From Pontiellaceae bacterium B12219 (lineage in GTDB: Bacteria; Verrucomicrobiota; Kiritimatiellia; Kiritimatiellales; Pontiellaceae), in contig JARNMJ010000002.1 in the NCBI GenBank assembly GCA_029432795.1, positions 62,001-126,000 of the forward strand: a DNA stretch of 64,000 nucleotides. Reading direction: 5' to 3'. Shown piece after piece: positions 1-64,000 of the stretch. A model generated the notes under the pieces. It saw only the letters and a list, made by a program, of their open reading frames with translations. It did no database searches and had not been told where the DNA came from. Position 1 is the first letter of the stretch, and the number at the start of each line of letters is the position of its first letter. A program made the translations under genes and the position numbers.

Positions 1-43
1 CGCCGGAAGTAAGAATACCGACTGTTTTAGTTTTGTTTTTCAT
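1..43 (-). CDS. 6-phosphofructokinase-like protein, N-terminus only (runs off left edge)
   Basis: The first 14 codons of a leftward gene begin at an ATG ending at 43. They encode MKNKTKTVGILTSG, which matches the start of the phosphofructokinase fold, where a GILTSGGDxPG glycine-rich loop binds the phosphoryl donor. A GGAG stretch lies about 11 bases upstream of the ATG. Everything past residue 14 is outside the window, so ATP- and pyrophosphate-dependent forms cannot be told apart. The call rests only on this short loop and is therefore moderate. Confidence 0.5.
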   Translation of the reverse strand, partial: MKNKTKTVGILTSG

Positions 44-151
44 AAAAAATTAATCTCCAGAAGCTTTTTGTAGACCCAAGCCTCCTGCATCGCCAGTTAA
101 AACAAGACAAAACAAAATCCCCTTAAAGCAGGTTTTGTATCCGTTTAATCC

Positions 152-2257
152 TTACTGCTCCCGGGGCTCGGGACGATGCGGTTCAAAACGTGTGCGACGG
201 TTTTTTGATGCGGCCGCAACGGCCTCGCAGGCCTGTTCATATAAAACCTGTTGGCTCCGAACCGCCGGGTTCTGCTGCTCGACAACCCGTTCGTAGGAAC
301 CGGAGGGCAGCAATTTCCACATCTTTTGATTGTCGTTTAAATGCAGTTCCAGAATCTGGATCAGCCGATCCCGGCAAGCCGGATCTTCAATCGGAACCAT
401 CAGTTCCAGCCGCTTATCCAGGTTCCGGGGCATCCAGTCCGCACTGGCAATAAATACGCGGGGTTTCCCGCCATGATGGAAATGGATGATACGGGCATGT
501 TCGAGGTAGCGATCGATAATACTCGTGACCGTAATATTTTTGGCGGGTACCAGACAGCAGATGCCTCGGACATTCAAATGAACTTTTACACCGGCGGCCG
601 CTGCTTCGTAGAGTTTTTCCGACAATGCCACATCGACCAACGAATTGACTTTTACATTGATGACGGCTTTTTTTCCGTTCAGTGCCCGCTCGGTTTCGTA
701 GCCGATCAGTTCCAGCAGTTTGCTCCGCATGCCGATCGGAGCCATACTGATGAGTTTAAATCCGCTGGGCTGGGCATAACCGCACAGGGCATTGAAAAAA
801 GCGGAGGCATCCGCGCCGAGCTCGGCGTTATTCGTCATATAACTGACATCCCCGTACAGCTTTGCGGTGGATTCGTTATAGTTGCCGGTCCCGAAATGGC
901 AATAGCGCACCACCCCGGTCGATTCCCGGCGCACCACGAGGCAGATTTTAGCATGGGTTTTGTAGCCCTTGACGCCGTAGATCACCTGAACACCGCAGGT
1001 CTCCAGATTACGCGCCCAGTGGATATTCCGTTCCTCATCGAAACGGGCCTTGAGTTCCATCAGCACCGTAACATTCACCCCGTTTTCCGCAGCCCGTTTC
1101 AGCGCGGCAATAATGGCACTGTCGGAACTGGTTCGATAGAGCACCATCTTGATGGCCATGGTTTCCGGATCGGCGGCCGCTTCTTCGATAAAACGCACTA
1201 CGGGATCGAAGGTTTCATAGGGGTGATAAAGCAGTACATCGTGTTTGGCAATCTGCCCGAACATCGGTTCATTTGCGATAAGGTCCGGAGAGCGCTGCGC
1301 AGGCCACGGCTCGACCTTTAATTCATCAAACCCTTCCAGACAGGCGACGGACATGAAATCTTTCATGTTCAATACCCCTTTAATCGGATAAACGCCCCCC
1401 TTCGCGATCGCAAGTCGTTCCGTGAGAAAACGCAACAGACTCGGGCTGATTTCCTCCGCCACCTCCAGGCGAATACATTCGCCGGTTTTACGTTCTTCGA
1501 GTACATCCTCCATGCCGGACAGCAGATCCGGAGCCTCCTCTTCGTGAACGGCAAAATCGGCATTTCGTGTAAAACGGAAAACGGCACATTCTTTCACCTC
1601 ATATCCGGGAAACCAGTTGGCCATGTATTTGATCACAACCTCTTCTTTCAGCACATACGCATAGCCGGAATCGGCCGGAAGCTGTACAATGCGCGAGCCC
1701 GTGCGGGCAAGCGACATGACGGCATAACGATCGGTCTGATCTTTTCCGCTGACGGCCTGAAGACGGATCAGAATATGCAGCGTCAGATTATGCAGATGCG
1801 GGAAGTGCATTTTCGGATCCACCGCAATCGGCGTAATTACCGGAAAGAGCTCGTCCGCAAAAAGATCATGCAGCGCGGCATCCTGTTCCGCGGTGAGTGC
1901 ATTGATATCCGCATGGCAGATCCCGGCCGATGCCAGGGCCGGCGAAACAACATCGGTGAAGCAAGCGTGAAGATCGCGCATCATCGCCTTTGCCCGTTGC
2001 GTAATTTCGTTGAGCTGTGCCAACGGCGTAAGCCCGGACGGGTCTTTTTTTCTGCGGCCCGCCATCCGGGCCATATGCAAACCGCCGACACGAACCATGA
2101 AAAACTCATCCAGATTCGACGCGGTAATAGCCAGGAATTTCAGACGTTCGAGCATCGGGTTTGCCGGATCTTTTGCTTCCTCCAGCACCCGCTGGTTAAA
2201 TTCCAGCCAACTGAGTTCCCGGTTGAAAAATTTAGATTTTTTTTTCGCTGCTGCCAT
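152..2257 (-). CDS. ppk1: Polyphosphate kinase 1
   Basis: This 701-residue cytoplasmic enzyme reversibly transfers the gamma-phosphate of ATP onto polyphosphate. The four-domain PPK1 layout is visible: the N domain opens with FFNRELSWLEFNQRVLEEA, the head domain spans about 115-320, and the two phospholipase-D-like C domains follow. The autophosphorylated histidine falls in GYKTHAK at residue 435 and the second active-site histidine in RYCHFGTGNYN at residue 454, the same numbers as in E. coli. The start lies 2 bases beyond the stop of the upstream ppx gene, so the two form an operon. A near-match of the dispersed palindrome (347-361) sits in its 3' part. Length and motifs are complete. Confidence 0.97.
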   Translation of the reverse strand: MAAAKKKSKFFNRELSWLEFNQRVLEEAKDPANPMLERLKFLAITASNLDEFFMVRVGGLHMARMAGRRKKDPSGLTPLAQLNEITQRAKAMMRDLHACFTDVVSPALASAGICHADINALTAEQDAALHDLFADELFPVITPIAVDPKMHFPHLHNLTLHILIRLQAVSGKDQTDRYAVMSLARTGSRIVQLPADSGYAYVLKEEVVIKYMANWFPGYEVKECAVFRFTRNADFAVHEEEAPDLLSGMEDVLEERKTGECIRLEVAEEISPSLLRFLTERLAIAKGGVYPIKGVLNMKDFMSVACLEGFDELKVEPWPAQRSPDLIANEPMFGQIAKHDVLLYHPYETFDPVVRFIEEAAADPETMAIKMVLYRTSSDSAIIAALKRAAENGVNVTVLMELKARFDEERNIHWARNLETCGVQVIYGVKGYKTHAKICLVVRRESTGVVRYCHFGTGNYNESTAKLYGDVSYMTNNAELGADASAFFNALCGYAQPSGFKLISMAPIGMRSKLLELIGYETERALNGKKAVINVKVNSLVDVALSEKLYEAAAAGVKVHLNVRGICCLVPAKNITVTSIIDRYLEHARIIHFHHGGKPRVFIASADWMPRNLDKRLELMVPIEDPACRDRLIQILELHLNDNQKMWKLLPSGSYERVVEQQNPAVRSQQVLYEQACEAVAAASKNRRTRFEPHRPEPREQ

Positions 2258-2259
2258 GA

Positions 2260-3840
2260 CTATTTCTGCCTCCGCTTGGTGCGCAGAATGACACTGCGTC
2301 CATACACCTGTTCAAACATTTTTCCCTTTTCCGCCAGTGCGCGCTTCTCCGCAGAAAAGTCCCCGGTCCGGTTGATCGAAAGGACCACCTGATCCTCCTC
2401 GAGAATAACCCTGAGCCCTTTGATCGAATGCGAGTGCGAGCGATCGAGCGAATCAGCCACTCTGAGAATGGCCGCCAGTTTATTCACCACCAACCGCTGC
2501 TCGCGGCTCAGGGCATTGTATGCCGTATGGCTTAACCGCGGTGCAGCGCGGCGGTGGTAGCGCACCACCATGCCGGTCAGCAGAATATCTTCTCGGCCCA
2601 GTCCGAAAATATCGCTGTTTTCAATAATGTACTGGGCGTGTTTATGATGACTGCTGCTCGCGATAAACATACCGATATCATGCAGCCAGGCCGCAACAGT
2701 CAGGATCATTTCATAGCGATACCCCAGCCGATGTTCTTTTTCCAATGCCCGGAAAAGCGTAACTGCATTTTCAGCCACGCAGGAAGCATGCGATTCGTCG
2801 AGCTGATACCTCCGGCCCACTTCGCGGACTGAGTTCATAATCTGTTCCACAAAATCTTCGGTCAGCGCGGTGCCCGAGGCGGCCGCGGCCAGCAGTCCAT
2901 CACGCAACGTTGCTCCGCAGACATACAGCGTTTTCAGCTTAAACGATTCCGCCAGGCGAACATACGTCAGCAAAGCAATGCCGAGCGTTTCGGCATCTTC
3001 CATGGGCAGATAATACTTATGGGTCACCGCCTCGGCATCCATCGCCAGAACCCGGGCAGCCAGTTTTGCGAGTTCGCTGACTTTCAGTTGGGCCAGCGCA
3101 TTTTCGTCCCAATCCTTAACCAGTTGACGGGTTGCCACCCGAGCTTCGCCGCCCATGAGCAGTAATGTGTGTTTGGCGCGTTTATCTTCCACCGCATCGC
3201 GGAACTGCCGAATGGCGACATCAATTTCCATTTCCAGAAAATTAAGGCGTCCGGTGGCGGAACCCTGCTGCGTTTCCATCAGCTCCCGCATCCGAAATGC
3301 TCCCATACGATAAGTATGGGCAAATTCAACCCGTCCGTTTTCCAGCCCCAGGAACTCCGTGCTTCCGCCGCCCACTTCGGCCACCAGAAGACTGCCCTTC
3401 CGCAAGAGCGCATTGGATTTCAGGTGAGGGCGGATGGCCAGAAAGGTCAGGCGGTTCACCTCGGCTCCGCTGATTACTGCCACATTGATGTCGGTGGCAA
3501 TATAGATGCGGTCCAGAAACTCATCGCGGTTGCGGGCCTCCCGAACTGCACTGGTGGCGACCGCCCGGACATCTTTGGTGAGATCGATTTTATATTCTTT
3601 CAGCACCGTGGAAAAGCTGCGCATGACTTTTACGCAGCTTTCAATCGTTCCCCGACTGATCCGCCCTTTGGCAAAAGAGTCTGCACCAATGGCCACACTC
3701 TGATTGAGGGTGTCGAGTGTCTGGAAGGAGCCATCGCTGTGAATCTGGGCAACGACCATGCGAATGGACGTCGACCCGACATCAATGACAGCCTTTAGAG
3801 AATAAACGGTGCGTTCCTGCTTCGCTTCAGCTTTCGGCAT
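2260..3840 (-). CDS. ppx: Exopolyphosphatase / Ppx-GppA family phosphatase with HD domain
   Basis: This 526-residue protein opens with a sugar-kinase/Hsp70-like phosphatase domain: VIDVGSTSIRMVVAQI near residue 17 and the phosphate-binding loop EVGGGSTEFLGL near 155. It ends with an HD-type domain (AAWLHDIGMFIASSSHHKHAQYI, about residue 385 onward). The family hydrolyses terminal phosphates from polyphosphate or pppGpp. It is the first gene of a tightly spaced ppx-ppk1 pair, so synthesis and breakdown of polyphosphate are encoded together. Two weakened copies of the dispersed palindrome lie inside it (3340-3354 and 3712-3726). Substrate choice between polyphosphate and pppGpp cannot be decided from sequence. 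Confidence 0.93.
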   Translation of the reverse strand: MPKAEAKQERTVYSLKAVIDVGSTSIRMVVAQIHSDGSFQTLDTLNQSVAIGADSFAKGRISRGTIESCVKVMRSFSTVLKEYKIDLTKDVRAVATSAVREARNRDEFLDRIYIATDINVAVISGAEVNRLTFLAIRPHLKSNALLRKGSLLVAEVGGGSTEFLGLENGRVEFAHTYRMGAFRMRELMETQQGSATGRLNFLEMEIDVAIRQFRDAVEDKRAKHTLLLMGGEARVATRQLVKDWDENALAQLKVSELAKLAARVLAMDAEAVTHKYYLPMEDAETLGIALLTYVRLAESFKLKTLYVCGATLRDGLLAAAASGTALTEDFVEQIMNSVREVGRRYQLDESHASCVAENAVTLFRALEKEHRLGYRYEMILTVAAWLHDIGMFIASSSHHKHAQYIIENSDIFGLGREDILLTGMVVRYHRRAAPRLSHTAYNALSREQRLVVNKLAAILRVADSLDRSHSHSIKGLRVILEEDQVVLSINRTGDFSAEKRALAEKGKMFEQVYGRSVILRTKRRQK

Positions 3841-4202
3841 AAGAATCCCTCGAAAAATAGAACCCTAGAATAATTTGTTGCCGAATGAAACGCAATCCAA
3901 GTTAGGGTTTGGTTAGAAGGCCCGCTCCGTCGGGCAGACGGTTCGTCGGGCCGTCCCTACCCCTCCACGCTGAAGAAGGCGGAGGTGGTGGTTTGGCCGA
4001 TGGGAATCCCGACTGGAGTTCCAGGGTCTGGAAAGTTGGTGAAAGGTAGGGCTGCTTCGATGAAGCTGCCGTTCCGCCGGGCGGGCGGTTCGTCGAACCG
4101 TCTCTGCCCTCCTGTCGGTGAATTTGCCCATTTCCGTGTATTCCGTGGTTGAAACCTTTCAAGGTCTGGATAAACTGGAGCTTTTGATTTTCAGGGAGAT
4201 GT
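3841..4202. other. Divergent intergenic region with repeats (ppx/mutS)
   Basis: This 362-base gap between the divergent ppx and mutS genes holds no convincing gene. It contains two related 35-base GC-rich inverted-repeat elements (about 3931-3966 and 4079-4113). Between them is a perfect TTCCA-GGGTC-TGGAA palindrome (4019-4033). A stretch near 4125-4152 reads like the widely dispersed 'cCGTGTATTCCGTGGTT' intergenic repeat. A two-mismatch copy of the palindrome lies at 4157-4171, just upstream of mutS. Confidence 0.7.
3931..4113. repeat. Two copies of a GGTTCGTCGAACC-type inverted-repeat element
   Basis: The segments 3931-3966 and 4079-4113 align along almost their whole length. Each starts with CGGGC, contains GGTTCGTCG followed by GGCC or AACCGTC, and ends in CTACCCC or CTGCCC plus TCC. 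The second copy is nearly self-complementary around GGTTCGTCGAACC. A third, shorter relative (GGTTCATCGAACC) lies near 60148-60160. This looks like a REP-type extragenic element. Confidence 0.6.
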
Positions 4203-6707
4203 ATGGCGGAAAAGAAAGAAACACCGATGATGGCGCAATACCGGACAATCCGGCGGGATTTACCGGCAGATACCATCCTCTTTTTTCGGTTGGGCGACTT
4301 CTATGAAATGTTTTTCGACGATGCCAAAACAGCATCGGACATTCTCGGCATCACGCTGACCAAACGCCACAATACCCCGATGTGCGGGATTCCCTACCAC
4401 GCCGCGGCGGGCTATCTTGAAAAACTGGTTAAAGCCGGCGTTAAAGTGGCGATCTGCGAACAGATTGAAGATCCGGCCACGGCCAAGGGCTGCGTGAAAC
4501 GTGCCGTCACCCGCATCGTCACACCGGGCACAATTCTCGATGAGGTGGCGCTGGAAGGAAATCAGAACAATTTTCTCGCGGCGCTTTATAAGGGTAAAAA
4601 GCGATTCGGCATGGCGCTGCTGGATTTATCGACCGGCGAGTTCTGGATCGAAGAATCGGATGATGTCCTCAGTGTACAGACGAATCTGTCCCGCTATGCG
4701 CCGGCGGAATGTATTGTGCCGGAAGAACAGGTGGATGATCCCGACTTTTCGGAACTGATGCTCGAAGCCACCCATACGCTGCTGACCGCCTGCGAAGACT
4801 GGACGTTTGAAGCGGCGTCGGCCAACGACTATCTGCTGCGCCATTTTGATGTTCATTCACTCGAAGGGTTCGGTTGCTCCACGATGACTGCCGGACTGGG
4901 CGCAGCGGGGGCCATGCTTTATTATGTAAAAACGGAACTGCGCCGTAATCTTTCCCATGTTCGGAATATTCGCGTTAAAAATTCAGCGGATTACATGCTG
5001 CTGGACGAAACAACCGCCACGAATCTCGAACTGGTTGCTCCGATCAATTCCAACCGCCAGGCCTATAAAGCCACGCTGTTGAATGTGCTCGATTCCACCA
5101 AAACCGCGATGGGCGGCCGCCTGCTCCGCGAATGGGTGCTTCGGCCGCTGAACAATCTGGAGCAGATCAACGCCCGCCACGATGCGGTTGAACTGATGGT
5201 AAAGAACCAGACCTATCTGCGGTCGCTGCGTGATGTGCTCGGCGATATTAAAGATGTGGAACGGCTGATCTCCCGTATCGGTTCCGCCAACGGAAACCCG
5301 CGCGATGTTCGCGCCATGGGTCTTTCTTTGCAGCAGATGCCGATGATTAAAGCCTTGCTGAATGGCAAGGGTACCATTCTCGAAAAACTGGGCGAACAAA
5401 TTACCGCGCTGCCGGAACTCGTGGCCCTGATCGATTCGGCGATTGTGGATGAACCGCCGATCAATTTGAAAGATGGCGGTGTGATCCGCACGGGCTATCA
5501 CGACGAGCTGGATGAATTGCGCGACGCGGCCTCGCTGGGCCGAAAATGGCTGGCGGATTTCCAGGCTTCGGAAATTGAGCGCACCGGAATTAAGTCGCTG
5601 AAGGTTCGGCACAATAAAGTGTTCGGCTACTATATTGAAATCAGCAAAAGCTATCTGGCCGACGTGCCCGATTCTTACATCCGTAAACAGACCTTGGTGA
5701 ATGCGGAACGGTTCATCACGCCCGAGCTGAAAGAATACGAAAATAAAATTTTCGGTGCGCAGGAACGTTCCGTTGTGCTGGAGCAGGAAATTTTCAACGA
5801 AGTCCGTCGGCAGGCGGTTGAACAGTTGGAAACCATCCAGAACAATGCTTTGGCTATTGGTCAGGTGGATGTACTGGCCACCTTTGCGGATCGTTCCTTA
5901 TCCAATGCGTACACCCGCCCGATGATGAGCGATGACGGACGGCTGGATATTCAGGACGGCCGTCACGCGGTGGTGGAACAGATGCCGAATGCAGAACGGT
6001 TTGTGCCGAACGACACGCGGCTGGATCGGGACTCCCATCAGCTGATCATCATCACCGGCCCGAATATGGCCGGTAAATCCACCTATATCCGACAGGTCGC
6101 ACTGATTTCAATTATGGCTCATATGGGTTGTTTTGTTCCGGCCGCCAAAGCCGAAATCGGACTGGTGGACCGCGTGTTTACGCGGGTCGGGGCGAGCGAT
6201 GATCTGGCGCGAGGCCGTTCGACCTTTATGGTTGAGATGCAGGAGACTGCAAATATTCTGAACAATGCCACACCGAAAAGTCTGATTGTGCTCGATGAAA
6301 TCGGTCGCGGAACCAGTACATTTGATGGCATCAGCATCGCCTGGTCGGTGGCGGAGTTCCTCTGCAAAAATCCGGCAATGCAGGCCAAAACACTGTTTGC
6401 CACGCATTATCACGAGTTGACCGACCTCGCTCTGACGCTGCCGAATGTTCAGAACTACAGCGTGCTCGTTAAGGAGAAAGGACACTCCATTACATTCCTT
6501 CGGAAAATCGTTCCCGGTTCTGCCGACAAGAGTTACGGCATTCAGGTGGCGCGATTGGCAGGATTGCCGAATGAGGTTATTGCCCGGGCAACCGATATTC
6601 TGACCAATCTGGAGGAAGGCGAATTCGGCGATACCGGCCAACCGAAGATTGCAAAGAAGCGGCCACACAAACTGAAAGCAAATGTTTCTCAATTGGATTT
6701 GTTTTAA
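4203..6707 (+). CDS. mutS: DNA mismatch repair ATPase MutS
   Basis: This 834-residue protein recognises mismatches and starts repair with MutL. The N-terminal mismatch-binding domain carries the Phe-x-Glu wedge in [11 protein letters not shown] near residue 35. The C-terminal ABC-type ATPase has the Walker A loop [13 protein letters not shown] near 620, the Walker B segment [13 protein letters not shown] and the switch histidine in [11 protein letters not shown]. Length is typical of MutS1. An AGGGAG ribosome-binding site precedes the ATG. The gene stands alone, with the repeat-rich gap upstream and a separate membrane-protein gene downstream. A single-mismatch palindrome lies inside it (5559-5573). 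Confidence 0.98.
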
Positions 6708-6782
6708 TTTTCAGGGTATTCGTAACTTGCATTAGCATTCCGGTTCGCTTTAGCCTGTTATACGTTTAACAAGGGAGTTGTT

Positions 6783-8750
6783 ATGAGTAAGAAGTCATTG
6801 GGAGGGTCCAGCCTGTATGTAATTCTCGGCCTGGTTTTTATTGCTGTCATCGGGCTTCGAACCATCAGCACCCCCGAAATATGGACCCATCTGGCTCTCG
6901 GGCAGGAGAATGCTCCGATTTCGTTTATTGAAAGTGACAGCTTTGTAAACACGACCTGGCTTTACGACAATCTGACCTACAAATTCTGGACCATCGGCGG
7001 GGCTCCCCTGCTCATTATTCTGAATGTCATCGGCCTGCTCCTCACGTTCATCCTGCTGCTGCAGGTTTCCAAAAAATGGGGAGAAGGACTGAGTCAGGGA
7101 TTTGCCCTGCTGATTTGCGGGCATCTGATTTTCCAAACCGTGGACGTCGGGCCGCAGGTTTCCATGATGCTCTTCATTGCGCTCTTCCTGTATATTTTAA
7201 ACTCACAGAAGTCGCCGGCGATCCTGTTCGGCACCTTGATTCCGCTTCAGATTCTATGGACCAATATGCACAGTTCATTTCTGTACGGGCCAATCATTGC
7301 GGGGCTGACAGCCGTTCAGGTGGCGCAAAACAGCAAAGCGTCCAACAGTCGGAAGAAAAACAAAGCCCCGCAAACGGGGTTGCTGGGCATTCTCGCAGTC
7401 AGCCTGCTGGCAGCATCGCTCATCAATCCGTATTTCCTGAAGATGCACGTTCAGGTTTTTGCCAACATTCAATCGCCGTTGCCCGCATACTGGTCCTCTC
7501 TGTTTATTGAATACTTCCAGATTCCGGCCCTGAAGCCGCTCATTCTATTCACCATGGTGCTCGGTGCCTGCGGCCTGATTACACTGAAGAAAAAGCTGCC
7601 GCTCGTATTAACCACGCTGGCCATTTACAGCGCCTTTCTGGTCTGGACTTCGCCGAAGACCGCCATGCTGTTTGCGGCGATGGCCTTTCCCTTCATTGTG
7701 CTCAGCCTGACCTCCATCAGCGAATATCTCCAAACTTCGTTTGATTCGTTGCTCGGAAAGAAGGCAAAGTTCATTGCGCCGGTAACCGGTGCGGTTTTGG
7801 TGCTCCTTCTGATCGCCTCCATTGTTCCAATCGTTGGAAACAGTGCGTACGTGAAAACCGGCAGTGCATCGGTTTTCGGATTGGGAGCTCAGGATAATCT
7901 GTATCCGAACGATCTGGAAGCGCTGTTTAATGATCCGGCCTTCCCGGAAGTGGCCATCAATCTGGCAGCCGACGGCGGATACCTGGCCTTTAACTACGGC
8001 CGGAAATGCTTCATTGACTACCGCCCCGGAACCTACAGCAAAGAAGATCTTAAAAACCTGTCGGAAACCATGCTGGGCAACCGCAAGGCCTACGATGAGT
8101 TATTTGAAAAATACCGGCCGGAAGCCTTTATCATCAATACGCTGACGCCTACATCGGCTCAGGGTATCGCCACCCTGCTGAATCGCGGGATCTGGAAACT
8201 GGCCTACTTTGACGGAACAACCGCTGTGTTGATTCAGAACAAAGAAAAGTTTGCAAAGATCATCAATAACACCGAGTTGCAGCAGGCCGGTCTGGCCAAA
8301 CTGGAAGAGGCCCGGGCCACTTACGCGAAATTGAACGGAAGCTCCAAACTGGGCAATCCGGCGGAGCTGATCGGTTCCGGAAAAATCTATCTGGCCTTTA
8401 ACCGCCCGCAAGAAGCCAAAGCCATTTTCTCCATGCTGGTTCAGGGCAGCGGAACCATTCCCGGCGCGTGGATCGGCCTGGGCAGCTGTCAGTTGATGCT
8501 GAAGGAGTTTGATGAGGCGGTTGCTTCGCTGAAGATTGCCACGCAACAGGCCCCGAACAGCTTCCTCGCCTGGGCCAACTATGCACAGGCCTGCAAATAC
8601 GCCGGTCTGAGCGATGAGTATGAGGTGGCTGTGGATAAGGCAAAAAAACTGGCCGAGCAGAATGCGAAGGCTGCCGAAAAAATCAAAGTGGAAGAAGAGG
8701 TTCTGGCGCCCGTTAAGACGAAGTCGCTCGAAGAACTCAGCATTCCTTAG
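6783..8750 (+). CDS. Polytopic membrane protein with C-terminal TPR repeats, function unknown
   Basis: The first 400 or so of 655 residues form about ten hydrophobic segments. The segment PEIWTHLALGQ near residue 31, followed by the loop SDSFVNTTWLYDNLTY and later WTNMHSSFLYGP, resembles a family of large membrane proteins that share a 'W-H-L-A-G...DPFS...W.D.EWL' pattern with GT39/OST-like glycosyltransferases. I do not recognise a catalytic motif with certainty. The soluble tail (about 500-640) carries TPR-like helical repeats and ends in a charged helix. An AAGGGAG ribosome-binding site precedes the ATG. A terminator follows at 8783. A perfect palindrome lies at 7825-7839. A role in cell-envelope sugar or protein handling is inference. 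Confidence 0.6.
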   Translation: MSKKSLGGSSLYVILGLVFIAVIGLRTISTPEIWTHLALGQENAPISFIESDSFVNTTWLYDNLTYKFWTIGGAPLLIILNVIGLLLTFILLLQVSKKWGEGLSQGFALLICGHLIFQTVDVGPQVSMMLFIALFLYILNSQKSPAILFGTLIPLQILWTNMHSSFLYGPIIAGLTAVQVAQNSKASNSRKKNKAPQTGLLGILAVSLLAASLINPYFLKMHVQVFANIQSPLPAYWSSLFIEYFQIPALKPLILFTMVLGACGLITLKKKLPLVLTTLAIYSAFLVWTSPKTAMLFAAMAFPFIVLSLTSISEYLQTSFDSLLGKKAKFIAPVTGAVLVLLLIASIVPIVGNSAYVKTGSASVFGLGAQDNLYPNDLEALFNDPAFPEVAINLAADGGYLAFNYGRKCFIDYRPGTYSKEDLKNLSETMLGNRKAYDELFEKYRPEAFIINTLTPTSAQGIATLLNRGIWKLAYFDGTTAVLIQNKEKFAKIINNTELQQAGLAKLEEARATYAKLNGSSKLGNPAELIGSGKIYLAFNRPQEAKAIFSMLVQGSGTIPGAWIGLGSCQLMLKEFDEAVASLKIATQQAPNSFLAWANYAQACKYAGLSDEYEVAVDKAKKLAEQNAKAAEKIKVEEEVLAPVKTKSLEELSIP

Positions 8751-8778
8751 GTTTCACTTTCCAAGCGCTGAAAAAGAA

Positions 8779-9975
8779 TCAGGGCCGGATCTTCGGAAGA
8801 ATGATCCGGCCTTTTTCGGTGATCTGATGATCTTTTCCGAATAAGTATTCATACGAAAAAAGTGCAACCCCCCGGGCGCCGCTTTCTTCCACGGTTTCGA
8901 TTTGTTTCAGGACCAGCTCCGGATCGTGTTTGCAATAAAGCCCCACCACAACCGAACTGCGGAACGGTTTTTTGCCGCCGGCCTTCTGCATCGCGCTGAG
9001 ATAGCGGTCGAATGATTTTGTGGCGTAATTCATTTGCACGGCCCAGTCGACCAGTCCTTTTTTCAGCCAGAGGCCGGAATCCTGATAGGCATAGTTTTTT
9101 CCTTCCACCGGATTTCCCATCACGCTGGCGGACAGCACACAGCGGTTCGGCTTTTTCATCTGCATCACATAGGAAATATCCTGTACCACCCGGGTTATAC
9201 TTTCCCGGCGGAAATCTTCAATCTGGCGCTTGGTCACATCCCAGCCGTAGCGTTCATACAATGCGGTCTGCGATGCCGCGTCGTATGAAAAATCCGCCCG
9301 GCGTCTCAGCTCGTTTTCCGACGCATCGGGATAAATTGATCCGGCCACCAAATGGTAGTCGTGGGGATAGCGAATATAATCGAGATGAACGCCGGCAATA
9401 TCATACGTGCAGAGTTCGCCGACAATGCCGCGCAGATGTTCGCGAACTTCCGGAACAACGGGGTTAATGAAAGAATACCATCCGGAGGTCGGGAGCATTT
9501 TATCGCCCAGCGAATCAACCATGAACCAGTCGGGGTGCGCCGTCCACAGCTGGCCGGCGGCGGCCGGCGGCTCATCAAGCCCCTTCCAGCCCGGAAGCAC
9601 ATTCATATAGGCATGAACCCGCAAGCCGTAGGGACGCGCGGTGTCAATCGCCAGCTGAAGCGGGTCCCAGCCGGGATCGGTTCCAAGCAGTGGAAGTTTC
9701 TGTTCAGACAGTTCGTAAGCCCAGGGTTCGAGCTCGCTTTTGTAGAAAGCCGTTCCATTACCGCGAATCTGAAAAAAAACATCTGTAAAGCCCGCTTCTC
9801 CGACGTTGTTTATGATACGTTGCACGTCGTCGGCCTTCGAATAATCAAAACGCGTAACCCATAAAGCCCGCACGGGAGGAAATACAGCAGCGGAAGGCTT
9901 GAGCGATACAAACAGAACCGCCACCAATGCGGTGACGGCAAGCAAAATGGCTATTAACACTCGAAAACGTTTCAT
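8779..9975 (-). CDS. GHL10-type glycoside hydrolase family protein (PF02638-like), membrane-anchored or secreted
   Basis: This 398-residue protein begins with a signal or anchor helix (basic MKRFR, then a hydrophobic stretch to about residue 27). The rest is a TIM-barrel domain of the glycosyl-hydrolase-like family 10 type: RALWVTRFDYSKADDV near 38, VFFQIRGNGTAFYKSELEPW near 70, YGLRVHAYMNVLPGWKG, and the conserved VHLDYIRYPHDY near 205. Family members act on peptidoglycan or exopolysaccharide, but the substrate here is unknown. The protein should act outside the cytoplasmic membrane. Its 5' end faces pyrH across a 93-base gap that contains a perfect palindrome. Confidence 0.85.
   Translation of the reverse strand: MKRFRVLIAILLAVTALVAVLFVSLKPSAAVFPPVRALWVTRFDYSKADDVQRIINNVGEAGFTDVFFQIRGNGTAFYKSELEPWAYELSEQKLPLLGTDPGWDPLQLAIDTARPYGLRVHAYMNVLPGWKGLDEPPAAAGQLWTAHPDWFMVDSLGDKMLPTSGWYSFINPVVPEVREHLRGIVGELCTYDIAGVHLDYIRYPHDYHLVAGSIYPDASENELRRRADFSYDAASQTALYERYGWDVTKRQIEDFRRESITRVVQDISYVMQMKKPNRCVLSASVMGNPVEGKNYAYQDSGLWLKKGLVDWAVQMNYATKSFDRYLSAMQKAGGKKPFRSSVVVGLYCKHDPELVLKQIETVEESGARGVALFSYEYLFGKDHQITEKGRIILPKIRP
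8783..8816 (+). terminator. Rho-independent terminator
   Basis: A 9-base stem (GGCCGGATC at 8783-8791 with GATCCGGCC at 8803-8811), an 11-base loop and five Ts form a terminator for the membrane-protein gene. It lies inside the last codons of the convergent glycosidase gene. A single-mismatch copy of the dispersed palindrome (8759-8773) sits just before it. Confidence 0.85.
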
Positions 9976-9995
9976 AAATCAAATCAGGGTGCAGA

Positions 9996-10010
9996 TTCCA
10001 GACATTGGAA
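9996..10010. repeat. Perfect TTCCA-GACAT-TGGAA palindrome in the divergent promoter region of pyrH
   Basis: This is an intergenic member of the dispersed family. It lies 21 bases before the glycosidase start and 58 bases before pyrH. It shows that the motif is not restricted to codons. Confidence 0.9.
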
Positions 10011-10068
10011 ATTTACACTCGCGCCTACAATGTTCTAATCTTTTCACCCGATTACATGAAAGGGAAAT

Positions 10069-10782
10069 ATGAAGTATAAACGAATCCTCGTGAAGATCAG
10101 TGGCGAAGCCCTGCAGAATAAGGCTAAAGGACAGAATCACGACCCCGTGCTTTTGAAAACGGTCGCCGACCAGTTTAAAGTGATGCTCGATCAGGGCGCA
10201 GAAATTGCCGTAGTTGTCGGAGGAGGTAATATTTTCCGGGGACTGTCCGGAACCTCCAGCGGCACCGACCGCACCACCGGCGATTATATGGGCATGCTGG
10301 CCACGGTCATTAATTCCATGGCCATTCAGAATGCACTGGAAATTGAAGGTATTGAAACGCGGGTCATGACGGCAATTTCCATGCCGGCCATTGCCGAGCC
10401 TTTCATTCGCCGCAAAGCAATCCGGCATCTGGAAAAAGGCCGTGTGGTGATTTTCGGAGCCGGAACCGGTAATCCGTATTTCACAACCGACAGTGCCGCG
10501 GCACTTCGCGCATCGGAAATTGATGCCGATGTTTTGATGAAGGCCACGAAGGTGGACGGAATCTACTCGGCCGATCCGATGAAGGATCCGGAAGCTACGC
10601 GATTTGATAAAATCACCTATCAGGAAGCGCTTTCGCTTCAGCTCAAAATTATGGATGCAGCGGCCTTTTCGCTGTGTATGGAAAACGACATCCCGATTGT
10701 CGTATTTAACTTTTTCAAGGAAAACGGAATGGTTGAAGTGTTCACCGGAAAAGAATCCGGCACACTGGTCACCCACGGATAA
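10069..10782 (+). CDS. pyrH: Uridylate (UMP) kinase
   Basis: This 237-residue amino-acid-kinase-fold enzyme makes UDP from UMP. Visible motifs are RILVKISGEAL at the N-terminus, VVGGGNIFRG near 47, the UMP-binding DYMGMLATVINSMA near 70, and FGAGTGNPYFTTDSAAALRA near 130. An AAGGGAAAT ribosome-binding site precedes the ATG. It is followed 14 bases later by frr, the common pyrH-frr arrangement near translation genes. Confidence 0.98.
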   Translation: MKYKRILVKISGEALQNKAKGQNHDPVLLKTVADQFKVMLDQGAEIAVVVGGGNIFRGLSGTSSGTDRTTGDYMGMLATVINSMAIQNALEIEGIETRVMTAISMPAIAEPFIRRKAIRHLEKGRVVIFGAGTGNPYFTTDSAAALRASEIDADVLMKATKVDGIYSADPMKDPEATRFDKITYQEALSLQLKIMDAAAFSLCMENDIPIVVFNFFKENGMVEVFTGKESGTLVTHG

Positions 10783-10796
10783 GCAGAGGACGAGCA

Positions 10797-11354
10797 ATGA
10801 CTGACGAAGTATTATTGGAAACCGAAGATAAAATGGACAAAACCGTGCAGTTTCTGCAACAGGAACTCAGTGGACTGCGTACCGGTAAAGCCAATCCCGC
10901 ATTGGTCGATACCATTACAGTCGACTACTACGGTACCCCCACCCGCCTGCGCGATATCGCCAACATCTCCACTCCGGAACCCCGCCTGATTGTAGTCAAT
11001 CCCTTCGACCCTTCATCACTCGGTCTGATTGAAAAAGCGATCGTGGCGGCAAATATCGGAATCACCCCGATGAACGACGGCCGTCTGATCCGCGTTCCGA
11101 TTCCTGAACTTTCAGAAGAACGCCGCAAGGACATGGTTAAAATGGCCGGTCGTACCACGGAAGAGCAGCGGGTTTCCGTCCGGAACATTCGCCGCGATGC
11201 CAACGAACAGATCAAGGGGCTTCAGAAAAACGGTGATATCACTGAAGATGAGCGCGATGTTGCGCTGGAAGAAATTCAGAAAACCACCGATGTGCATATT
11301 AAAAAAATGGATGCGATGCTCGCAGCCAAAGAAAAAGACATTATGGAAGTTTAA
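10797..11354 (+). CDS. frr: Ribosome recycling factor
   Basis: This 185-residue protein splits post-termination ribosomes together with EF-G. It has the usual length and the RRF signatures LSGLRTGKANPALVD near residue 26, VDYYGTPTRL, and IRVPIPELSEERRKDMVK near 98. It is co-transcribed with pyrH. A GAGGA site before the ATG is the likely ribosome-binding site. The coaC-like gene follows 36 bases on. Confidence 0.98.
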   Translation: MTDEVLLETEDKMDKTVQFLQQELSGLRTGKANPALVDTITVDYYGTPTRLRDIANISTPEPRLIVVNPFDPSSLGLIEKAIVAANIGITPMNDGRLIRVPIPELSEERRKDMVKMAGRTTEEQRVSVRNIRRDANEQIKGLQKNGDITEDERDVALEEIQKTTDVHIKKMDAMLAAKEKDIMEV

Positions 11355-11390
11355 GGGAAATCAGAGCAGCGAAGGAGGATGCGACGGATC

Positions 11391-11945
11391 ATGAAACCGA
11401 AAGTATTGATGGGAATCACCGGCGGAATTGCAGCATACAAAAGTGCGGAAATTGCCAGCCAGCTTGTAAAAGCCAATTGTGATGTTCGGGTCATTATGAC
11501 CGAATCTGCCACCAAATTCGTTGCTCCGCTCACCTTCGCTGCGCTTACCCGGCAAAAAGTACTGACCTCCATTTTCCCGGACACCGGATCCGGAGAAATG
11601 GATGTCATTTATCCCCATCTCTATCCCGCCACCGAAGCGGATGCCTTTCTGGTGGCGCCGGCAACGGCCGATATGATTGCCAAACTGTCGCTCGGTTTCG
11701 GAGACGATATTGTGTCCTGCAGTGCGCTTTCATTAAAGGCCGATTGCAAACGGATTTTCTGTCCGGCCATGAATGTGCAGATGTGGGAAAATCCGATTGT
11801 TCAGGATAACACCCATCGACTGTTGAGCTATGGCTGGCATCAGGTCGGCCCGGAGGCAGGTCATCTGGCCTGCGGCACATCCGGATTCGGACGCATGAGC
11901 TCGCCGACGGTGATCAGTCAGATTGTGCTCAACTCCATTTTCTGA
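11391..11945 (+). CDS. coaC: Phosphopantothenoylcysteine decarboxylase (CoaC domain as a separate protein)
   Basis: This flavoprotein decarboxylates 4'-phosphopantothenoylcysteine in CoA synthesis. The FMN-binding MGITGGIAAYKSAE, the active-site histidine in IYPHLYPATEADA and the PAMNVQMWENP loop are present. The ATG at 11391 is preferred over 11379 because the AAGGAGG box directly abuts 11379. The protein ends after the flavoprotein domain (184 residues) and is not fused to CoaB. Its stop overlaps the coaB start as TGATG, so both halves are made by coupled translation. Confidence 0.92.
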   Translation: MKPKVLMGITGGIAAYKSAEIASQLVKANCDVRVIMTESATKFVAPLTFAALTRQKVLTSIFPDTGSGEMDVIYPHLYPATEADAFLVAPATADMIAKLSLGFGDDIVSCSALSLKADCKRIFCPAMNVQMWENPIVQDNTHRLLSYGWHQVGPEAGHLACGTSGFGRMSSPTVISQIVLNSIF

Positions 11946-12577
11946 TGCCGAAACACGTTCTTATTCTTTCCGGACCGACCCATGAATACATCGATCCGGT
12001 TCGTTTCATCGGCAATGCCAGCAGCGGCCTTATGGGCAAAGCTCTGGCAGAAGAAGCCGGCAAACGAAACTGCGAAATCACCTTTATTTCCGGACCGGTC
12101 GCGAACGGGAATCTTCCGACGAAGGGAAATAAGATCAACCTTATAAAGGTGACCGGCGCGGAAGAAATGCTGCAGCAGGCCGCAGCATATTTCCAATCGT
12201 CGGACATCATTATTTTTGCCGCGGCCGTTGCGGATTACACACCTGCTGAAAAACGGCCGAAAAAAATGGCCAAATCAGAAGCCGACCTTTTACTGCGTTT
12301 GAAGGCCACACCGGATATTGCCAAAACATTATGTGCGAATAAAGCAGCCCATCAGATTGCAATCGGTTTTGCCCTCCAAACGGAAGACGGCGAAACCAAT
12401 GCCCGCCGTAAACTGACCGCAAAAAAATTAAACGGCATTGTGCTCAACACGCCGGCCAGTCTGGGATCCGCAACCGGAACTTTCAGTTTCCTCGCGGAAG
12501 ACATGCCGGCTTTTGAGCACTGGGGCACGATTGATAAAGAAACCTGTGCAATGCATATTCTGGATTACGTCCTGTAA
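11945..12577 (+). CDS. coaB: Phosphopantothenate-cysteine ligase (CoaB domain as a separate protein)
   Basis: This 210-residue ligase domain joins phosphopantothenate to cysteine. It begins with the nucleotide-binding ILSGPTHEYIDPVRFIGNASS pattern and contains the AAAVADYTPAEKRPKKMAK segment near 95, whose lysines form the CTP/substrate loop, and LKATPDIAKTL. In most bacteria this domain is the second half of one CoaBC polypeptide. Here it is a separate frame joined to coaC by a one-base stop/start overlap. The overlap and the intact motifs argue for a true split and not a frameshift. Confidence 0.92.
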   Translation: MPKHVLILSGPTHEYIDPVRFIGNASSGLMGKALAEEAGKRNCEITFISGPVANGNLPTKGNKINLIKVTGAEEMLQQAAAYFQSSDIIIFAAAVADYTPAEKRPKKMAKSEADLLLRLKATPDIAKTLCANKAAHQIAIGFALQTEDGETNARRKLTAKKLNGIVLNTPASLGSATGTFSFLAEDMPAFEHWGTIDKETCAMHILDYVL

Positions 12578-12600
12578 AAAAACTGGCCCGGAACAAACGA

Positions 12601-13092
12601 TCAGCCGTGAAAGATAAAAAACTTGCGGCCGGCATAATTGATCAACGTGGCGGCAACGGCCTTTGCAATATAGGAAAAGGTTGTTGAAAGTCCGAACTGT
12701 GTAATCAGCAGTGCACCCACCGCCGTTCCGATGGCAATACTGACGCCTGAAACAAGATAGAACAGGCCCAGTTCTTTCCAGAATCCGTGTTTGCCGGCTT
12801 TGAAAACAAACAGCACATTCAGAATGTAGGCGGTCATGTTCGAAACCAGAAATGCCACCGCACTGCAGATCACAAAATTGATTGTACGGACGGAATCTGA
12901 AACCGGCTGAATTTCCAGCTGAAACAGCTTAACCGGAATGTCGTTTTCCGTGAGGGCCGGAAAGAAAAACCATGCCATGAGAAAAAAGGTGATGATGTCC
13001 GCCCCGAAAGCAAAACCACCGAAAAGGCTGTATTTAAAAAACTGAATACCGGGGTGGTTCTTTTCCATCAGGATTTTTTTCAAAAAAGTCAT
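12601..13092 (-). CDS. GtrA-like membrane protein
   Basis: This is a small protein (about 163 residues) with four hydrophobic helices in the GtrA/DPMS pattern: FKYSLFGGFAFGADIITFFLM, a second and third helix around AVAFLVSNMTAYILNVLFVF, and a final helix before NYAGRKFFIF. GtrA proteins are thought to move lipid-linked sugars across the membrane or to partner a glycosyltransferase. No glycosyltransferase gene is adjacent. The longer reading frame begins at a TTG (13134). I chose the ATG at 13092 because the extra residues are not hydrophobic, but neither start has a clear ribosome-binding site. Confidence 0.85.
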   Translation of the reverse strand: MTFLKKILMEKNHPGIQFFKYSLFGGFAFGADIITFFLMAWFFFPALTENDIPVKLFQLEIQPVSDSVRTINFVICSAVAFLVSNMTAYILNVLFVFKAGKHGFWKELGLFYLVSGVSIAIGTAVGALLITQFGLSTTFSYIAKAVAATLINYAGRKFFIFHG

Positions 13093-13222
13093 GACGTTAA
13101 AGTAAATGAGCCCGTTGGGATTAGCAAATTTCAACTCGAAATATTCAGCTTAAATCTCATTTTTTCATGGTCTGAAACCGGCGGTAATGGTAGCCTGTTT
13201 ACAGATGTTAAGAAAAGGATGC

Positions 13223-13408
13223 AACGCCCTACGTGGTACGCGAAATAGGTATCTCCTCTTACCCAATGCTATTATAAAGGGAGCTTAACTTTCGGCCCGG
13301 TGCCCGATGCCCTTGAATAAGGGAGGGTTCTGGAAACCGGCTTGATTTGCACCCACATCTATCATCACGGTGATAGAGGTTCGCCTAACAGACGGCCAAC
13401 GCGGGGTT
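13223..13408 (+). ncRNA. Candidate structured RNA, possibly 6S RNA
   Basis: The segment can fold into one long, interrupted hairpin of about 186 bases. Its closing arms are AAC-g-CCC at 13223-13229 with GGGGTT at 13403-13408, extended by further short pairings. The distal stem pairs CCGGT (13297-13301) with ACCGG (13336-13340) and ends in CCCTT-GAAT-AAGGG (13310-13323). A small hairpin (CTATCA/TGATAG, 13359-13376) sits in the 3' side, as in the 3' half of many 6S central bubbles. A T-rich tail follows. 6S RNA genes often neighbour rarA or the 5-formyl-THF cyclo-ligase gene, and both lie immediately downstream. Strand and ends are inferred. Confidence 0.4.
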
Positions 13409-13512
13409 TCCTTTTCTTACTTCTTTTTTTATTTCGCACTGCATAATCTCCATTCCCTTCCCGATATTCTCCTAATTCGCCTTGCAAGTTTGTCCCCGCT
13501 GAAAAAAAATAT

Positions 13513-13582
13513 ACGCAATACGCAATACGCAATACGCAATACGCAATACGCAATACGCAATACGCAATACGCAATACGCAAT
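13513..13582. repeat. Ten perfect tandem copies of the heptamer ACGCAAT
   Basis: The 70 bases are ten uninterrupted copies of ACGCAAT. Related but degenerate runs (TACGNAAT-like) occur near 44718-44748 and 50192-50275. This matches the short tandemly repeated heptanucleotide class known from cyanobacteria and other phyla. There are no spacers, so it is not a CRISPR. Copy number is likely to vary between strains. Confidence 0.97.
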
Positions 13583-13638
13583 TTTCGCACAAATACAGCG
13601 TTCTATTTCCGCCCTCAAACCTTTATCTTCATTTCAAT

Positions 13639-14955
13639 ATGGATTTATTTCAGGAATCACCACAACCCGGAAAAGCAAAAGCCGGGGCCGGCACCGCTCC
13701 GCTGGCCGCCCGTATGCGCCCGAAGCGGCTGGATGAAATTATCGGTCAGGAACATATTCTGGGCGAAAACAAACTCCTGCGTCGCGCCATCGAAGCCGAT
13801 CGCATGAGCAGCATCATTCTGTATGGCCCGCCGGGATGCGGGAAAACAACATTGGCCGAGGTGATTGCCAAAACCACCAATCGCCGCTTTGAACGGACAA
13901 GCGGGGTGCTGGCCAATATTTCCATACTCCGGAAACTGCTCGAAAGTTCCAGTCATTGGAAAAAAATGAAGGGGCAGGATACCATTCTGTTCATTGATGA
14001 AATTCACCGTTTCAACAAATCCCAGCAGGATGTGCTGCTTCCCTATGTTGAAAACGGCGACATCATTATGATCGGTGCCACAACCCACAACCCGTTTTTC
14101 TTCATCAACACCCCGCTCAACTCCCGCTCCCAGATTTTTCAGCTTCAGCCGCTTTCGGAAGAATCCATTATTCAAGTGCTGGAACGGGCACTGAAAGCGC
14201 CGACCGGTTTGAATGGTCTGGTTACGGCAGAACCGGAAGCGCTGGAGCATCTGGCCGCCGTCTGCGAAGGCGATGCCCGCCGATCGCTCAATGCACTCGA
14301 AATTGCGGCCTTAACCACACCGCCCGATGAAGACGGTATCGTGCATCTCACAAAACACGAGATTGAAGAGTCCGTTCAAAAGAAAGCGGTCAATTACGAC
14401 CACGACGAAGATGAACATTACGACACCATTTCAGCCTTCATCAAAAGTGTGCGCGGTTCCGACCCCAATGCGGCGGTCTATTGGCTCGCAAAAATGCTCT
14501 ATGCCGGCGAAGACCCGCGTTTTATTGCCAGGCGCCTGATCATTCTGGCTTCCGAAGATATTGGCAATGCCGATCCGCGCGGCATCACTCTCGCCGTTTC
14601 CGCCATGCAGGCCGTCGAATTCATCGGCATGCCCGAAGCCCGTATTACATTGGCACAGGCCACCACCTACCTGGCCTGCGCCCCGAAAAGCAATGCGGCC
14701 TACGTTGCGATCAATCAGGCGCTCGACGATGTCGAGAACGGCCGCACCCTGCCCGTTCCCAAACATCTGCAAAGCGGACCCAAACCGGATAAGGGCGATA
14801 CAAAATATAAATATGCCCATGCCGGCGAAGGTCATTTTGTGGTTCAGGAATATGTGCCCACCGATAAAGTCTACTACGAACCGACAACGAACGGCTATGA
14901 AGACACCATCCGCAAGCGCATCGAATACTGGAACAGTCTGCGCAAGAAAAAGTAA
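13639..14955 (+). CDS. rarA: Replication-associated recombination protein A (RarA/MgsA)
   Basis: This 438-residue AAA+ ATPase acts on stalled replication forks. It has the N-terminal RPKRLDEIIGQEHILG motif near residue 29, Walker A YGPPGCGKTTLAEV near 61, Walker B ILFIDEIHRFNKSQQD near 115, sensor region GATTHNPFFFINTPLNSR, and the C-terminal tetramerisation region with KMLYAGEDPRFIARRLIILASEDIG. The length fits the family. The gene is preceded by the heptamer array and the 6S-like locus and followed 56 bases later by 5-formyl-THF cyclo-ligase. A perfect palindrome lies at 13947-13961. Confidence 0.97.
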   Translation: MDLFQESPQPGKAKAGAGTAPLAARMRPKRLDEIIGQEHILGENKLLRRAIEADRMSSIILYGPPGCGKTTLAEVIAKTTNRRFERTSGVLANISILRKLLESSSHWKKMKGQDTILFIDEIHRFNKSQQDVLLPYVENGDIIMIGATTHNPFFFINTPLNSRSQIFQLQPLSEESIIQVLERALKAPTGLNGLVTAEPEALEHLAAVCEGDARRSLNALEIAALTTPPDEDGIVHLTKHEIEESVQKKAVNYDHDEDEHYDTISAFIKSVRGSDPNAAVYWLAKMLYAGEDPRFIARRLIILASEDIGNADPRGITLAVSAMQAVEFIGMPEARITLAQATTYLACAPKSNAAYVAINQALDDVENGRTLPVPKHLQSGPKPDKGDTKYKYAHAGEGHFVVQEYVPTDKVYYEPTTNGYEDTIRKRIEYWNSLRKKK

Positions 14956-15011
14956 ATTGTTTTCCGATAAACAACCACACCTCCCTCAATCTGGATTAAA
15001 TTATTTAAACC

Positions 15012-15572
15012 ATGCTGCCGACCAAACAACAGATCCGAACCACGATTGCCGCCAAACGCGACGCGCTCGATTTCCAATGGCTGGAAGCGGCGAGTGCCGA
15101 AATTTCGGCCCGTTTTCAAACCCTGGACGCCTTCCAATCTTCGGAAACCATCGCTCTTTATAAAGCGATCGGCGGCGAAGTTTCGCTGGAACCGCTTTTT
15201 TCCAAGGCCTGGAAGCTGGGCAAACGCACCTGTATTCCGGTGTTTAATGCAAAAACGCGTCTTTATGAAATGGCTGAAATTACAACGGAAACAGAGTTTC
15301 GAACGGGCCCGTATGGCATTCAGGAGCCGGTATCCCCTGCGCTGCTGGCACTATCGGAGATCGATTTGATCGCGGTTCCCGGCGTGGCTTTCGACGCGGC
15401 CGGAAACCGGTTGGGCCGGGGCGGCGGGTATTATGACCGTATGCTTGAATCATTTGACGGTTTCTCAGTTGGGGTTTCTTTTGATTTTCAGCTTCTTCCG
15501 GAAATCCCTATTGAAGCGCATGATCAACCGCTTGATGCGGTGGTTACTGAGACAAAAATGATTAATGCTTAA
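15012..15572 (+). CDS. 5-formyltetrahydrofolate cyclo-ligase
   Basis: This 186-residue enzyme converts 5-formyl-THF to 5,10-methenyl-THF with ATP. The family signature VPGVAFDAAGNRLGRGGGYYDRML is present near residue 122, as is the N-terminal helix with KQQIRTTIAAKRDAL. There is no strong ribosome-binding site before the ATG. The gene contains two perfect copies of the dispersed palindrome (15072-15086 as FQWLE codons and 15200-15214 in another phase), one single-mismatch copy (15132-15146) and one two-mismatch copy (15114-15128). That is four sites within about 140 bases, the densest patch in the window. Confidence 0.93.
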   Translation: MLPTKQQIRTTIAAKRDALDFQWLEAASAEISARFQTLDAFQSSETIALYKAIGGEVSLEPLFSKAWKLGKRTCIPVFNAKTRLYEMAEITTETEFRTGPYGIQEPVSPALLALSEIDLIAVPGVAFDAAGNRLGRGGGYYDRMLESFDGFSVGVSFDFQLLPEIPIEAHDQPLDAVVTETKMINA

Positions 15573-15580
15573 AACGAACG

Positions 15581-15609
15581 TTAGACAAAAACACCGGTCT
15601 GAGTATAAG
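15581..15609 (+). promoter_or_regulatory. Candidate sigma-70 promoter for rny
   Basis: TTAGAC at 15581-15586 and TATAAG at 15604-15609 are separated by 17 bases. This fits a housekeeping promoter just after the stop of the cyclo-ligase gene and about 100 bases before rny. Confidence 0.45.
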
Positions 15610-15635
15610 CTTTACCTTTAAAAATAAGGGGATCG

Positions 15636-15684
15636 TACTGCCCGCATGATGCGTCAACACTGCATCGGGCACTCCATGGAGTGC
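15636..15684 (+). other. Structured rny leader with a perfect 16-base palindrome
   Basis: GCACTCCATGGAGTGC (15669-15684) is a perfect palindrome. Directly upstream, GCCCG...ATGC and GCAT CGGGC can pair into a bulged hairpin (about 15640-15670). Both lie in the presumed 5' untranslated region of rny and could be a transcript structure, an operator or part of a REP-like element. Confidence 0.45.
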
Positions 15685-15712
15685 GGTCTATCATTTGAAA
15701 CGGAGGTACCCC

Positions 15713-17272
15713 GTGGAAGAACTATTCGCAGGACAAGGCGTATTGCTTGGCCTCGGGTTTCTGGTTCTAGGCTTTTTCTTTCATGCCTACATCACGAAAA
15801 CCAATGCTATTGCTGCCAGTAAACAGGCTAAAGCCATTCTGGCTGAAGCGCAGAAAGAAGCAGATGTTGTGCGGCGCGAAGCAAAGGTGCAGGCCAAAGA
15901 TGCCATTTTACGCGCCCGTGAAAATTCAGAACGCGAGCTTACGGCTCAACGAAAAGATATCCTCGATCTGGAAAAACGCGTGGTTGAGCGCGAAAAAAAT
16001 CTCACCAGCAAGCTGGAAATGCTCAACAACAAGGAAATGCAGCTGACCGGCCGCATGACCGAAATCAGCGAGCACAAAGAAGCGTTGCGGGAGAAGCGGG
16101 AAGAATTGGATCGGCTCATCCGGGAAGAACTGCTTCGGATTGAAGATGCCGCCGCCCTGTCAAAAAGTGAAGCGCGGAAGATTATCATGAAGCGCATGGA
16201 AGATGAGCTGCAGGTCGAAGCCAACGGACTGATTCGTCACATCCAGAAAGAAGCCAAAGAAACCGCAAAACAAAAGGCGCGGGAAATCGTTACCACAGCC
16301 ATCCAGCGCTATGCGGCGGAAACCGTTTTTGACATTACGACCAGTCAGGTATCGCTCGAAAGCGATGACGTTAAAGGCCGGATTATCGGAAAAGAAGGAC
16401 GCAATATTAAATCGTTCGAATCCGAAACCGGTGTAAATGTACTGATCGATGAAACACCGGAAGTCGTGGTGCTCTCCTGCTACGATCCTATCCGCCGGGA
16501 AGTGGCACGGGTGGCGCTGGAACGGTTGATTGAAGACGGGCGTATCCATCCGGCCCGCATCGAAGAAACCGTGGCTAAGGTTCGGGAAGAAATTGATGAC
16601 ACCATTCGCCATGCCGGCGAGGAAGCCCTCTTCGGTTTAGGATTAACCGGTGTTGCTCCTGAACTGGTTCACATTCTCGGTAAATTAAAGTTTCGTACGA
16701 GTTATAAGCAGAATGTATTGGATCATTCTGTTGAAGCTGCGCATCTCATGGCCATGATGGCGGCCGATCTGGGACTCGACCCTAAAATTGCCAAACGCTG
16801 CGGTATTTTTCATGACATCGGAAAAGCGCTGGATCATGAAATGGAAGGCGGGCATGCTGAAATCGGTGCAAAAATTCTGCGGAAATACGGTGAAGACGCG
16901 GTGGTCTATGAAGCGGTTGGATCCCAGCACGAAGGCATGGACGTTCAAAGTGTATACGGCGTCCTTTGCGATGCCGCCGATGCGCTGACCGCCGCCCGCC
17001 CCGGTGCCCGGATGGAAACCACGGATATTTATATCGAGCGCCTGGAAAAAATCGAAAAGATTGCAAACCAGTACGCTGGGGTTAAAAGCAGCTATGCGGT
17101 TCAGGCCGGACGCGAAATCCGCATTCTGGTGGAACCTGAAAAGTTCAATGATCACGGCACGTCGCTGCTGGCAAAAAATATTGCGAAACAAATCGGCCGT
17201 GAAGTGAAAATTCCCGGCGTCGTGCGGGTAACCGTTATTCGCGAAACACGCTGCGTCGAATATGCGAAGTAG
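15713..17272 (+). CDS. rny: Ribonuclease Y
   Basis: This 519-residue membrane-tethered endoribonuclease initiates mRNA decay. It has an N-terminal transmembrane helix (GVLLGLGFLVLGFFFHAY), a long charged coiled coil to about 200, a KH domain (GRIIGKEGRNIKSFESETGV) and an HD domain with the metal ligands in IFHDIGKALDHEMEGGH near 370. The GTG at 15713 was chosen because GGAGG lies six bases upstream. The in-frame TTG at 15695 has no such site. The gene converges on the PII operon with a 7-base gap. Confidence 0.97.
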   Translation: MEELFAGQGVLLGLGFLVLGFFFHAYITKTNAIAASKQAKAILAEAQKEADVVRREAKVQAKDAILRARENSERELTAQRKDILDLEKRVVEREKNLTSKLEMLNNKEMQLTGRMTEISEHKEALREKREELDRLIREELLRIEDAAALSKSEARKIIMKRMEDELQVEANGLIRHIQKEAKETAKQKAREIVTTAIQRYAAETVFDITTSQVSLESDDVKGRIIGKEGRNIKSFESETGVNVLIDETPEVVVLSCYDPIRREVARVALERLIEDGRIHPARIEETVAKVREEIDDTIRHAGEEALFGLGLTGVAPELVHILGKLKFRTSYKQNVLDHSVEAAHLMAMMAADLGLDPKIAKRCGIFHDIGKALDHEMEGGHAEIGAKILRKYGEDAVVYEAVGSQHEGMDVQSVYGVLCDAADALTAARPGARMETTDIYIERLEKIEKIANQYAGVKSSYAVQAGREIRILVEPEKFNDHGTSLLAKNIAKQIGREVKIPGVVRVTVIRETRCVEYAK

Positions 17273-17279
17273 CATCTCA

Positions 17280-17606
17280 TTAAAAGTTCCATAGATAATC
17301 GAGTCCGATAATCTCTCCGACCGGCAATGTGAAAACAATGCCTTTTCCCGGCTCTGAAAGTTCTCCGGCGGCAGTTACAGCTGAAAGGATTTCTTCTACG
17401 TGCGTTTGGGGAGCAAGGATCAGCGCGACTTCTTTCATTGCATCAACCTGCAGTCTGAAAAAACTCAAATGCTCATCGGTACCCGTTCCGCGGGCAAAAA
17501 AAACCGTGGCTCCGGTAGCCCCCGCTTTTCGGGCAGCTTCAACAAGATGATCGGCTTTGCCCCGCTCGACAATAGCGACGACGGCGGCATATTTATTTTG
17601 ATTCAT
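17280..17606 (-). CDS. PII-like nitrogen-regulatory family protein
   Basis: This small protein of about 108 residues has the ferredoxin-like PII fold: a beta strand in YAAVVAIVERGKADHLVEAARKAGATGATVFFARG, the loop TGTDEHLSFFRLQ in place of a long T-loop, and the C-terminal GKGIVFTLPVGEIIGLDYL. It lacks the canonical uridylylated tyrosine context of GlnB/GlnK. The start at 17606 is preferred because of the AGGGGAAAG box. It overlaps the end of the DUF1538 gene by four bases, a pairing that recurs in genomes and suggests that PII senses or gates the membrane partner. Confidence 0.85.
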   Translation of the reverse strand: MNQNKYAAVVAIVERGKADHLVEAARKAGATGATVFFARGTGTDEHLSFFRLQVDAMKEVALILAPQTHVEEILSAVTAAGELSEPGKGIVFTLPVGEIIGLDYLWNF

Positions 17607-18307
17607 AGTCTTTCCCCTGCAGTTCCCATCACCAAAACGGCGGCTGTTGTGCAAAATGCGGTAAGCGCAATAAGTCCGAACCCATGCCGAATGGGGTCGG
17701 CACCGGAAACACTCTGCGAAAGGCCGATGGCAATGCCGAGCAAAATTGGAATATTGACCGGCCCGGTGGTGGCACTCGCGCTGTCAAAGGCAATTCCGAC
17801 GATATGGCTCGGCGCAATCAGCACCAGTAACAGGAGAATGGAGAGCCCGATCAGCACCGCGGTTTTCATTGAAAACGGAGAAATAATCCGCACGACCCCC
17901 AGCCCGGTTCCAAGTGAAAAACCAATGGCTGATGCGTGAATAATTGCCGGTTTTCGAATGGCCCCGACCGAAAGTTCCTCCACCTGAAGAGCGAGCGCAC
18001 GCAGCCCCGGCTCGAGGAGTGTCGCCAAATAGCCGACTGTGCAGGCAAAGATCACGACGGGGATCTTATAGCGAACAGATGCCAGATCCCGACCGGTCTG
18101 TTCCGTGAGCGGAATCAGACTTCCGGAAATCCCGGCCAGGAACAGATAGAGCCCCAGAACAGTAAGAACCATTGCTCCAGCCAAGGTCCACCCCTCTCGA
18201 AGGGGCTGCCGAAGGAATAGAAGCCTTACAACCATAAACAGCCCAACGATGGCCAACATTGGTTTTGCAAGCGACCAAAGCTCTAGAATGATCGGGCGGA
18301 TTGTCAT
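17603..18307 (-). CDS. DUF1538 family membrane protein
   Basis: This 234-residue protein has about seven hydrophobic segments and the DUF1538 signatures YKIPVVIFACTVGYLATLLEPGLRALA near 80 and IGFSLGTGLGVVRI near 128. The biochemical role of the family is not established to my knowledge. A transporter is the natural reading of the topology. Start and stop codons overlap the flanking usp-like and PII genes by four bases, so the three are translated as one unit. Confidence 0.85.
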   Translation of the reverse strand: MTIRPIILELWSLAKPMLAIVGLFMVVRLLFLRQPLREGWTLAGAMVLTVLGLYLFLAGISGSLIPLTEQTGRDLASVRYKIPVVIFACTVGYLATLLEPGLRALALQVEELSVGAIRKPAIIHASAIGFSLGTGLGVVRIISPFSMKTAVLIGLSILLLLVLIAPSHIVGIAFDSASATTGPVNIPILLGIAIGLSQSVSGADPIRHGFGLIALTAFCTTAAVLVMGTAGERL

Positions 18308-19545
18308 ACCGCCAGGGACTCCTGCTGAGGTACGGATTTCAGATCGCTGTAATTTTTAACGAGTGCACTGTTCTCATAGGGAAAGTCCTCATGCGGTTCG
18401 AGAATCTCTACCGCTTCGGCGGCGGTTTTGCAGCGCAGCAAGGCTTCCCGTACCGATGAATTGAGCATTCGTTTGGATATTTTTGAAAGGAATGCGAGGT
18501 ATTCGTCGCAAAAGCCATCCGGCGTCACCAGTAAAAATACAAAGCGGGTCAGATGACCGTCAGTATGCCCGAAATCGATACCGTCCGGAAAGATTCCGAG
18601 CGTACCCGCGACCCCGAAAAAACCAGGCAATTTAACGTGAGGAAAGGCCGTTTCACAATCAACGGCGGTGGAGGAAATCTGCTCACGTTCCAGTGCGCGG
18701 GTAAGAATGTCTTTTTGGCTGGTTGGGGGTAATTGGTTATGTCGAATCAGATTATCAACCATGCTTTCCAACGCCTGGTTTTTACTGCGCGAGCGCAAAC
18801 GGGGTTTGATCAGCTTGCCCCATAACAATCGACGCAAGCTGATGTGTCCCAATGGCGGGCTGGACAACAGAATCAATGGATTCGGAATTCGCTTCGCCAA
18901 TTGGTCCGGTAAAGAACCTGCAAAGTCGGCAACCAGCCGCAGCGGACTCGGAGCACCGACAATCAGGAGGTCATCCGGTCGCAGGCTGCAGGCAACGGAA
19001 CCCGCAAAATCGGTACCGCTGCAATGAATGGTATCCACCTGCATATTGAGTAAATGAACGCACATTTTTTCAAGCGGTCCATTGTCGTTCGGTCCATCAA
19101 TCGGGATATCATTGAAATCAGGAGTCCAGTGCAGAATTTCAACCGGAACACCGAGATCGGATGCCGTCTCTCTGGCCAGCCACATCTGTTCATACAGGTT
19201 CGGACCTCCGCCTGTTGCAACAACAACCCGGCGAACTTTTTTAACTTCTGTGGTCCGAACAAAAACCGCGGGTATTTCCCGCTCTTGCGCGAGATGGATT
19301 AAGTCCTGCATCGCCCGGGTATGACCAAGCCATTCGGAAATAATCAGATCCAGTTTGCGTTCTTCCGCGAGGCGTCGTATTTCCGAAACGGCTAACGCAT
19401 CATCTTCCGGAACAGCAAAACCCGGAATAAGCACACGGTGGTATACCGCATCTTTTGATACGGAGAAAAAGCCGGCATGCCTGAACATTTCCGTTTCTGC
19501 TCCGCAAGAAGCCACAACCGCGATTTTTGTACATTGGGTTTTCAC
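18304..19545 (-). CDS. Fusion of universal-stress-like domains with a PTS EIIA-type domain
   Basis: The N-terminal 260 residues look like two Usp/HUP-type alpha/beta units (LDLIISEWLGHTRAMQDLIHLA, then RRVVVATGGGPNLYEQMWLARETA with a nucleotide-loop-like GG). Residues about 275-395 match a mannitol/nitrogen-type EIIA domain, with the phosphorylatable histidine in ISSTAVDCETAFPHVKLPG. No other PTS gene is in the window, so the EIIA domain probably has a regulatory role and not sugar uptake. The gene sits in the sigma-54-linked operon between rnk and DUF1538. Confidence 0.75.
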   Translation of the reverse strand: MKTQCTKIAVVASCGAETEMFRHAGFFSVSKDAVYHRVLIPGFAVPEDDALAVSEIRRLAEERKLDLIISEWLGHTRAMQDLIHLAQEREIPAVFVRTTEVKKVRRVVVATGGGPNLYEQMWLARETASDLGVPVEILHWTPDFNDIPIDGPNDNGPLEKMCVHLLNMQVDTIHCSGTDFAGSVACSLRPDDLLIVGAPSPLRLVADFAGSLPDQLAKRIPNPLILLSSPPLGHISLRRLLWGKLIKPRLRSRSKNQALESMVDNLIRHNQLPPTSQKDILTRALEREQISSTAVDCETAFPHVKLPGFFGVAGTLGIFPDGIDFGHTDGHLTRFVFLLVTPDGFCDEYLAFLSKISKRMLNSSVREALLRCKTAAEAVEILEPHEDFPYENSALVKNYSDLKSVPQQESLAV

Positions 19546-19560
19546 AGCTTTTTCACTCCT

Positions 19561-19983
19561 TTAACACACCATACCGGGGATGCTGTTTTCCGGTTGAAAT
19601 AAAATTTCATCTACCCGCAACCGACAGTTACCGTCAGGAAGCGGCCATTCAATTTCCTGTCCGACCCGGCTTCCCAGCAGGGCCATGCCCAGCGGAGCGA
19701 GTACATTAATCCGGTTTTCCGAAACATTCGCTTCGTGGGGCCAGGAGAGCGTGAAGCTATACTCATCGCCAAGCTCTAAATCGAAAACCTTAACCAGTGA
19801 ATTCATCGTGACGACATCAGCGGGTATATCCTGCTTGGCCACCAATTGAGCACGGGCCAACTCATGATCCAGTTTTTCAAAAGCCTGCCGATCTGCCCGG
19901 GGGTTATTAATCCGATGCTCTTCAAGCAACCGGGTAAGTCGAGAATGGTCCGGCCAGGTCATAACAATGGGCTGTTCTTTCAT
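19561..19983 (-). CDS. rnk: Rnk/GreA-C-terminal-domain family protein
   Basis: This 140-residue protein has a short N-terminal helical arm (ITWPDHSRLTRLLEE-like) and the GreA/GreB C-terminal FKBP-like domain: VTMNSLVKVFDLELGDEYSFTLSWP and NVLAPLGMALLGSRVGQEIEWPLP. This matches Rnk, which binds RNA polymerase without a catalytic coiled coil. It follows the 60-aa ORF by 24 bases and precedes the usp-like gene by 15, consistent with a single operon. Confidence 0.88.
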   Translation of the reverse strand: MKEQPIVMTWPDHSRLTRLLEEHRINNPRADRQAFEKLDHELARAQLVAKQDIPADVVTMNSLVKVFDLELGDEYSFTLSWPHEANVSENRINVLAPLGMALLGSRVGQEIEWPLPDGNCRLRVDEILFQPENSIPGMVC

Positions 19984-20007
19984 GGAATTGTTCCTTTCTG
20001 TTCTGCG

Positions 20008-20190
20008 TTAATTATTTTTTTTGTTAACTATTTTTTTTCGTGTCTTCTTCCAGCGTATGCGCAGTATTCGCCACAAGGTCGGAAAGAGCCGGGGAATGGG
20101 TGTGATATTATCATTATTACTGCGAATCAAACGCGGCAGAGCACTTTGCTTTACCCGATATGCTAACGCAGAAATGAAATAGACTTGCAT
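20008..20190 (-). CDS. Small basic 60-residue protein, unknown
   Basis: The ORF starts eight bases after a clean GGAGG box and lies about 30 bases downstream of the predicted start site of a sigma-54 promoter. The product is strongly basic, with a C-terminal run RWKKTRKKIVNKKNN, and has one weakly hydrophobic stretch (YFISALAYRV). I recognise no family. Its position as first gene of the rnk/usp/DUF1538/PII operon, with good translation signals, argues that it is real. Confidence 0.5.
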   Translation of the reverse strand: MQVYFISALAYRVKQSALPRLIRSNNDNITPIPRLFPTLWRILRIRWKKTRKKIVNKKNN

Positions 20191-20230
20191 GTTTACAACC
20201 TCCGTACTGGTGCTTCGTTGACATCCCTAT

Positions 20231-20247
20231 TGCACCGGGTGTGCCAA
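20231..20247 (-). promoter_or_regulatory. Sigma-54 promoter (-24/-12) of the PII operon
   Basis: On the minus strand the sequence reads TTGGCACACCCGGTGCAA. The GG and GC doublets are exactly 10 bases apart, the invariant sigma-54 spacing. Transcription would start near 20220, ahead of the 60-aa ORF. A gene for an NtrC-type activator ends 216 bases upstream. Confidence 0.85.
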
Positions 20248-20462
20248 TGTATTTCACCGGTCGGCCGGACGCTCATAAACTGAAAGTTTAAAAAATCACA
20301 TTAGCTGCAAACGGTTGTTTACATAGCAGTTACGCCTTAATTCACTTTATAAAAAGGCGCAAATCCTCCCTTGTGGAGGACGATCAACGATTTGGCCGGC
20401 AATGTAGATAAATCTCCCAGGCGGGTACTTTTACCGCACCTGAGATATGCGCTCGGTGCGCA

Positions 20463-21791
20463 CTATGCTTTGAGTTTGTTTTGAAGTGTCTTTCGGTCGA
20501 TTCCCAGAATCGAAGCCGCCCGGCTTTTATTCCCGTCCGTTGCCGCGAGCACAGCCTGAATATGTTCGATTTCAACCTGAGCCAGCGAACGTGGAGATCC
20601 GCCTTGCGCGGCGCTGAAGCGCATCAGTTCCGGCAGTTGCGGGGCAGTGATTTTGTTCCCGTCAGCCATCAGCACCAACCGATGAACGAGGTTTTCAAGT
20701 TCACGGACATTGCCCGGCCAGGCATAGGCCTCGAACATCTCGAGCACACGGCTGTCGAATTTCGGCGCGGGTCTGCCCTGCTCTTTTGCAAAACGGTTCG
20801 CAAACAACTGGATCAACAGCGGGATGTCGCCGCTGCGTTCGCGCAGAGGCGGAATTTCAATAGGAACAACATTGATGCGATAAAAGAGATCTTCCCGGAA
20901 ATCACCTTTTTCAACGAGTGTTTCCAATTTTTTATTGGTGGCGGCAATCACACGAACATTGACTTTGCGCGCCTCGCGAGCCCCCACCATATAAACGACT
21001 TTATCCTGCAGCACACGCAGTAAAGCGGCCTGCATCGGCATGGTCAGTTCGGCTATTTCATCGAGAAAAATACTTCCGCCTTCCGCCGCCTGGAAAAAGC
21101 CGGTGCGCGATTCTACCGCTCCGGTATAGGCACCCTTCCGGGCACCGAATAATTCACTTTCGAGCAATCCATCGGGAATGCCGCCGCAGTTGACGGGAAT
21201 GAATGGAGCGGACGCACGACTGCTCCCATAGTGCATGGCGCGAGCCACCAGTTCTTTTCCGGTTCCGCTTTCGCCCAGAATGAGCACAGTGGCCGAACTG
21301 TCGGCCGCTTTTTCAATGGATCGGTAAACCGATTTCATTTTTTCAGATTCCCCCAGAATCCCCCATTTGGCGGAGTTCGGTGCATCTTTGCTTTCAACCG
21401 TCCGACGCAGGCGCAACCGGGAAACCGCCTGTTCGACGGATTCAAGAAGCTCGGCATCCGTAAACGGTTTGGCCAGATAACTGTGTGCTCCGGTCTGCAT
21501 CGCTTCAACTGCGCCGGGAACAGAGGCATAGCCCGTAATCATAATCACTTCAGCATCCGTGAAGTTCTCTCGTATGTGCCGAATCAGATCAAGACCGCTG
21601 GCTTTCGGCATGCGCAGATCAGTAATCACCAGATCGGCCGGCAGCGCATTGAGCGCCCGCACGGCTTCAGCAACGCCCGGCACGGTACGAACTTCGTAGC
21701 CTGCGGCGGAAAGATTGCGGCGAATAACCTCAAGTGTATCGGGGGAATCGTCGACGACCAGAATGCGTTCCGAATGTTTATGTTTACTCAT
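20463..21791 (-). CDS. NtrC-family sigma-54-dependent response regulator
   Basis: This 442-residue protein has three domains. The receiver domain (1-125) carries the phospho-acceptor aspartate in DLVITDLRMPKASGLD. The AAA+ domain (about 145-385) has Walker A GESGTGKELVARA and the sigma-54 contact loop as GAYTGA, the tyrosine variant of GAFTGA. The Fis-type helix-turn-helix ends the protein (AVLAATDGNKSRAASILGIDRKTLQNKL). It overlaps the sensor kinase gene by eight bases and should activate the sigma-54 promoters found close by at 20231 and perhaps 23363. Confidence 0.95.
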   Translation of the reverse strand: MSKHKHSERILVVDDSPDTLEVIRRNLSAAGYEVRTVPGVAEAVRALNALPADLVITDLRMPKASGLDLIRHIRENFTDAEVIMITGYASVPGAVEAMQTGAHSYLAKPFTDAELLESVEQAVSRLRLRRTVESKDAPNSAKWGILGESEKMKSVYRSIEKAADSSATVLILGESGTGKELVARAMHYGSSRASAPFIPVNCGGIPDGLLESELFGARKGAYTGAVESRTGFFQAAEGGSIFLDEIAELTMPMQAALLRVLQDKVVYMVGAREARKVNVRVIAATNKKLETLVEKGDFREDLFYRINVVPIEIPPLRERSGDIPLLIQLFANRFAKEQGRPAPKFDSRVLEMFEAYAWPGNVRELENLVHRLVLMADGNKITAPQLPELMRFSAAQGGSPRSLAQVEIEHIQAVLAATDGNKSRAASILGIDRKTLQNKLKA

Positions 21792-22905
21792 GAGCTATTC
21801 CTGAATTATGTGGACGACGCACGGGCAGCCGGACGGTAACAAGCGTTCCGCAACCGAGCGTACTTTCGAAAGCGATAGTTCCCTCATGCCCGGTAATGAT
21901 TCCATGAACAACCGACAGCCCCAGCCCCGTGCCTTCATCCACTTCTTTTGTCGTAAAGAACGGATCAAATATACGCGGCAGAACGTCCGCTTCAATGCCG
22001 AAACCCGAATCAGCAATGCTCAACAAGATCCACCGTCCATCACGTTTTGTTGCAATGCGCAGCGTCCCCCCGTCGGGCATGGACTGAATGGCATTAACGA
22101 CCAGATTCGTCACCACCTGGCGGAGCTGTCCGTCATCGCCCACAATTTCCGGAATGCGCGTATCGAAGTCGTACTCAAGATCAATCTCCGAAGCCGCACA
22201 GCGTGGCCGCCAAATCGATTCACTTTCCCGGATCAGCTGGTTGAGATTAATCTGAACATCACGCGGCGGTGTTTGACGCGCGAAAGTCATGAGCCGGCGA
22301 ATGGTATCGCGCGCATGCAGCGTGGCCGCCTCGATCTTCGCAATATCTTCCTGTGCCTGTTGCGGCAGATCCGGAGTTTTGGCCAGAAGCTGAGCAAACC
22401 CCAGAATACCGCCCAGCGGTTCGTTAAGCTCGTGTGCAACACCGGCCGCCAGCTGGCCGATCGTTGCAAGCCGATCTGCATGGCGCAGTTTTGCATGCAA
22501 CCGTTCCTGTTCCGCGGCGGTTTCGCGGCGGTCGACAATCAGGCCAACCTGCCGACCGACTTCCTCCAGCAGTTTTTTTTCTTCTTTCAGAAAGATAATG
22601 GAGGAAGAGGAATAGCCCACTTCAACCGAACCGCGCACCTGACCGCGAACAATAACCGGCGTTGATAACCGGTTATTAAATTGTCCTTCTGTTCCGCATC
22701 CGAATCTATTCTCGTCAAGAATGACTCGTGCTGAAGCTCGGTGCGGATACTGCCAGGCTTCCGGCAAGGCCTCGGCAACGCCTTGAAGAACCTCCTCCAG
22801 TGCCGCCGCCGGATTTCCGGAAATTTGCGCAATGCTATAGAGGCAGCCGAGTTCCTTGACCCGTTCCTTCAGTTTTTTTTCTATGTCACGGCGTTCTGTT
22901 TCCAT
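21784..22905 (-). CDS. GAF-domain sensor histidine kinase (NtrB-like)
   Basis: This 373-residue soluble kinase has no transmembrane segment. A GAF-like domain occupies about 15-130, followed by the dimerisation helix with the phospho-accepting histidine in LAAGVAHELNEPLGGILGFAQ near 165 and a HATPase domain with N box VVTNLVVNAIQSM, G1 SIADSGFGIE and G2 DEGTGLGLSVVHGI. It is translationally coupled to the response regulator downstream. The signal is cytoplasmic and unknown, and the nearby PII gene makes nitrogen status a reasonable guess. Confidence 0.94.
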   Translation of the reverse strand: METERRDIEKKLKERVKELGCLYSIAQISGNPAAALEEVLQGVAEALPEAWQYPHRASARVILDENRFGCGTEGQFNNRLSTPVIVRGQVRGSVEVGYSSSSIIFLKEEKKLLEEVGRQVGLIVDRRETAAEQERLHAKLRHADRLATIGQLAAGVAHELNEPLGGILGFAQLLAKTPDLPQQAQEDIAKIEAATLHARDTIRRLMTFARQTPPRDVQINLNQLIRESESIWRPRCAASEIDLEYDFDTRIPEIVGDDGQLRQVVTNLVVNAIQSMPDGGTLRIATKRDGRWILLSIADSGFGIEADVLPRIFDPFFTTKEVDEGTGLGLSVVHGIITGHEGTIAFESTLGCGTLVTVRLPVRRPHNSGIAHE

Positions 22906-23193
22906 ATTCGATCCTATTTATACCAATCGTAATAACATTGCGGTATGAATGTCTCGGCAGGCTGGCCCGGTATGTTTTGGCAAAATGGTATCAGTTGTAA
23001 AAATTTAGCACACCCAAAAGGATTGTCCACCGAACGTTGCTTCGGCTGTTCCCCTGCCCGCGTGGCCCCCGTGTTCAATCCGTCAATGCCGTCGTTCATT
23101 ATCACCGTCCTGAAATAAAAAAGGGAGCCTTGCGACTCCCGAAACCTCGCACCCTTCCTCCGGCGTTGCCTGGAGGAAGGGGCTTTTTACCCG
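22906..23193. other. Intergenic region upstream of the sensor kinase
   Basis: I see no convincing gene. The 63-residue open frame at 22914-23105 lacks a ribosome-binding site. The right part contains two hairpins: a CCTTCCTCC/GGAGGAAGG inverted repeat near 23152-23182 and the terminator of the 36-aa ORF at 23115-23141. Confidence 0.6.
23115..23141 (-). terminator. Terminator of the 36-aa ORF
   Basis: On the minus strand GGGAG, a short loop and CTCCC are followed by six Ts. It lies about 55 bases after the stop of the 36-aa ORF and before the kinase gene. Confidence 0.7.
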
Positions 23194-23304
23194 CTAACGG
23201 GCAACGGCCTTCCCGGCGACAATTCCATTTTTCTCACGCTGGAGTCTTTTCTTTTCCTTTAACGTAAGTTTAGGCGTTTTCCGCCCGGACTTTTTCTTAG
23301 GCAT
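23194..23304 (-). CDS. Unannotated 36-residue basic peptide behind a sigma-54 promoter
   Basis: The ORF reads MPKKKSGRKTPKLTLKEKKR and continues to a stop at 23194. About a third of its residues are lysine or arginine. AAGGAG lies seven bases before the ATG, and a sigma-54 promoter is centred about 65 bases upstream. A terminator follows. The complete promoter, ribosome-binding site, ORF and terminator unit makes a real small gene likely despite its length. A nucleic-acid-binding role is only a guess from charge. Confidence 0.6.
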   Translation of the reverse strand: MPKKKSGRKTPKLTLKEKKRLQREKNGIVAGKAVAR

Positions 23305-23362
23305 GTCATTCTCCTTTCATCGTTTATTTAATGAACACTATGCGAGCCTGATGCCGCCCTAC

Positions 23363-23379
23363 TGCAATGAGCATGCCAC
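23363..23379 (-). promoter_or_regulatory. Sigma-54 promoter (-24/-12) of the 36-aa ORF
   Basis: The minus strand reads TGGCATGCTCATTGCA, with GG and GC exactly 10 bases apart. Transcription would begin near 23352, giving a leader of about 48 bases before the 36-aa ORF. Confidence 0.7.
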
Positions 23380-23726
23380 CGCCGATTCAGCACATTTTAC
23401 CAGATGATCCGCTTGAATTATAAAATCCTTACCCGGCTTGAAATGCGCTAATTACAAAAGTCACCCCGAATAACTCAACGTGAGAGCGCCCGTTGCAAGG
23501 GATCGTTTGGACCGGTTTCCAGGCGCATTTTTCAGGGTAAAAATACCCCTGAGGGAAAATAGTACCCACCGGCCCGAAAAAATTTCGCAGCACTTCCGCT
23601 GGGCTGCAACAGCATCCGCAAACTGAAATGTTAAAAAAAACGTCGAAAGATGATTCCCGCTTGTGCTTACTTTGTCTCTGTTAATTGAACAGTCCAAAGA
23701 ATCCCCCAACTGAAGGAGTATATAGC

Positions 23727-24167
23727 ATGAATAAAATGGCCAAATACCTGACTGTATTCGTCTTATTTGCAGCAGCAAGCATCGTAACCGTTCACGCACA
23801 TTGCCAGGTTCCATGCGGCATCTACGACGATCAGATGCGTTTTCACATGATGGAAGAGCATGTGACCACAATCACCAAAGCCATGACGCAGATCGAAGCC
23901 GGTCAGAATCAGAACCAGACGGTTCGCTGGGTGATGACCAAAGAACAGCACGCGGATGAAATCATTGAAATCGCGTGTCAGTACTTTCTCGCACAGCGCA
24001 TTAAACCGGGAATGGATCACTATGAAGAAAACCTGAAAACGCTGCATGAAATCATCATTACTTCCATGAAGTGCAAACAGACCACCGATGTGGCAAACAC
24101 AACAAAGCTGGGAGAGCTGATCCATTCGCTGGAACACACCTACCTCGGCGAAAAGCACCAGCACTGA
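23727..24167 (+). CDS. sodN: Nickel superoxide dismutase with a Sec signal peptide
   Basis: The precursor has 146 residues. The first 24 form a typical signal peptide (basic MNKMAK, hydrophobic core, VTVHA cleavage box). Cleavage after Ala24 would leave HCQVPCGIYDD as the new N-terminus, which is the nickel hook H-C-x-x-P-C-G-x-Y in which the free amino group, His1, Cys2 and Cys6 bind nickel. The remaining 122 residues match the usual four-helix subunit (about 117). The ATG at 23727 follows a GAAGGAG box. The enzyme would detoxify superoxide outside the cytoplasm. No sodX-type maturation protease gene is adjacent. Confidence 0.9.
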   Translation: MNKMAKYLTVFVLFAAASIVTVHAHCQVPCGIYDDQMRFHMMEEHVTTITKAMTQIEAGQNQNQTVRWVMTKEQHADEIIEIACQYFLAQRIKPGMDHYEENLKTLHEIIITSMKCKQTTDVANTTKLGELIHSLEHTYLGEKHQH

Positions 24168-24230
24168 TAAATGCAAAGCTGGACGAATGGATGCCTTCCG
24201 ATCTGAAGGAATTGCATCTTTTCGCTGATG

Positions 24231-24268
24231 ACATCAAACCGGATACGATCCGGTTTGATGTTTTTTTT
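24231..24268 (+). terminator. Strong terminator after sodN
   Basis: A perfect 14-base stem (24231-24244 with 24248-24261, three-base loop) runs into a run of Ts. It closes the sodN transcript. Confidence 0.92.
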
Positions 24269-24529
24269 ATCGTGGAGCCTTTGGTTAAAATTTACTTCAG
24301 GAAATTTTCATTCAGACTCAGCTCCGCACCTACGCTCCGTTTTCCAATGGCTGGATTTCAAAAGCGGAAGACAACCGGTTCTCCATGGACTCGATTGCTC
24401 AAATGGACGGATGTCTGCAGATCCGCATTTTGCATCAACTTTTCCAACGTATGACACCTCCCGATTTAAAAGTTCTGCGGTAGCGTATCCCTGCCGTTTG
24501 AAAATTAAATTAACTGATGGAGGTATAAA

Positions 24530-24664
24530 ATGGCACTTGATTCAAATCATGACTATTCACAGGCGGAACTCGACAACCACGCCAATCAGCTGAACCCCGA
24601 TGCTGAAGCCTATTGGGACAGCCGAGGTGAGGAGATGCCCGACAACCGCGACGACCGGTTCTAG
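24530..24664 (+). CDS. Unannotated acidic 44-residue protein
   Basis: An ORF of 44 codons starts six bases after a perfect GGAGG box. It encodes an acidic, asparagine-rich product (MALDSNHDYSQAELDNHANQ, then NPDAEAYWDSRGEEMPDNRD). The NHANQLNPDAEAYWDSRG core looks like a conserved short-protein motif, but I cannot name the family. A GC-rich inverted repeat (CCGCCC/GGGCGG) follows the stop and may terminate transcription. The 260 bases between the sodN terminator and this ORF hold only a single-mismatch palindrome (24342-24356). Confidence 0.6.
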   Translation: MALDSNHDYSQAELDNHANQLNPDAEAYWDSRGEEMPDNRDDRF

Positions 24665-24895
24665 GAATCCGCCCGCCCTCGTCCGGCAATCGCCAGACGG
24701 GGGCGGCTTCTTCCGCCAGTTTTTAAAGGTCCTCTGCGTAATCAAAGGAAACAGCTTATGCATAATCCAGTCCGGCGATGCACCGACCAGTTGAGTCATA
24801 ACCAGATGATGAGAGATAAAGATCATTCCGAATCTGTCTTCGAGCCTCCCAAATGCAAACCGAAGCTTGCCATGGGAACCCCGGGACGGGAAAAA

Positions 24896-25309
24896 CTAAC
24901 TATCGCCTGGCAGCGGAAGGCCCGCGAACTCAGTGTCCAGCAGCAGAAGCCGCATTTTACTTAACAGCTTTTGCCTGCAGATCTCATCAAAATACCAGGC
25001 CAACCCCGCAATTTCGTCAAAATCGGCGGACTCAGAAAGCTCAAACTGTCCTTCCACAGAAGCCGTTGCTTCCATCAGCAGGAGGTCTTTTTCGGGATCG
25101 GGTTGCTCCCCTGTTCCGCTGAAGGCTTTCACCACCAACGAGGCCTTCCAGCAAATGGTTTTCGCCGGATCGCACAGGCATTCTTTACGGTTATCGTTAA
25201 AGTGAAAATTAACAAATCCCTTGCCTTCCGCCGGCTTGGAATTGTGCGAAATGAAAGTTTGCTGCGTAACCCGCAGTTGATGAACTGAAAGATCAGGCTT
25301 CGTATTCAC
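24896..25309 (-). CDS. SecB-like chaperone of a toxin-antitoxin-chaperone module
   Basis: The 137-residue product resembles SecB: beta-rich middle part, LLLMEATASVEGQFELSESADF near 75 and a C-terminal helix followed by LLDTEFAGLPLPGDS. I chose the GTG at 25309 because GAGGAGG lies six bases upstream. It overlaps the hicB stop by 17 bases. The gene is the third in hicA-hicB-secB. SecB-like proteins in such loci fold or protect the antitoxin. The family call rests on pattern, length and context. Confidence 0.55.
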   Translation of the reverse strand: MNTKPDLSVHQLRVTQQTFISHNSKPAEGKGFVNFHFNDNRKECLCDPAKTICWKASLVVKAFSGTGEQPDPEKDLLLMEATASVEGQFELSESADFDEIAGLAWYFDEICRQKLLSKMRLLLLDTEFAGLPLPGDS

Positions 25310-25754
25310 GGACGTCCTCCTCAATCCGATATCCACCGCCCCGCCGCATCGCATCAAAATCAAGCGGTTCGGTTACGCTGGTCTCCAGATGAATGTGCTG
25401 CTCGTTGTGATGGTGCACCTCACGCCCGGCCAGTTTCTCGGCAACCGCCTGAGATACAAAGTCGTTTAGCGTTGTTTCCAGCAACACGGCTTCGATCGCG
25501 GCAGCTTTATGAAGCTCCGGGGTCATACGGACATTAAACGTGCCCTTAAAGGATTTGTCGGGATCCTTACCGATCTCGGCGCAGGTTTCGAGATAGTCAT
25601 CGACGGAATCCCTAAAGGCCGCTTCGAGTTCGGGAACGGTCTCGGCCTCGTAGGTCACTAAATCATTAATATAAAGGATTTTTCCATGCAGGCATCCGTC
25701 CTCAAGGCTGTAATCAACCGAGCCGACATAGCTATTGTATTGAAGAGGTTTCAT
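25293..25754 (-). CDS. hicB: HicB-family antitoxin with a C-terminal extension
   Basis: The 153-residue protein has the HicB partial RNase-H-like domain (YNSYVGSVDYSLEDGCLHGKI, then ETVPELEAAFRDSVDDYLETC) and a ribbon-helix-helix DNA-binding segment (TFNVRMTPELHKAAAIEAVL, ending AVAEKLAG near 110). About 45 further residues, rich in His, Glu and Arg (HHHNEQHIHLETSV...), follow the DNA-binding part. In chaperone-addicted antitoxins such a tail is where the SecB-like chaperone binds, which is the inference here. Its start overlaps the hicA stop (ATGA). Confidence 0.85.
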   Translation of the reverse strand: MKPLQYNSYVGSVDYSLEDGCLHGKILYINDLVTYEAETVPELEAAFRDSVDDYLETCAEIGKDPDKSFKGTFNVRMTPELHKAAAIEAVLLETTLNDFVSQAVAEKLAGREVHHHNEQHIHLETSVTEPLDFDAMRRGGGYRIEEDVREYEA

Positions 25755-26002
25755 TTCAATTCTCCTTTCTCCCGCAGATGCGTCCTAACGTCTTGAAGGA
25801 CGTACTTTTTGACGATCGATCCAGGGTGCGGTTCATGCAAACTGATCAGATCCCCCGTGCTTTCCTTGTAAAACTTTCTTCGGGAACCTTTTCCTTTGAT
25901 CATTACGTATCCGAAACCACCCAGCAGCGAACAAAGTTCTTTCCAGGTAAAATCCGCCGGAATCGCCTCAAACCTCGCCCTCGCCTTTTCTTTCTTGCCC
26001 AT
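25751..26002 (-). CDS. hicA: HicA-family mRNA interferase toxin
   Basis: This 83-residue toxin has a dsRBD-like fold. The visible pattern is FTWKELCSLLGGFGYVMIKGKGSRRKFYKE, then ISLHEPHPGSIVKKYVLQDVRTHL. This is the subfamily in which a GSR motif replaces GSH and the catalytic histidine is expected in HEPHP. It is the first gene of the operon, with an AAGGGGA ribosome-binding site, and a 19-base palindrome lies 27 bases upstream. Confidence 0.85.
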   Translation of the reverse strand: MGKKEKARARFEAIPADFTWKELCSLLGGFGYVMIKGKGSRRKFYKESTGDLISLHEPHPGSIVKKYVLQDVRTHLREKGELK

Positions 26003-26028
26003 GTTCTACCCGATCCCCTTCTACCTAT

Positions 26029-26047
26029 GCAACTGAATTTCAGTTGC
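26029..26047. promoter_or_regulatory. Palindromic operator upstream of hicA
   Basis: GCAACTGAA-T-TTCAGTTGC is a perfect 19-base palindrome ahead of hicA. It is the natural binding site for the HicB ribbon-helix-helix domain and for autorepression. A TATAT stretch next to it on the minus strand may be the -10 element. Confidence 0.7.
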
Positions 26048-26085
26048 AAATGCGCTTCGTGCATATACGTTCATAAAATCTACAG

Positions 26086-27354
26086 CTATTCCACCGTCAC
26101 CTGACCGTTCATCAGCATCGGCAACAGCCAGTCCCGCAGTTCCGTCAGGTGCTGGGTTTCTTTAACCGACAGATTACATCGTTCCCAAACTGGAATAATC
26201 CGTTCATTAAAATCTGCCAGCAATAATTTAGGAGGTAATGCCAGTGTATATCCGGAAAGCGACCTCCAACTTGCACGCGGCATTCGGGTTCCTCCAGATG
26301 CCGAGGTAGCAAACTTAACAACATCCTCCTGAAAGATAGTACAGCCGACATAACCACGTAATTCGGTATCTTTTGCTCTAATTACAAGAATATCAGTAGA
26401 ACAAATTCCAGCCTCTGGAACTTGGCAAACCTTATGAAAATAGGGACGTAGTTTTCCGAAAAGAAAATCGTCCTTTTCAAAGCCAGACTTCTGACTATTA
26501 ACACCATCAGAAACTCCAGAATTCCAAAGTGAAAACTGCTTTCGTCCTATATGTTCAAGCCCAACGTAAAGTGTATTCGAATCACATGCATTGGGGTCAG
26601 CAGGCTTTCGGATATTTACAGCAACGTCTCCCAATGTTCCACTATCCCACCCTGCGGGGATTTCGCGTTTGAGGGTTTTGTTGTAGACCATTTTTCCGCC
26701 GGAGGATTTGTAGGGGCGGCCGTTGGCATCGGGGAAATCAAACTGCACAAACCAATAGTCGTAGAGCGTCTTTGCCATCGCCTCCAGCTCCGCATTGATC
26801 CGGCTGTTTAACTCAATCTTTGCGTCGAGGGCGGAGAGAAGATTCGCTACACGCTTCTGTTCACCAAGAGATGGCAGAAATACGGGTGTATTCTTCAAGA
26901 TACTCAAGTTTGTATGGGGTACTCCTGTCCGAATAGCATTCTGCTGAATATACTTCTGCTGCTGTTTTCCGATGAAGGTATAATAAAGAAAAAGGGAATC
27001 TGCCTTCTGAGAGTCCACTGTCAATTTCATCTGACTTTGCGAGATCAAGTAACGAGATGCACCATTCTCTGGGACTAAAGCAACCTGCCCGATTGTTCCA
27101 CGCTGAGTAAAAATAAGGTCACCCGGCTTCGCACAATTAGCGGAAAGAGAATCTGCCTTTTCTTCTGATACGTAAACAAATGCACCTGAAACCCATCGAC
27201 CGGAGCCCATATTTGTCCCGCGAATAACCGGAACTCCTGAGGGCTTGTAATCCTTAGACACTAAGTCGGAACCAAATGGCCCACCCACCAATGCGTTGCG
27301 TTCCATGGATAACAATTCGCTGACATTATACCTTTTCCATTCGCTAGACTTCAT
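26086..27354 (-). CDS. hsdS: Type I restriction enzyme specificity subunit HsdS
   Basis: This 422-residue protein has two target-recognition domains, each followed by a conserved helical spacer. The central spacer reads LLSALDAKIELNSRINAELEAMAKTLYDYWFVQFDFPDANG and the distal one LTELRDWLLPMLMNGQVTVE. It sets the DNA sequence read by the methylase and restriction complex. An AGGGGG ribosome-binding site lies six bases before the ATG, inside a copied hsdM tail. It contains one perfect dispersed palindrome (26406-26420). Confidence 0.95.
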   Translation of the reverse strand: MKSSEWKRYNVSELLSMERNALVGGPFGSDLVSKDYKPSGVPVIRGTNMGSGRWVSGAFVYVSEEKADSLSANCAKPGDLIFTQRGTIGQVALVPENGASRYLISQSQMKLTVDSQKADSLFLYYTFIGKQQQKYIQQNAIRTGVPHTNLSILKNTPVFLPSLGEQKRVANLLSALDAKIELNSRINAELEAMAKTLYDYWFVQFDFPDANGRPYKSSGGKMVYNKTLKREIPAGWDSGTLGDVAVNIRKPADPNACDSNTLYVGLEHIGRKQFSLWNSGVSDGVNSQKSGFEKDDFLFGKLRPYFHKVCQVPEAGICSTDILVIRAKDTELRGYVGCTIFQEDVVKFATSASGGTRMPRASWRSLSGYTLALPPKLLLADFNERIIPVWERCNLSVKETQHLTELRDWLLPMLMNGQVTVE

Positions 27355-27445
27355 TAATCACCCCCTTGAGCTGTTTTTTGATTTCCGATTCGAGGGATCT
27401 TGATTCGGCGAAAAGTGAATCGAGGTTGATGAACGGGTTGATCAT
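27344..27445 (-). CDS. 33-aa ORF duplicating the C-terminal tail of HsdM
   Basis: The ORF starts at an ATGA overlap with the yhcG stop, seven bases after a GGAGG box. It encodes MINPFINLDSLFAESRSLES... and ends inside the first codons of hsdS. Twenty-one codons (LDSLFAES to KQLKG) match the HsdM C-terminus (28583-28645). I count 54 of 63 bases identical; seven of nine differences are silent and the other two are Lys/Arg and Thr/Ser. It may be a translated peptide, a translational-coupling module that carries the hsdS ribosome-binding site, or both. Confidence 0.65.
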   Translation of the reverse strand: MINPFINLDSLFAESRSLESEIKKQLKGVINEV

Positions 27446-28575
27446 AATTCATCCTCCAGCTGACGGGTAATGGATTCGAGCTGCTGTTGGAGTTCTTCTT
27501 TGGAGGGTAGATAGAGCTGGTATTTGGAAGCATAGATATTGGCATCTTCGGGAAGGGTTAATTCAACGAGCGCATCATTTTTGCGGTGGCAGAGGACGAT
27601 GCCGATGGTCGGGGCTTCGTCGGCGGTTTTGACGTGGCGGTCGAAGTGGTTGACATACATCTGCATCTGGCCGAGATCCTGATGGGTGAGCTTGTCGCGT
27701 TTGAGATCGAGCAGCACATAGCAGCGCAAGAGGCGGTTATAGAAAACGAGGTCGACATAGTAGTGATCGTTGTCGAAGGTGAAACGTTTTTGGCGGGCCT
27801 CGAACAGGAAGCCTTTGCCGAGTTCGAGCAGGAATTGTTCAAGCTGATCGATAATGGCGGTTTCGAGTTCTGCTTCGGAATAGGCCGCGCGCTCTTCTAA
27901 TGCCAGAAATTCGAGCACGAGCGGATTTTTGATGAGGTCGGCGGCGGTTTCAACCACCTGCCCTTCCCGGGCCAGGCGCTTGATTTCGTTTTTGTCGCGA
28001 CTCAATGCCAACCGCTCATAGAGCGAACTGCCGATCTGGCGTTCCAGCTCGCGCACGCTCCAGCTGTTTTCGGCGGCCTCGATTTCGTAGAAACTGCGCT
28101 CGGCCGGATTGTCGATGGAGAGCAGCACCACATAGTGCGACCAGCTCAGCTTGAAAGTGCTTGTCAGTTCCTGAAATGCGGGGGAAATCCGAGACGGCAT
28201 CTCGGAAGCAGATTCGCCAGACACTGTCTGCTGAATCTCTAACCCGTTAATTACGTGCATGTTGAATAATTCGCCAGACAGTGTCTGGCGAATCTCAGCG
28301 TATTGTTGAAAAAACGCACGAAAGTGACGGAGGTTGGTTGTTGAACACCCCTTGATACCTGAATCGTTGAGCTTTTTAGATAAAGCATCAATAAAACGTT
28401 CCCCATACTCAGCCCGATCCGCACCGTTCTGCTGATATTCAACCATATACCACCCAAAGAGCCAGTTGCGCACGACGAGGCTAATATTGACGGAGCGGGC
28501 AGCCTGCCGCTGCATGGCCTCATGCGTCTGCCCGCAAAACGACACCAGCGATTCAAAATTAAATGGCTCATTCAT
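27442..28575 (-). CDS. YhcG/DUF1016-family PD-(D/E)XK nuclease protein within the hsd operon
   Basis: This 377-residue protein has the N-terminal helical DUF1016 domain (LVVRNWLFGWYMVEYQQNG...YGERFIDALSKKL) and a C-terminal nuclease domain (FDNDHYYVDLVFYNRLLRCYVLLDLKRDKL) with the D-x(n)-D-x-K pattern. The ATG at 28575 overlaps the hsdM stop and follows AAGGGG by seven bases. The linker near residue 120-165 carries two QT(L/V)SGE repeats encoded by palindromic DNA. It is an extra cargo gene between hsdM and hsdS. A nuclease role in defence is inferred. Confidence 0.88.
   Translation of the reverse strand: MNEPFNFESLVSFCGQTHEAMQRQAARSVNISLVVRNWLFGWYMVEYQQNGADRAEYGERFIDALSKKLNDSGIKGCSTTNLRHFRAFFQQYAEIRQTLSGELFNMHVINGLEIQQTVSGESASEMPSRISPAFQELTSTFKLSWSHYVVLLSIDNPAERSFYEIEAAENSWSVRELERQIGSSLYERLALSRDKNEIKRLAREGQVVETAADLIKNPLVLEFLALEERAAYSEAELETAIIDQLEQFLLELGKGFLFEARQKRFTFDNDHYYVDLVFYNRLLRCYVLLDLKRDKLTHQDLGQMQMYVNHFDRHVKTADEAPTIGIVLCHRKNDALVELTLPEDANIYASKYQLYLPSKEELQQQLESITRQLEDEL
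28212..28293. repeat. Two copies of a 25-base palindrome inside yhcG
   Basis: At 28269-28293 the half-site ATTCGCCAGACA is followed by one base and its exact reverse complement. At 28212-28236 the same half-site recurs with two mismatches in the second half. They encode QTLSGE and QTVSGE. Copies of a palindrome inside a gene recall the palindromic elements that insert in frame in some genomes. Confidence 0.85.
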
Positions 28576-30184
28576 ACCGCAACCCCTTGAGCTGTTTCTT
28601 AATTTCAGATTCGAGGGTTTTGGATTCGGCAAAGAGCGAATCGAGGGTTGAAGAAAATCCTTTCATTTTGGCTTCAAACTCGGCGGGGGTGATGTCGATG
28701 TATTCGATTTTGACGTCGAAATACTGCCCGGCGGAGAGGGAATAGTTTTTGGCGGCGATGTCGGCGTAGGAAACCACGACGGAAAAATCGTCGACGGCTT
28801 CTTTGGCGTTAAAGGTGGTGATGATGCGTTCTTCCTCTTCCTCGCTCAGCAGGGTTTTCTGATTTTTGCCGTCTTTGACTTTTTTCCCGAGGTTGGACGC
28901 ATCGAGCAGGACGACGTCGCCCTGATTGGTTTTATCGAGAAACAGGATCGAAACATTGGTGCCGGTGGTGGCAAAAATATTGCTCGGCATGGAGACCACG
29001 CCGGCAAGCATTTTGGAGTCGACCAGTTTTTGGCGAATCTTTTTATCGATGCCGGACTGGGCGGTAATAAATCCGGTCGGCACGACGACGGCGGCTTTGC
29101 CGTTTTCCGCCATGGAAAAGATGATGTGCTGCAGGAACAGCTGATAGACCGCCATTTTGTCTTTGGCCTTTTTGGGCACATTGGGCAGTCCGGCAAAAAA
29201 GCGTTCTTTGTTTTCCTTTCCGTCGAGCTGATCGCGGAAGTCGGAAAAATCCATTTTAAAGGGCGGGTTGGAAACAATGTAGTCAAACGTCCGCAAGGCG
29301 GAACCGTCTTTGTGGTAGGGATGCAGGATGGTGTTGCCCTGAATAATATTCTGAATCGAGTGCACCAGATTGTTCAGAATCAGGTTGAGCCGCAGCAGGC
29401 TGGACGATTTCTGGGAAATATCCTGCGAATAGATGGTGCAGCGCTGTTCGCCGATGGCGTGCGCCAGATTCATCAGCAAGGTGCCGGATCCGGCGGAGGG
29501 ATCGTAGGCCGTGACGTTCTGCACCTTTTCGGTGACGAGAATGGCGGCCATGATTTTGGCGACGGCGTGCGGGGTGTAATATTCAGCATATTTTCCGCCG
29601 CTGTCTTTGTTGTAGTCTTTAATGAGGTATTCAAAGATCGCGGCGTAAAAATCATATTTCTGGGTAAAGATATGTTCGAAGCTGAATTCACCGAGCGTAT
29701 TGATCAGCGCGCGGCAGAAGTCGTCCCGCCGGTCGGTCACAAATTCACTGACGCGGTCGAATAGCGTGATTTTGGAACCGGCTTCGGTTTTGACGGAAAA
29801 AATGTCGACATTCACCACGGCAATGTCGCGCAGGGTGTCGTCGAAGGTTTTGGCAAAGTCGGGATCGTACTGCTGATTCCAAAGGGTGGAAATAAAATGG
29901 CGAGGCATCAGTTTGGCGGTTTCCGGTCCGATTTCCATCAGGACCATTTCATAGTCGTCTTCAGAAAGCCCGGCGGCGGCCTGCTCCCAGCTCTCGGCGG
30001 TTTTCAGCGCCGGTCTTTTCTGTTTCAGCTCGAACGCGAATTTGTCGTTCATAAACTTATAGAGAAACACCTGGGTGATAATCTTAAATTCGTTGCCATC
30101 GTTGCCGAGGCCGTACGAAGCACAGATGCCTTTCAGGGTATCGATCAGCTCTTTGGTCTTTTGTTCAAAATCGCGGGTGGTCAT
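28568..30184 (-). CDS. hsdM: Type I restriction-modification DNA methylase HsdM
   Basis: This 538-residue adenine N6-methyltransferase has an HsdM N-terminal helical domain, the AdoMet-binding motif YDPSAGSGTLLMNLAHA near 228 and the catalytic NPPF in YIVSNPPFKMDF near 308. Its start overlaps the hsdR stop as ATGA and its stop overlaps yhcG. The last 23 codons are copied upstream of hsdS. One palindrome with a Y-position mismatch lies at 29877-29891. Confidence 0.96.
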   Translation of the reverse strand: MTTRDFEQKTKELIDTLKGICASYGLGNDGNEFKIITQVFLYKFMNDKFAFELKQKRPALKTAESWEQAAAGLSEDDYEMVLMEIGPETAKLMPRHFISTLWNQQYDPDFAKTFDDTLRDIAVVNVDIFSVKTEAGSKITLFDRVSEFVTDRRDDFCRALINTLGEFSFEHIFTQKYDFYAAIFEYLIKDYNKDSGGKYAEYYTPHAVAKIMAAILVTEKVQNVTAYDPSAGSGTLLMNLAHAIGEQRCTIYSQDISQKSSSLLRLNLILNNLVHSIQNIIQGNTILHPYHKDGSALRTFDYIVSNPPFKMDFSDFRDQLDGKENKERFFAGLPNVPKKAKDKMAVYQLFLQHIIFSMAENGKAAVVVPTGFITAQSGIDKKIRQKLVDSKMLAGVVSMPSNIFATTGTNVSILFLDKTNQGDVVLLDASNLGKKVKDGKNQKTLLSEEEEERIITTFNAKEAVDDFSVVVSYADIAAKNYSLSAGQYFDVKIEYIDITPAEFEAKMKGFSSTLDSLFAESKTLESEIKKQLKGLRYE

Positions 30185-33100
30185 GCGTGGGTTCCATTAA
30201 ATTCGTTCAGATATTCATTCACCACCAACCCGTTGATAAAACGGGAGGTGTCGGCATTCAGCGGCAGATTCCGCCGGGTTTTAAATTGGTCAATCACCAG
30301 CGGCATCATGCGGCCGCTGAAATAGGCTTCGTTTTCCAGCATCTTACTGTTTTGCAGCACGAAGCTGTCGGCATCGGTTTTAACCCCCATCAGCGCCTCA
30401 TGGATCATTCGTTCCTTCAGCGAAAGCGCGTGGTTTTCCAGCATGCGTTTGTGGATGCGGGTATATTTGGGATCGTGATGATATTTGGCTTTCAGCTGCT
30501 CGTTCTTCCGGTTGAGTTCCTGAATCGCATCATGGATTTTACTCAGGGCTCCCATATTCTGATTCATTTCCTCCTGTGAAACTTCCTGCAGCTTCTTGGT
30601 TTTAAACAACCGTTCGAGCTCTTCGCGCAGTTTCACGAATCCGGGATCCTCCGGATCAAAATTACGGGTCATGGCTTCGCGGGTTTTGCGCAGCATATCT
30701 TTGAGCTCATCGGCCAGCTTCAGCTCTTCTTCGCCGACCTTGGAAAACATAAAGACAATATCTTCAAGTGCCTGATTCATCAGGTTGGCGGTTTCGCCCT
30801 CGCCTTCCAGGCTGGCTTTGAGGTTGAGCAACCCCAGATGATTACTGACTTCGCGGTAAAGCAGGTTCAGTTTTTTGAAGTCCACCATTTCCAGCAGTTC
30901 GTACCGCCCGGAAAAGCGGATCAGATTATACAGCTCGCGCGCGTTGCCCAGCGCTTTTTTGATCGCAAGCACCTCTTTCCGGTCCGCGATTTCGCTGATC
31001 TGCTGCTGAAAGATCTCGGCGTTGTCGCAGTCGAACCGGAACAGAATATCTTTGATCGCCTCGATCTCGGATTTGATTTCGTCCTCGGATTTAAACAGCT
31101 GGCTGTAGTGTTCAAATTCGTCGCCGAGTTCCAGCTGAAGCTCCTGCATATAGGCTTCGTTGGTAGCTTCAAACTCTTCCATGATGTCGGCAAAGTCGAC
31201 CACATAGCCGTATTTAAAATTCTTATAGGTCCGGTTCACCCGCGTCAGGGCCTGTAGCAGATTGTGTTTGCGGATGATGCGATTGAGATAGAGCTTTTTC
31301 AGACGGGGCGCATCAAAACCGGTCAGCAGCATGTTGTAGACAAACAGCAGGTCGATCTTCCCTTCCTTGAATTCGGTAATCTGCGCCTTGCGTTCCTCCT
31401 TGGTGCCGACATCGTGCAGAATCAAGGCGGCCCGTTTCACCCGCCGCTCTTCTTTACGCTGTGTTTTATACGGAGGCGGAGCGTCCGCTGCCACCGGCCA
31501 GTATTCCGCCTCGTCGAAGGTTTGCTGTGTTTTTTCAAACTGCTCAAACAGACTTTTGGCCTGTTCGGAGGAATCGCAAATCACCATGCCGCCGATGGAA
31601 GGGTCGTTCATGGTCAGCCGGGCATTTTCAAAATCGTCGAGAATATAGTCGAGCAATGGCCTGGTGTAATTCTCATGGGCATAAATCAGCTTTTTATTCG
31701 CGCCGCTCTTTTTCACGTCCATTTCTTCGAGCGCTTTTTTCAGCTGCATTTTATAGCTGGTTTCAATCTCTTCCCGAATAAGACGCAGCGTATAGCCGTC
31801 AGCTATGGAGGCGTTGTAATAATATTTGTGGATATAGCCGCCGAACAGTTTGCGTGAGTTCGTGTCATTCCCCAGCAGCGGCGTACCCGTCAATCCGATC
31901 TTGATGGCCTTGCGGTCCGACTGCGTCAGGTTGGCCAGAAAACTTCCCTTGGGATTGTAGCTGCGATGCACCTCGTCGAGAAAGTAGATGCGCTGGACGT
32001 CCACATCATAATCCGAAGCCGTGACCACATCGGGATCATCTTTGAACTTCTGAATGTTCACGACCGTGATTTCCGGCTTGCCGCTCAAATTGTGCAATGC
32101 CTTGGTGGCGCGGATCTCTCTGGCAAATTCATCCCGCGAGTTGATGTTTTTAACCACCAGTCCCCGGCTTGAAAATTCGGTGGAGGCCTGAATCAACAGG
32201 TCGATGCGATCCACGATAAAGTAAAACTTGGGAATAATACCGCGATGGGTGAAGTAGTCGGTCAGGTGTTTGACGTTGTAATAGGCCAGCGCCGTCTTTC
32301 CACTGCCCTGCGTGTGCCAGATAATTCCCTTGCGTTCGCCCTCGTCCAATTTGGCTTCAATCGCTTTGGTCGCGAAAAGCTGCGGATACCGCATGATGTG
32401 CTTTTCATGACCGTTCGAGGTCTTCACATAGGCAAAGGCATAGTTCAGCAGAAAGGCCAGCCGGTCCCGGCTGAACAGCGCGCTGGAAAGACGGTTGGTT
32501 GGTGAATCCGGATCTTTGTTGGTCAGGAATTCAGGATTGTGTTTGATGACCTCCAGATTGTTGTCCCGCAACACCGTGTCTTCCAAAAGATTATCTTCGG
32601 GCTTCAGCAACACGGATAGATCCCGATTTTCCTCTTCCCGGAAATAGTTAAACTTTACCGATCCATAGGCCGGCGTGGCATAAAACGCGCCTTCGATCGG
32701 TTCAGGCGATTCGTCGTCGTATTCCATATTATTGGAAAAGACCATCAATTGCGTAATGTTCGCAAACCGCCGGAATGTTGAATTCTTAAACCGGGTATCG
32801 ATCCGGTTGCGCTCCGCCAGAATGCCCTCTTTATTATTCGGTTTCTTTACTTCTATGAACACCAGCGGCATGCCGTTAATCAGCAATGTGATGTCCGGAC
32901 GGAATTCCTCGTCCCCGTTTTTGCAGGGCAGTTCAGTCAGCACATGAAATGAATTATTGTTGAAATCTTCAAAATCAATCAGCCGAACACCGGACTTTTC
33001 AATCAGCCGTTCATAAAACGATTTGCCCAGATCCTCAAAATCGAGCAACAGCCGCAACTCTTCCAGCAGGCGGTCCGTCGCATCATCATCGACATCCGGG

Positions 33101-33255
33101 TTTATCCGGCAGATGCTCTCCCGGAAAATACCGGGGAAAATATTGGTGGTTTCATCCCACGTGACTTCTGATTTCGGGAGATAGGTGTATCCCAGTCGGA
33201 CCAAATGGAGAATGGCCGGTATTTTAACCCTGGAATCTTCATTAAATTTCAACAT
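30181..33255 (-). CDS. hsdR: Type I restriction endonuclease subunit HsdR
   Basis: This 1024-residue motor subunit cleaves unmethylated DNA after translocation. It has the N-terminal nuclease core FRPDITLLINGMPLVFIEVKKPN near 130 (D...E-x-K), the Walker A loop IWHTQGSGKTALAYYN near 310, the DEAD-box segment IYFLDEVHRSYNPKG near 425, later helicase motifs (MLLTGFDAPRLKKLYLNR) and a helical C-terminal domain that binds HsdM. It is the first gene of the operon. The 150 bases upstream hold no gene and must contain its promoter. Confidence 0.96.
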   Translation of the reverse strand: MLKFNEDSRVKIPAILHLVRLGYTYLPKSEVTWDETTNIFPGIFRESICRINPDVDDDATDRLLEELRLLLDFEDLGKSFYERLIEKSGVRLIDFEDFNNNSFHVLTELPCKNGDEEFRPDITLLINGMPLVFIEVKKPNNKEGILAERNRIDTRFKNSTFRRFANITQLMVFSNNMEYDDESPEPIEGAFYATPAYGSVKFNYFREEENRDLSVLLKPEDNLLEDTVLRDNNLEVIKHNPEFLTNKDPDSPTNRLSSALFSRDRLAFLLNYAFAYVKTSNGHEKHIMRYPQLFATKAIEAKLDEGERKGIIWHTQGSGKTALAYYNVKHLTDYFTHRGIIPKFYFIVDRIDLLIQASTEFSSRGLVVKNINSRDEFAREIRATKALHNLSGKPEITVVNIQKFKDDPDVVTASDYDVDVQRIYFLDEVHRSYNPKGSFLANLTQSDRKAIKIGLTGTPLLGNDTNSRKLFGGYIHKYYYNASIADGYTLRLIREEIETSYKMQLKKALEEMDVKKSGANKKLIYAHENYTRPLLDYILDDFENARLTMNDPSIGGMVICDSSEQAKSLFEQFEKTQQTFDEAEYWPVAADAPPPYKTQRKEERRVKRAALILHDVGTKEERKAQITEFKEGKIDLLFVYNMLLTGFDAPRLKKLYLNRIIRKHNLLQALTRVNRTYKNFKYGYVVDFADIMEEFEATNEAYMQELQLELGDEFEHYSQLFKSEDEIKSEIEAIKDILFRFDCDNAEIFQQQISEIADRKEVLAIKKALGNARELYNLIRFSGRYELLEMVDFKKLNLLYREVSNHLGLLNLKASLEGEGETANLMNQALEDIVFMFSKVGEEELKLADELKDMLRKTREAMTRNFDPEDPGFVKLREELERLFKTKKLQEVSQEEMNQNMGALSKIHDAIQELNRKNEQLKAKYHHDPKYTRIHKRMLENHALSLKERMIHEALMGVKTDADSFVLQNSKMLENEAYFSGRMMPLVIDQFKTRRNLPLNADTSRFINGLVVNEYLNEFNGTHA

Positions 33256-33407
33256 GCCCCTTACCCCAAAACCTGAATGTTCATTTTACCTTAAAAAGGT
33301 TCCCATCTTTATTCACCCGCCTAAGCGAGATGATTGATAAAAAGAGATTGAAAGGATAGAACTGCCGGCAACGCTCAGCAAGCAGAACCCATTTAAAGAT
33401 TCGGTTT

Positions 33408-33887
33408 TTACCACCAGAGCTTATAGGCGGAGTCCAGCGGGAATGCATTTTCGATGTGGCGGATTTCGGGCGGCTTGCCGTTCGGCTCGCCAATGACTTC
33501 GATGACGTCGAAGCGGATGTAGTCGGGTTTGATTTTTTTCTTTTTGAGGTAGGCCACAGCCGCGCGGGAAAGGCGCTTGCGTTTTGCTGCATTCACGGCA
33601 GAAAAGGGTCGGCCGTAGTTTTCATTTTTCCGGGTTTTTACTTCAACAAAAACAAGGGCGTCGCGATCCGTTGCAACGATATCAATTTCATCATGTTTCC
33701 CGGCGCGGACACGCTCGCCGATAATTTTCCAATGGTTGGAGCGCAGAAATTTAACCGCTCGTTTTTCTCCCCACCGGCCGGTTTTAAGATGAGCCGCTTC
33801 CGGTTTGGATTTCCACAAAGAGGCACACGAGACACAAAAATATTTCACCCAGGAGTCTTCATGTTTTTTGCGCCTTTTCGTGGCCAT
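33408..33887 (-). CDS. yraN: YraN/UPF0102-family nuclease-fold protein
   Basis: The conserved core (GRWGEKRAVKFLRSNHWKIIG, then HDEIDIVATDRDALVFVEVKTRKNENYGRP) shows the PD-(D/E)XK pattern of the UPF0102 family, often found near rnh or processing genes. The ATG at 33887 lies four bases after the glgA stop, with AAGGGAT upstream. The first 30 or so residues are not conserved and are encoded by an intergenic-type inverted repeat (33817-33893), so the real start may be further in. A single-mismatch palindrome lies at 33727-33741. Confidence 0.85.
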   Translation of the reverse strand: MATKRRKKHEDSWVKYFCVSCASLWKSKPEAAHLKTGRWGEKRAVKFLRSNHWKIIGERVRAGKHDEIDIVATDRDALVFVEVKTRKNENYGRPFSAVNAAKRKRLSRAAVAYLKKKKIKPDYIRFDVIEVIGEPNGKPPEIRHIENAFPLDSAYKLWW

Positions 33888-33893
33888 TAAATT
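33817..33893. repeat. CCACAAAGAGGC-type inverted-repeat element in the yraN start region
   Basis: The left arm CCACAAAGAGGCACA and the right arm TGCGCCTTTTCGTGG are imperfect complements. Related elements with GGCAC/GTGCC arms lie at 41223-41258, 45829-45875 and 60004-60079. This copy overlaps the 5' end of yraN. Confidence 0.6.
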
Positions 33894-35331
33894 ATCCCTT
33901 GATAATTTTCCTGTAGAGCTTGATGTAATCATTGGCCATGTGGGTGACGGAGAAGTCCTGTTTCATGGCGCGCTTCATCAGCGGGTTCCAACGCTTGGGA
34001 TTTTTATATACCCGCAAGGCACGGTTTAAACATTTCATCAATTCCGCTGCGGTGTAATCGGCGAATTTAAAACCGGTCCCGCCTTTTTCGGCATAGTCGG
34101 TCACCGAATCTTCGAGTCCGCCAACGGCACGAACCACCGGGATGGTTCCGTAGCGCATACTGTAGAGCTGATTCTGCCCGCAGGGCTCGAACTCGGACGG
34201 CATGAGGAAAATATCCACTCCCGCTTCAATGCGGTGAGCCTTGGTATTGGAAAATTCGAGCCAGCAGCAAACCTGATCCGGCCAGCGCTCGGCCCAGGAA
34301 GCGCAGGCTTTCTCAAAAGAAGCGTCGCCAGTTCCGAGCAGAACCAGCTGCACGCCGCTTTCCACAATTTCCTCGATGCAGTCAACGAGAAGATCAATGC
34401 CTTTCTGGGAAACGAGGCGGCTGATGATTCCAAGCATTGGAACATCGGGGTCGATTTTAAACCCGCATTGTTTCTGCAGCGCTTCTTTGCAAACGGATTT
34501 TCCGGACAGGTCCGCTGCAGAATAGTTGGCCGCAATGTATGTATCAATTTCGGGATTCCAGCGTGTGTAATCGATTCCGTTTAAAATGCCGTATAAATCC
34601 CGTTTACGATGGAATAAAACTCCGTTGAGTTTACATCCGTATTTTGCGGTTTTCACTTCTTCGGCATAGGTCGGGCTTACGGCATTGATTGCCGTTGCTT
34701 CAACGAGCCCGCCTTTCAGGGTGTTGATTTCGCCGTAAAATTCCAGCGTATGCATGGTGTAGCAACTGTCGGGCAGCTGGGTCATATAAAACTTTTCAGC
34801 CGGTGCCCAGCCTTGATGGGCCAGATTATGAATGGTCATCAGCGTTTTTTCGCGGCCGTTTCGAAAAGAACCATCGATGCCGTATTTCAGGAACATGGGA
34901 ACAAGCCCGGCCTGCCAATCATTACAGTGCACCACATCAGGTTTCATCTGCCACAGATCAATCAGCTTCACGACAGCTTTCTGAAAGAACAGAAAGCGCT
35001 CAAAGTTGTCGCTGTATGCGTGGTCGGGCGCATTATAAATTCCGGGCCGCTCAAAAAATGCACTGCAATGAATGAAGTACGTAATCACCCCATCGGTTTC
35101 CTGATACCAGACAGTTCCGTAATGCCAGGTGTTTCCCAACGGGATATGAAGCTCCGTGTCGGTCTTTTTCAGGCCGAATTTATCGCGGTCAATATCCTGA
35201 TAAAGCGGAATGAATCGTATCACCTCCTGCCCTTCCTGAATCAGGGCTTTCGGTAAAGAGGCGCAAACATCTCCTAGACCACCCGTTGATGCGAATGGTA
35301 CGATTTCACTACTGACAAAAATGATTTTCAT
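33892..35331 (-). CDS. glgA: Glycogen synthase
   Basis: This GT5-family enzyme (479 residues from the ATG at 35331) adds glucose from ADP-glucose to glycogen. It opens with MKIIFVSSEIVPFASTGGLGDVCASLPKAL and has the C-terminal nucleotide-sugar site FLMPSEFEPCGQNQLYSMRYGTIPVVRAVGGL. The usual KTGGL substrate loop reads STGGL: the conserved lysine is replaced by serine. A GTG two codons upstream is an alternative start. It is divergent from rnr with only 24 bases between starts. A perfect palindrome lies at 34428-34442. Confidence 0.94.
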   Translation of the reverse strand: MKIIFVSSEIVPFASTGGLGDVCASLPKALIQEGQEVIRFIPLYQDIDRDKFGLKKTDTELHIPLGNTWHYGTVWYQETDGVITYFIHCSAFFERPGIYNAPDHAYSDNFERFLFFQKAVVKLIDLWQMKPDVVHCNDWQAGLVPMFLKYGIDGSFRNGREKTLMTIHNLAHQGWAPAEKFYMTQLPDSCYTMHTLEFYGEINTLKGGLVEATAINAVSPTYAEEVKTAKYGCKLNGVLFHRKRDLYGILNGIDYTRWNPEIDTYIAANYSAADLSGKSVCKEALQKQCGFKIDPDVPMLGIISRLVSQKGIDLLVDCIEEIVESGVQLVLLGTGDASFEKACASWAERWPDQVCCWLEFSNTKAHRIEAGVDIFLMPSEFEPCGQNQLYSMRYGTIPVVRAVGGLEDSVTDYAEKGGTGFKFADYTAAELMKCLNRALRVYKNPKRWNPLMKRAMKQDFSVTHMANDYIKLYRKIIKG

Positions 35332-35355
35332 GTTCACATGTTAAAGGAACCCAAT

Positions 35356-37593
35356 ATGAGCTTCGACACTCAAATTCTTCAATTTATCTCTGCGCCCGGC
35401 TACCGGCCGATGAAACAACACGAGCTGGCCCATGCACTCCATATCAGTTCAAAAGGAGCACGTGCGGAATTTCGGCATGATCTGCATGCGCTGGAAGATG
35501 CGGGAAAAATTGTCCGGCTTCGGAAAAACCGCTGGGGACTTCCAGACACTGGAAATCAGGTGGTCGGCACGATTCGCATGATGGCCAAAGGCGGTGCAAT
35601 TTTTATTCCGGATGATTCCAGCGAATCGGAAATTTACATTAACGATCGGAATACGGGCGTGGCCTTGCCGGACGATAAAGTATCCATTGAAATCTTTCAT
35701 TCGGAATACGCGGCCATTCAGCGGCAGCGCCGGGGCCAGACGGATCTGCGAGCCGAAGGGCGGGTTCTTCAGGTGATTGAGCGCAGTACAGAGCAAACAG
35801 TCGGTCTATTGAAGCACACCCCCTACTATTCCTATGTTGTGCCGGATGCTCCGGGGTTCAAGCATGACGTCCGGATTAAAGACACGCAGAACATTCCCGA
35901 GAATCATAAGGTGCTGATTAAACTCGACGACTGGGTTGATCCGTTTAAGCCGCTTACCGGCTCGATTCTGGAAGATCTCGGCGATGTTTCTGCACCGGGC
36001 GTTGACGTCGACAGCCTGTTGCGGGAAGCCGGCATTGAGGAGGATTTTCCACAGGAGGTTATTGATGAAGCGAACCGCCTTTCCGGCGATGTGACGCCGG
36101 ATAAACTGAAAGGCCGTACCGACCTGCGCGATGCGGTCACATTTACCATCGATCCGGAAACAGCCAAAGATTACGACGATGCGGTTTCCATTGAACCCCA
36201 CCCGAAAGGCGGCTGGACGCTCGGCGTTCACATTGCCGATGTTTCAACCTATGTCACACCGGGCTCGCTGATCGATAAAGAAGCGTTCCGGCGCGGGAAC
36301 AGCATTTATCTGGTCGACCGTGCCGTCATGATGCTTCCGAAAGAACTGACGACTAAAGTATGCAGCCTGAATCCTGAAAACGATCACCTTTCACACACCG
36401 CCGAAATTCATCTGAGTGATGAGGGCGAAATGCTGGACTTCAAAACCTATCCGTCTGTCATTCATTCCAAAGCGCGCCTAACCTACACACAGGTTCAAAA
36501 ATTTATTGAAGGAAAAACCGATCACGGCATACCGGAGCTGATTATCCAACGGTTGGAAAATCTCTGGCCGCTGGTTCAGAAGGTCAGAGCCTTGCGCGTG
36601 GCCAATGGTTCCGTTGAGATCAATACACCGGAAATTGAGATCAAACTGAATGCGCAGGGCAAGGTGGAAAAAATGATGCCGCGCTCGGAGTCGAAGCAGG
36701 CCTACGGACTGGTTGAGGACTGTATGCTGCTGGCAAACCGCGCTGTGGCGGAAATTCTGATCAAATCCGAAAAGCCGGCGATTTATCGCGTGCATGCTGA
36801 ACCGGACGAAGAGCAATGGGCCGCCATGGGAATGGAACTGCAGGCGCTGGGCATTCCGGTTTTACCGCAGTCGCGGGACGACATTAACCAGGCGGCGCGG
36901 CTGGCAACGGGAACGCCCGTTGAATATACCGCAAACCTGGCAATTCTCCGAAACTTCAAGCGGGCGGAATATTCATCCACCCAGATCGGGCATTTCGGGT
37001 TGGCCTTCGATGATTATACCCACTTCACATCCCCCATTCGCCGCTATCCGGATCTGCTTGTGCACCGGATGCTGAAAGCGGTTGAGCTGGGGCAGAGTTT
37101 TCCAATCTCCGGAGACCGGATTGAGGAAATTGCACACCATTGTAATGAGACCGAAAAGAAAGCCGATGAGCTGGAAAAAAAGAGTACGGAAAAGAAACGG
37201 CTCGATTATTACAATGATCTGCTGAATACCGCTCAACCCAAAATCTTTACCGGCTACATCATTTCGATTAAAGGCAAAGGCATGATTGTCGAGCTGCCGG
37301 ATTCGCTGCAGCGCGGTATGGTTACTTTTGCATCCATCAAATCGGACTGGCTCGAAGCCAACGACGATATGACCCAGGTCCGCACCAAAGGCGGCAAGGT
37401 GAAATATACCATTGGCCAGGAACTTGAAGTGGCGCTCGCCAAGGTGGATACCGCCCGTGGTTTTATCGACTTCGTTCTGGCCGACCAGGTCTCCCAACCT
37501 GCCCGGCGCGAACGAAAGTCTCGGGTTCAACCGGATATGAAAACCGGTCGCCCCCGCGAACGGAGCAAACACCGCCGACGGAACCGGCGCTGA
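35356..37593 (+). CDS. rnr: Ribonuclease R
   Basis: This 3'-5' exoribonuclease of about 745 residues degrades structured RNA. It has an N-terminal winged-helix region (MKQHELAHALHISSKGARAEF), cold-shock domains, the RNB catalytic core with FTIDPETAKDYDDAVSIE near 270 (four aspartates) and FDDYTHFTSPIRRYPDLLVHR, an S1 domain, and a basic tail ending RERSKHRRRNRR. The ATG at 35356 follows AAAGGA by seven bases. A perfect palindrome sits at 35540-35554 in codon phase two. Confidence 0.96.
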   Translation: MSFDTQILQFISAPGYRPMKQHELAHALHISSKGARAEFRHDLHALEDAGKIVRLRKNRWGLPDTGNQVVGTIRMMAKGGAIFIPDDSSESEIYINDRNTGVALPDDKVSIEIFHSEYAAIQRQRRGQTDLRAEGRVLQVIERSTEQTVGLLKHTPYYSYVVPDAPGFKHDVRIKDTQNIPENHKVLIKLDDWVDPFKPLTGSILEDLGDVSAPGVDVDSLLREAGIEEDFPQEVIDEANRLSGDVTPDKLKGRTDLRDAVTFTIDPETAKDYDDAVSIEPHPKGGWTLGVHIADVSTYVTPGSLIDKEAFRRGNSIYLVDRAVMMLPKELTTKVCSLNPENDHLSHTAEIHLSDEGEMLDFKTYPSVIHSKARLTYTQVQKFIEGKTDHGIPELIIQRLENLWPLVQKVRALRVANGSVEINTPEIEIKLNAQGKVEKMMPRSESKQAYGLVEDCMLLANRAVAEILIKSEKPAIYRVHAEPDEEQWAAMGMELQALGIPVLPQSRDDINQAARLATGTPVEYTANLAILRNFKRAEYSSTQIGHFGLAFDDYTHFTSPIRRYPDLLVHRMLKAVELGQSFPISGDRIEEIAHHCNETEKKADELEKKSTEKKRLDYYNDLLNTAQPKIFTGYIISIKGKGMIVELPDSLQRGMVTFASIKSDWLEANDDMTQVRTKGGKVKYTIGQELEVALAKVDTARGFIDFVLADQVSQPARRERKSRVQPDMKTGRPRERSKHRRRNRR

Positions 37594-37608
37594 TTTTCCT
37601 CATGCACC

Positions 37609-37929
37609 CTAGCCGACTTTATAAAGCGGCTCGGTGTTTTTCTTGTGTAGGAAATTCAGGGCTAACAGGCAGTTTGCTCTCGAAGGGCAAATCATACCGC
37701 AGTATTCAACACGGGACTGGTCATCGACCTGTTCCCGTTTTTCCAGAGGAAAACATTCCTCCGCTTCCTGCCAGGAAATACAGCGGTTTTCCGCAACCGA
37801 CAGATCGTGACGATATTCGTCCACCACCTGACGATGTTGAAGGATCTGCCAGTCTAACAACTCGTGGAACCCGATACATTTTGCATCACTGTCCACCACT
37901 CCCATAGTTTTAGTGCTGTCTTTAATCAT
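37609..37929 (-). CDS. Hypothetical protein with a cysteine-rich C-terminus
   Basis: The 106-residue product from the ATG at 37929 (CGGGAG upstream) has no family I recognise. Its C-terminal part contains YCGMICPSRANCLLALNFLHKK, a possible metal or Fe-S site with Cys-x3-Cys-x5-Cys spacing. The N-terminal half is acidic and helical (FHELLDWQILQHRQVVDEYRH). It converges on rnr across 15 bases. Confidence 0.55.
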   Translation of the reverse strand: MIKDSTKTMGVVDSDAKCIGFHELLDWQILQHRQVVDEYRHDLSVAENRCISWQEAEECFPLEKREQVDDQSRVEYCGMICPSRANCLLALNFLHKKNTEPLYKVG

Positions 37930-38001
37930 TTCATTTCTCCCGTTAGACACAGGAGTAAAGCAAATCGGGTGCCAGCTTTTGAGAGCGGGATAAAAAAGAG
38001 G

Positions 38002-38700
38002 TCAGGGTTGTGTTTCCGGTTCGGGAACGTTCAGCTTCAGCACCAGCCGTGCAGGCTCCCCGGATTCGCGTGCATTGATCCGGTAAAATTCATTTCCGGC
38101 CGTACCCCAAAGACCGAAGGTGACGATTTTGCTGCCTCCCTCGATAATTTCTTCAAGAAAAGAAAGGTCGGAAATTGAAACCGTCACCCAATTCCCCTCA
38201 ATCCAGTCAACGGACATTTTCCTGGCAATCGGCGTATTCCATAGCTTGGGATCTGCGAGGTTAAGCACAGGTTTTCCAGCCTGATCCTCCCATGATGCAT
38301 CGCGAAAAGAACGCCACTGATAGGTGGATTCGCCAAGCGTGGCATTTTGCCCAAGCGCACCCAGATTTCCGGTTCCTTCCACCCAGGAGGCATTATTTGT
38401 GCCCGCAACCATCGGCGCAACGGTTAACGAAATCGGCTGGTCATTCGTTTCCATGATCCGGAACGAAAATGATGCGCTGACGATCTCATTGGTTACCGCC
38501 GAGAGATCAAATGCAATTAAGGCCACCATTTCACGAACCGGAACAATAAACATTTCCGGGTTCGCGCCGCTGTTTCCATTACGGACACTGCTTCGCGCAA
38601 AATTATCCTTTGCCGCTTCCAGTTCGATCTCCACTTCTTCGCTAAACGCAGCGGTGCTGCTCAGAAGAACTCCCATTATCAATATCAGTACACTTTTCAA
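38002..38700 (-). CDS. Secreted DNRLRE-domain protein
   Basis: A signal peptide (MKSVLILIMGVLLSSTAAFS) precedes a beta-rich domain of about 210 residues: AAKDNFARSSVRNGNSGANPEMFI, REMVALIAFDLSAV and WVTVSISDLSFLEEII. This is the DNRLRE/disaggregatase-type carbohydrate-binding fold, common in secreted proteins of planctomycetes and verrucomicrobia. No catalytic domain is fused, so it is probably a binding or surface protein. Confidence 0.75.
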   Translation of the reverse strand: MKSVLILIMGVLLSSTAAFSEEVEIELEAAKDNFARSSVRNGNSGANPEMFIVPVREMVALIAFDLSAVTNEIVSASFSFRIMETNDQPISLTVAPMVAGTNNASWVEGTGNLGALGQNATLGESTYQWRSFRDASWEDQAGKPVLNLADPKLWNTPIARKMSVDWIEGNWVTVSISDLSFLEEIIEGGSKIVTFGLWGTAGNEFYRINARESGEPARLVLKLNVPEPETQP

Positions 38701-38774
38701 AGTTTTCCTCGCTATCCGGTTAAATTACAGATGCCTTTGTCTATAGCAGGATGAAGACCAGAACTGCATTTATT

Positions 38775-39173
38775 TCAGATCACAAAATCACGTTCAAACT
38801 TTTCGAGGCACTTCATAAGCTTATCGGACGTAATTAATTTTTTGGCATCGTCGATGGATACCAGCCTGCGCTCACGCCGGCGCTCTTCTTTCCACTGCGT
38901 GGAAAAAGACTGAACCTCAAATGCATAAAGCGTCAGCTGAACCTGCTCACCACTCCGGATGATAACCTTCGTTCTATAGGCATATTCTTTGAAGATTTTA
39001 CCCTTAAGGCCGGCTTCTTCAAATGCTTCAAGTTTAGCGGTTCCCCTCTTGCCGTGCCGCTTTTCATACTGCCCTTTCGGAAAAATCCAGTAGCCTGACG
39101 CACTGGTAATCAGCACCACTTCAATCCCGTTTTTTCCACGAATAAAAGGGATTGTTCCATATTGTTTCTGCAT
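38775..39173 (-). CDS. NUDIX hydrolase family protein
   Basis: The 132-residue fold contains WIFPKGQYEKRHGKRGTAKL followed by EAFEEAGLKGKI. The helix and the EAFEEAGL end of the Nudix box are present. The first glutamate and the arginine of the canonical G-x5-E-x7-R-E-U-x-E-E-x-G-U box are replaced by His and Leu, as in a diphosphoinositol-phosphatase-like branch with an EAFEEAGL box. The substrate is unknown. Confidence 0.8.
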   Translation of the reverse strand: MQKQYGTIPFIRGKNGIEVVLITSASGYWIFPKGQYEKRHGKRGTAKLEAFEEAGLKGKIFKEYAYRTKVIIRSGEQVQLTLYAFEVQSFSTQWKEERRRERRLVSIDDAKKLITSDKLMKCLEKFERDFVI

Positions 39174-39260
39174 ATGACGAATTTCCTTAAACCGCTTTTT
39201 CCCTGCGCAAAAGCCCTGGAATGCCGAATCCTCTTTTCAGGACCATGTCATCTATGAAAA

Positions 39261-40112
39261 TCAGGCCCCTTGTTTCTGACGCACTCTTTCCTTAATTTGA
39301 TCCAGGGCTTCGTCCGGAACCCGCAACTTTCCAAACCCGATGCCCAGTCGCAGATCCGGTGTATTTTTCCCGTGGAAGTCGGTTCCGCCGGTTGCAATCA
39401 GTCCCATCTCATCCGCCCAGCTTTTAAAACGGGTGATGTTTTCCGGACGTTGTTCGGCATAATAGACTTCAATTCCATCCAGTCCGCGTGCAGCCAGTCC
39501 TTTAACCACTCCCCGCAGCTGATCTTCCGGCAAATAAATGGTTGCCGGATGCGCCAGCACGGACACCCCACCGGCCTGATGAATTAAGTCGATGCACTCA
39601 CGCGCAGTATATCGATAGCGCTCGGCATAGGCCGGGCGCCCTTTGGCCAACAGCAATTCAAAAGCGGCTTTGCGGCTTTTAACCAGCTTGTTGCGAACCA
39701 GCGCTTCGGCAAAATGCGGACGGCCGACCACATCCCCTCCCGCCAGATCCGCAACATCGCTCCACAGCAGGCGATAGCCCAGCTTATTCAGTTTTTTCAG
39801 AATTTCCTGATTCCGCTCGTCGCGCCCCTCCCGGACCGTATTGATTTTATCGAGCAGCACTTCACAGGTGTGATCAACAAAGTAGCCCAGAATATGCATC
39901 GTGCCGCGTTCGCATTCAGCACTGAGTTCAATGCCGGGTACCGCTTCCACCGAAGCGTCTTTTGCTGCTTCAAGCAAGGGAACAATGCCCCCGACGGTAT
40001 CGTGGTCTGTCAGCGCCATCGCTTTCAGATCTCGTTTTTCAGCCAGTTTTATGAGTTCGGCCGGCGTGTTGGTGCCATCCGAGTAAATGGAATGCGTATG
40101 CAGATCGATCAT
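39261..40112 (-). CDS. PHP-domain phosphatase (3',5'-nucleoside bisphosphate / RNase AM type)
   Basis: The 283-residue protein starts MIDLHTHSIYSDGTNTPAEL and keeps the metal ligands LTDHDTVGG, GIELSAECERGTMHILGYF, GRPHFAEALV, VLAHPA and GGTDFHG. This is the single-domain PHP family that includes YciV/RNase AM. The ATG at 40112 follows AGGAA. The longer frame upstream has no start signals. Confidence 0.88.
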   Translation of the reverse strand: MIDLHTHSIYSDGTNTPAELIKLAEKRDLKAMALTDHDTVGGIVPLLEAAKDASVEAVPGIELSAECERGTMHILGYFVDHTCEVLLDKINTVREGRDERNQEILKKLNKLGYRLLWSDVADLAGGDVVGRPHFAEALVRNKLVKSRKAAFELLLAKGRPAYAERYRYTARECIDLIHQAGGVSVLAHPATIYLPEDQLRGVVKGLAARGLDGIEVYYAEQRPENITRFKSWADEMGLIATGGTDFHGKNTPDLRLGIGFGKLRVPDEALDQIKERVRQKQGA

Positions 40113-40318
40113 TGGAATTCCTATAAATAGTATTGAATCGACTATACGGATCAGGAAGGGATGCGCCAAACCTCGAATACCTAAATTAGAATAAATAAGC
40201 GTTTTCTTTTAAACAGATACTTAAAGCACTGATTTTGTACGGTTTGGGTTGCGGACCGTAGGTGCGATTCGTAAAGTGCCCCCGATTTTAAACCAGACAC
40301 TACTTATGGAGAATTAAA

Positions 40319-41212
40319 ATGACCCCAGCAGCTACCAAAATTGAACTTCCCGGTATTGAAAAATTTAAATCCGGAAAAGTCCGCGAAGTGTACGACCTCG
40401 GCGATCAGTATCTATTTGTTGCCTCAGACCGGATTTCCGCCTTCGATGTTGTTATGCCGGACGGCATTCCGGATAAAGGCCGTGTATTAAATATGATTTC
40501 AAAATTCTGGTTCGACCGCACCGGCGACGTGGTTAAAAACCACATGATCTCGACCGATGTGAATGATTTTCCTGCGGAACTTCAGGAACATAAGGAATTG
40601 CTGAAAGGCCGTTCGATGCTTGTTAAAAAAGCCGAACTGCTCCCGGTTGAGTGCATTGTTCGCGGCTACCTGATCGGCTCCGGCTGGAAGGAATATCAGA
40701 AATCCGGCACCATCGGCGGTATGCCGCTGCGCGCCGGATACGAAATGGCCGGCAAACTCGATGAACCGATTTTCACCCCGTCCACCAAAGCCGACGAAGG
40801 CCACGATGAAAATATTTCCTTTGAGCAGATGAAGGAAATTGTGGGCGAAGAACTCGGCAATAAACTGAAGGATGTCAGCCTGAAGCTTTACCAGACAGCC
40901 GCCGACTTCGCGTTGACGAAAGGAATTATCATCGCCGATACAAAATTCGAATTCGGCATGGTGGACGGCGAACTGATCCTGATCGACGAAGTGCTGACCC
41001 CCGACAGTTCGCGCTTCTGGCCGGCGGATACGTATAAGCCGGGCTCGTCCCCCTTCTCGTTCGACAAGCAGTTTGTTCGCGACTATCTCGAAACCCTCGA
41101 TTGGGACAAAACCTATCCGGGTCCATCCATTCCGGAAGAAGTGCTGCTGCAGAGCCGCGATAAATATCTGGAAGCCTACAAGCTCCTGACCGGATCTGAA
41201 CTGGAGTGCTGA
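40319..41212 (+). CDS. purC: Phosphoribosylaminoimidazole-succinocarboxamide synthase
   Basis: This 297-residue SAICAR synthase of purine synthesis has GKVREVYDLGDQYLFVASDRISAFD at the N-terminus, ECIVRGYLIGSGWKEY near 107, DTKFEFGMVDGELILIDEVLTPDSSRFW near 205 and FDKQFVRDYLE. GGAG precedes the ATG. The 206-base region upstream holds a promoter but no riboswitch that I recognise. An inverted repeat follows the stop. Confidence 0.97.
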   Translation: MTPAATKIELPGIEKFKSGKVREVYDLGDQYLFVASDRISAFDVVMPDGIPDKGRVLNMISKFWFDRTGDVVKNHMISTDVNDFPAELQEHKELLKGRSMLVKKAELLPVECIVRGYLIGSGWKEYQKSGTIGGMPLRAGYEMAGKLDEPIFTPSTKADEGHDENISFEQMKEIVGEELGNKLKDVSLKLYQTAADFALTKGIIIADTKFEFGMVDGELILIDEVLTPDSSRFWPADTYKPGSSPFSFDKQFVRDYLETLDWDKTYPGPSIPEEVLLQSRDKYLEAYKLLTGSELEC

Positions 41213-41222
41213 TTGCCACAGA

Positions 41223-41258
41223 GAGGCACAAAATTCACTAAGACTGTTTTTGTGCCTC
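41223..41258 (+). terminator. GAGGCACAAAA inverted repeat, likely terminator of purC
   Basis: GAGGCACAAAA (41223-41233) pairs with TTTTGTGCCTC (41248-41258), and a run of Ts begins the second arm. It belongs to the same repeat family as 33817, 45829 and 60004 and fills the gap between purC and xerD. Confidence 0.6.
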
Positions 41259-41280
41259 CTGTGCCTTTTCCTGCCTGTTA

Positions 41281-42168
41281 ATGAACGCTCTTCTGGAAAG
41301 TTTTCTGGATTACATTTCGCTGGAACGCGGACTGAGTATCAACACGCGTAAAGCCTATGCGGATGATCTCAGCCAGTTTCTCGAATTCCTCGATCGGAAA
41401 GGTGTTTCGTCGCTCAGTCAGGTGAGCCGCAAACAGGTGCTCGATCATCTGATGGCCATGAAAGCCAAAGGCATGTCGACCAACTCGATTTCCCGCCATC
41501 TGGTTTCCATCAAAGTTTTTTTCCGCTATCTCCAGCAGGAAGGCCTGCTGGATAAAAATATAACCGACACGATGGATTCTCCCAAACTTTGGAAAATCCT
41601 GCCGGACACGCTGTCGGAACGAGAGGTCGAACTTCTGCTTAAAGCGCCCGATATGCGAAAACCGCTCGGGGTGCGCGACCGCGCAATTCTGGAAATGTTC
41701 TATGCCTCCGGCTTGCGGGTTTCAGAACTCGCGGGGCTTAAACTTTCCGATCTGCATATTGACGAGGACTACATTCGCGTCATTGGCAAAGGTCGGAAAG
41801 AACGCGTAATTCCGATTGCCCGAAGCTCATCCAATATTCTGGAGTGCTATCTCGATGAAGTCCGCCCGATGCTCTGCGACAACCCGCAGTTGCAGAATGT
41901 ATTTGTTTCCAAACGCGAAACCGCGCTATGCCGGCAGCGCCTGTGGCAGATTATCAAAAAATATACCAGGGACGCAGGCATCATGAAAAACGTGACGCCC
42001 CATACCCTGCGGCACTCCTTTGCCAGCCATCTGCTCGAAAACGGGGCCCCCTTGCGCGTCATCCAGGAAATGCTCGGTCATGCTGATATCGCCACCACGC
42101 AGATCTACACCCACGTAAATCCCGAGCGCCTGAAATCGATTCACCAGCAGTTTCATCCGAGAGCTTGA
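41281..42168 (+). CDS. xerD: Tyrosine recombinase XerD
   Basis: This 295-residue recombinase resolves chromosome dimers at dif sites with XerC. It has the SAM-like N-terminal domain (FLDYISLERGLSINTRKAYADDL) and the catalytic residues in ASGLRVSEL, HTLRHSFASHLLENGA, LGHADIATTQIYTHV (R...H-x-x-R...H...Y). The ATG lies just after an inverted repeat and has no clear ribosome-binding site. No XerC gene is present in the window. A single-mismatch palindrome is at 41580-41594. Confidence 0.93.
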   Translation: MNALLESFLDYISLERGLSINTRKAYADDLSQFLEFLDRKGVSSLSQVSRKQVLDHLMAMKAKGMSTNSISRHLVSIKVFFRYLQQEGLLDKNITDTMDSPKLWKILPDTLSEREVELLLKAPDMRKPLGVRDRAILEMFYASGLRVSELAGLKLSDLHIDEDYIRVIGKGRKERVIPIARSSSNILECYLDEVRPMLCDNPQLQNVFVSKRETALCRQRLWQIIKKYTRDAGIMKNVTPHTLRHSFASHLLENGAPLRVIQEMLGHADIATTQIYTHVNPERLKSIHQQFHPRA

Positions 42169-42342
42169 ATCGTTGTTGGAGCACGCCGAATGCACTCCGG
42201 TTTATCACGAAGGATCGATGCCGGATGGCGGCATTTGTTTTTCCAACAATCCTTTATTCCATTCTTCCAATAATTCATTCTTCCACTATTCTGTTCCGAT
42301 CTTTGGAAATAATTTCGCGGCTCAGCCGTTATCATAGGTCAT

Positions 42343-43587
42343 ATGGCTCATTTTAAATACATAGGCAGGTCCAAACAGGGCGAGCGCGTTGAAGGCGTGG
42401 TTGATTCCAACGATCGCATGGGTGCAGTTCGCATCATCGAATCGATGGGGCACATCCCGGTATCCGTCACCGAAACCACAAAAACCGTAAATCAGAACAG
42501 CAAAAGTGATAAACGCTTCAAGTTCGATTTGGGCTTTCAGCGCAAAGCGAGAATGAAAATGCAGGATCTCCTGTTGTTTTCGCGGGAGCTTTCCGATCTG
42601 GTGGCATCCGGAATGACCATCGGGCGCGCCCTGCACACCCTCGCCGCCCGTAAAGATGAATCGGCCGTTGGAAAAATTGTAACCGTATTGCGCGATGAAA
42701 TCGTGCAGGGCACTTCGCTCTCCAATGCGCTGGAACTTTATCCCGAAACCTTTTCTTCGCTATACATCAATCTGGTTCGTGCCGGCGAAGCTTCGGGTAA
42801 TCTGCCGGGCGCGCTTGAAAATATATGCATTCACTACGAGCGCGTTCACGAAGCCAAAGGCAAGGTGGTTGCCGCGCTGGTCTACCCCGGCATCGTGCTG
42901 ATTGTCGGCGGTCTTGCGGTTATTTTCCTGATGGCCGTCATTGTGCCGAAGTTCGCCGTAACCTTTGAGGAAATGGGGGCCGAGCTCCCAACCCCGACTT
43001 TGATTCTGATGGCGCTCAGTGATTTTGTGACCAAATACGGGCTGATTGTTGCCGCTCTGATTGCGGGCGGCGTAATTGCACTTAAAAAATGGGTGGCACA
43101 CGGGAAAGGTCAGGAGATTTGGCACCGGACCCAGCTTAAGATTCCAATCATGGGAAACATCATCACGGCCAATGCCTACGCTCATTTTTCGCGTACCTTC
43201 GGGACATTGCTCCATAATGGCGTATCTATTCTGCCCGCTCTTGGAATTGTTCAGAAAACCATTGATAACGTCGTCATTTCCCGTGAAATCGGAAAAGCCC
43301 GCGAGCGGGTCACCGACGGTGCCAGTATATCAAAACCTTTGGCACAGGGTAAAATTTTCCCGCGCCTGCTCATTGATATGCTGGCGGTGGGCGAAGAAAC
43401 CGGCGATATGGCCGGCGCTCTTTCCCACATTACCCGCCGCTACGATGCCGAACTGGACCGTATGGTAAAAACCTGTACCACCGTGCTGGAACCGCTGTTG
43501 CTGGTTTTGGTGGCGTTGATTGTTGGCGGTATTGCGGTCAGTCTGCTGCTGCCGGTACTGACCCTTACCGATTCACTGCATATTTAA
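42343..43587 (+). CDS. Type II secretion / type IV pilus inner-membrane protein (GspF/PilC)
   Basis: The 414-residue protein has two GspF domains: LLLFSRELSDLVASGMTIGRALHTLA near 70 and HFSRTFGTLLHNGVSILPALGI near 285, separated by transmembrane helices and ending in a third near 390. It forms the platform for pseudopilus assembly. It precedes gspG and a second pseudopilin by 21 bases. No ATPase or secretin gene is in the window. A single-mismatch palindrome is at 43142-43156. Confidence 0.94.
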   Translation: MAHFKYIGRSKQGERVEGVVDSNDRMGAVRIIESMGHIPVSVTETTKTVNQNSKSDKRFKFDLGFQRKARMKMQDLLLFSRELSDLVASGMTIGRALHTLAARKDESAVGKIVTVLRDEIVQGTSLSNALELYPETFSSLYINLVRAGEASGNLPGALENICIHYERVHEAKGKVVAALVYPGIVLIVGGLAVIFLMAVIVPKFAVTFEEMGAELPTPTLILMALSDFVTKYGLIVAALIAGGVIALKKWVAHGKGQEIWHRTQLKIPIMGNIITANAYAHFSRTFGTLLHNGVSILPALGIVQKTIDNVVISREIGKARERVTDGASISKPLAQGKIFPRLLIDMLAVGEETGDMAGALSHITRRYDAELDRMVKTCTTVLEPLLLVLVALIVGGIAVSLLLPVLTLTDSLHI

Positions 43588-43608
43588 CAAACCGCAAGGA
43601 GAGATTGA

Positions 43609-44010
43609 ATGAATACTACAAAACGTGAACAACTGATGAACCGTCGTCGCTCAGGTTTCACCCTGATTGAAATCCTGCTCGTTGTTGTGATTATCGGCAT
43701 TCTGGCCGGCATCGGCATTCCGGCCCTCAGCGGAAAATCCGACAAAGCCAAAATCGCACAGGCACAGGGAAACATCAATATGCTCGGAATGGGCATCCGT
43801 GAATACGAAATCATGAATGGCGATTATCCCTCGAGCCTCGAAGGTCTGCTCGACGAATCCAAAGGCGGCCCGTTTCTCGAAAAGAAAGTAATCCCCACCG
43901 ATCCCTGGGGTGCCCCCTATGTGTATCAGGCTCCGGGCTCGCACAACACCCATACCTTTGATCTTTCCTGCACATCCCCCAAAGGGACCGTTATTAATAA
44001 CTGGGAATAG
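43609..44010 (+). CDS. gspG: Major pseudopilin GspG
   Basis: The prepilin signal is a short basic leader ending RRRSG|FTLIEILLVVVIIGILAGIGIP, with cleavage after Gly and the conserved Glu at +5. The rest shows the GspG C-terminal pattern (GIREYEIMNGDYPSSLEGLL, DPWGAPYVYQAPG, FDLSCTSPKG). AAGGAGA lies upstream. It follows gspF and would form the T2SS pseudopilus shaft. Confidence 0.93.
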   Translation: MNTTKREQLMNRRRSGFTLIEILLVVVIIGILAGIGIPALSGKSDKAKIAQAQGNINMLGMGIREYEIMNGDYPSSLEGLLDESKGGPFLEKKVIPTDPWGAPYVYQAPGSHNTHTFDLSCTSPKGTVINNWE

Positions 44011-44016
44011 AAATAC

Positions 44017-44682
44017 ATGATGAAATGGATGGTTGGATGGATGAATAAATGGAAACAGACGGCTCTTTTCCATCGCTCATCTGTGCCCGACGCTTCAGCG
44101 CTCCAACCATCCAGTACATCGAAAAAATGCGGTTTCACCCTGGTCGAAGTGATTCTGGTGGCCGTCGTCATCACCATCATTTCCGGCATTGCATTTCCTT
44201 ACTTTGCGGGCTCCTATAAAGGCAATAAACTGCGAACCACCGCGCGTACAATCACACGTATGGCGCGCTTTGCCCGCAGCATGGCCATCATGCGCGAAGA
44301 GCAGCTGACCGTTGCGCTGAATCGCGATACGATGGAAATTTATATGGGGGGATATCTCCAGCAAACCAATGCCGCCGACGGAGAGCTGGATCAGGATGTC
44401 TTATCCCGGCTCGGTTATGTCGACGGCGGAGAATCCGATTCGGATACCGCCGGCATCGATAAAGAAGTGCATAAGTTTCTTCCGGATGGTTTAGAGGTCA
44501 CTGTTTTTGAAAAAGACTGGACGGATGAAGATCTTCTTCATGAAAATCTCTACATGATCCGATTCTATCCGAACGGTCAGTGCGACTGGTTTGAGATGGA
44601 AATCGAGGACAACCGCGGCGTTCGCATTCATTTGGAAAACGATCCAATCTCAGGAAAAATTAAATCAGAATTCCTGCAATAG
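44017..44682 (+). CDS. GspH-like minor pseudopilin with an unusually long leader
   Basis: Residues after the prepilin cleavage site (KKCG|FTLVEVILVAVVITIISGIAFP) match minor pseudopilins, with a helical region MARFARSMAIMREEQLTV. The leader before cleavage is about 38 residues, much longer than usual, and is encoded by DNA with 12-base inverted repeats (44026-44037 and 44102-44113). An internal ATG may be the true start. It closes the gspF-gspG-gspH group. Confidence 0.78.
   Translation: MMKWMVGWMNKWKQTALFHRSSVPDASALQPSSTSKKCGFTLVEVILVAVVITIISGIAFPYFAGSYKGNKLRTTARTITRMARFARSMAIMREEQLTVALNRDTMEIYMGGYLQQTNAADGELDQDVLSRLGYVDGGESDSDTAGIDKEVHKFLPDGLEVTVFEKDWTDEDLLHENLYMIRFYPNGQCDWFEMEIEDNRGVRIHLENDPISGKIKSEFLQ
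44026..44113. repeat. Inverted repeat with TGGATGGTTGGA arms in the pseudopilin leader
   Basis: TGGATGGTTGGA at 44026-44037 and its exact complement at 44102-44113 flank 64 bases. The arms encode part of the long pseudopilin leader. It looks like an intergenic element that now lies in coding sequence. Confidence 0.7.
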
Positions 44683-44751
44683 ACCGATGCCGAGTTCGTT
44701 TAACGGGCCAATTAAACATCAATTACGCCATGTACATTACGCATTAAACCT

Positions 44752-45342
44752 ATGGATATTTCGGATATTGAATGTATAGAGGCTTATTTGAACGGCGATT
44801 CCAATGCGTTGGAACCGATGGTTGAAAAGTACAAACGCCCGCTCTATTCATTCATTCTGAAAATGACCGAAGGCCGTGAAGATACGGATGAAATCTTTCA
44901 GGAAACCTGGTTTCGGGCCCTGAAAAATGTTCATAAATTTAAACATAAGAATTTCCTGAACTGGCTGTTTCGTATTGCGCACAATCTGGTGATCGACCGC
45001 GCGCGACGGAATAAAAAAAACATTTCCATGCAGAGCTCCTTTGGCGGAGATGATGGCACTGCCACGTTGGAAGATCATCTGGCCGCGCCGGGCATCACTC
45101 CGGCGGAAGAAGCCGGAGGAAATTCGCTGGGTATTCAGATCGAGGAAGCCATCAAAACGCTGTCAGAAGAACAGAAAGAAGTCTTCCTTTTGCGGATGTA
45201 TGGAAACGTTTCTTTCAAGGAAATTGCAAAAATTCAGAAATGCTCGATCAATACTTGTTTAGCTCGCATGCAATATGCACTGGGTAACCTGCGTTCTATA
45301 CTGAAGGAAGAATACGACGATTTACAGGAGGCGATGTCATGA
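44752..45342 (+). CDS. ECF-family RNA polymerase sigma factor
   Basis: The 196-residue protein has sigma region 2 (MVEKYKRPLYSFILKMTEGREDTDEIFQETWFRALKN) and region 4 (LSEEQKEVFLLRMYGNVSFKEIAKIQKCSINTCLARMQYALGNLR) with no region 1 or 3. Its stop overlaps the start of a zinc-binding anti-sigma-like protein by four bases, the usual ECF pairing. Target genes are unknown. Confidence 0.92.
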   Translation: MDISDIECIEAYLNGDSNALEPMVEKYKRPLYSFILKMTEGREDTDEIFQETWFRALKNVHKFKHKNFLNWLFRIAHNLVIDRARRNKKNISMQSSFGGDDGTATLEDHLAAPGITPAEEAGGNSLGIQIEEAIKTLSEEQKEVFLLRMYGNVSFKEIAKIQKCSINTCLARMQYALGNLRSILKEEYDDLQEAMS

Positions 45343-45806
45343 ACTGCCAAAATGCTCAAAAACAGATCCTGTTGCAGGATTCCGGCGAATTGCCGAAAAA
45401 ATACACCAATAGGCTGGCCGCACATCTGCACGATTGCGAACCCTGCCGGCAATTTCAGTTTGCATTGCTGGAATCGCAACCGTTTTTCCAGCCATTGGAA
45501 GAACCTTCAGCACAAGTTGTTCAGAATGTGCTGCGCGAAGCCCGCCTGAATGCTCCCGAAAAGAAAGCCTTAAAAATCCGTATCCTGAAACCTGCCATGG
45601 CCGCAGCGGCATCGCTTATGATTGGGCTGGGAATTTTCTTCAGTCTAAACGGATCGGATAAAGTCGCGATGGAACTCGTGGTGGGTAAGACGCAGTTGCT
45701 GACTGTCGACGACCAGATTTCCAGCGTCATATACAGCGGCTTGTCGGACGACGATCTGGCGTTCAATTTCCTCATGACCTACGAGGACAACTACGCGTCG
45801 CTGTAA
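45339..45806 (+). CDS. Anti-sigma-factor-like protein with a zinc-binding motif and one transmembrane helix
   Basis: The 155-residue protein starts MNCQNAQKQILLQDSGEL and has the ZAS-type motif HLHDCEPC (H-x3-C-x2-C) near residue 31. A single hydrophobic helix (MAAAASLMIGLGIFFSL, about 86-102) follows, then a short outer domain. It should hold the adjacent ECF sigma factor inactive at the membrane. A perfect palindrome at 45486-45500 encodes FQPLE. Confidence 0.8.
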   Translation: MNCQNAQKQILLQDSGELPKKYTNRLAAHLHDCEPCRQFQFALLESQPFFQPLEEPSAQVVQNVLREARLNAPEKKALKIRILKPAMAAAASLMIGLGIFFSLNGSDKVAMELVVGKTQLLTVDDQISSVIYSGLSDDDLAFNFLMTYEDNYASL

Positions 45807-45828
45807 AACCGGAAAGATCCTATCGCGC

Positions 45829-45875
45829 AAGGCACGAAGAACACACAGCACCCTGCTCAGTGAACTTCGTGCCTT
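45829..45875. terminator. AAGGCACGAAG inverted repeat between convergent genes
   Basis: AAGGCACGAAG (45829-45839) pairs with CTTCGTGCCTT (45865-45875). It sits in the 73-base gap between the anti-sigma gene and the converging DUF255 gene and can serve both. It belongs to the GGCAC/GTGCC repeat family. Confidence 0.65.
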
Positions 45876-45879
45876 TATC

Positions 45880-47991
45880 TTAATCAAACCGCTGCTTTAA
45901 TTCTTCCAGCGATTGAATCGGCTTTTCACAGGCAAAATTCCGGCAGATATACACCGTCGTTTTTCCATCGGCCTGATTCTGATCTTTTGTAAACGGCGCA
46001 ATTTCAGCCAGGGCTTCCGCGTTTTCAGCATCTTTAAACAGAACAACTTTTCCCGGCAGATACACGGAATGGATATAATCCAGCATCCCCTGCGTTTTTG
46101 CATCCTTCCGGTCGCCCACCACCACAATTTCCACCGTTTCGCCCTGTGCAAACTGAAGCGCAATCAAGGCCTGTGAAAAATTGGATGGTGCACGGTTGAT
46201 CTTTTCTGAAAATGTCTTTCCGGTATCCACCGCCTGCGTTTCGAGCTCCGGCTGGCCGGTGAGTCGCGCCAGTTTTAGCAGATTCAAAAACTGTACTGAA
46301 TTTCCGGAAGGAATCGCCCCGTCATACAACTCTTTAGGTCGGACGATAAGCTCTTCCGCATCATCAGCCGTCATAAAATAACCGCCGTTGCGTTCATCGC
46401 GGAAGTGCTTCGACAGAATTTTATTATAAGCCATCGCTTTTTCCAGGCAGTGGAAATCGAGGGTCGATTCGTAAAGTTCCAGTAATCCGTAAATCAGAAA
46501 TGCATAATCTTCCAGCTGGCCCGGAACCGCCGTATGGCCATCCCGCCAACGATGCCACAGCCGCCCGTCCTCAAGCCTCATCTCGTTTTCCACGAAGGCA
46601 TCGGCCCGAACAGCCGCCTGAATATAGGCCTCGTTCCTGAATGCCCTCCCCGCCTTGGCAAAAGCGGCGATCATTAATCCATTCCAGTCTGTCAGGACCT
46701 TCGTATCTTTCAGCGGATGAATTCGTTCTTCGCGAACAGCGAACAGTTTGTTTCGGGAAGCGGAAAGCCGCGCGCGCTCTTCTTCAGTCAGCAAGGCGGA
46801 GAGATGCGGAATATTGTTCGGGTTCCGTTTTGCCGATGCTTCATCTTTAAAATTTCCGTCCGCCCGGATATTCCAGACGCTGGAAACAAAATCATACTCG
46901 TCGCCAACAACGGATTTCAGTTCATCCGCGGACCAGATATAAAAGAGCCCTTCCTCGCCCTCGGAGTCGGCATCCTCGGCGGAATAAAATCCGCCCTCCG
47001 GGGTGGTCATATCGCGCAGCACATATTTCAACACCTCTTCGGCCACTTGTTTATAGAGCGGTTTACCGGTGAGTTCATACGCTTCCGTGTAGGCAATCAC
47101 CAGCAAGGCCTGATCATAAAGCATTTTTTCAAAATGCGGCAGCAACCAGTCGTTGTCGGTGGAATAACGATGAAACCCGAAGCCAACCTGATCAAAAACA
47201 CCGCCCTTTCGCATTTCTTCCAGCGTATGCTCCACCGCCTGAATGCCCTCCGGATTCCCCTGGCGGAGCAGGAATACCAACCGATGCGGCGTTGGAAACT
47301 TCGGATGTGCACCAAAACCGCCTTTATCCGGATCGTATTGCTTCAGCAATTCCCTTTGGCCTTCCGCTAAAAGGTTCGGGCTGAGTTCCTCGCCCGACCC
47401 CGTTCTGTTTTGCCGGGCGAGAACATTCGTAATATGCCCGGACGACTCCAGCACCTTTTCGCGCTGATTTTCCCAGACGCTGGAAATGCTCGGAATCAGT
47501 TGCTTCATCCCCATGCGGCCGAAACGTTGATCCGGCGGAATATAGGTGGCGGCATGGAACGGCCTTTTATCGGGCGTCATCACAATCGTGAGCGGCCAAC
47601 CGCCCTGCCCGGTCATCATCTGGCAAACCGTCATATAAATATTGTCAATATCGGGCCTCTCCTCGCGGTCCACCTTGATACAAATGAAGGCCTCATTCAT
47701 CAATTCAGCGATTTCTTCATTTTCGAACGACTCGTGTTCCATCACATGACACCAATGACAGGTCGCGTAGCCGATGGATAAAAATATGGGCTTACCCTGC
47801 TGTTGCGCCGCTTCAAATGCCTCCTCGCCCCAGGGATACCAGTTCACGGGATTATGGGCGTGCTGCAGCAAATACGGGCTTTTTTCCTGAGCTAAACGGT
47901 TTGTATGTGCGGGAATAGATTCATTGGTCATGCTGTTTGAGTCCGTTTGACTGGCGAATACCAGAGTTAGAATGAGCAGAATAAATTTCAC
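45880..47991 (-). CDS. DUF255/YyaL-family thioredoxin-like protein
   Basis: The 703-residue protein has the thioredoxin-like domain with [21 protein letters not shown] and the CHWC-type motif [22 protein letters not shown] near 75, followed by a long alpha/alpha-toroid region ([20 protein letters not shown]). The family is known in bacteria and as SPATA20 in animals. Its reaction is not firmly established. The frame opens at a GTG with a possible signal peptide ([15 protein letters not shown]). The later ATG at 47931 would give a cytoplasmic form. Intact palindromes at 46441 (base-10 mismatch) and 46871 and a single-mismatch copy at 47471 lie inside. Confidence 0.88.
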
Positions 47992-48086
47992 GTTCGGTCA
48001 ATATGGTACCTTTGTGGTTTTATATCCAGTTCTGTTTCCCGAAAACTTTCAAGCCCGGGAAGCGGGTAAAACAATGTAAAATGCAC

Positions 48087-48115
48087 TTGCGTAACCTGCA
48101 CCCCGTCCGTATATT
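48087..48115 (+). promoter_or_regulatory. Candidate promoter of rpsB-tsf
   Basis: TTGCGT (48087-48092) and TATATT (48110-48115) are separated by 17 bases. The resulting leader of about 100 bases contains an AACCGG/CCGGTT hairpin (about 48130-48147) that could take part in S2 autoregulation. Confidence 0.55.
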
Positions 48116-48224
48116 CCGCCGCTTAATCAACCGGGAGTGCCGGTTGGAAGCGAAGGCCGTCTGCTACCTCGGACGTGTCAAAGCGGATTGTTTAAATTGT
48201 CAGTTAAACTATAGGAGAGGTAAA

Positions 48225-49259
48225 ATGTCTGATTCATTCACTAAGACAGTGTCTGTTAAGGATCTGCTTGATGCAGGCCTGCATTTTGGTCACCAGACCA
48301 AGCGTTGGAACCCGAAAATGAAGCGTTATATTCACGGCGCAAAAAACGGGATCTACATTATCGACCTGAACAAAACCCTGTCGCAGCTCCAGCTGGCGCA
48401 AACATTCCTCAACGATGTTGTTCTGCGCGGTGAAAAAATTCTTTTTGTGGGCACCAAGAAACAGGCCCGTGAAATTTTCAAAAACACAGCTGAAGAAACC
48501 AATCAGCCTTACGTGATTCATCGCTGGCTCGGCGGCATGCTGACCAACAATAAAACCATCCGCTCTTCCGTGGCCCGTATGCGCGAACTGCAGAAAATGC
48601 AGAACGACGGCACCATGGAAAAAATGCTGAAAAAGGAAGTTTCTGTTCTGCGTCGTGAACTGACGAAGCTGGAACGCAACCTCGGCGGTATTGCTGCCAT
48701 GGAAAAGAAACCGGGTGCCCTTTTTGTGGTCGACCTCAAGCGTGAGCATCTGGCCCTGGCTGAAGCCGCTCGTCTGAACATTCCGATTGTTGCACTGGTT
48801 GACACCAATGCCGATCCGGATCTCGTTGATTACCCGATCCCGGGCAACGACGACTCCCTTCGCTCTATCGGCCTGATCTCTGATATTCTCGGCGAAACCA
48901 TTAAAGCAGCTGATGCGGAACACACCGCAAAAGCGAAAGCTGAACGCGAAGCCCGCGAAGCTGCTGAAGCCATCGAACGCGAAAAAGCCAAAGCGGCCCG
49001 CGAAGAGCGCCAGAAGAAAGAAGCCGAAGAAAAGAAGAAGCGCGAAGAAGTGCTGAAAAAAATCAAAGAGCAGAAGAAAAAAGCTGACGAAGTCAAAAAA
49101 GCTGAAGCTGCCGCTGCCAAAGCCGCTGAAAAGGTTGAAGCAGTAAAAGAAGAAGCACCTGCCGCTGAAGAAGCTGCTCCTGTTGCTGAAGCAGTAAAGG
49201 AAGAAGCTCCGGCCGTTGAAGCTGCCGCCGAAGAAACCGAAGCCAAAAAAGAAGACTAA
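48225..49259 (+). CDS. rpsB: 30S ribosomal protein S2 with a long charged C-terminal extension
   Basis: The ATG at 48225 follows AGGAGAGG. Residues 1-230 are a standard S2 (LLDAGLHFGHQTKRWNPKMKRYI, IDLNKTLSQLQLAQTFL, IPIVALVDTNADPDLVDYPIPGNDDS). About 110 additional residues form a lysine-rich coiled coil (EAAEAIEREKAKAAREERQ...) followed by an Ala/Glu/Pro tail. Bacterial S2 is usually 230-260 residues, so the 344-residue length is clearly extended. The longer frame from 48003 is upstream leader sequence. Confidence 0.96.
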   Translation: MSDSFTKTVSVKDLLDAGLHFGHQTKRWNPKMKRYIHGAKNGIYIIDLNKTLSQLQLAQTFLNDVVLRGEKILFVGTKKQAREIFKNTAEETNQPYVIHRWLGGMLTNNKTIRSSVARMRELQKMQNDGTMEKMLKKEVSVLRRELTKLERNLGGIAAMEKKPGALFVVDLKREHLALAEAARLNIPIVALVDTNADPDLVDYPIPGNDDSLRSIGLISDILGETIKAADAEHTAKAKAEREAREAAEAIEREKAKAAREERQKKEAEEKKKREEVLKKIKEQKKKADEVKKAEAAAAKAAEKVEAVKEEAPAAEEAAPVAEAVKEEAPAVEAAAEETEAKKED

Positions 49260-49278
49260 ACTTCAGGAGATTTAAAAA

Positions 49279-50139
49279 ATGGCAATTACCACAAGTATGA
49301 TTAAAGAGCTTCGCGATGCCACCGGACTCGGCATTGCGGATTGCAAAAACGCACTGAACGACAGTAATGGCGATTTCGATGCAGCCATCAAAACCCTTCG
49401 TGAAAAAGGCGCGGCTGTTGCAGCCAAGCGCGCTTCCAAGGAAGCTAAAGAAGGTGTGATTACCGCAATTGTTACGGACGACGCCCAGAGCGCCGCCATG
49501 ATTGAAGTGAACTGCGAAACGGACTTCGTTACCCGTAACGAAGATTTCCAGAATTTCGTTGAAGAACTGCGCGGCGAAGCACTGAGCTTCGAGACTGACG
49601 CCATGGCAGCCGGCGTTGCGGAAAAAGTTGAAGAAAAGATCGGATCGATCGGTGAAAAAATTCAGCTTCGTCGCAATGTAAAATGGACGGTTGAAGGAAC
49701 AGGCTCCATCACCTCCTACATCCACATGGGCGGAAAAGTAGGCGTTCTGCTGGAACTCGGATGCGAAAAAGCAGACACAGTTTCCAATCCGGTTTTTGAA
49801 GAGCTTGCAAAGGATCTGACCCTGCATGTTGCGGCGGCCGCTCCGGAATACCTGAACCGCGAAGAAGTTCCGGCTGAAAAGCTGGAAGAGGAACAGGGCA
49901 TCATGCGTACGCAGATGAAAGCTGAAGACGAAGAGCGTGGAAAATCCCGTCCGGATGAAATGATCGAAAAGATTCTTATCGGTAAAACCAATAAGTTCTT
50001 CTCTCAGATCTGCTTCCTGGAGCAGGGCTTCGTTAAAGAAGACAAGGTTTCCATCACCAACCTGATTGCTGAAAAAGCAAAAGAACTCGGCGATACCATC
50101 ACGGTTAAACGCTATGTTCGCTACCAGCTCGGTGCATAA
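49279..50139 (+). CDS. tsf: Elongation factor Ts
   Basis: This 286-residue exchange factor reloads EF-Tu with GTP. It has ITTSMIKELRDATGLGIADCKNAL at the N-terminus and MIEVNCETDFVTRNEDFQNFV near 75, plus the C-terminal ILIGKTNKFFSQICFLEQGFVKED. It follows rpsB by 19 bases, in the universal order, and ends before a strong terminator. Confidence 0.97.
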   Translation: MAITTSMIKELRDATGLGIADCKNALNDSNGDFDAAIKTLREKGAAVAAKRASKEAKEGVITAIVTDDAQSAAMIEVNCETDFVTRNEDFQNFVEELRGEALSFETDAMAAGVAEKVEEKIGSIGEKIQLRRNVKWTVEGTGSITSYIHMGGKVGVLLELGCEKADTVSNPVFEELAKDLTLHVAAAAPEYLNREEVPAEKLEEEQGIMRTQMKAEDEERGKSRPDEMIEKILIGKTNKFFSQICFLEQGFVKEDKVSITNLIAEKAKELGDTITVKRYVRYQLGA

Positions 50140-50163
50140 GTTAATCGTTGATTAACGCTCAAA

Positions 50164-50191
50164 AGCCCGTCATTACGACGGGCTTTTTTTG
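50164..50191 (+). terminator. Terminator of rpsB-tsf
   Basis: AGCCCGTC (50164-50171), loop ATTAC and GACGGGCT (50177-50184) are followed by a T run. The next 80 bases contain degenerate TACGNAAT heptamer-like repeats before the converging activator gene. Confidence 0.93.
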
Positions 50192-50261
50192 TAGGTGCGT
50201 ATTGCGTATGATGGGTAATCACTTCCACAGAGCCGCCAATACGAAATACGCAGTAAAAATA

Positions 50262-51698
50262 TTACGAATTACGATTCACATTCTTTTTCACCGTTCGCCA
50301 GTCCAGACCGGTTCGGCGCGCCACTTCGCCGTAGTTTCCATAGCGTTCATAGAGATCAATGCAGTATTTCTCCACCAGCTCTTTGGCGGTAAGCACTCCG
50401 GCTTCGGCCGCCTGCCCGAGCGCAATTTCTTCCACCGGTTGTGCCGAGCTATCGCCGGGATACCGCCCGGAAATCAGGATGCGGCGAATGGCCTGCTCCA
50501 GCTCGCGCACATTCCCGGGCCAGGCATACCTTTTTCCCGGCTCCTCCTTCAGCTTTCCAATGATTGGAAACCGCAATTCCGAGCCGCAGATCCGTTCCAT
50601 CAAATGCCCGGCCAGCTGCTCCAGCTCTCTCGGGGTCTCCTGAATACGCTTGCGCAGCGGCGGAACCGTGATGATGTCTGAGCAGAGGCGATAATAAAAA
50701 TCATCGCGAAACGTGCCTTCCCGCCTAAGCGTATCAATCGACTTATTTGTTGCGGCAATCACGCGCCCCTTAAACCGAATCGAGTCATGACTTCCAACCG
50801 GTGTAAAAGTGCGCTCCTGCAGCACCTGCAGCAGCTTGATCTGAATCGGAATGCTGACATCCCCGATTTCATCCAGAAAGATGGCTCCATGGGGACTGCA
50901 GCGCGAAAATATCCCATCGTGCTTTTCAATGGCTCCGGTAAAGGCGCCTTTGCGATGACCGAACAGTTCAGATTCAATCAGACTTTCGGAATACTGGGAG
51001 AGATTGATCGATACAAACGCGCGCGTAAAACTTTCCTCGAACTTCTGAGAGCCGGGATTAAACGGAATAAATCCCGACCGCCCGATCGCTGCCGCAGAAG
51101 CCCCTTTTCCAGTACCGGTTTCGCCGAGCAGCAAGGTGGAAAAATCTTCCATCCGATTCCAGAGGCAGCGTTCGTACCACGAGATTTCATGCGTGAAAAT
51201 ATTATTCCAAAGCTGAGCGCGCAGCGCCTTCATGCAGGGGCTGTCACCAACCAGCCCTTTTGAAATAAAATAATAGGCCCGCCGGATCTGGTAAAATATG
51301 GCCACATAGCGGCAGGCATCGGATCGACTGAACCCGAATCCCGTTAATTCTTCCAGACACTGGAATGCAAACGGTGCGCGCAGCGATTCATCGCCGGCCT
51401 CGATCTGCCGCTCAATTAATCGATCGAACTGATCCATGTAGCGATGAAAAACATGAAACAGAATACTGATGCCGATCGCCCGAACCGTTTCGTCGCCATC
51501 CCGGTCGATTTTGATCCCGCCGCTTTTCTGAAGCTCACGAATGCGTTCATCCAAAAGTTTCAGCAACGGATCCAACATATCCAGCCAATCAGCATTTTCC
51601 GGAGCCCCGATAATCTTCCGGTCAATTTCAATGCGTTTCGAGCTGAACGGATTGCTGAACGCCGCCTCGGCGATCATTTTAAAAAATTCATCATTCAT
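50262..51698 (-). CDS. Sigma-54-dependent transcriptional activator (no receiver domain)
   Basis: The 478-residue protein has a novel-looking N-terminal helical sensor region (1-170) without a receiver domain. The AAA+ domain follows, with LLLGETGTGKGASAAAIG near 190, the sigma-54 contact loop in SELFGHRKGAFTGAIEKHDGIF, AIFLDEIGDVSIPIQIKLLQ and RYAWPGNVRELEQAIRRI. It ends in a Fis-type helix-turn-helix (YGNYGEVARRTGLDWRTVKKNV). It is transcribed away from the lipid operon, whose sigma-54 promoter lies 113 bases from its start. Two perfect palindromes are inside (50555-50569, 51351-51365). Confidence 0.93.
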   Translation of the reverse strand: MNDEFFKMIAEAAFSNPFSSKRIEIDRKIIGAPENADWLDMLDPLLKLLDERIRELQKSGGIKIDRDGDETVRAIGISILFHVFHRYMDQFDRLIERQIEAGDESLRAPFAFQCLEELTGFGFSRSDACRYVAIFYQIRRAYYFISKGLVGDSPCMKALRAQLWNNIFTHEISWYERCLWNRMEDFSTLLLGETGTGKGASAAAIGRSGFIPFNPGSQKFEESFTRAFVSINLSQYSESLIESELFGHRKGAFTGAIEKHDGIFSRCSPHGAIFLDEIGDVSIPIQIKLLQVLQERTFTPVGSHDSIRFKGRVIAATNKSIDTLRREGTFRDDFYYRLCSDIITVPPLRKRIQETPRELEQLAGHLMERICGSELRFPIIGKLKEEPGKRYAWPGNVRELEQAIRRILISGRYPGDSSAQPVEEIALGQAAEAGVLTAKELVEKYCIDLYERYGNYGEVARRTGLDWRTVKKNVNRNS

Positions 51699-51810
51699 AC
51701 ATATATGGCATACCCAATATTCATAAATTGTCCATAACATAATTACCCTGTAATTTATAAAAACTCATTAAACCCTAACTGTTAACATCTTACGCTTTAT
51801 CCAATTCCGA

Positions 51811-51826
51811 TGGCACACCCTGTGCA
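51811..51826 (+). promoter_or_regulatory. Sigma-54 promoter (-24/-12) of the lipid operon
   Basis: TGGCACACCCTGTGCA has its GG (51812-51813) and GC (51824-51825) exactly 10 bases apart. It differs from the promoter at 20231 in two positions. A start near 51837 leaves about 35 bases to the LplT-Aas ATG. The divergent activator gene makes it the probable regulator. Confidence 0.88.
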
Positions 51827-51871
51827 ATAGGCTGACCTATCAAATCAACCTTCAAATCCAGGGAGCGGAAA

Positions 51872-54800
51872 ATGAAGAACACATTTAAATGGTTAAACAT
51901 CAGTCAGTTCACCGGGGCATTTAATGATAATGCCTTCAAAATGACGGCGATTATCGTCATTTCAAAACTGTTGGGACAAGCGCATCTGCCGCAGATCATC
52001 GCCATCTGCTCGGTCATGTTTATTATCCCGTTTCTGCTGTTTTCAAATGCCGCCGGCGCACTGGCGGACCGATTCAGCAAACGCGACATCATCATCGTCA
52101 GCAAATGGATGGAAATCACCCTGTTGCTGGTCAGTATTCCTGTTTTAATCTCGGGATTGGTCTGGCCCGCCTACGGTCTCCTTTTTCTGCTTTGTACGCA
52201 AAGCGCCCTCTTCGGCCCGGCAAAACGCGGCATCGTTCCGGAGCTGGTCGCTGAAAAAGGTCTTTCAAAAGCCAACGGTTATCTCACCGCATCAACCTAT
52301 GCGGCGATCATCATCGGCACCGCCCTGCCCGCGCTGTTGCTTGGCTTTCTCGGCCTGAATCCCATTGCCGTTTTAGCGTGCTGCACCCTGTTGGCTGTCG
52401 TCGGTACGTTCGCGGCCTATCGCATGGCCAAGGTTCCAGCCTTTGGAAATCGGAAACCGACTTCTCCATGGATCGTGCCGGACGTTGTTCGGGCACTCAA
52501 AAACCTGAAGCAGGACCGCTGGGCAACGCAGGCGGTTTTCGGGCTGGTCCTCTTCGGCGGCATTACGGCCCTCTTTCAGCAAACCCTGATTCTCTACGGA
52601 AAGCAGGCGCTCGATTTACCCATTGAAAAAGCGCCCATGCTTTTCCCGTTGGCTGCGATCGGCATCGGCGTCGGTGCCCTGCTCACCGGCCGTCTTTCAA
52701 AACACGCGATCGAAATCGGGCTGATTCCGGTCGGCGCTCTCGGCGTGATGGTTTCCGCAATCGGGCTGACCTTTTCCTCCAACCCCATCCTCATCGGCGC
52801 ATGGATTCTACTGCTCGGCATGGGATGCGGTATGTTCCTGGTCCCAATCAATGCCTTTCTTCAACAGCGCATTCCGGCCGACCGCCGCGGAGAAGTATTC
52901 GGCGCGTCCGGTTTCCTGAGCTTCGCCGCCATGATTCTTTCCTCCGGTCTGTTCTACGTGCTCACCAGAAAACTGCATATCGACGCCCGCGGATGCGTAT
53001 TCATCACCGGACTCATTGCCGCCATTCCCGCCGTACTGGCCTGCATGCGCCTGCCCGGATTCTTCACCCGCTTCTGGCTGATCCGTCTGGTTAAACGATT
53101 ATATAGAATCCGGTTCCAGGGATTGGAAAATCTGCCGCGCGAAGGCGGTGCACTGCTGATCTGTAATCACACGGCCTATGCCGATCCGCTGCTGATTCAA
53201 GCCGCAACGGGGCGCCCGGTTCGTTTTGTGATGTCGCGCGATGTGTTGAAAACCTGGAAATGGGCCTATCCCTTTTTCAAGCTTACCGACTGCATTCCAA
53301 TTCATACCTCCGACGGACCGCGTGCGCTCGCTAAATCGCTCAAGGAAGCGCGCGAGGCGATGGAAGCCGGCGCCATTATCGGCATCTTCCCGGAAGGCGA
53401 ACTCACCAAAAACGGCAACCTCATGAAATTTAATAAAGGCTTCGAGAAGATTGCCAAAAACAGCGGATGCCCGATCATTCCGGCGCACATCGGCAATATC
53501 TGGGGCAGCATCTTCAGTTTCAAAAACGGCAAACCCGGCTTTCGCAAACCGGAACAGTTCCCCCGCCCGATCTCCGTCCGCTTCGGGAAACCGCTTCCCA
53601 CCGCAACGCCGGCCGACGAAGCGCGCCGCGTCATTGCAGAACTTGGGGCGGAATATGCCACCGAACAAAGTCTCCTGCCGGGGAAAACGCTCAATCATCA
53701 ATTTCTGAAACAGGCGCGCCGCAACTGGAGCCGGCCAATGCTCTCCGATACGCTCGGACAGAAGGCCACCTATGGCAAACTGCTGACCGCAGCCATTGCG
53801 CTCGCAAACCGCATCAAACCGCAGATTGCGAATCAGAAACACGTCGGTATCTTCATGCCCACAACCGTCAGCGGCACGCTTTCAAATCTGGCCGTCACAC
53901 TGTCGGGCAAAGCGGCCCTTAACCTGAACTGGACATCATCCGTTGAAGCCCAGCAATCAGCCGTTGTGCAGGCTCGCGTTAAATATGTAATCACCTCCCG
54001 CCGATTCCTCCAGAAAATGAATCAGCCCGACCTGCCGGTCCGCTGGCTCTATCTCGAAGATCTGCTGAAAAACCTCAGTCGCACCGAACGGGTTCGGGCA
54101 CTTGGCGCGGCGCTGTTTTCCTCGGCCGAAAAACTGGCCGGCGGACACGAACCGCAACCGACCGACACCGCAACCATCATCTTTTCGTCCGGCACAACCG
54201 GCACCCCGAAAGGCGTGGTGCTCAGCCACTCGAATATTCTGTCCAACGTGGAATCCACGCAGGCGGTACAGCAGTTCAGGAAAAACGATGCCATCTGCGG
54301 CACACTGCCGCTGTTTCATGCTTTCGGTTATCTGGGCCTGATGTGGTGGCCGCTGCTGAAAGGCATGCGTGTGGCCTACCACCCGAACCCCACCCAGACC
54401 GGTCGCGTGATTAAGCTGATCCGCGAAGAAGGCCTCACGGCCCTCCTGACTACCCCCACCTTCCTGCAGAACTATATGCGGAAGGCGACGACCGATGATT
54501 TCCGATCTCTGGAAACCATTATTACCGGCGGCGAAAAACTGCGACCGGAACTGGCCACCGCCTTCACGACCAAATTCGGCATCCAGCCTCTGGAAGGATA
54601 CGGGTGCACCGAACTTTCGCCGGTCGCTGTGCTGAGCCTGAAAAACGGAAACCGCGACGGCAGTGCCGGCCAGCCGTTGCCGGGCGTCGCCGTCCGTATC
54701 GTTCATCCCGAAACTCGCGAAATCCTTTCCGACGGCGAGGAAGGGCTGATGCTGATCAAAGGACCGAATGTGATGCAGCATTATCTCGATAATCCCGAAC

Positions 54801-55210
54801 AGACCGCGGAAGTGCTGCAGGACGGTTGGTACAACACCGGCGACGTGGCCCGTATGGATCTGAACGGATTTGTTTATCTGACGGGACGCCTGTCGCGGTT
54901 CAGTAAAATCGGCGGCGAGATGGTACCGCATGGCGCCATCGAAGAGGCCCTCCAAAAGGTGGCCGACACGGATCTGCCCTGCGTGGCCGTCGTCAGCATG
55001 GCCGACGAAAAGAAGGGCGAACAGCTGGCCGTCTGCTGCACGCCGACCGCGGGCGATCCGGAAACGCTGGTTTCCAGACTTCGGAACCTCGATCTGCCGA
55101 ACCTCTGGATTCCCCGGGCCGCCAACTTTTTTCACATCCCGGAACTTCCAATCCTTGGAACCGGCAAACTCGACCTTAAAAAACTTCAGGAAATGGTGAA
55201 AATCGCATGA
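51872..55210 (+). CDS. Fused lysophospholipid transporter, 2-acyl-GPE acyltransferase and acyl-ACP synthetase (LplT-PlsC-Aas)
   Basis: The 1112-residue protein joins three units. Residues 1-405 form a major-facilitator transporter of the LplT type. Residues 410-600 are a PlsC-type acyltransferase with CNHTAYADPLLIQAA (H-x4-D), FPEGELTKNGNLMKFNKGF and the usual spacing. Residues 640-1100 are an AMP-forming acyl-carrier-protein ligase with IIFSSGTTGTPKGVVLSHSN and YNTGDVARMDLNGFVYLTGR. Together they would import and re-acylate lysophospholipids at the membrane. AGGGAG precedes the ATG. Perfect palindromes at 52434, 53114 and 55146 plus three single-mismatch copies lie inside. Confidence 0.94.
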   Translation: MKNTFKWLNISQFTGAFNDNAFKMTAIIVISKLLGQAHLPQIIAICSVMFIIPFLLFSNAAGALADRFSKRDIIIVSKWMEITLLLVSIPVLISGLVWPAYGLLFLLCTQSALFGPAKRGIVPELVAEKGLSKANGYLTASTYAAIIIGTALPALLLGFLGLNPIAVLACCTLLAVVGTFAAYRMAKVPAFGNRKPTSPWIVPDVVRALKNLKQDRWATQAVFGLVLFGGITALFQQTLILYGKQALDLPIEKAPMLFPLAAIGIGVGALLTGRLSKHAIEIGLIPVGALGVMVSAIGLTFSSNPILIGAWILLLGMGCGMFLVPINAFLQQRIPADRRGEVFGASGFLSFAAMILSSGLFYVLTRKLHIDARGCVFITGLIAAIPAVLACMRLPGFFTRFWLIRLVKRLYRIRFQGLENLPREGGALLICNHTAYADPLLIQAATGRPVRFVMSRDVLKTWKWAYPFFKLTDCIPIHTSDGPRALAKSLKEAREAMEAGAIIGIFPEGELTKNGNLMKFNKGFEKIAKNSGCPIIPAHIGNIWGSIFSFKNGKPGFRKPEQFPRPISVRFGKPLPTATPADEARRVIAELGAEYATEQSLLPGKTLNHQFLKQARRNWSRPMLSDTLGQKATYGKLLTAAIALANRIKPQIANQKHVGIFMPTTVSGTLSNLAVTLSGKAALNLNWTSSVEAQQSAVVQARVKYVITSRRFLQKMNQPDLPVRWLYLEDLLKNLSRTERVRALGAALFSSAEKLAGGHEPQPTDTATIIFSSGTTGTPKGVVLSHSNILSNVESTQAVQQFRKNDAICGTLPLFHAFGYLGLMWWPLLKGMRVAYHPNPTQTGRVIKLIREEGLTALLTTPTFLQNYMRKATTDDFRSLETIITGGEKLRPELATAFTTKFGIQPLEGYGCTELSPVAVLSLKNGNRDGSAGQPLPGVAVRIVHPETREILSDGEEGLMLIKGPNVMQHYLDNPEQTAEVLQDGWYNTGDVARMDLNGFVYLTGRLSRFSKIGGEMVPHGAIEEALQKVADTDLPCVAVVSMADEKKGEQLAVCCTPTAGDPETLVSRLRNLDLPNLWIPRAANFFHIPELPILGTGKLDLKKLQEMVKIA

Positions 55211-56028
55211 AACGGATAAGTATACTTCTGCTGCTACTGCTGGCCGGATCCTTCGCTGCCATCAACCGGAATTCAAATACGCATCCGGTAAACGAACCGA
55301 AGAACGAAACGGTAGTGCTGCTGCACGGACTGGCCCGTTCCGCTAAATCCATGAACAAAATGGAAAAGCGGCTGACCGCCGAAGGCTATCGCGTGATTAA
55401 TCACGACTACCCTTCCACCTCTGCGACGATCGAAGAACTGACCGCGTCGATTTTCCAAACCCTGGAACCGGAGATTCGGAATGCCGAACAGGTGCATTTT
55501 GTTACCCATTCAATGGGCGGCGTGATTCTTCGTGAATATCTGGAGGATCACGAACTTCCAAACCTTGGAAGAGTAGTCATGCTGGCTCCGCCCAGCCGCG
55601 GCAGCGAGGTGACGGATAAGCTGGGAAAGACCTTTCTCTATCGATGGATTAATGGGCCGGCCGGGAGTCAACTGGGTACGGGCGTCAACAGCCAACCGCT
55701 CCGGCTGAAGACCCCGGATTTTGAATTGGGCATCATTGCGGGCGACCGCTCGATCAACCTGATTCTATCCCTGTTGATTCCCGGACCGGACGATGGGAAA
55801 GTTGCGATCGCCCGGGTGAAGCCAGCCACCTGTACCGACTATCTTCAACTGCATACCACACATGCCACCACCATGTGGAATCGCATGGTGATTGACCAGA
55901 CGGTCTACTTCCTTGAACACGGTTCATTTCAGCACCAGGAAACATCACTGACGCTGCGGAATCAAATCAACAACCGGTTTTATGCTCAACACGGCACCCA
56001 TCCTCTGAGATTCGGAGATGCGCAATGA
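55207..56028 (+). CDS. Secreted or lipoprotein-like alpha/beta hydrolase (lipase family)
   Basis: A signal peptide (MKRISILLLLLLAGSFAAIN) precedes a compact alpha/beta hydrolase of 273 residues. The oxyanion segment VVLLHGLARSAKSM and the nucleophile elbow VHFVTHSMGGVILREYL match the small triacylglycerol-lipase/PGAP1-like families. It overlaps the LplT-Aas stop by four bases. In context it may release the lysolipids or fatty acids used by the neighbour. Two perfect palindromes lie 103 bases apart (55453-55467 and 55556-55570). Confidence 0.85.
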   Translation: MKRISILLLLLLAGSFAAINRNSNTHPVNEPKNETVVLLHGLARSAKSMNKMEKRLTAEGYRVINHDYPSTSATIEELTASIFQTLEPEIRNAEQVHFVTHSMGGVILREYLEDHELPNLGRVVMLAPPSRGSEVTDKLGKTFLYRWINGPAGSQLGTGVNSQPLRLKTPDFELGIIAGDRSINLILSLLIPGPDDGKVAIARVKPATCTDYLQLHTTHATTMWNRMVIDQTVYFLEHGSFQHQETSLTLRNQINNRFYAQHGTHPLRFGDAQ

Positions 56029-56393
56029 TTAATCTAACAGCAGCATGGATCGGTTTTGCATTGGGCGGGATATCCGGAGCCGTTCCCGGTTTATTTTTCC
56101 ATCGGCCGGATTGGCTCGGCGGCTATACCGCCTGGCCCCGGCGGTTGATTCGGCTCGGACACATTTCCTTCTTCGGTATTGGTTTTTTAAATCTGGGACT
56201 GGGCCTCACAGCACGCGCATTAAATATCGACACGCCGGCTGCATCAACCCTAATGCTGGCCGGCGCCGTAACGATGCCAACGGTCTGCTTCCTCAGTGCA
56301 TTTAAACCGCGTTTCAAACATCTGTTTTTCATTCCGGCAGGCTCCGTCCTGCTTTCCATATTTCTCATCACCGAAAGGATGGTCTCCTTATGA
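56025..56393 (+). CDS. Small polytopic membrane protein, unknown
   Basis: The 122-residue product has about four hydrophobic segments (MINLTAAWIGFALGGISG, ISFFGIGFLNLGLGLTA, LMLAGAVTMPTVCFLSAF, LFFIPAGSVLLSIFLI) and a conserved-looking FFHRPDWLGGYTAWPRRLIRLGH loop. I recognise no family. Start and stop overlap the neighbours by four bases, so it is a fixed part of the operon. Confidence 0.7.
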   Translation: MINLTAAWIGFALGGISGAVPGLFFHRPDWLGGYTAWPRRLIRLGHISFFGIGFLNLGLGLTARALNIDTPAASTLMLAGAVTMPTVCFLSAFKPRFKHLFFIPAGSVLLSIFLITERMVSL

Positions 56394-57736
56394 AAATTGC
56401 ATTTATAGCCATGAGCGGAATTCGTGCGTGCGATACCGAACTGTTGGAACTCGGGTTGACGCTGCCCGGCTTTGTGGAACGCAGCAAACAGATTGCTTCG
56501 CTTCCAAGCCTTGGACTGCTCACCCTGGCAGGCATGACACCGAAGCACCACGACATCCATTATATCGAAGTGCCCGATCTATCATCCAGCAGCACGATCG
56601 TCGCACTGGATGATAGTTTTGATCTGGTGGCAATTTCGAGTTACAGCGCACAAATCAACGAAGCCTATGAATTGGCTCTTCAGTTTCGCGCCGAAGGGAT
56701 CCCGGTTGTGCTGGGCGGAACACATGTTACGGCACTGCCGCACGAAGCGCAGAAATACGGAAGCGCCATCATTCTCGGCGAAGGAGAGCCGGTGTGGCTC
56801 GATGTTTTGAACGACGCCGAGAACGGGCGTCTCAGGTTGATTTATGATGCGCGCAAACTGGAGTTTGACCTGAAAGATGCGCCGATGCCGGCGTATGAAC
56901 TGCTGGACATTTCCAAGTACAACCGCATCACCGTACAGACCAGCCGGGGCTGTCCGCACAACTGCGAATTCTGCGCGGGATCGAATTTAATCTGCAGTCA
57001 TTATAAACAGAAACCCGCCGATAAGGTGCTCGCGGAAATTGATCGCATCTGTGAAATCTGGCCGCACCCCTTCATTGAGTTTGCGGACGATAACAGTTTT
57101 GTGAACAAGGCCTATTGGAAAGGCCTGTTGCCGGAGCTCAAAAAGCGGCGCATTAAATGGTTCACCGAAACCGATCTGTCGCTGGCTGAAGATCCGGAGT
57201 TGCTCGGGCTGATGCGGGAGTCGGGCTGCGCACAGGTGCTCATTGGACTGGAAAGTCCCACCCGCGATGCGCTGGGCGGATTGGAGCTGAATACGAACTG
57301 GAAGCAGGCGCGGTTTGCGGAATATAAAAAAGCCGTTCAGACCATTCAATCCTACGGTATTACCGTGAACGGTTGCTTTATCATCGGGCTCGATGGGCAG
57401 ACCGCTTCCGTATTTTACGACATCTACGACTTCGTCTGCGACACCGAACTCTATGAAGTACAGATCACTATTCTGACCCCATTCCCCGGCACCTCGCTGT
57501 ATGAGCGACTGAAACAGTCCAACCGTTTAATTCAACCGACCAACTGGAAGCGATGCACCTTGTTTGATCTCAACTTCCGCCCCTTGAATATGACCGGAGA
57601 AGAACTGCAGACCGGGTTCCGGGCACTGGCCGTGAAACTCTATTCGGATGCGTTTACCCAGCGGCGGCGCGCTGCGTTTAAACAGAACCTGCGGAACAAT
57701 TCCAAGGGTTGGAAAACAGAACGACAGTGTGCATAA
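56390..57736 (+). CDS. B12-binding radical SAM protein
   Basis: The 448-residue protein has a cobalamin-binding domain (VDLVAI-like segment DLVAISSYSAQINEAYELAL near 75, then VVLGGTHVTALPHEA) and a radical-SAM barrel with the [4Fe-4S] cysteines in TSRGCPHNCEFCAGSNLIC near 185. Later segments (GLESPTRDALGGLELN, NGCFIIGLDGQTASVF) are typical of the BchE/HpnP-like class. In a lipid operon, methylation or carbon-skeleton chemistry on a lipid is plausible but unproven. The last codons contain a perfect palindrome (57700-57714). Confidence 0.9.
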   Translation: MKIAFIAMSGIRACDTELLELGLTLPGFVERSKQIASLPSLGLLTLAGMTPKHHDIHYIEVPDLSSSSTIVALDDSFDLVAISSYSAQINEAYELALQFRAEGIPVVLGGTHVTALPHEAQKYGSAIILGEGEPVWLDVLNDAENGRLRLIYDARKLEFDLKDAPMPAYELLDISKYNRITVQTSRGCPHNCEFCAGSNLICSHYKQKPADKVLAEIDRICEIWPHPFIEFADDNSFVNKAYWKGLLPELKKRRIKWFTETDLSLAEDPELLGLMRESGCAQVLIGLESPTRDALGGLELNTNWKQARFAEYKKAVQTIQSYGITVNGCFIIGLDGQTASVFYDIYDFVCDTELYEVQITILTPFPGTSLYERLKQSNRLIQPTNWKRCTLFDLNFRPLNMTGEELQTGFRALAVKLYSDAFTQRRRAAFKQNLRNNSKGWKTERQCA

Positions 57737-57756
57737 TTGCTGTTGAGGAGATGATT

Positions 57757-59085
57757 ATGAGAAGAGTATCCGGCAAACAGGTGCAATGGCTGAAAAGGGA
57801 ACTTCCGATTCTTGAAAACGAAGGAATTTTATCTTCGGAAAAATCGCGCGAAATCTCCACCTATTATACCGAGCAGACCGCCAGCGGAATCCACTGGGCG
57901 GTGCTGGTCTTTTCCGTGTTGGGATCGTTACTGATCGGGTCGGGAATTATTCTGCTGTTTGCGCACAACTGGGAGGAGCTCAGTCAATCAACCCGCGCTG
58001 TTCTGTCGTTCTGTCCCCTGCTGATCGGAGCCGGACTGAGCGCGTTTGCACTTCTCAAAAACAGAGGGACGGCATTCCGGGAATCGGCCGGCATCTTTCA
58101 TTCGCTGGCCGTGGGCGCCTCCATTGCACTGATTGGACAAACGTATCACATTCCCGGAAATATGCCCGGATTTATGCTTACCTGGGCATTACTGATTCTG
58201 CCGCTGACCGTCCTGTTCAGCGCAACCGGCCCCCTGCTCATCTATCTGGCACTGATCTGCGGCTGGTGCGGCGCAGCCCAGCAAAACTATGGACAGGCAA
58301 CCGCATTCTGGCTCCTGCTGCTTCCAGCCCTTGGAAAAGTTTCCGCCATGGTTCGGGTCCGCCGGAACGATCCGGATACGCTGGTGAGTCTGTTTGGATT
58401 CCTGAGCTGTCTCACGATTTCACTCGGCATCGTTTTCGAGCGCACGGTTCCCGGCCTTTGGATTATTGCCTATTCCGCTCTGCTCGCAGCAGCGGCCTTG
58501 TTCGGTATTCTTTTCTATGAAGACGAAGATGGCTTTTCGAACCCACTGAAAACCTTCGGTATTATTGGCATTGCGATTCTCACCTATCTGTTCACCTGGT
58601 CCGATATGTGGCGGGAGATCGGCTGGAATTATATCCGCTTCGGCTGGCACCACAAACCGTGGGGTGTCGGGTTCGATACCGCCATCACCTTTGCGCTGCT
58701 GCTGGTCTGGATACTCGCTGCCGTGAAAGCCTTCCGGCGCCATTCACTTGAAACCCTCACGCTCGCCGTTTTTCCAATCATTGGAACCCTTGGGTTTGTG
58801 TTGAGCTCCGGCTATGGAAAAACGGGGTATCTGATTTCTTCACTGATTTTCAATGCCTTCATGTTTTATCTCGGTTTGATGTATATCGTGCTCGGCTGCC
58901 GTAATACCCGGCTCCGGCAGCTCAACGGCGGAATGGCCGTTTTATCGCTGCTGCTGGTGACGCGCTTTTTTGATCAGGATTTCGGATTTCTTGCACGCGG
59001 GCTGGTTTTCATCAGTCTGGGCACCTGCTTCCTCGTCGTGAATCTGATCATGTCGAATCGTAAAAAACGATTGGGGATACGCTAA
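57757..59085 (+). CDS. DUF2157 family membrane protein
   Basis: From the ATG at 57757 (GAGGAG six bases upstream) the 442-residue protein has a short cytoplasmic N-terminal domain (VQWLKRELPILENEGILSSEKSREISTYY) and about twelve hydrophobic helices. The WAVLVFSVLGSLLIGSGIILLFAHNWEELSQ segment is the DUF2157 signature. It overlaps the GDYXXLXY gene, its usual partner. Function is unknown. Two perfect palindromes are inside (58322-58336 and 58772-58786). Confidence 0.9.
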   Translation: MRRVSGKQVQWLKRELPILENEGILSSEKSREISTYYTEQTASGIHWAVLVFSVLGSLLIGSGIILLFAHNWEELSQSTRAVLSFCPLLIGAGLSAFALLKNRGTAFRESAGIFHSLAVGASIALIGQTYHIPGNMPGFMLTWALLILPLTVLFSATGPLLIYLALICGWCGAAQQNYGQATAFWLLLLPALGKVSAMVRVRRNDPDTLVSLFGFLSCLTISLGIVFERTVPGLWIIAYSALLAAAALFGILFYEDEDGFSNPLKTFGIIGIAILTYLFTWSDMWREIGWNYIRFGWHHKPWGVGFDTAITFALLLVWILAAVKAFRRHSLETLTLAVFPIIGTLGFVLSSGYGKTGYLISSLIFNAFMFYLGLMYIVLGCRNTRLRQLNGGMAVLSLLLVTRFFDQDFGFLARGLVFISLGTCFLVVNLIMSNRKKRLGIR

Positions 59086-59672
59086 TGAAAAAACTGTTCT
59101 TAACCCTATTGCTGGTTCTGATTTCCATTCAGCTCTATGTCCCCTTTCAGCTGATTCGGAGCAAAGAACGTATTCTGAAAAAGGGTCAGGAATTCCGTTT
59201 TCTCACCCGGCCGATCGATCCCGCCGATCCGTTTCAAGGCCGCTACGTCCGCCTGCAATTCCGGAATGATTTTATTACGCAAGGTACGAACAGCGTTCAT
59301 TCCTTAAAACGCGGCACACAAATCTATGCCCATCTTAAAGAAGACGAACAGGGGTTTGCCTGTTTTTATGACTGGTCAAATAAGCCTCCGGCAGACCGGG
59401 CCTATCTGAAAACCCGATATGAGCGAAACCGAAGGTCCTTCCGAATTCAGGACGGTGTAACCAACCGGATCAGCGAAATCCAGATTGATCTGCCCTTTGA
59501 CCGATTCTACATGGATGAAGCCAAAGCCCCTCGGGCAGAACGACTCGCGGCAACCGCAGCACGCACCACAAACTGCTGGGCCGCCGTCCGGATTTATGAA
59601 GGAAATGCAGCGATCGAAGAGGTCTATGCCGAAGGAAAACCGCTATCCGAATTGGCGGCCGAAAAAAGATAA
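59085..59672 (+). CDS. GDYXXLXY-domain protein
   Basis: The 195-residue protein starts with a membrane helix (MKKLFLTLLLVLISIQLYVPF) and has the domain signature DPADPFQGRYVRLQFRNDFI near 45, a variant of GDYxxLxY. The C-terminal half pairs LPFDRFYMDEAKAPRAERLA with WAAVRIYEGNAAIEEVYAEG. It usually accompanies DUF2157 proteins, as here, and closes the operon 60 bases before tRNA-Met. Confidence 0.85.
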   Translation: MKKLFLTLLLVLISIQLYVPFQLIRSKERILKKGQEFRFLTRPIDPADPFQGRYVRLQFRNDFITQGTNSVHSLKRGTQIYAHLKEDEQGFACFYDWSNKPPADRAYLKTRYERNRRSFRIQDGVTNRISEIQIDLPFDRFYMDEAKAPRAERLAATAARTTNCWAAVRIYEGNAAIEEVYAEGKPLSELAAEKR

Positions 59673-59732
59673 AGAAATGGCCTTGCCATGCCGCGGGTCT
59701 TTAACTATCTTCCTCCCTTCTTTGAAACAAAT

Positions 59733-59808
59733 GGCTGTGTAGCTCAGTCGGCAGAGCAGCGGAATCATAATCCGCTTGTCGGTGGTTCAAGTCCACTCAC
59801 AGCCACCA
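59733..59808 (+). tRNA. tRNA-Met (anticodon CAT), CCA encoded
   Basis: The 76-base gene has a perfect 7-base acceptor stem (GGCTGTG with CACAGCC), D arm GTAGCTCAGTCGGCAGAGC, anticodon stem GCGGA/TCCGC with loop ATCATAA (anticodon CAT at 59766-59768), and a T arm GGTGG/CCACT-type with TTCAAGT. The 3' CCA is encoded. The overall shape favours elongator methionine, but a lysidine-modified tRNA-Ile2 with the same anticodon cannot be fully excluded. Confidence 0.93.
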
Positions 59809-59812
59809 CTTT

Positions 59813-59847
59813 AACTCCTGAACCAACATGGTTTAGGAGTTTTTTTG
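59813..59847 (+). terminator. Terminator after tRNA-Met
   Basis: AACTCCT and AACC pair with GGTT and AGGAGTT around a five-base loop, followed by a run of seven Ts. Confidence 0.88.
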
Positions 59848-60209
59848 TCTATAGAGAATCAGCAAATACCGGTTGCCGTCCAGTCACAGATCGCCCCCGA
59901 TCCGTAAAATGGCAGGGCGTTGCTCGACGAGCGCGCCGCACGCACGCATAGCCATTATATTGCTCCGGCACCTAAATATTAAGATGTCCAAGCGACTGCT
60001 TAATGGCCACAAAGAGGCTCAAAAGGCACGAAAATTCAGCAGATTGGGTCTTTGTGTTTCATGTGCCTTTTTGTGGCAATAATCCCAATATTTGATTGCC
60101 ACATCTATAAAAGGATGCGCCTTCCGCAAGCCGAAGCGACAGGACGGCCGGTTCATCGAACCAGCCCCATTTAAAACAGGCTTAACACAGACTTTAGCTT
60201 GCTTCTGGG
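59848..60209. other. Gap between tRNA-Met and the defence cassette
   Basis: I see no gene here. The left part is plain sequence. The middle (60004-60079) is a large GCCACAAAGAGGC...GTGCCTTTTTGTGGC inverted repeat, and the right part carries a short GGTTCATCGAACC element near 60148. No copy of the tRNA 3' end was seen, so an attachment site is not shown. Confidence 0.6.
60004..60079. repeat. GCCACAAAGAGGC / GTGCCTTTTTGTGGC inverted repeat
   Basis: The left arm (60004-60028) and right arm (60060-60079) are imperfect complements. This is the fullest copy of the repeat family also seen at 33817, 41223 and 45829. Confidence 0.7.
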
Positions 60210-61610
60210 CTATCCCTTAGGTGTTAACTTTAAGAGTCTGTTTTCTAAGATTTCTGTCTCAACATCATCGACAGATATATCCTGATCCATCCAGAGGGAT
60301 ATATTTTCTTCCAATGCATTCAATTCTGTCAGGTCAAAATTAAATTCGCGACGCATGCGGGTCTTGATCCGTTCTTTATAACGCTTAAATCTAAATTGCC
60401 TAAATTTAACTTCATCCATAGGAACGTAGCTGGGCGTCGTAAGAGACGGATATTCATTTCCTGCGAATGTATCGAGAATCGCCTTGAAGATTATTTTTGC
60501 TCCCATCGGAGGAACAGCCATACCAATCTGTTTTCGTACCTGTTCTTTTTTTCCATAGAATACGAAATCATCGGGAAAGCTCTGAAGACGGGCTCGCTCA
60601 CGATTGGTTAATGCCCGAGGCTCTTTCCAATGATAAACATGCGTTCCTCCGCCCCCACTTCCAGTGATCGTGTAGGAAGGCTTGTCAGCGATAAGTCGTT
60701 TATAGATGTGACTCATCTTTGACCCCGTATTTACATGAAGACGACACCACTCTATTTTTTTACGGATAACATCAATGCGACCTAACGGAGCAATTTCAGA
60801 TGCATACCATGGAATAGTTTTAAGATAGGCTTTAAGCCTCTCATTTTCCCACGTAACTACGTCATCTAGCTTCCATGCGTTTTCTCCCGGAGGGGTAAAC
60901 CTCAAACGCCAGACCACTTTATCCGACTGTGCTGTAACCTCAGAACCTGAAATACCATCGGGGATATTTTTAAGGGCGGTTGCACAAGTCACATCGACTT
61001 TTTGATATGGTTCCGAGCTGGGCACCTTAAACTGCAAACCCTGATCTTTTCGAATGCCGACAATGAGATAGCGATGCCTAGCCTGAGGCACTCCGTATTC
61101 TTCGAATTTATAGAGGTGGGTTGTTACCGTGTACCCTTGCCCAGCATTTTCCAGATCCCGGATAATTTTGTGAAATGCGGCATCGGAATTAGCGGAGTGA
61201 ATCCCACTCACATTTTCCGCGACAAAAAACAAAGGGTCGGAGTGCTCTATCGCCTTAATTCCTGCTTTGTACAAATTTCCGAACTTACCCTGAAATCCTT
61301 TTTGCTCTCCAACCAAGCTGAAATCATTACACGGGAATCCAAAAGCCAAACCACTTATTTTATCAAACGAAGAGATCGTTAACTCATTCCCGTCCAGATC
61401 TTCAACAAATGCATTAGCATCAATACAAACGCCAGTTCCCGGAAGATTTTTATCGTATGTATTGCGGGCATTGGGGTCCATATCAACACCCCATACATGC
61501 TCAATCGGCATTTTGCACCCGTGTTCTTCTGCATATTCCCTGGCTGCCAGTTTAGCCCCGAGCGCCATGCCTCCAGGACCACTGAATAATTCACCTAATT
61601 TAAAATTCAT
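60210..61610 (-). CDS. DNA (cytosine-5-)-methyltransferase
   Basis: The 466-residue enzyme shows the m5C methylase motifs: LFSGPGGMALGAKLA (I), FGFPCNDFSLVGEQKGF with catalytic Cys in PCxxFS (IV), FFVAENVSGIHS (VI), the QARHRYLIVGIR segment (VIII), ALTNRERARLQSFPDDF (IX) and IGMAVPPMGAKII (X). The C-terminal 90 residues are a helical addition. It is the last gene of a cassette whose other members are AIPR and PD-(D/E)XK proteins. It would protect host DNA or mark it. Confidence 0.94.
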   Translation of the reverse strand: MNFKLGELFSGPGGMALGAKLAAREYAEEHGCKMPIEHVWGVDMDPNARNTYDKNLPGTGVCIDANAFVEDLDGNELTISSFDKISGLAFGFPCNDFSLVGEQKGFQGKFGNLYKAGIKAIEHSDPLFFVAENVSGIHSANSDAAFHKIIRDLENAGQGYTVTTHLYKFEEYGVPQARHRYLIVGIRKDQGLQFKVPSSEPYQKVDVTCATALKNIPDGISGSEVTAQSDKVVWRLRFTPPGENAWKLDDVVTWENERLKAYLKTIPWYASEIAPLGRIDVIRKKIEWCRLHVNTGSKMSHIYKRLIADKPSYTITGSGGGGTHVYHWKEPRALTNRERARLQSFPDDFVFYGKKEQVRKQIGMAVPPMGAKIIFKAILDTFAGNEYPSLTTPSYVPMDEVKFRQFRFKRYKERIKTRMRREFNFDLTELNALEENISLWMDQDISVDDVETEILENRLLKLTPKG

Positions 61611-61639
61611 TGAAACCTTTTGTCCTAAAAAAGGAGATG

Positions 61640-63652
61640 CTAGACCACAAAGCCTTCCTGAGCAGCTCTAGATTCGATTTTAAGTAATATTTTTGCCTGA
61701 GCATCTGATGGTACCTTATTCGGAATTGCCGCAGCCGTTTTTAATATTCCGACTTCTTTGGGTGAAAGCACATGAGTTTCTTCGTTCCATTCAAGAATAC
61801 CTCTCCAAAAAGTTCCTCCCTTTTCAACAACATAGGTTAACGCCTCGATAACGTTCAGCTCTCCCTGGTCACGTTCCGCCTCTCTCGCCTGCTCACGTTC
61901 TGCTTCAGCCCCCAAAAGGTCATCATAGACCTCACTGGAAAATTCTATATCCAACCGTTGGACTTTCTGCCAACAAAGCTCCTGCTTACAATATTGGGTC
62001 ACGTTGGCTTCAGTATCCTGAATGGTCTCATTTACTTCTTCTGCTATCTCAAGCAACAAAGAGTTCATGGCTGGTGAGATTGCCTGATTCTGCCATATTT
62101 TAAGATAGTCTAGGTGATACCCTGTTGCGTCGATCATATTGGAAAGCTTTGCAAGGGAATAGGTCACAATGTTTGCCTTGTAACCGCCATACCATGGCTG
62201 ATTCATAATCTGTTTATCCAGACTCTTAAATATTATGGCTTTTGCAATCGCACTTTTAAAATAGAGTTCATTGAACTGCTTTTCACTTTTCTCCCATTTT
62301 TTTCCTATATCACTGGCAAACTGAGCGAAACAGAATTGAGCACCTTTACTGACTATGTGAGGCCGCTGTTCAAACGAATATATATACTTTGCCAAATCAG
62401 TTTTAGTGAACATCTGATGTTTGGGATTCATACGCAAAAATTCATTCTGCTTACTCTTTGTCATGTTTGCATATGCATTAGCATACTGACCGCGTGCTCG
62501 CTCATAAAACCAATGCGTTTCCTGAGATCCGGAAGAAGGGGCCCAAAGCCGTCTGGAAAACTTTTCAACCAACAGATGAAATGGATGATTGGAGAAAAAG
62601 TCTGCCGCGTTGACCTTGTTCTGCGTATTGGCATACTCAGATATTCGCGGAACAACAGACTCCACCTCGGATGGAGTTATGACCGTAAGCTTCACCTGTA
62701 CATAAACCTTCGATAAGTCATGCTGATGCTTTCTTTTCGATGTAAACAATGAGGCTGTAGTTTGACCACCGTTCACTATCTGTAGATTAGTGATGGACTT
62801 AAGTGTATTAGTGGAAGTGTCGAACTCCACATCCTCAGCAGTTGTCGTCAGCCCATTATTGTAGGCGAAGAACATTTCTGGCTCATTCTGAACGGTATTT
62901 CGCATACCTTTATTTACTTTCCCACGGAACTGAAGAAACGTTCGGACATTCTGCTCAAGGAGCCGCTCACCGTATTCGTCATATAAGGAAGCAATCAGCT
63001 CGCCCGGCAATGCCAGCAGGAATGACCGGCAGTTTTCTGAACCAGTAAAAGCGGGTAGACAGGGAATGCCATCTTCAAAAGGAACCACCATATCTTCGCG
63101 AGCTTTCCCAGACTCTTCAATTCGGGCAATCCGGCCTAAATCCCAAACCTGATAGGACCAGTTCTTGTCACTGCTTGCTATATCCTTTGCCGATTTGCTT
63201 AAAACCGAGTTTGAAACCAGGAAAAATTGAACTCTTGCGGTTACCATTCTGCGCTCACTGATTTCTCGCGCAGCTGTATAACCGGGAGTGCTCTCCTCCA
63301 GTGACTGGAAAAAATCATCTGTCGCACAGTTCGACAGAAATCGTTCAGCAAGCAAAAATAGTTTTTTGATTTCAGTATTTTTTAACGTGTCTGCCGTTTT
63401 GCCAGCCCTAAAGTCTGAGATTATCAGGCTTAACACTTCGGTTTCTTCATTATAGTTGTATGCATCCAAACGAACGCCCGCAACACCCGAACCTCCTGCT
63501 TTTTTATATTCGGCAACTGTATAGTTCTGGAGAATTGCCTGCTCAACCAGAAAGTCGCACATACGCTCTGTAAACACTGATTCTAAATAATTTCCATCCG
63601 CCCCGGAACGAGCAACAAGGTCCTGCATAAAGTTTTTGTAGTAGTCATCCAT
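61640..63652 (-). CDS. AIPR (abortive phage-infection resistance) family protein
   Basis: The 670-residue protein carries the AIPR core: MFFAYNNGLTTTAEDVEFD, the ITNLQIVNGGQTTASLFT motif near 300 and VYVQVKLTVITPSEVESVVPRISEYANTQNKVNAADF. Its start is the ATG at 63652, which overlaps the upstream stop as TAATG with GGAG eight bases before. A longer frame from 63679 lacks such signals. In related loci AIPR genes accompany a C5 methylase, a PD-(D/E)XK protein and often Z1/MORC ATPases as one anti-phage R-M system. Confidence 0.85.
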   Translation of the reverse strand: MDDYYKNFMQDLVARSGADGNYLESVFTERMCDFLVEQAILQNYTVAEYKKAGGSGVAGVRLDAYNYNEETEVLSLIISDFRAGKTADTLKNTEIKKLFLLAERFLSNCATDDFFQSLEESTPGYTAAREISERRMVTARVQFFLVSNSVLSKSAKDIASSDKNWSYQVWDLGRIARIEESGKAREDMVVPFEDGIPCLPAFTGSENCRSFLLALPGELIASLYDEYGERLLEQNVRTFLQFRGKVNKGMRNTVQNEPEMFFAYNNGLTTTAEDVEFDTSTNTLKSITNLQIVNGGQTTASLFTSKRKHQHDLSKVYVQVKLTVITPSEVESVVPRISEYANTQNKVNAADFFSNHPFHLLVEKFSRRLWAPSSGSQETHWFYERARGQYANAYANMTKSKQNEFLRMNPKHQMFTKTDLAKYIYSFEQRPHIVSKGAQFCFAQFASDIGKKWEKSEKQFNELYFKSAIAKAIIFKSLDKQIMNQPWYGGYKANIVTYSLAKLSNMIDATGYHLDYLKIWQNQAISPAMNSLLLEIAEEVNETIQDTEANVTQYCKQELCWQKVQRLDIEFSSEVYDDLLGAEAEREQAREAERDQGELNVIEALTYVVEKGGTFWRGILEWNEETHVLSPKEVGILKTAAAIPNKVPSDAQAKILLKIESRAAQEGFVV

Positions 63653-64000
63653 TAGTTTTTCTCCAGCCAAACGGGCCATTTTTCATAAGGAAGGCACTCA
63701 GACAGACTTATATTATACCTCAATTTCGTAATACCTTCGTGGATGGTTCCTGCGTCAATCCTGGGAAATTCATCCTTTACCTCGAACATAATTTCCTCAG
63801 TTAAGATGTAGTTGAAGTTCTGATACTTCTGGGAATCAACATAGCCCAGACCAAATAGTAAATCAGAGAAACGCTCAGCCTGTTGAGATGATGCCAGCTC
63901 CAACTCATTTCGTATCAGCTTTACCAGCATTGGAAGATTAACCGCATCCTGATGATCAGCAGTAGTTTTCCCAAGCGTTACGACATACAGAAACATGTAA
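63652..64000 (-). CDS. PD-(D/E)XK motif protein (DUF4420-like), C-terminal part only
   Basis: The reading frame is open to the window edge, so the 5' part lies outside. The visible 115 residues contain MFEVKDEFPRIDAGTIHEGI followed by LRYNISLSECLPYE, which matches the C-terminal pattern of PD-(D/E)XK motif proteins found in AIPR/Dcm cassettes. The methionine at 63996 is internal and not the start. The nuclease residues themselves cannot be seen. Confidence 0.5.
   Translation of the reverse strand, partial: YMFLYVVTLGKTTADHQDAVNLPMLVKLIRNELELASSQQAERFSDLLFGLGYVDSQKYQNFNYILTEEIMFEVKDEFPRIDAGTIHEGITKLRYNISLSECLPYEKWPVWLEKN

Follow-up and report, generated by a model that had tools for sequence, protein, structure and literature searches.

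The 64,000-nucleotide stretch of DNA analysed here (the window) carries a gene for a nickel superoxide dismutase (Ni-SOD) that is very likely exported, with signal peptidase I freeing the nickel-binding residue His1 on export and with nickel bound and superoxide removed outside the cytoplasm. We infer the cleavage, the compartment, the site of nickel loading and the activity from sequence comparisons and a structure model. The source genome belongs to Kiritimatiellota, near Pontiella; among named relatives, Pontiellaceae B1224 and B12227 come closest (84% identity), followed by a Pontiella desulfatans MAG (72%). The Ni-SOD gene is single copy in the 4.75 Mb assembly, which is 96% complete. It occupies positions 23727..24167 on the + strand, from an ATG at 23727 to a stop codon at 24165-24167, and encodes a precursor of 146 aa. 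A Shine-Dalgarno motif, AAGGAG (23713..23718, + strand), lies 8 nt upstream of the ATG, and similar motifs precede the Ni-SOD genes of several relatives. Downstream, a consensus scan finds a terminator-like hairpin with a 15-pair stem followed by a T run (24230..24262, + strand), at which the gene probably terminates its own transcript.

The precursor consists of a presequence of 24 aa, MNKMAKYLTVFVLFAAASIVTVHA, followed by HCQVPCGIYDD and the Ni-SOD domain. The presequence is a predicted Sec signal peptide (residues 1-24; 23727..23798, + strand), cleaved between VHA and His. The hook HCQVPCGIY (23799..23825, + strand) would form residues 1-9 of a mature four-helix domain of 122 aa (23799..24164, + strand).

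By profile, the protein is a Ni-SOD of a sequence-distinct subfamily. It scores 107.7 bits (E = 8e-31) on Pfam PF09055 (Sod_Ni), for which the gathering cut-off is 25, and 51 bits on the SodN equivalog TIGR02753, below the cut-off of 90, placing it outside the Streptomyces-like core; SodN of Nonomuraea reaches 163.2 bits on the same model. Modelled with AF2, the mature protein reaches a pLDDT of 88.4, with residues 1-5 uncertain, and the best Foldseek match of the model among solved structures is 1t6u (TM 0.77/0.80, prob 1.00), as expected of the four-helix subunit fold. The hook HCxxPCGxY is present with all nickel ligands. In an alignment of 62 distinct Ni-SODs (59 from the phylum sample, two further Kiritimatiellota proteins and one from Ilyobacter), H1, C2, P5, C6, I8 and D11 do not vary. 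Gln or Glu stands at position 3 throughout, where Streptomyces has Asp3, and the invariant Asp at position 11 replaces Streptomyces Pro11. His is found in 61 of 62 at the position of Streptomyces Arg47, the position of Glu17 varies, and Tyr9 is replaced by Phe in 10 of 62. In Streptomyces Ni-SOD, His1 is held by hydrogen bonding in a network with Glu17 and Arg47 (PMC5722923). Because this network is not kept, the subfamily may tune its His1 ligand differently from Streptomyces.

The altered second shell and the score below the SodN cut-off also mean that SOD activity is not certain. The protein could be an exported metal-binder with a Ni-SOD fold and little SOD activity, such as a nickel or copper scavenger, and exported metal carriers with an N-terminal His are described in PMC12537917. 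This reading is nonetheless very unlikely: the full hook (H1, C2, P5, C6) is invariant in all 62 proteins, and the presence of Ni-SOD goes with the absence of other exported SOD types, as described below.

The presequence has the n-, h- and c-regions of a protein exported by Sec and cleaved by signal peptidase I. Its n-region contains Lys, its hydrophobic core has a best 12-residue Kyte-Doolittle (KD) mean of 2.53, and it ends with Val at -3 and Ala at -1 directly before HCQVPC. This assignment is based on conservation and the (-3,-1) rule. PF09055 is present in 61 of 387 genomes of the phylum, and the N-terminus is readable in 59 of the 61. A second, class-level sample added 23 distinct Ni-SODs, all of the same presequence/His-Cys design, for a total of 85 (84 from the phylum and one from Ilyobacter). 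Homologues were picked from fetched loci by HCxxPC, making the hook partly a selection criterion; nevertheless, the hook occurs in every Pfam-matched Ni-SOD gene with a readable N-terminus. In all 85 distinct homologues, a Sec-like presequence of 18-31 aa lies immediately N-terminal to His-Cys. Each of the 62 aligned presequences has a hydrophobic core (best 12-residue KD mean 1.58-3.5), with -1 occupied by Ala (55), Gly (5), Ser (1) or Pro (1) and -3 by Ala, Val, Ile, Leu or Ser. Of the 85, 84 have Ala, Gly or Ser at -1, and the remaining one, L063, has Pro. Signal peptidase I is encoded in the source genome, and 19 of the 21 genomes searched from the genus encode it as well. The earlier note had proposed that a Sec signal peptide ends exactly before HCxxPCGxY, and both the (-3,-1) motif and the 85 of 85 homologues bear this out.

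The position of the cut matters, since any residue left before His would deny the protein a standard nickel hook. Three other sites in the precursor, after residues 15, 17 and 18, also fit the (-3,-1) rule, and the protein could be exported but anchored, with cleavage failing or falling at one of them. All three fall within the hydrophobic core or where it ends, however, and His-Cys and the -1 and -3 residues hold their place in the 85 homologues even though presequence length varies. That the motif stays fixed to His1 over presequences of 18-31 aa indicates that its placement is not due to chance and argues for cleavage exactly before His1; an anchored or miscut product is very improbable. 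Two other export routes were considered and rejected. Cleavage of a lipoprotein by signal peptidase II does not fit because His precedes Cys2 and a lipobox at Cys2 is present in 0 of 62. Export as a Tat substrate does not fit because MNKMAKYLTVFVLFAAASIVTVHA lacks RR; one of 62 presequences has an Arg pair, and that one is without the remaining Tat consensus.

A cleavage motif alone cannot separate a signal peptide from a propeptide of the kind removed by SodX, because SodX-type propeptides likewise end in small-x-Ala before His (ASA before His in Nonomuraea). The Ni-SOD might accordingly be cytoplasmic, with its presequence cut, as in Streptomyces, by a SodX-like peptidase that escaped recognition. 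Hydrophobicity and gene content argue against this. The Ni-SOD presequences of Nonomuraea and Novosphingobium, whose genes adjoin SodX-like genes (54.6 and 44 bits, respectively), are 14 and 19 aa long and have no hydrophobic core (KD 0.28 and 0.38), compared with 1.58-3.5 in 62 of 62 here. A search for sodX elsewhere in the genome, a check named in the earlier note, returned no profile match at E<=0.001. Because these true SodX proteins score 44-55 bits, below the TIGR02754 cut-off of 63.25, that cut-off alone is a poor test, and SodX was judged by adjacency and score together. Among the 387 genomes of the phylum no score was SodX-like (the best, 36.4 bits, is in a genome without Ni-SOD), and the DNA fetched around the Ni-SOD genes of the phylum encodes no GDSMxP-type peptidase. 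Distribution outside the phylum was sampled thinly. We rejected maturation by SodX, and a cytoplasmic enzyme processed by some other SodX-like peptidase is highly improbable.

Together, the Sec-like presequence, lack of SodX, presence of signal peptidase I and pattern of SODs across the phylum suggest that signal peptidase most likely frees His1. Sec transports proteins in the unfolded state, and signal peptidase I works at the outer surface of the inner membrane. The precursor would pass through Sec as an unfolded apo-protein, and a cut by signal peptidase I after Ala24 would free the amino group of His1. Once outside the inner membrane, the chain would fold and bind nickel there through the amine and side chain of His1, the backbone and thiol of Cys2 and the thiol of Cys6. 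Hook formation depends on the amide of Cys2 and on an unblocked amino group at His1, and so has to await removal of the signal peptide; given where signal peptidase I acts and how Sec transports, nickel should bind outside the cytoplasm. The mature enzyme would remove superoxide there, and a separate Fe/Mn-SOD would serve the cytoplasm. This agrees with the earlier proposal that export and maturation of the nickel site are a single step and that the enzyme works outside the cytoplasm.

The SOD inventories of genomes are consistent with an exported role. The source genome has one Fe/Mn-SOD, without a signal, and searches of it found neither Cu/Zn-SOD nor superoxide reductase. In the sample of the phylum, Cu/Zn-SOD (SodC) and Ni-SOD occur together in 0 of 17 (P = 0.05). 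At least two copies of Fe/Mn-SOD are present in 2 of 38 Ni-SOD genomes that have Fe/Mn-SOD versus 89 of 183 without Ni-SOD (Fisher P = 1e-7). All nine multicopy genomes that were read have one twin-arginine copy and one signal-less copy; one of them, G190, has three copies, of which two were read for this comparison, and another, G023, also carries Ni-SOD. The twin-arginine copies are at loci L085, L086, L088, L091, L093, L095, L096, L098 and L100 (e.g., MNRRFFITTTGAAVAGSLLSTGAQA), and the signal-less partner sits elsewhere in each of these genomes. Ni-SOD is the sole SOD among the three types searched in 23 genomes. The counts for SodC and extra Fe/Mn-SOD indicate that genomes with exported Ni-SOD mostly lack other exported SOD types. 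Relatedness among the genomes confounds this swapping: when the test is stratified by family, the exact tails multiply to 0.023, or to 0.0002 without the large genus g72, an exclusion chosen after seeing the data.

Twin-arginine Fe/Mn-SOD and SodC of the same phylum are predicted to share the exported role with Ni-SOD, and their folds are unrelated to it. Tat carries a folded, presumably metal-loaded enzyme, and Sec would carry apo Ni-SOD. We tentatively suggest, with somewhat more doubt than conviction, that Sec Ni-SOD, twin-arginine Fe/Mn-SOD and SodC, three unrelated enzymes, are alternatives for the exported-SOD role across the phylum and that the route sets the place of metal insertion. 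Fe/Mn-SOD would leave loaded by Tat, and Ni-SOD would leave empty by Sec, because its metal site exists only after cleavage of the signal peptide, uncoupled from cytoplasmic nickel supply and SodX.

The surroundings of the gene vary. At 23000-25000 of the window, the Ni-SOD gene has a two-component system on one side and HicAB/type I restriction genes on the other, unlike in relatives; in several Pontiella-like genomes it is just downstream of an open frame that ends in YIVPGLGDAGDRIFNTL and resembles uracil phosphoribosyltransferase. An operon or conserved neighbourhood was rejected because, of ten nearby window proteins, only Ni-SOD matched the loci of relatives. No phage or viral copies of Ni-SOD were found. 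Elsewhere in the window, a HicAB pair is followed by a type I restriction-modification operon encoding HsdS, a YhcG/DUF1016 nuclease, HsdM and HsdR (25293-33255, - strand). Ribosomal protein S2 (48003-49259) has an Ala/Glu/Lys-rich C-terminal tail of ~115 aa, and Met at residue 74 is probably its true start. A single protein of 1112 aa (51872-55210) combines MFS transporter, acyltransferase and AMP-binding domains in an Aas-like fusion, and a DUF1538 membrane protein adjoins a protein with a C-terminal PTS EIIA-2 domain (17603-19545).

Ni-SODs of this kind are known but have been little studied. Signal peptides may already have been noted in the classic Ni-SOD surveys (Dupont 2008, Schmidt 2009). 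Our searches of the accessible literature found nothing on Kiritimatiellota, nickel and SOD together, nor on phylum-wide consistency of the design and swapping with twin-arginine Fe/Mn-SOD. The pattern of SOD swapping is the newer part. What emerges is a Ni-SOD found across a phylum without detectable sodX, whose hook could instead be exposed through a general signal peptide. If this is correct, lack of sodX is no sign that a Ni-SOD does not work, and an exported class independent of SodX belongs in surveys of nickel use.

Novelty is lower than the earlier note implied, since signal-peptide Ni-SODs are already visible in PMC12537917 (2025), where a string search with the signal peptide preceding His in the Ni-SOD of the planctomycete Roseiconus lacunae is reported to have brought up many Ni-SODs. 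The Roseiconus protein (WP_230780104.1) likewise belongs to PF09055 and has a signal peptide that ends in SIASA before His; that study was aimed at other metalloproteins, and its accessible part does not discuss SodX or maturation of this Ni-SOD. A superoxide dismutase [Ni] of Ilyobacter polytropus (WP_013389192.1; 45% identity) has the same design, MNKLVLILSLLILIPNYLFA directly followed by HCEVPCGIYDD, but is from Fusobacteriota and encoded on a large plasmid. Algae have another N-terminal arrangement, ubiquitin-Ni-SOD fusions (PMC6332867), in which removal of the N-terminal partner would likewise expose the SOD N-terminus; these are eukaryotic and have ubiquitin in place of a signal peptide. 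Cyanobacterial Ni-SOD has been described as cytoplasmic and dependent on SodX, and the possibility has been raised that strains lacking sodX are unable to use Ni-SOD (PMC8346466). SodN of Streptomyces coelicolor (PDB 1T6U), matured by SodX, shares the HCxxPCGxY hook, the four-helix fold and the need for a free His1, with 14-20% identity in structural alignment to our model. It differs in having a short propeptide rather than a Sec-like signal peptide, and in relying on a sodX that is absent here.
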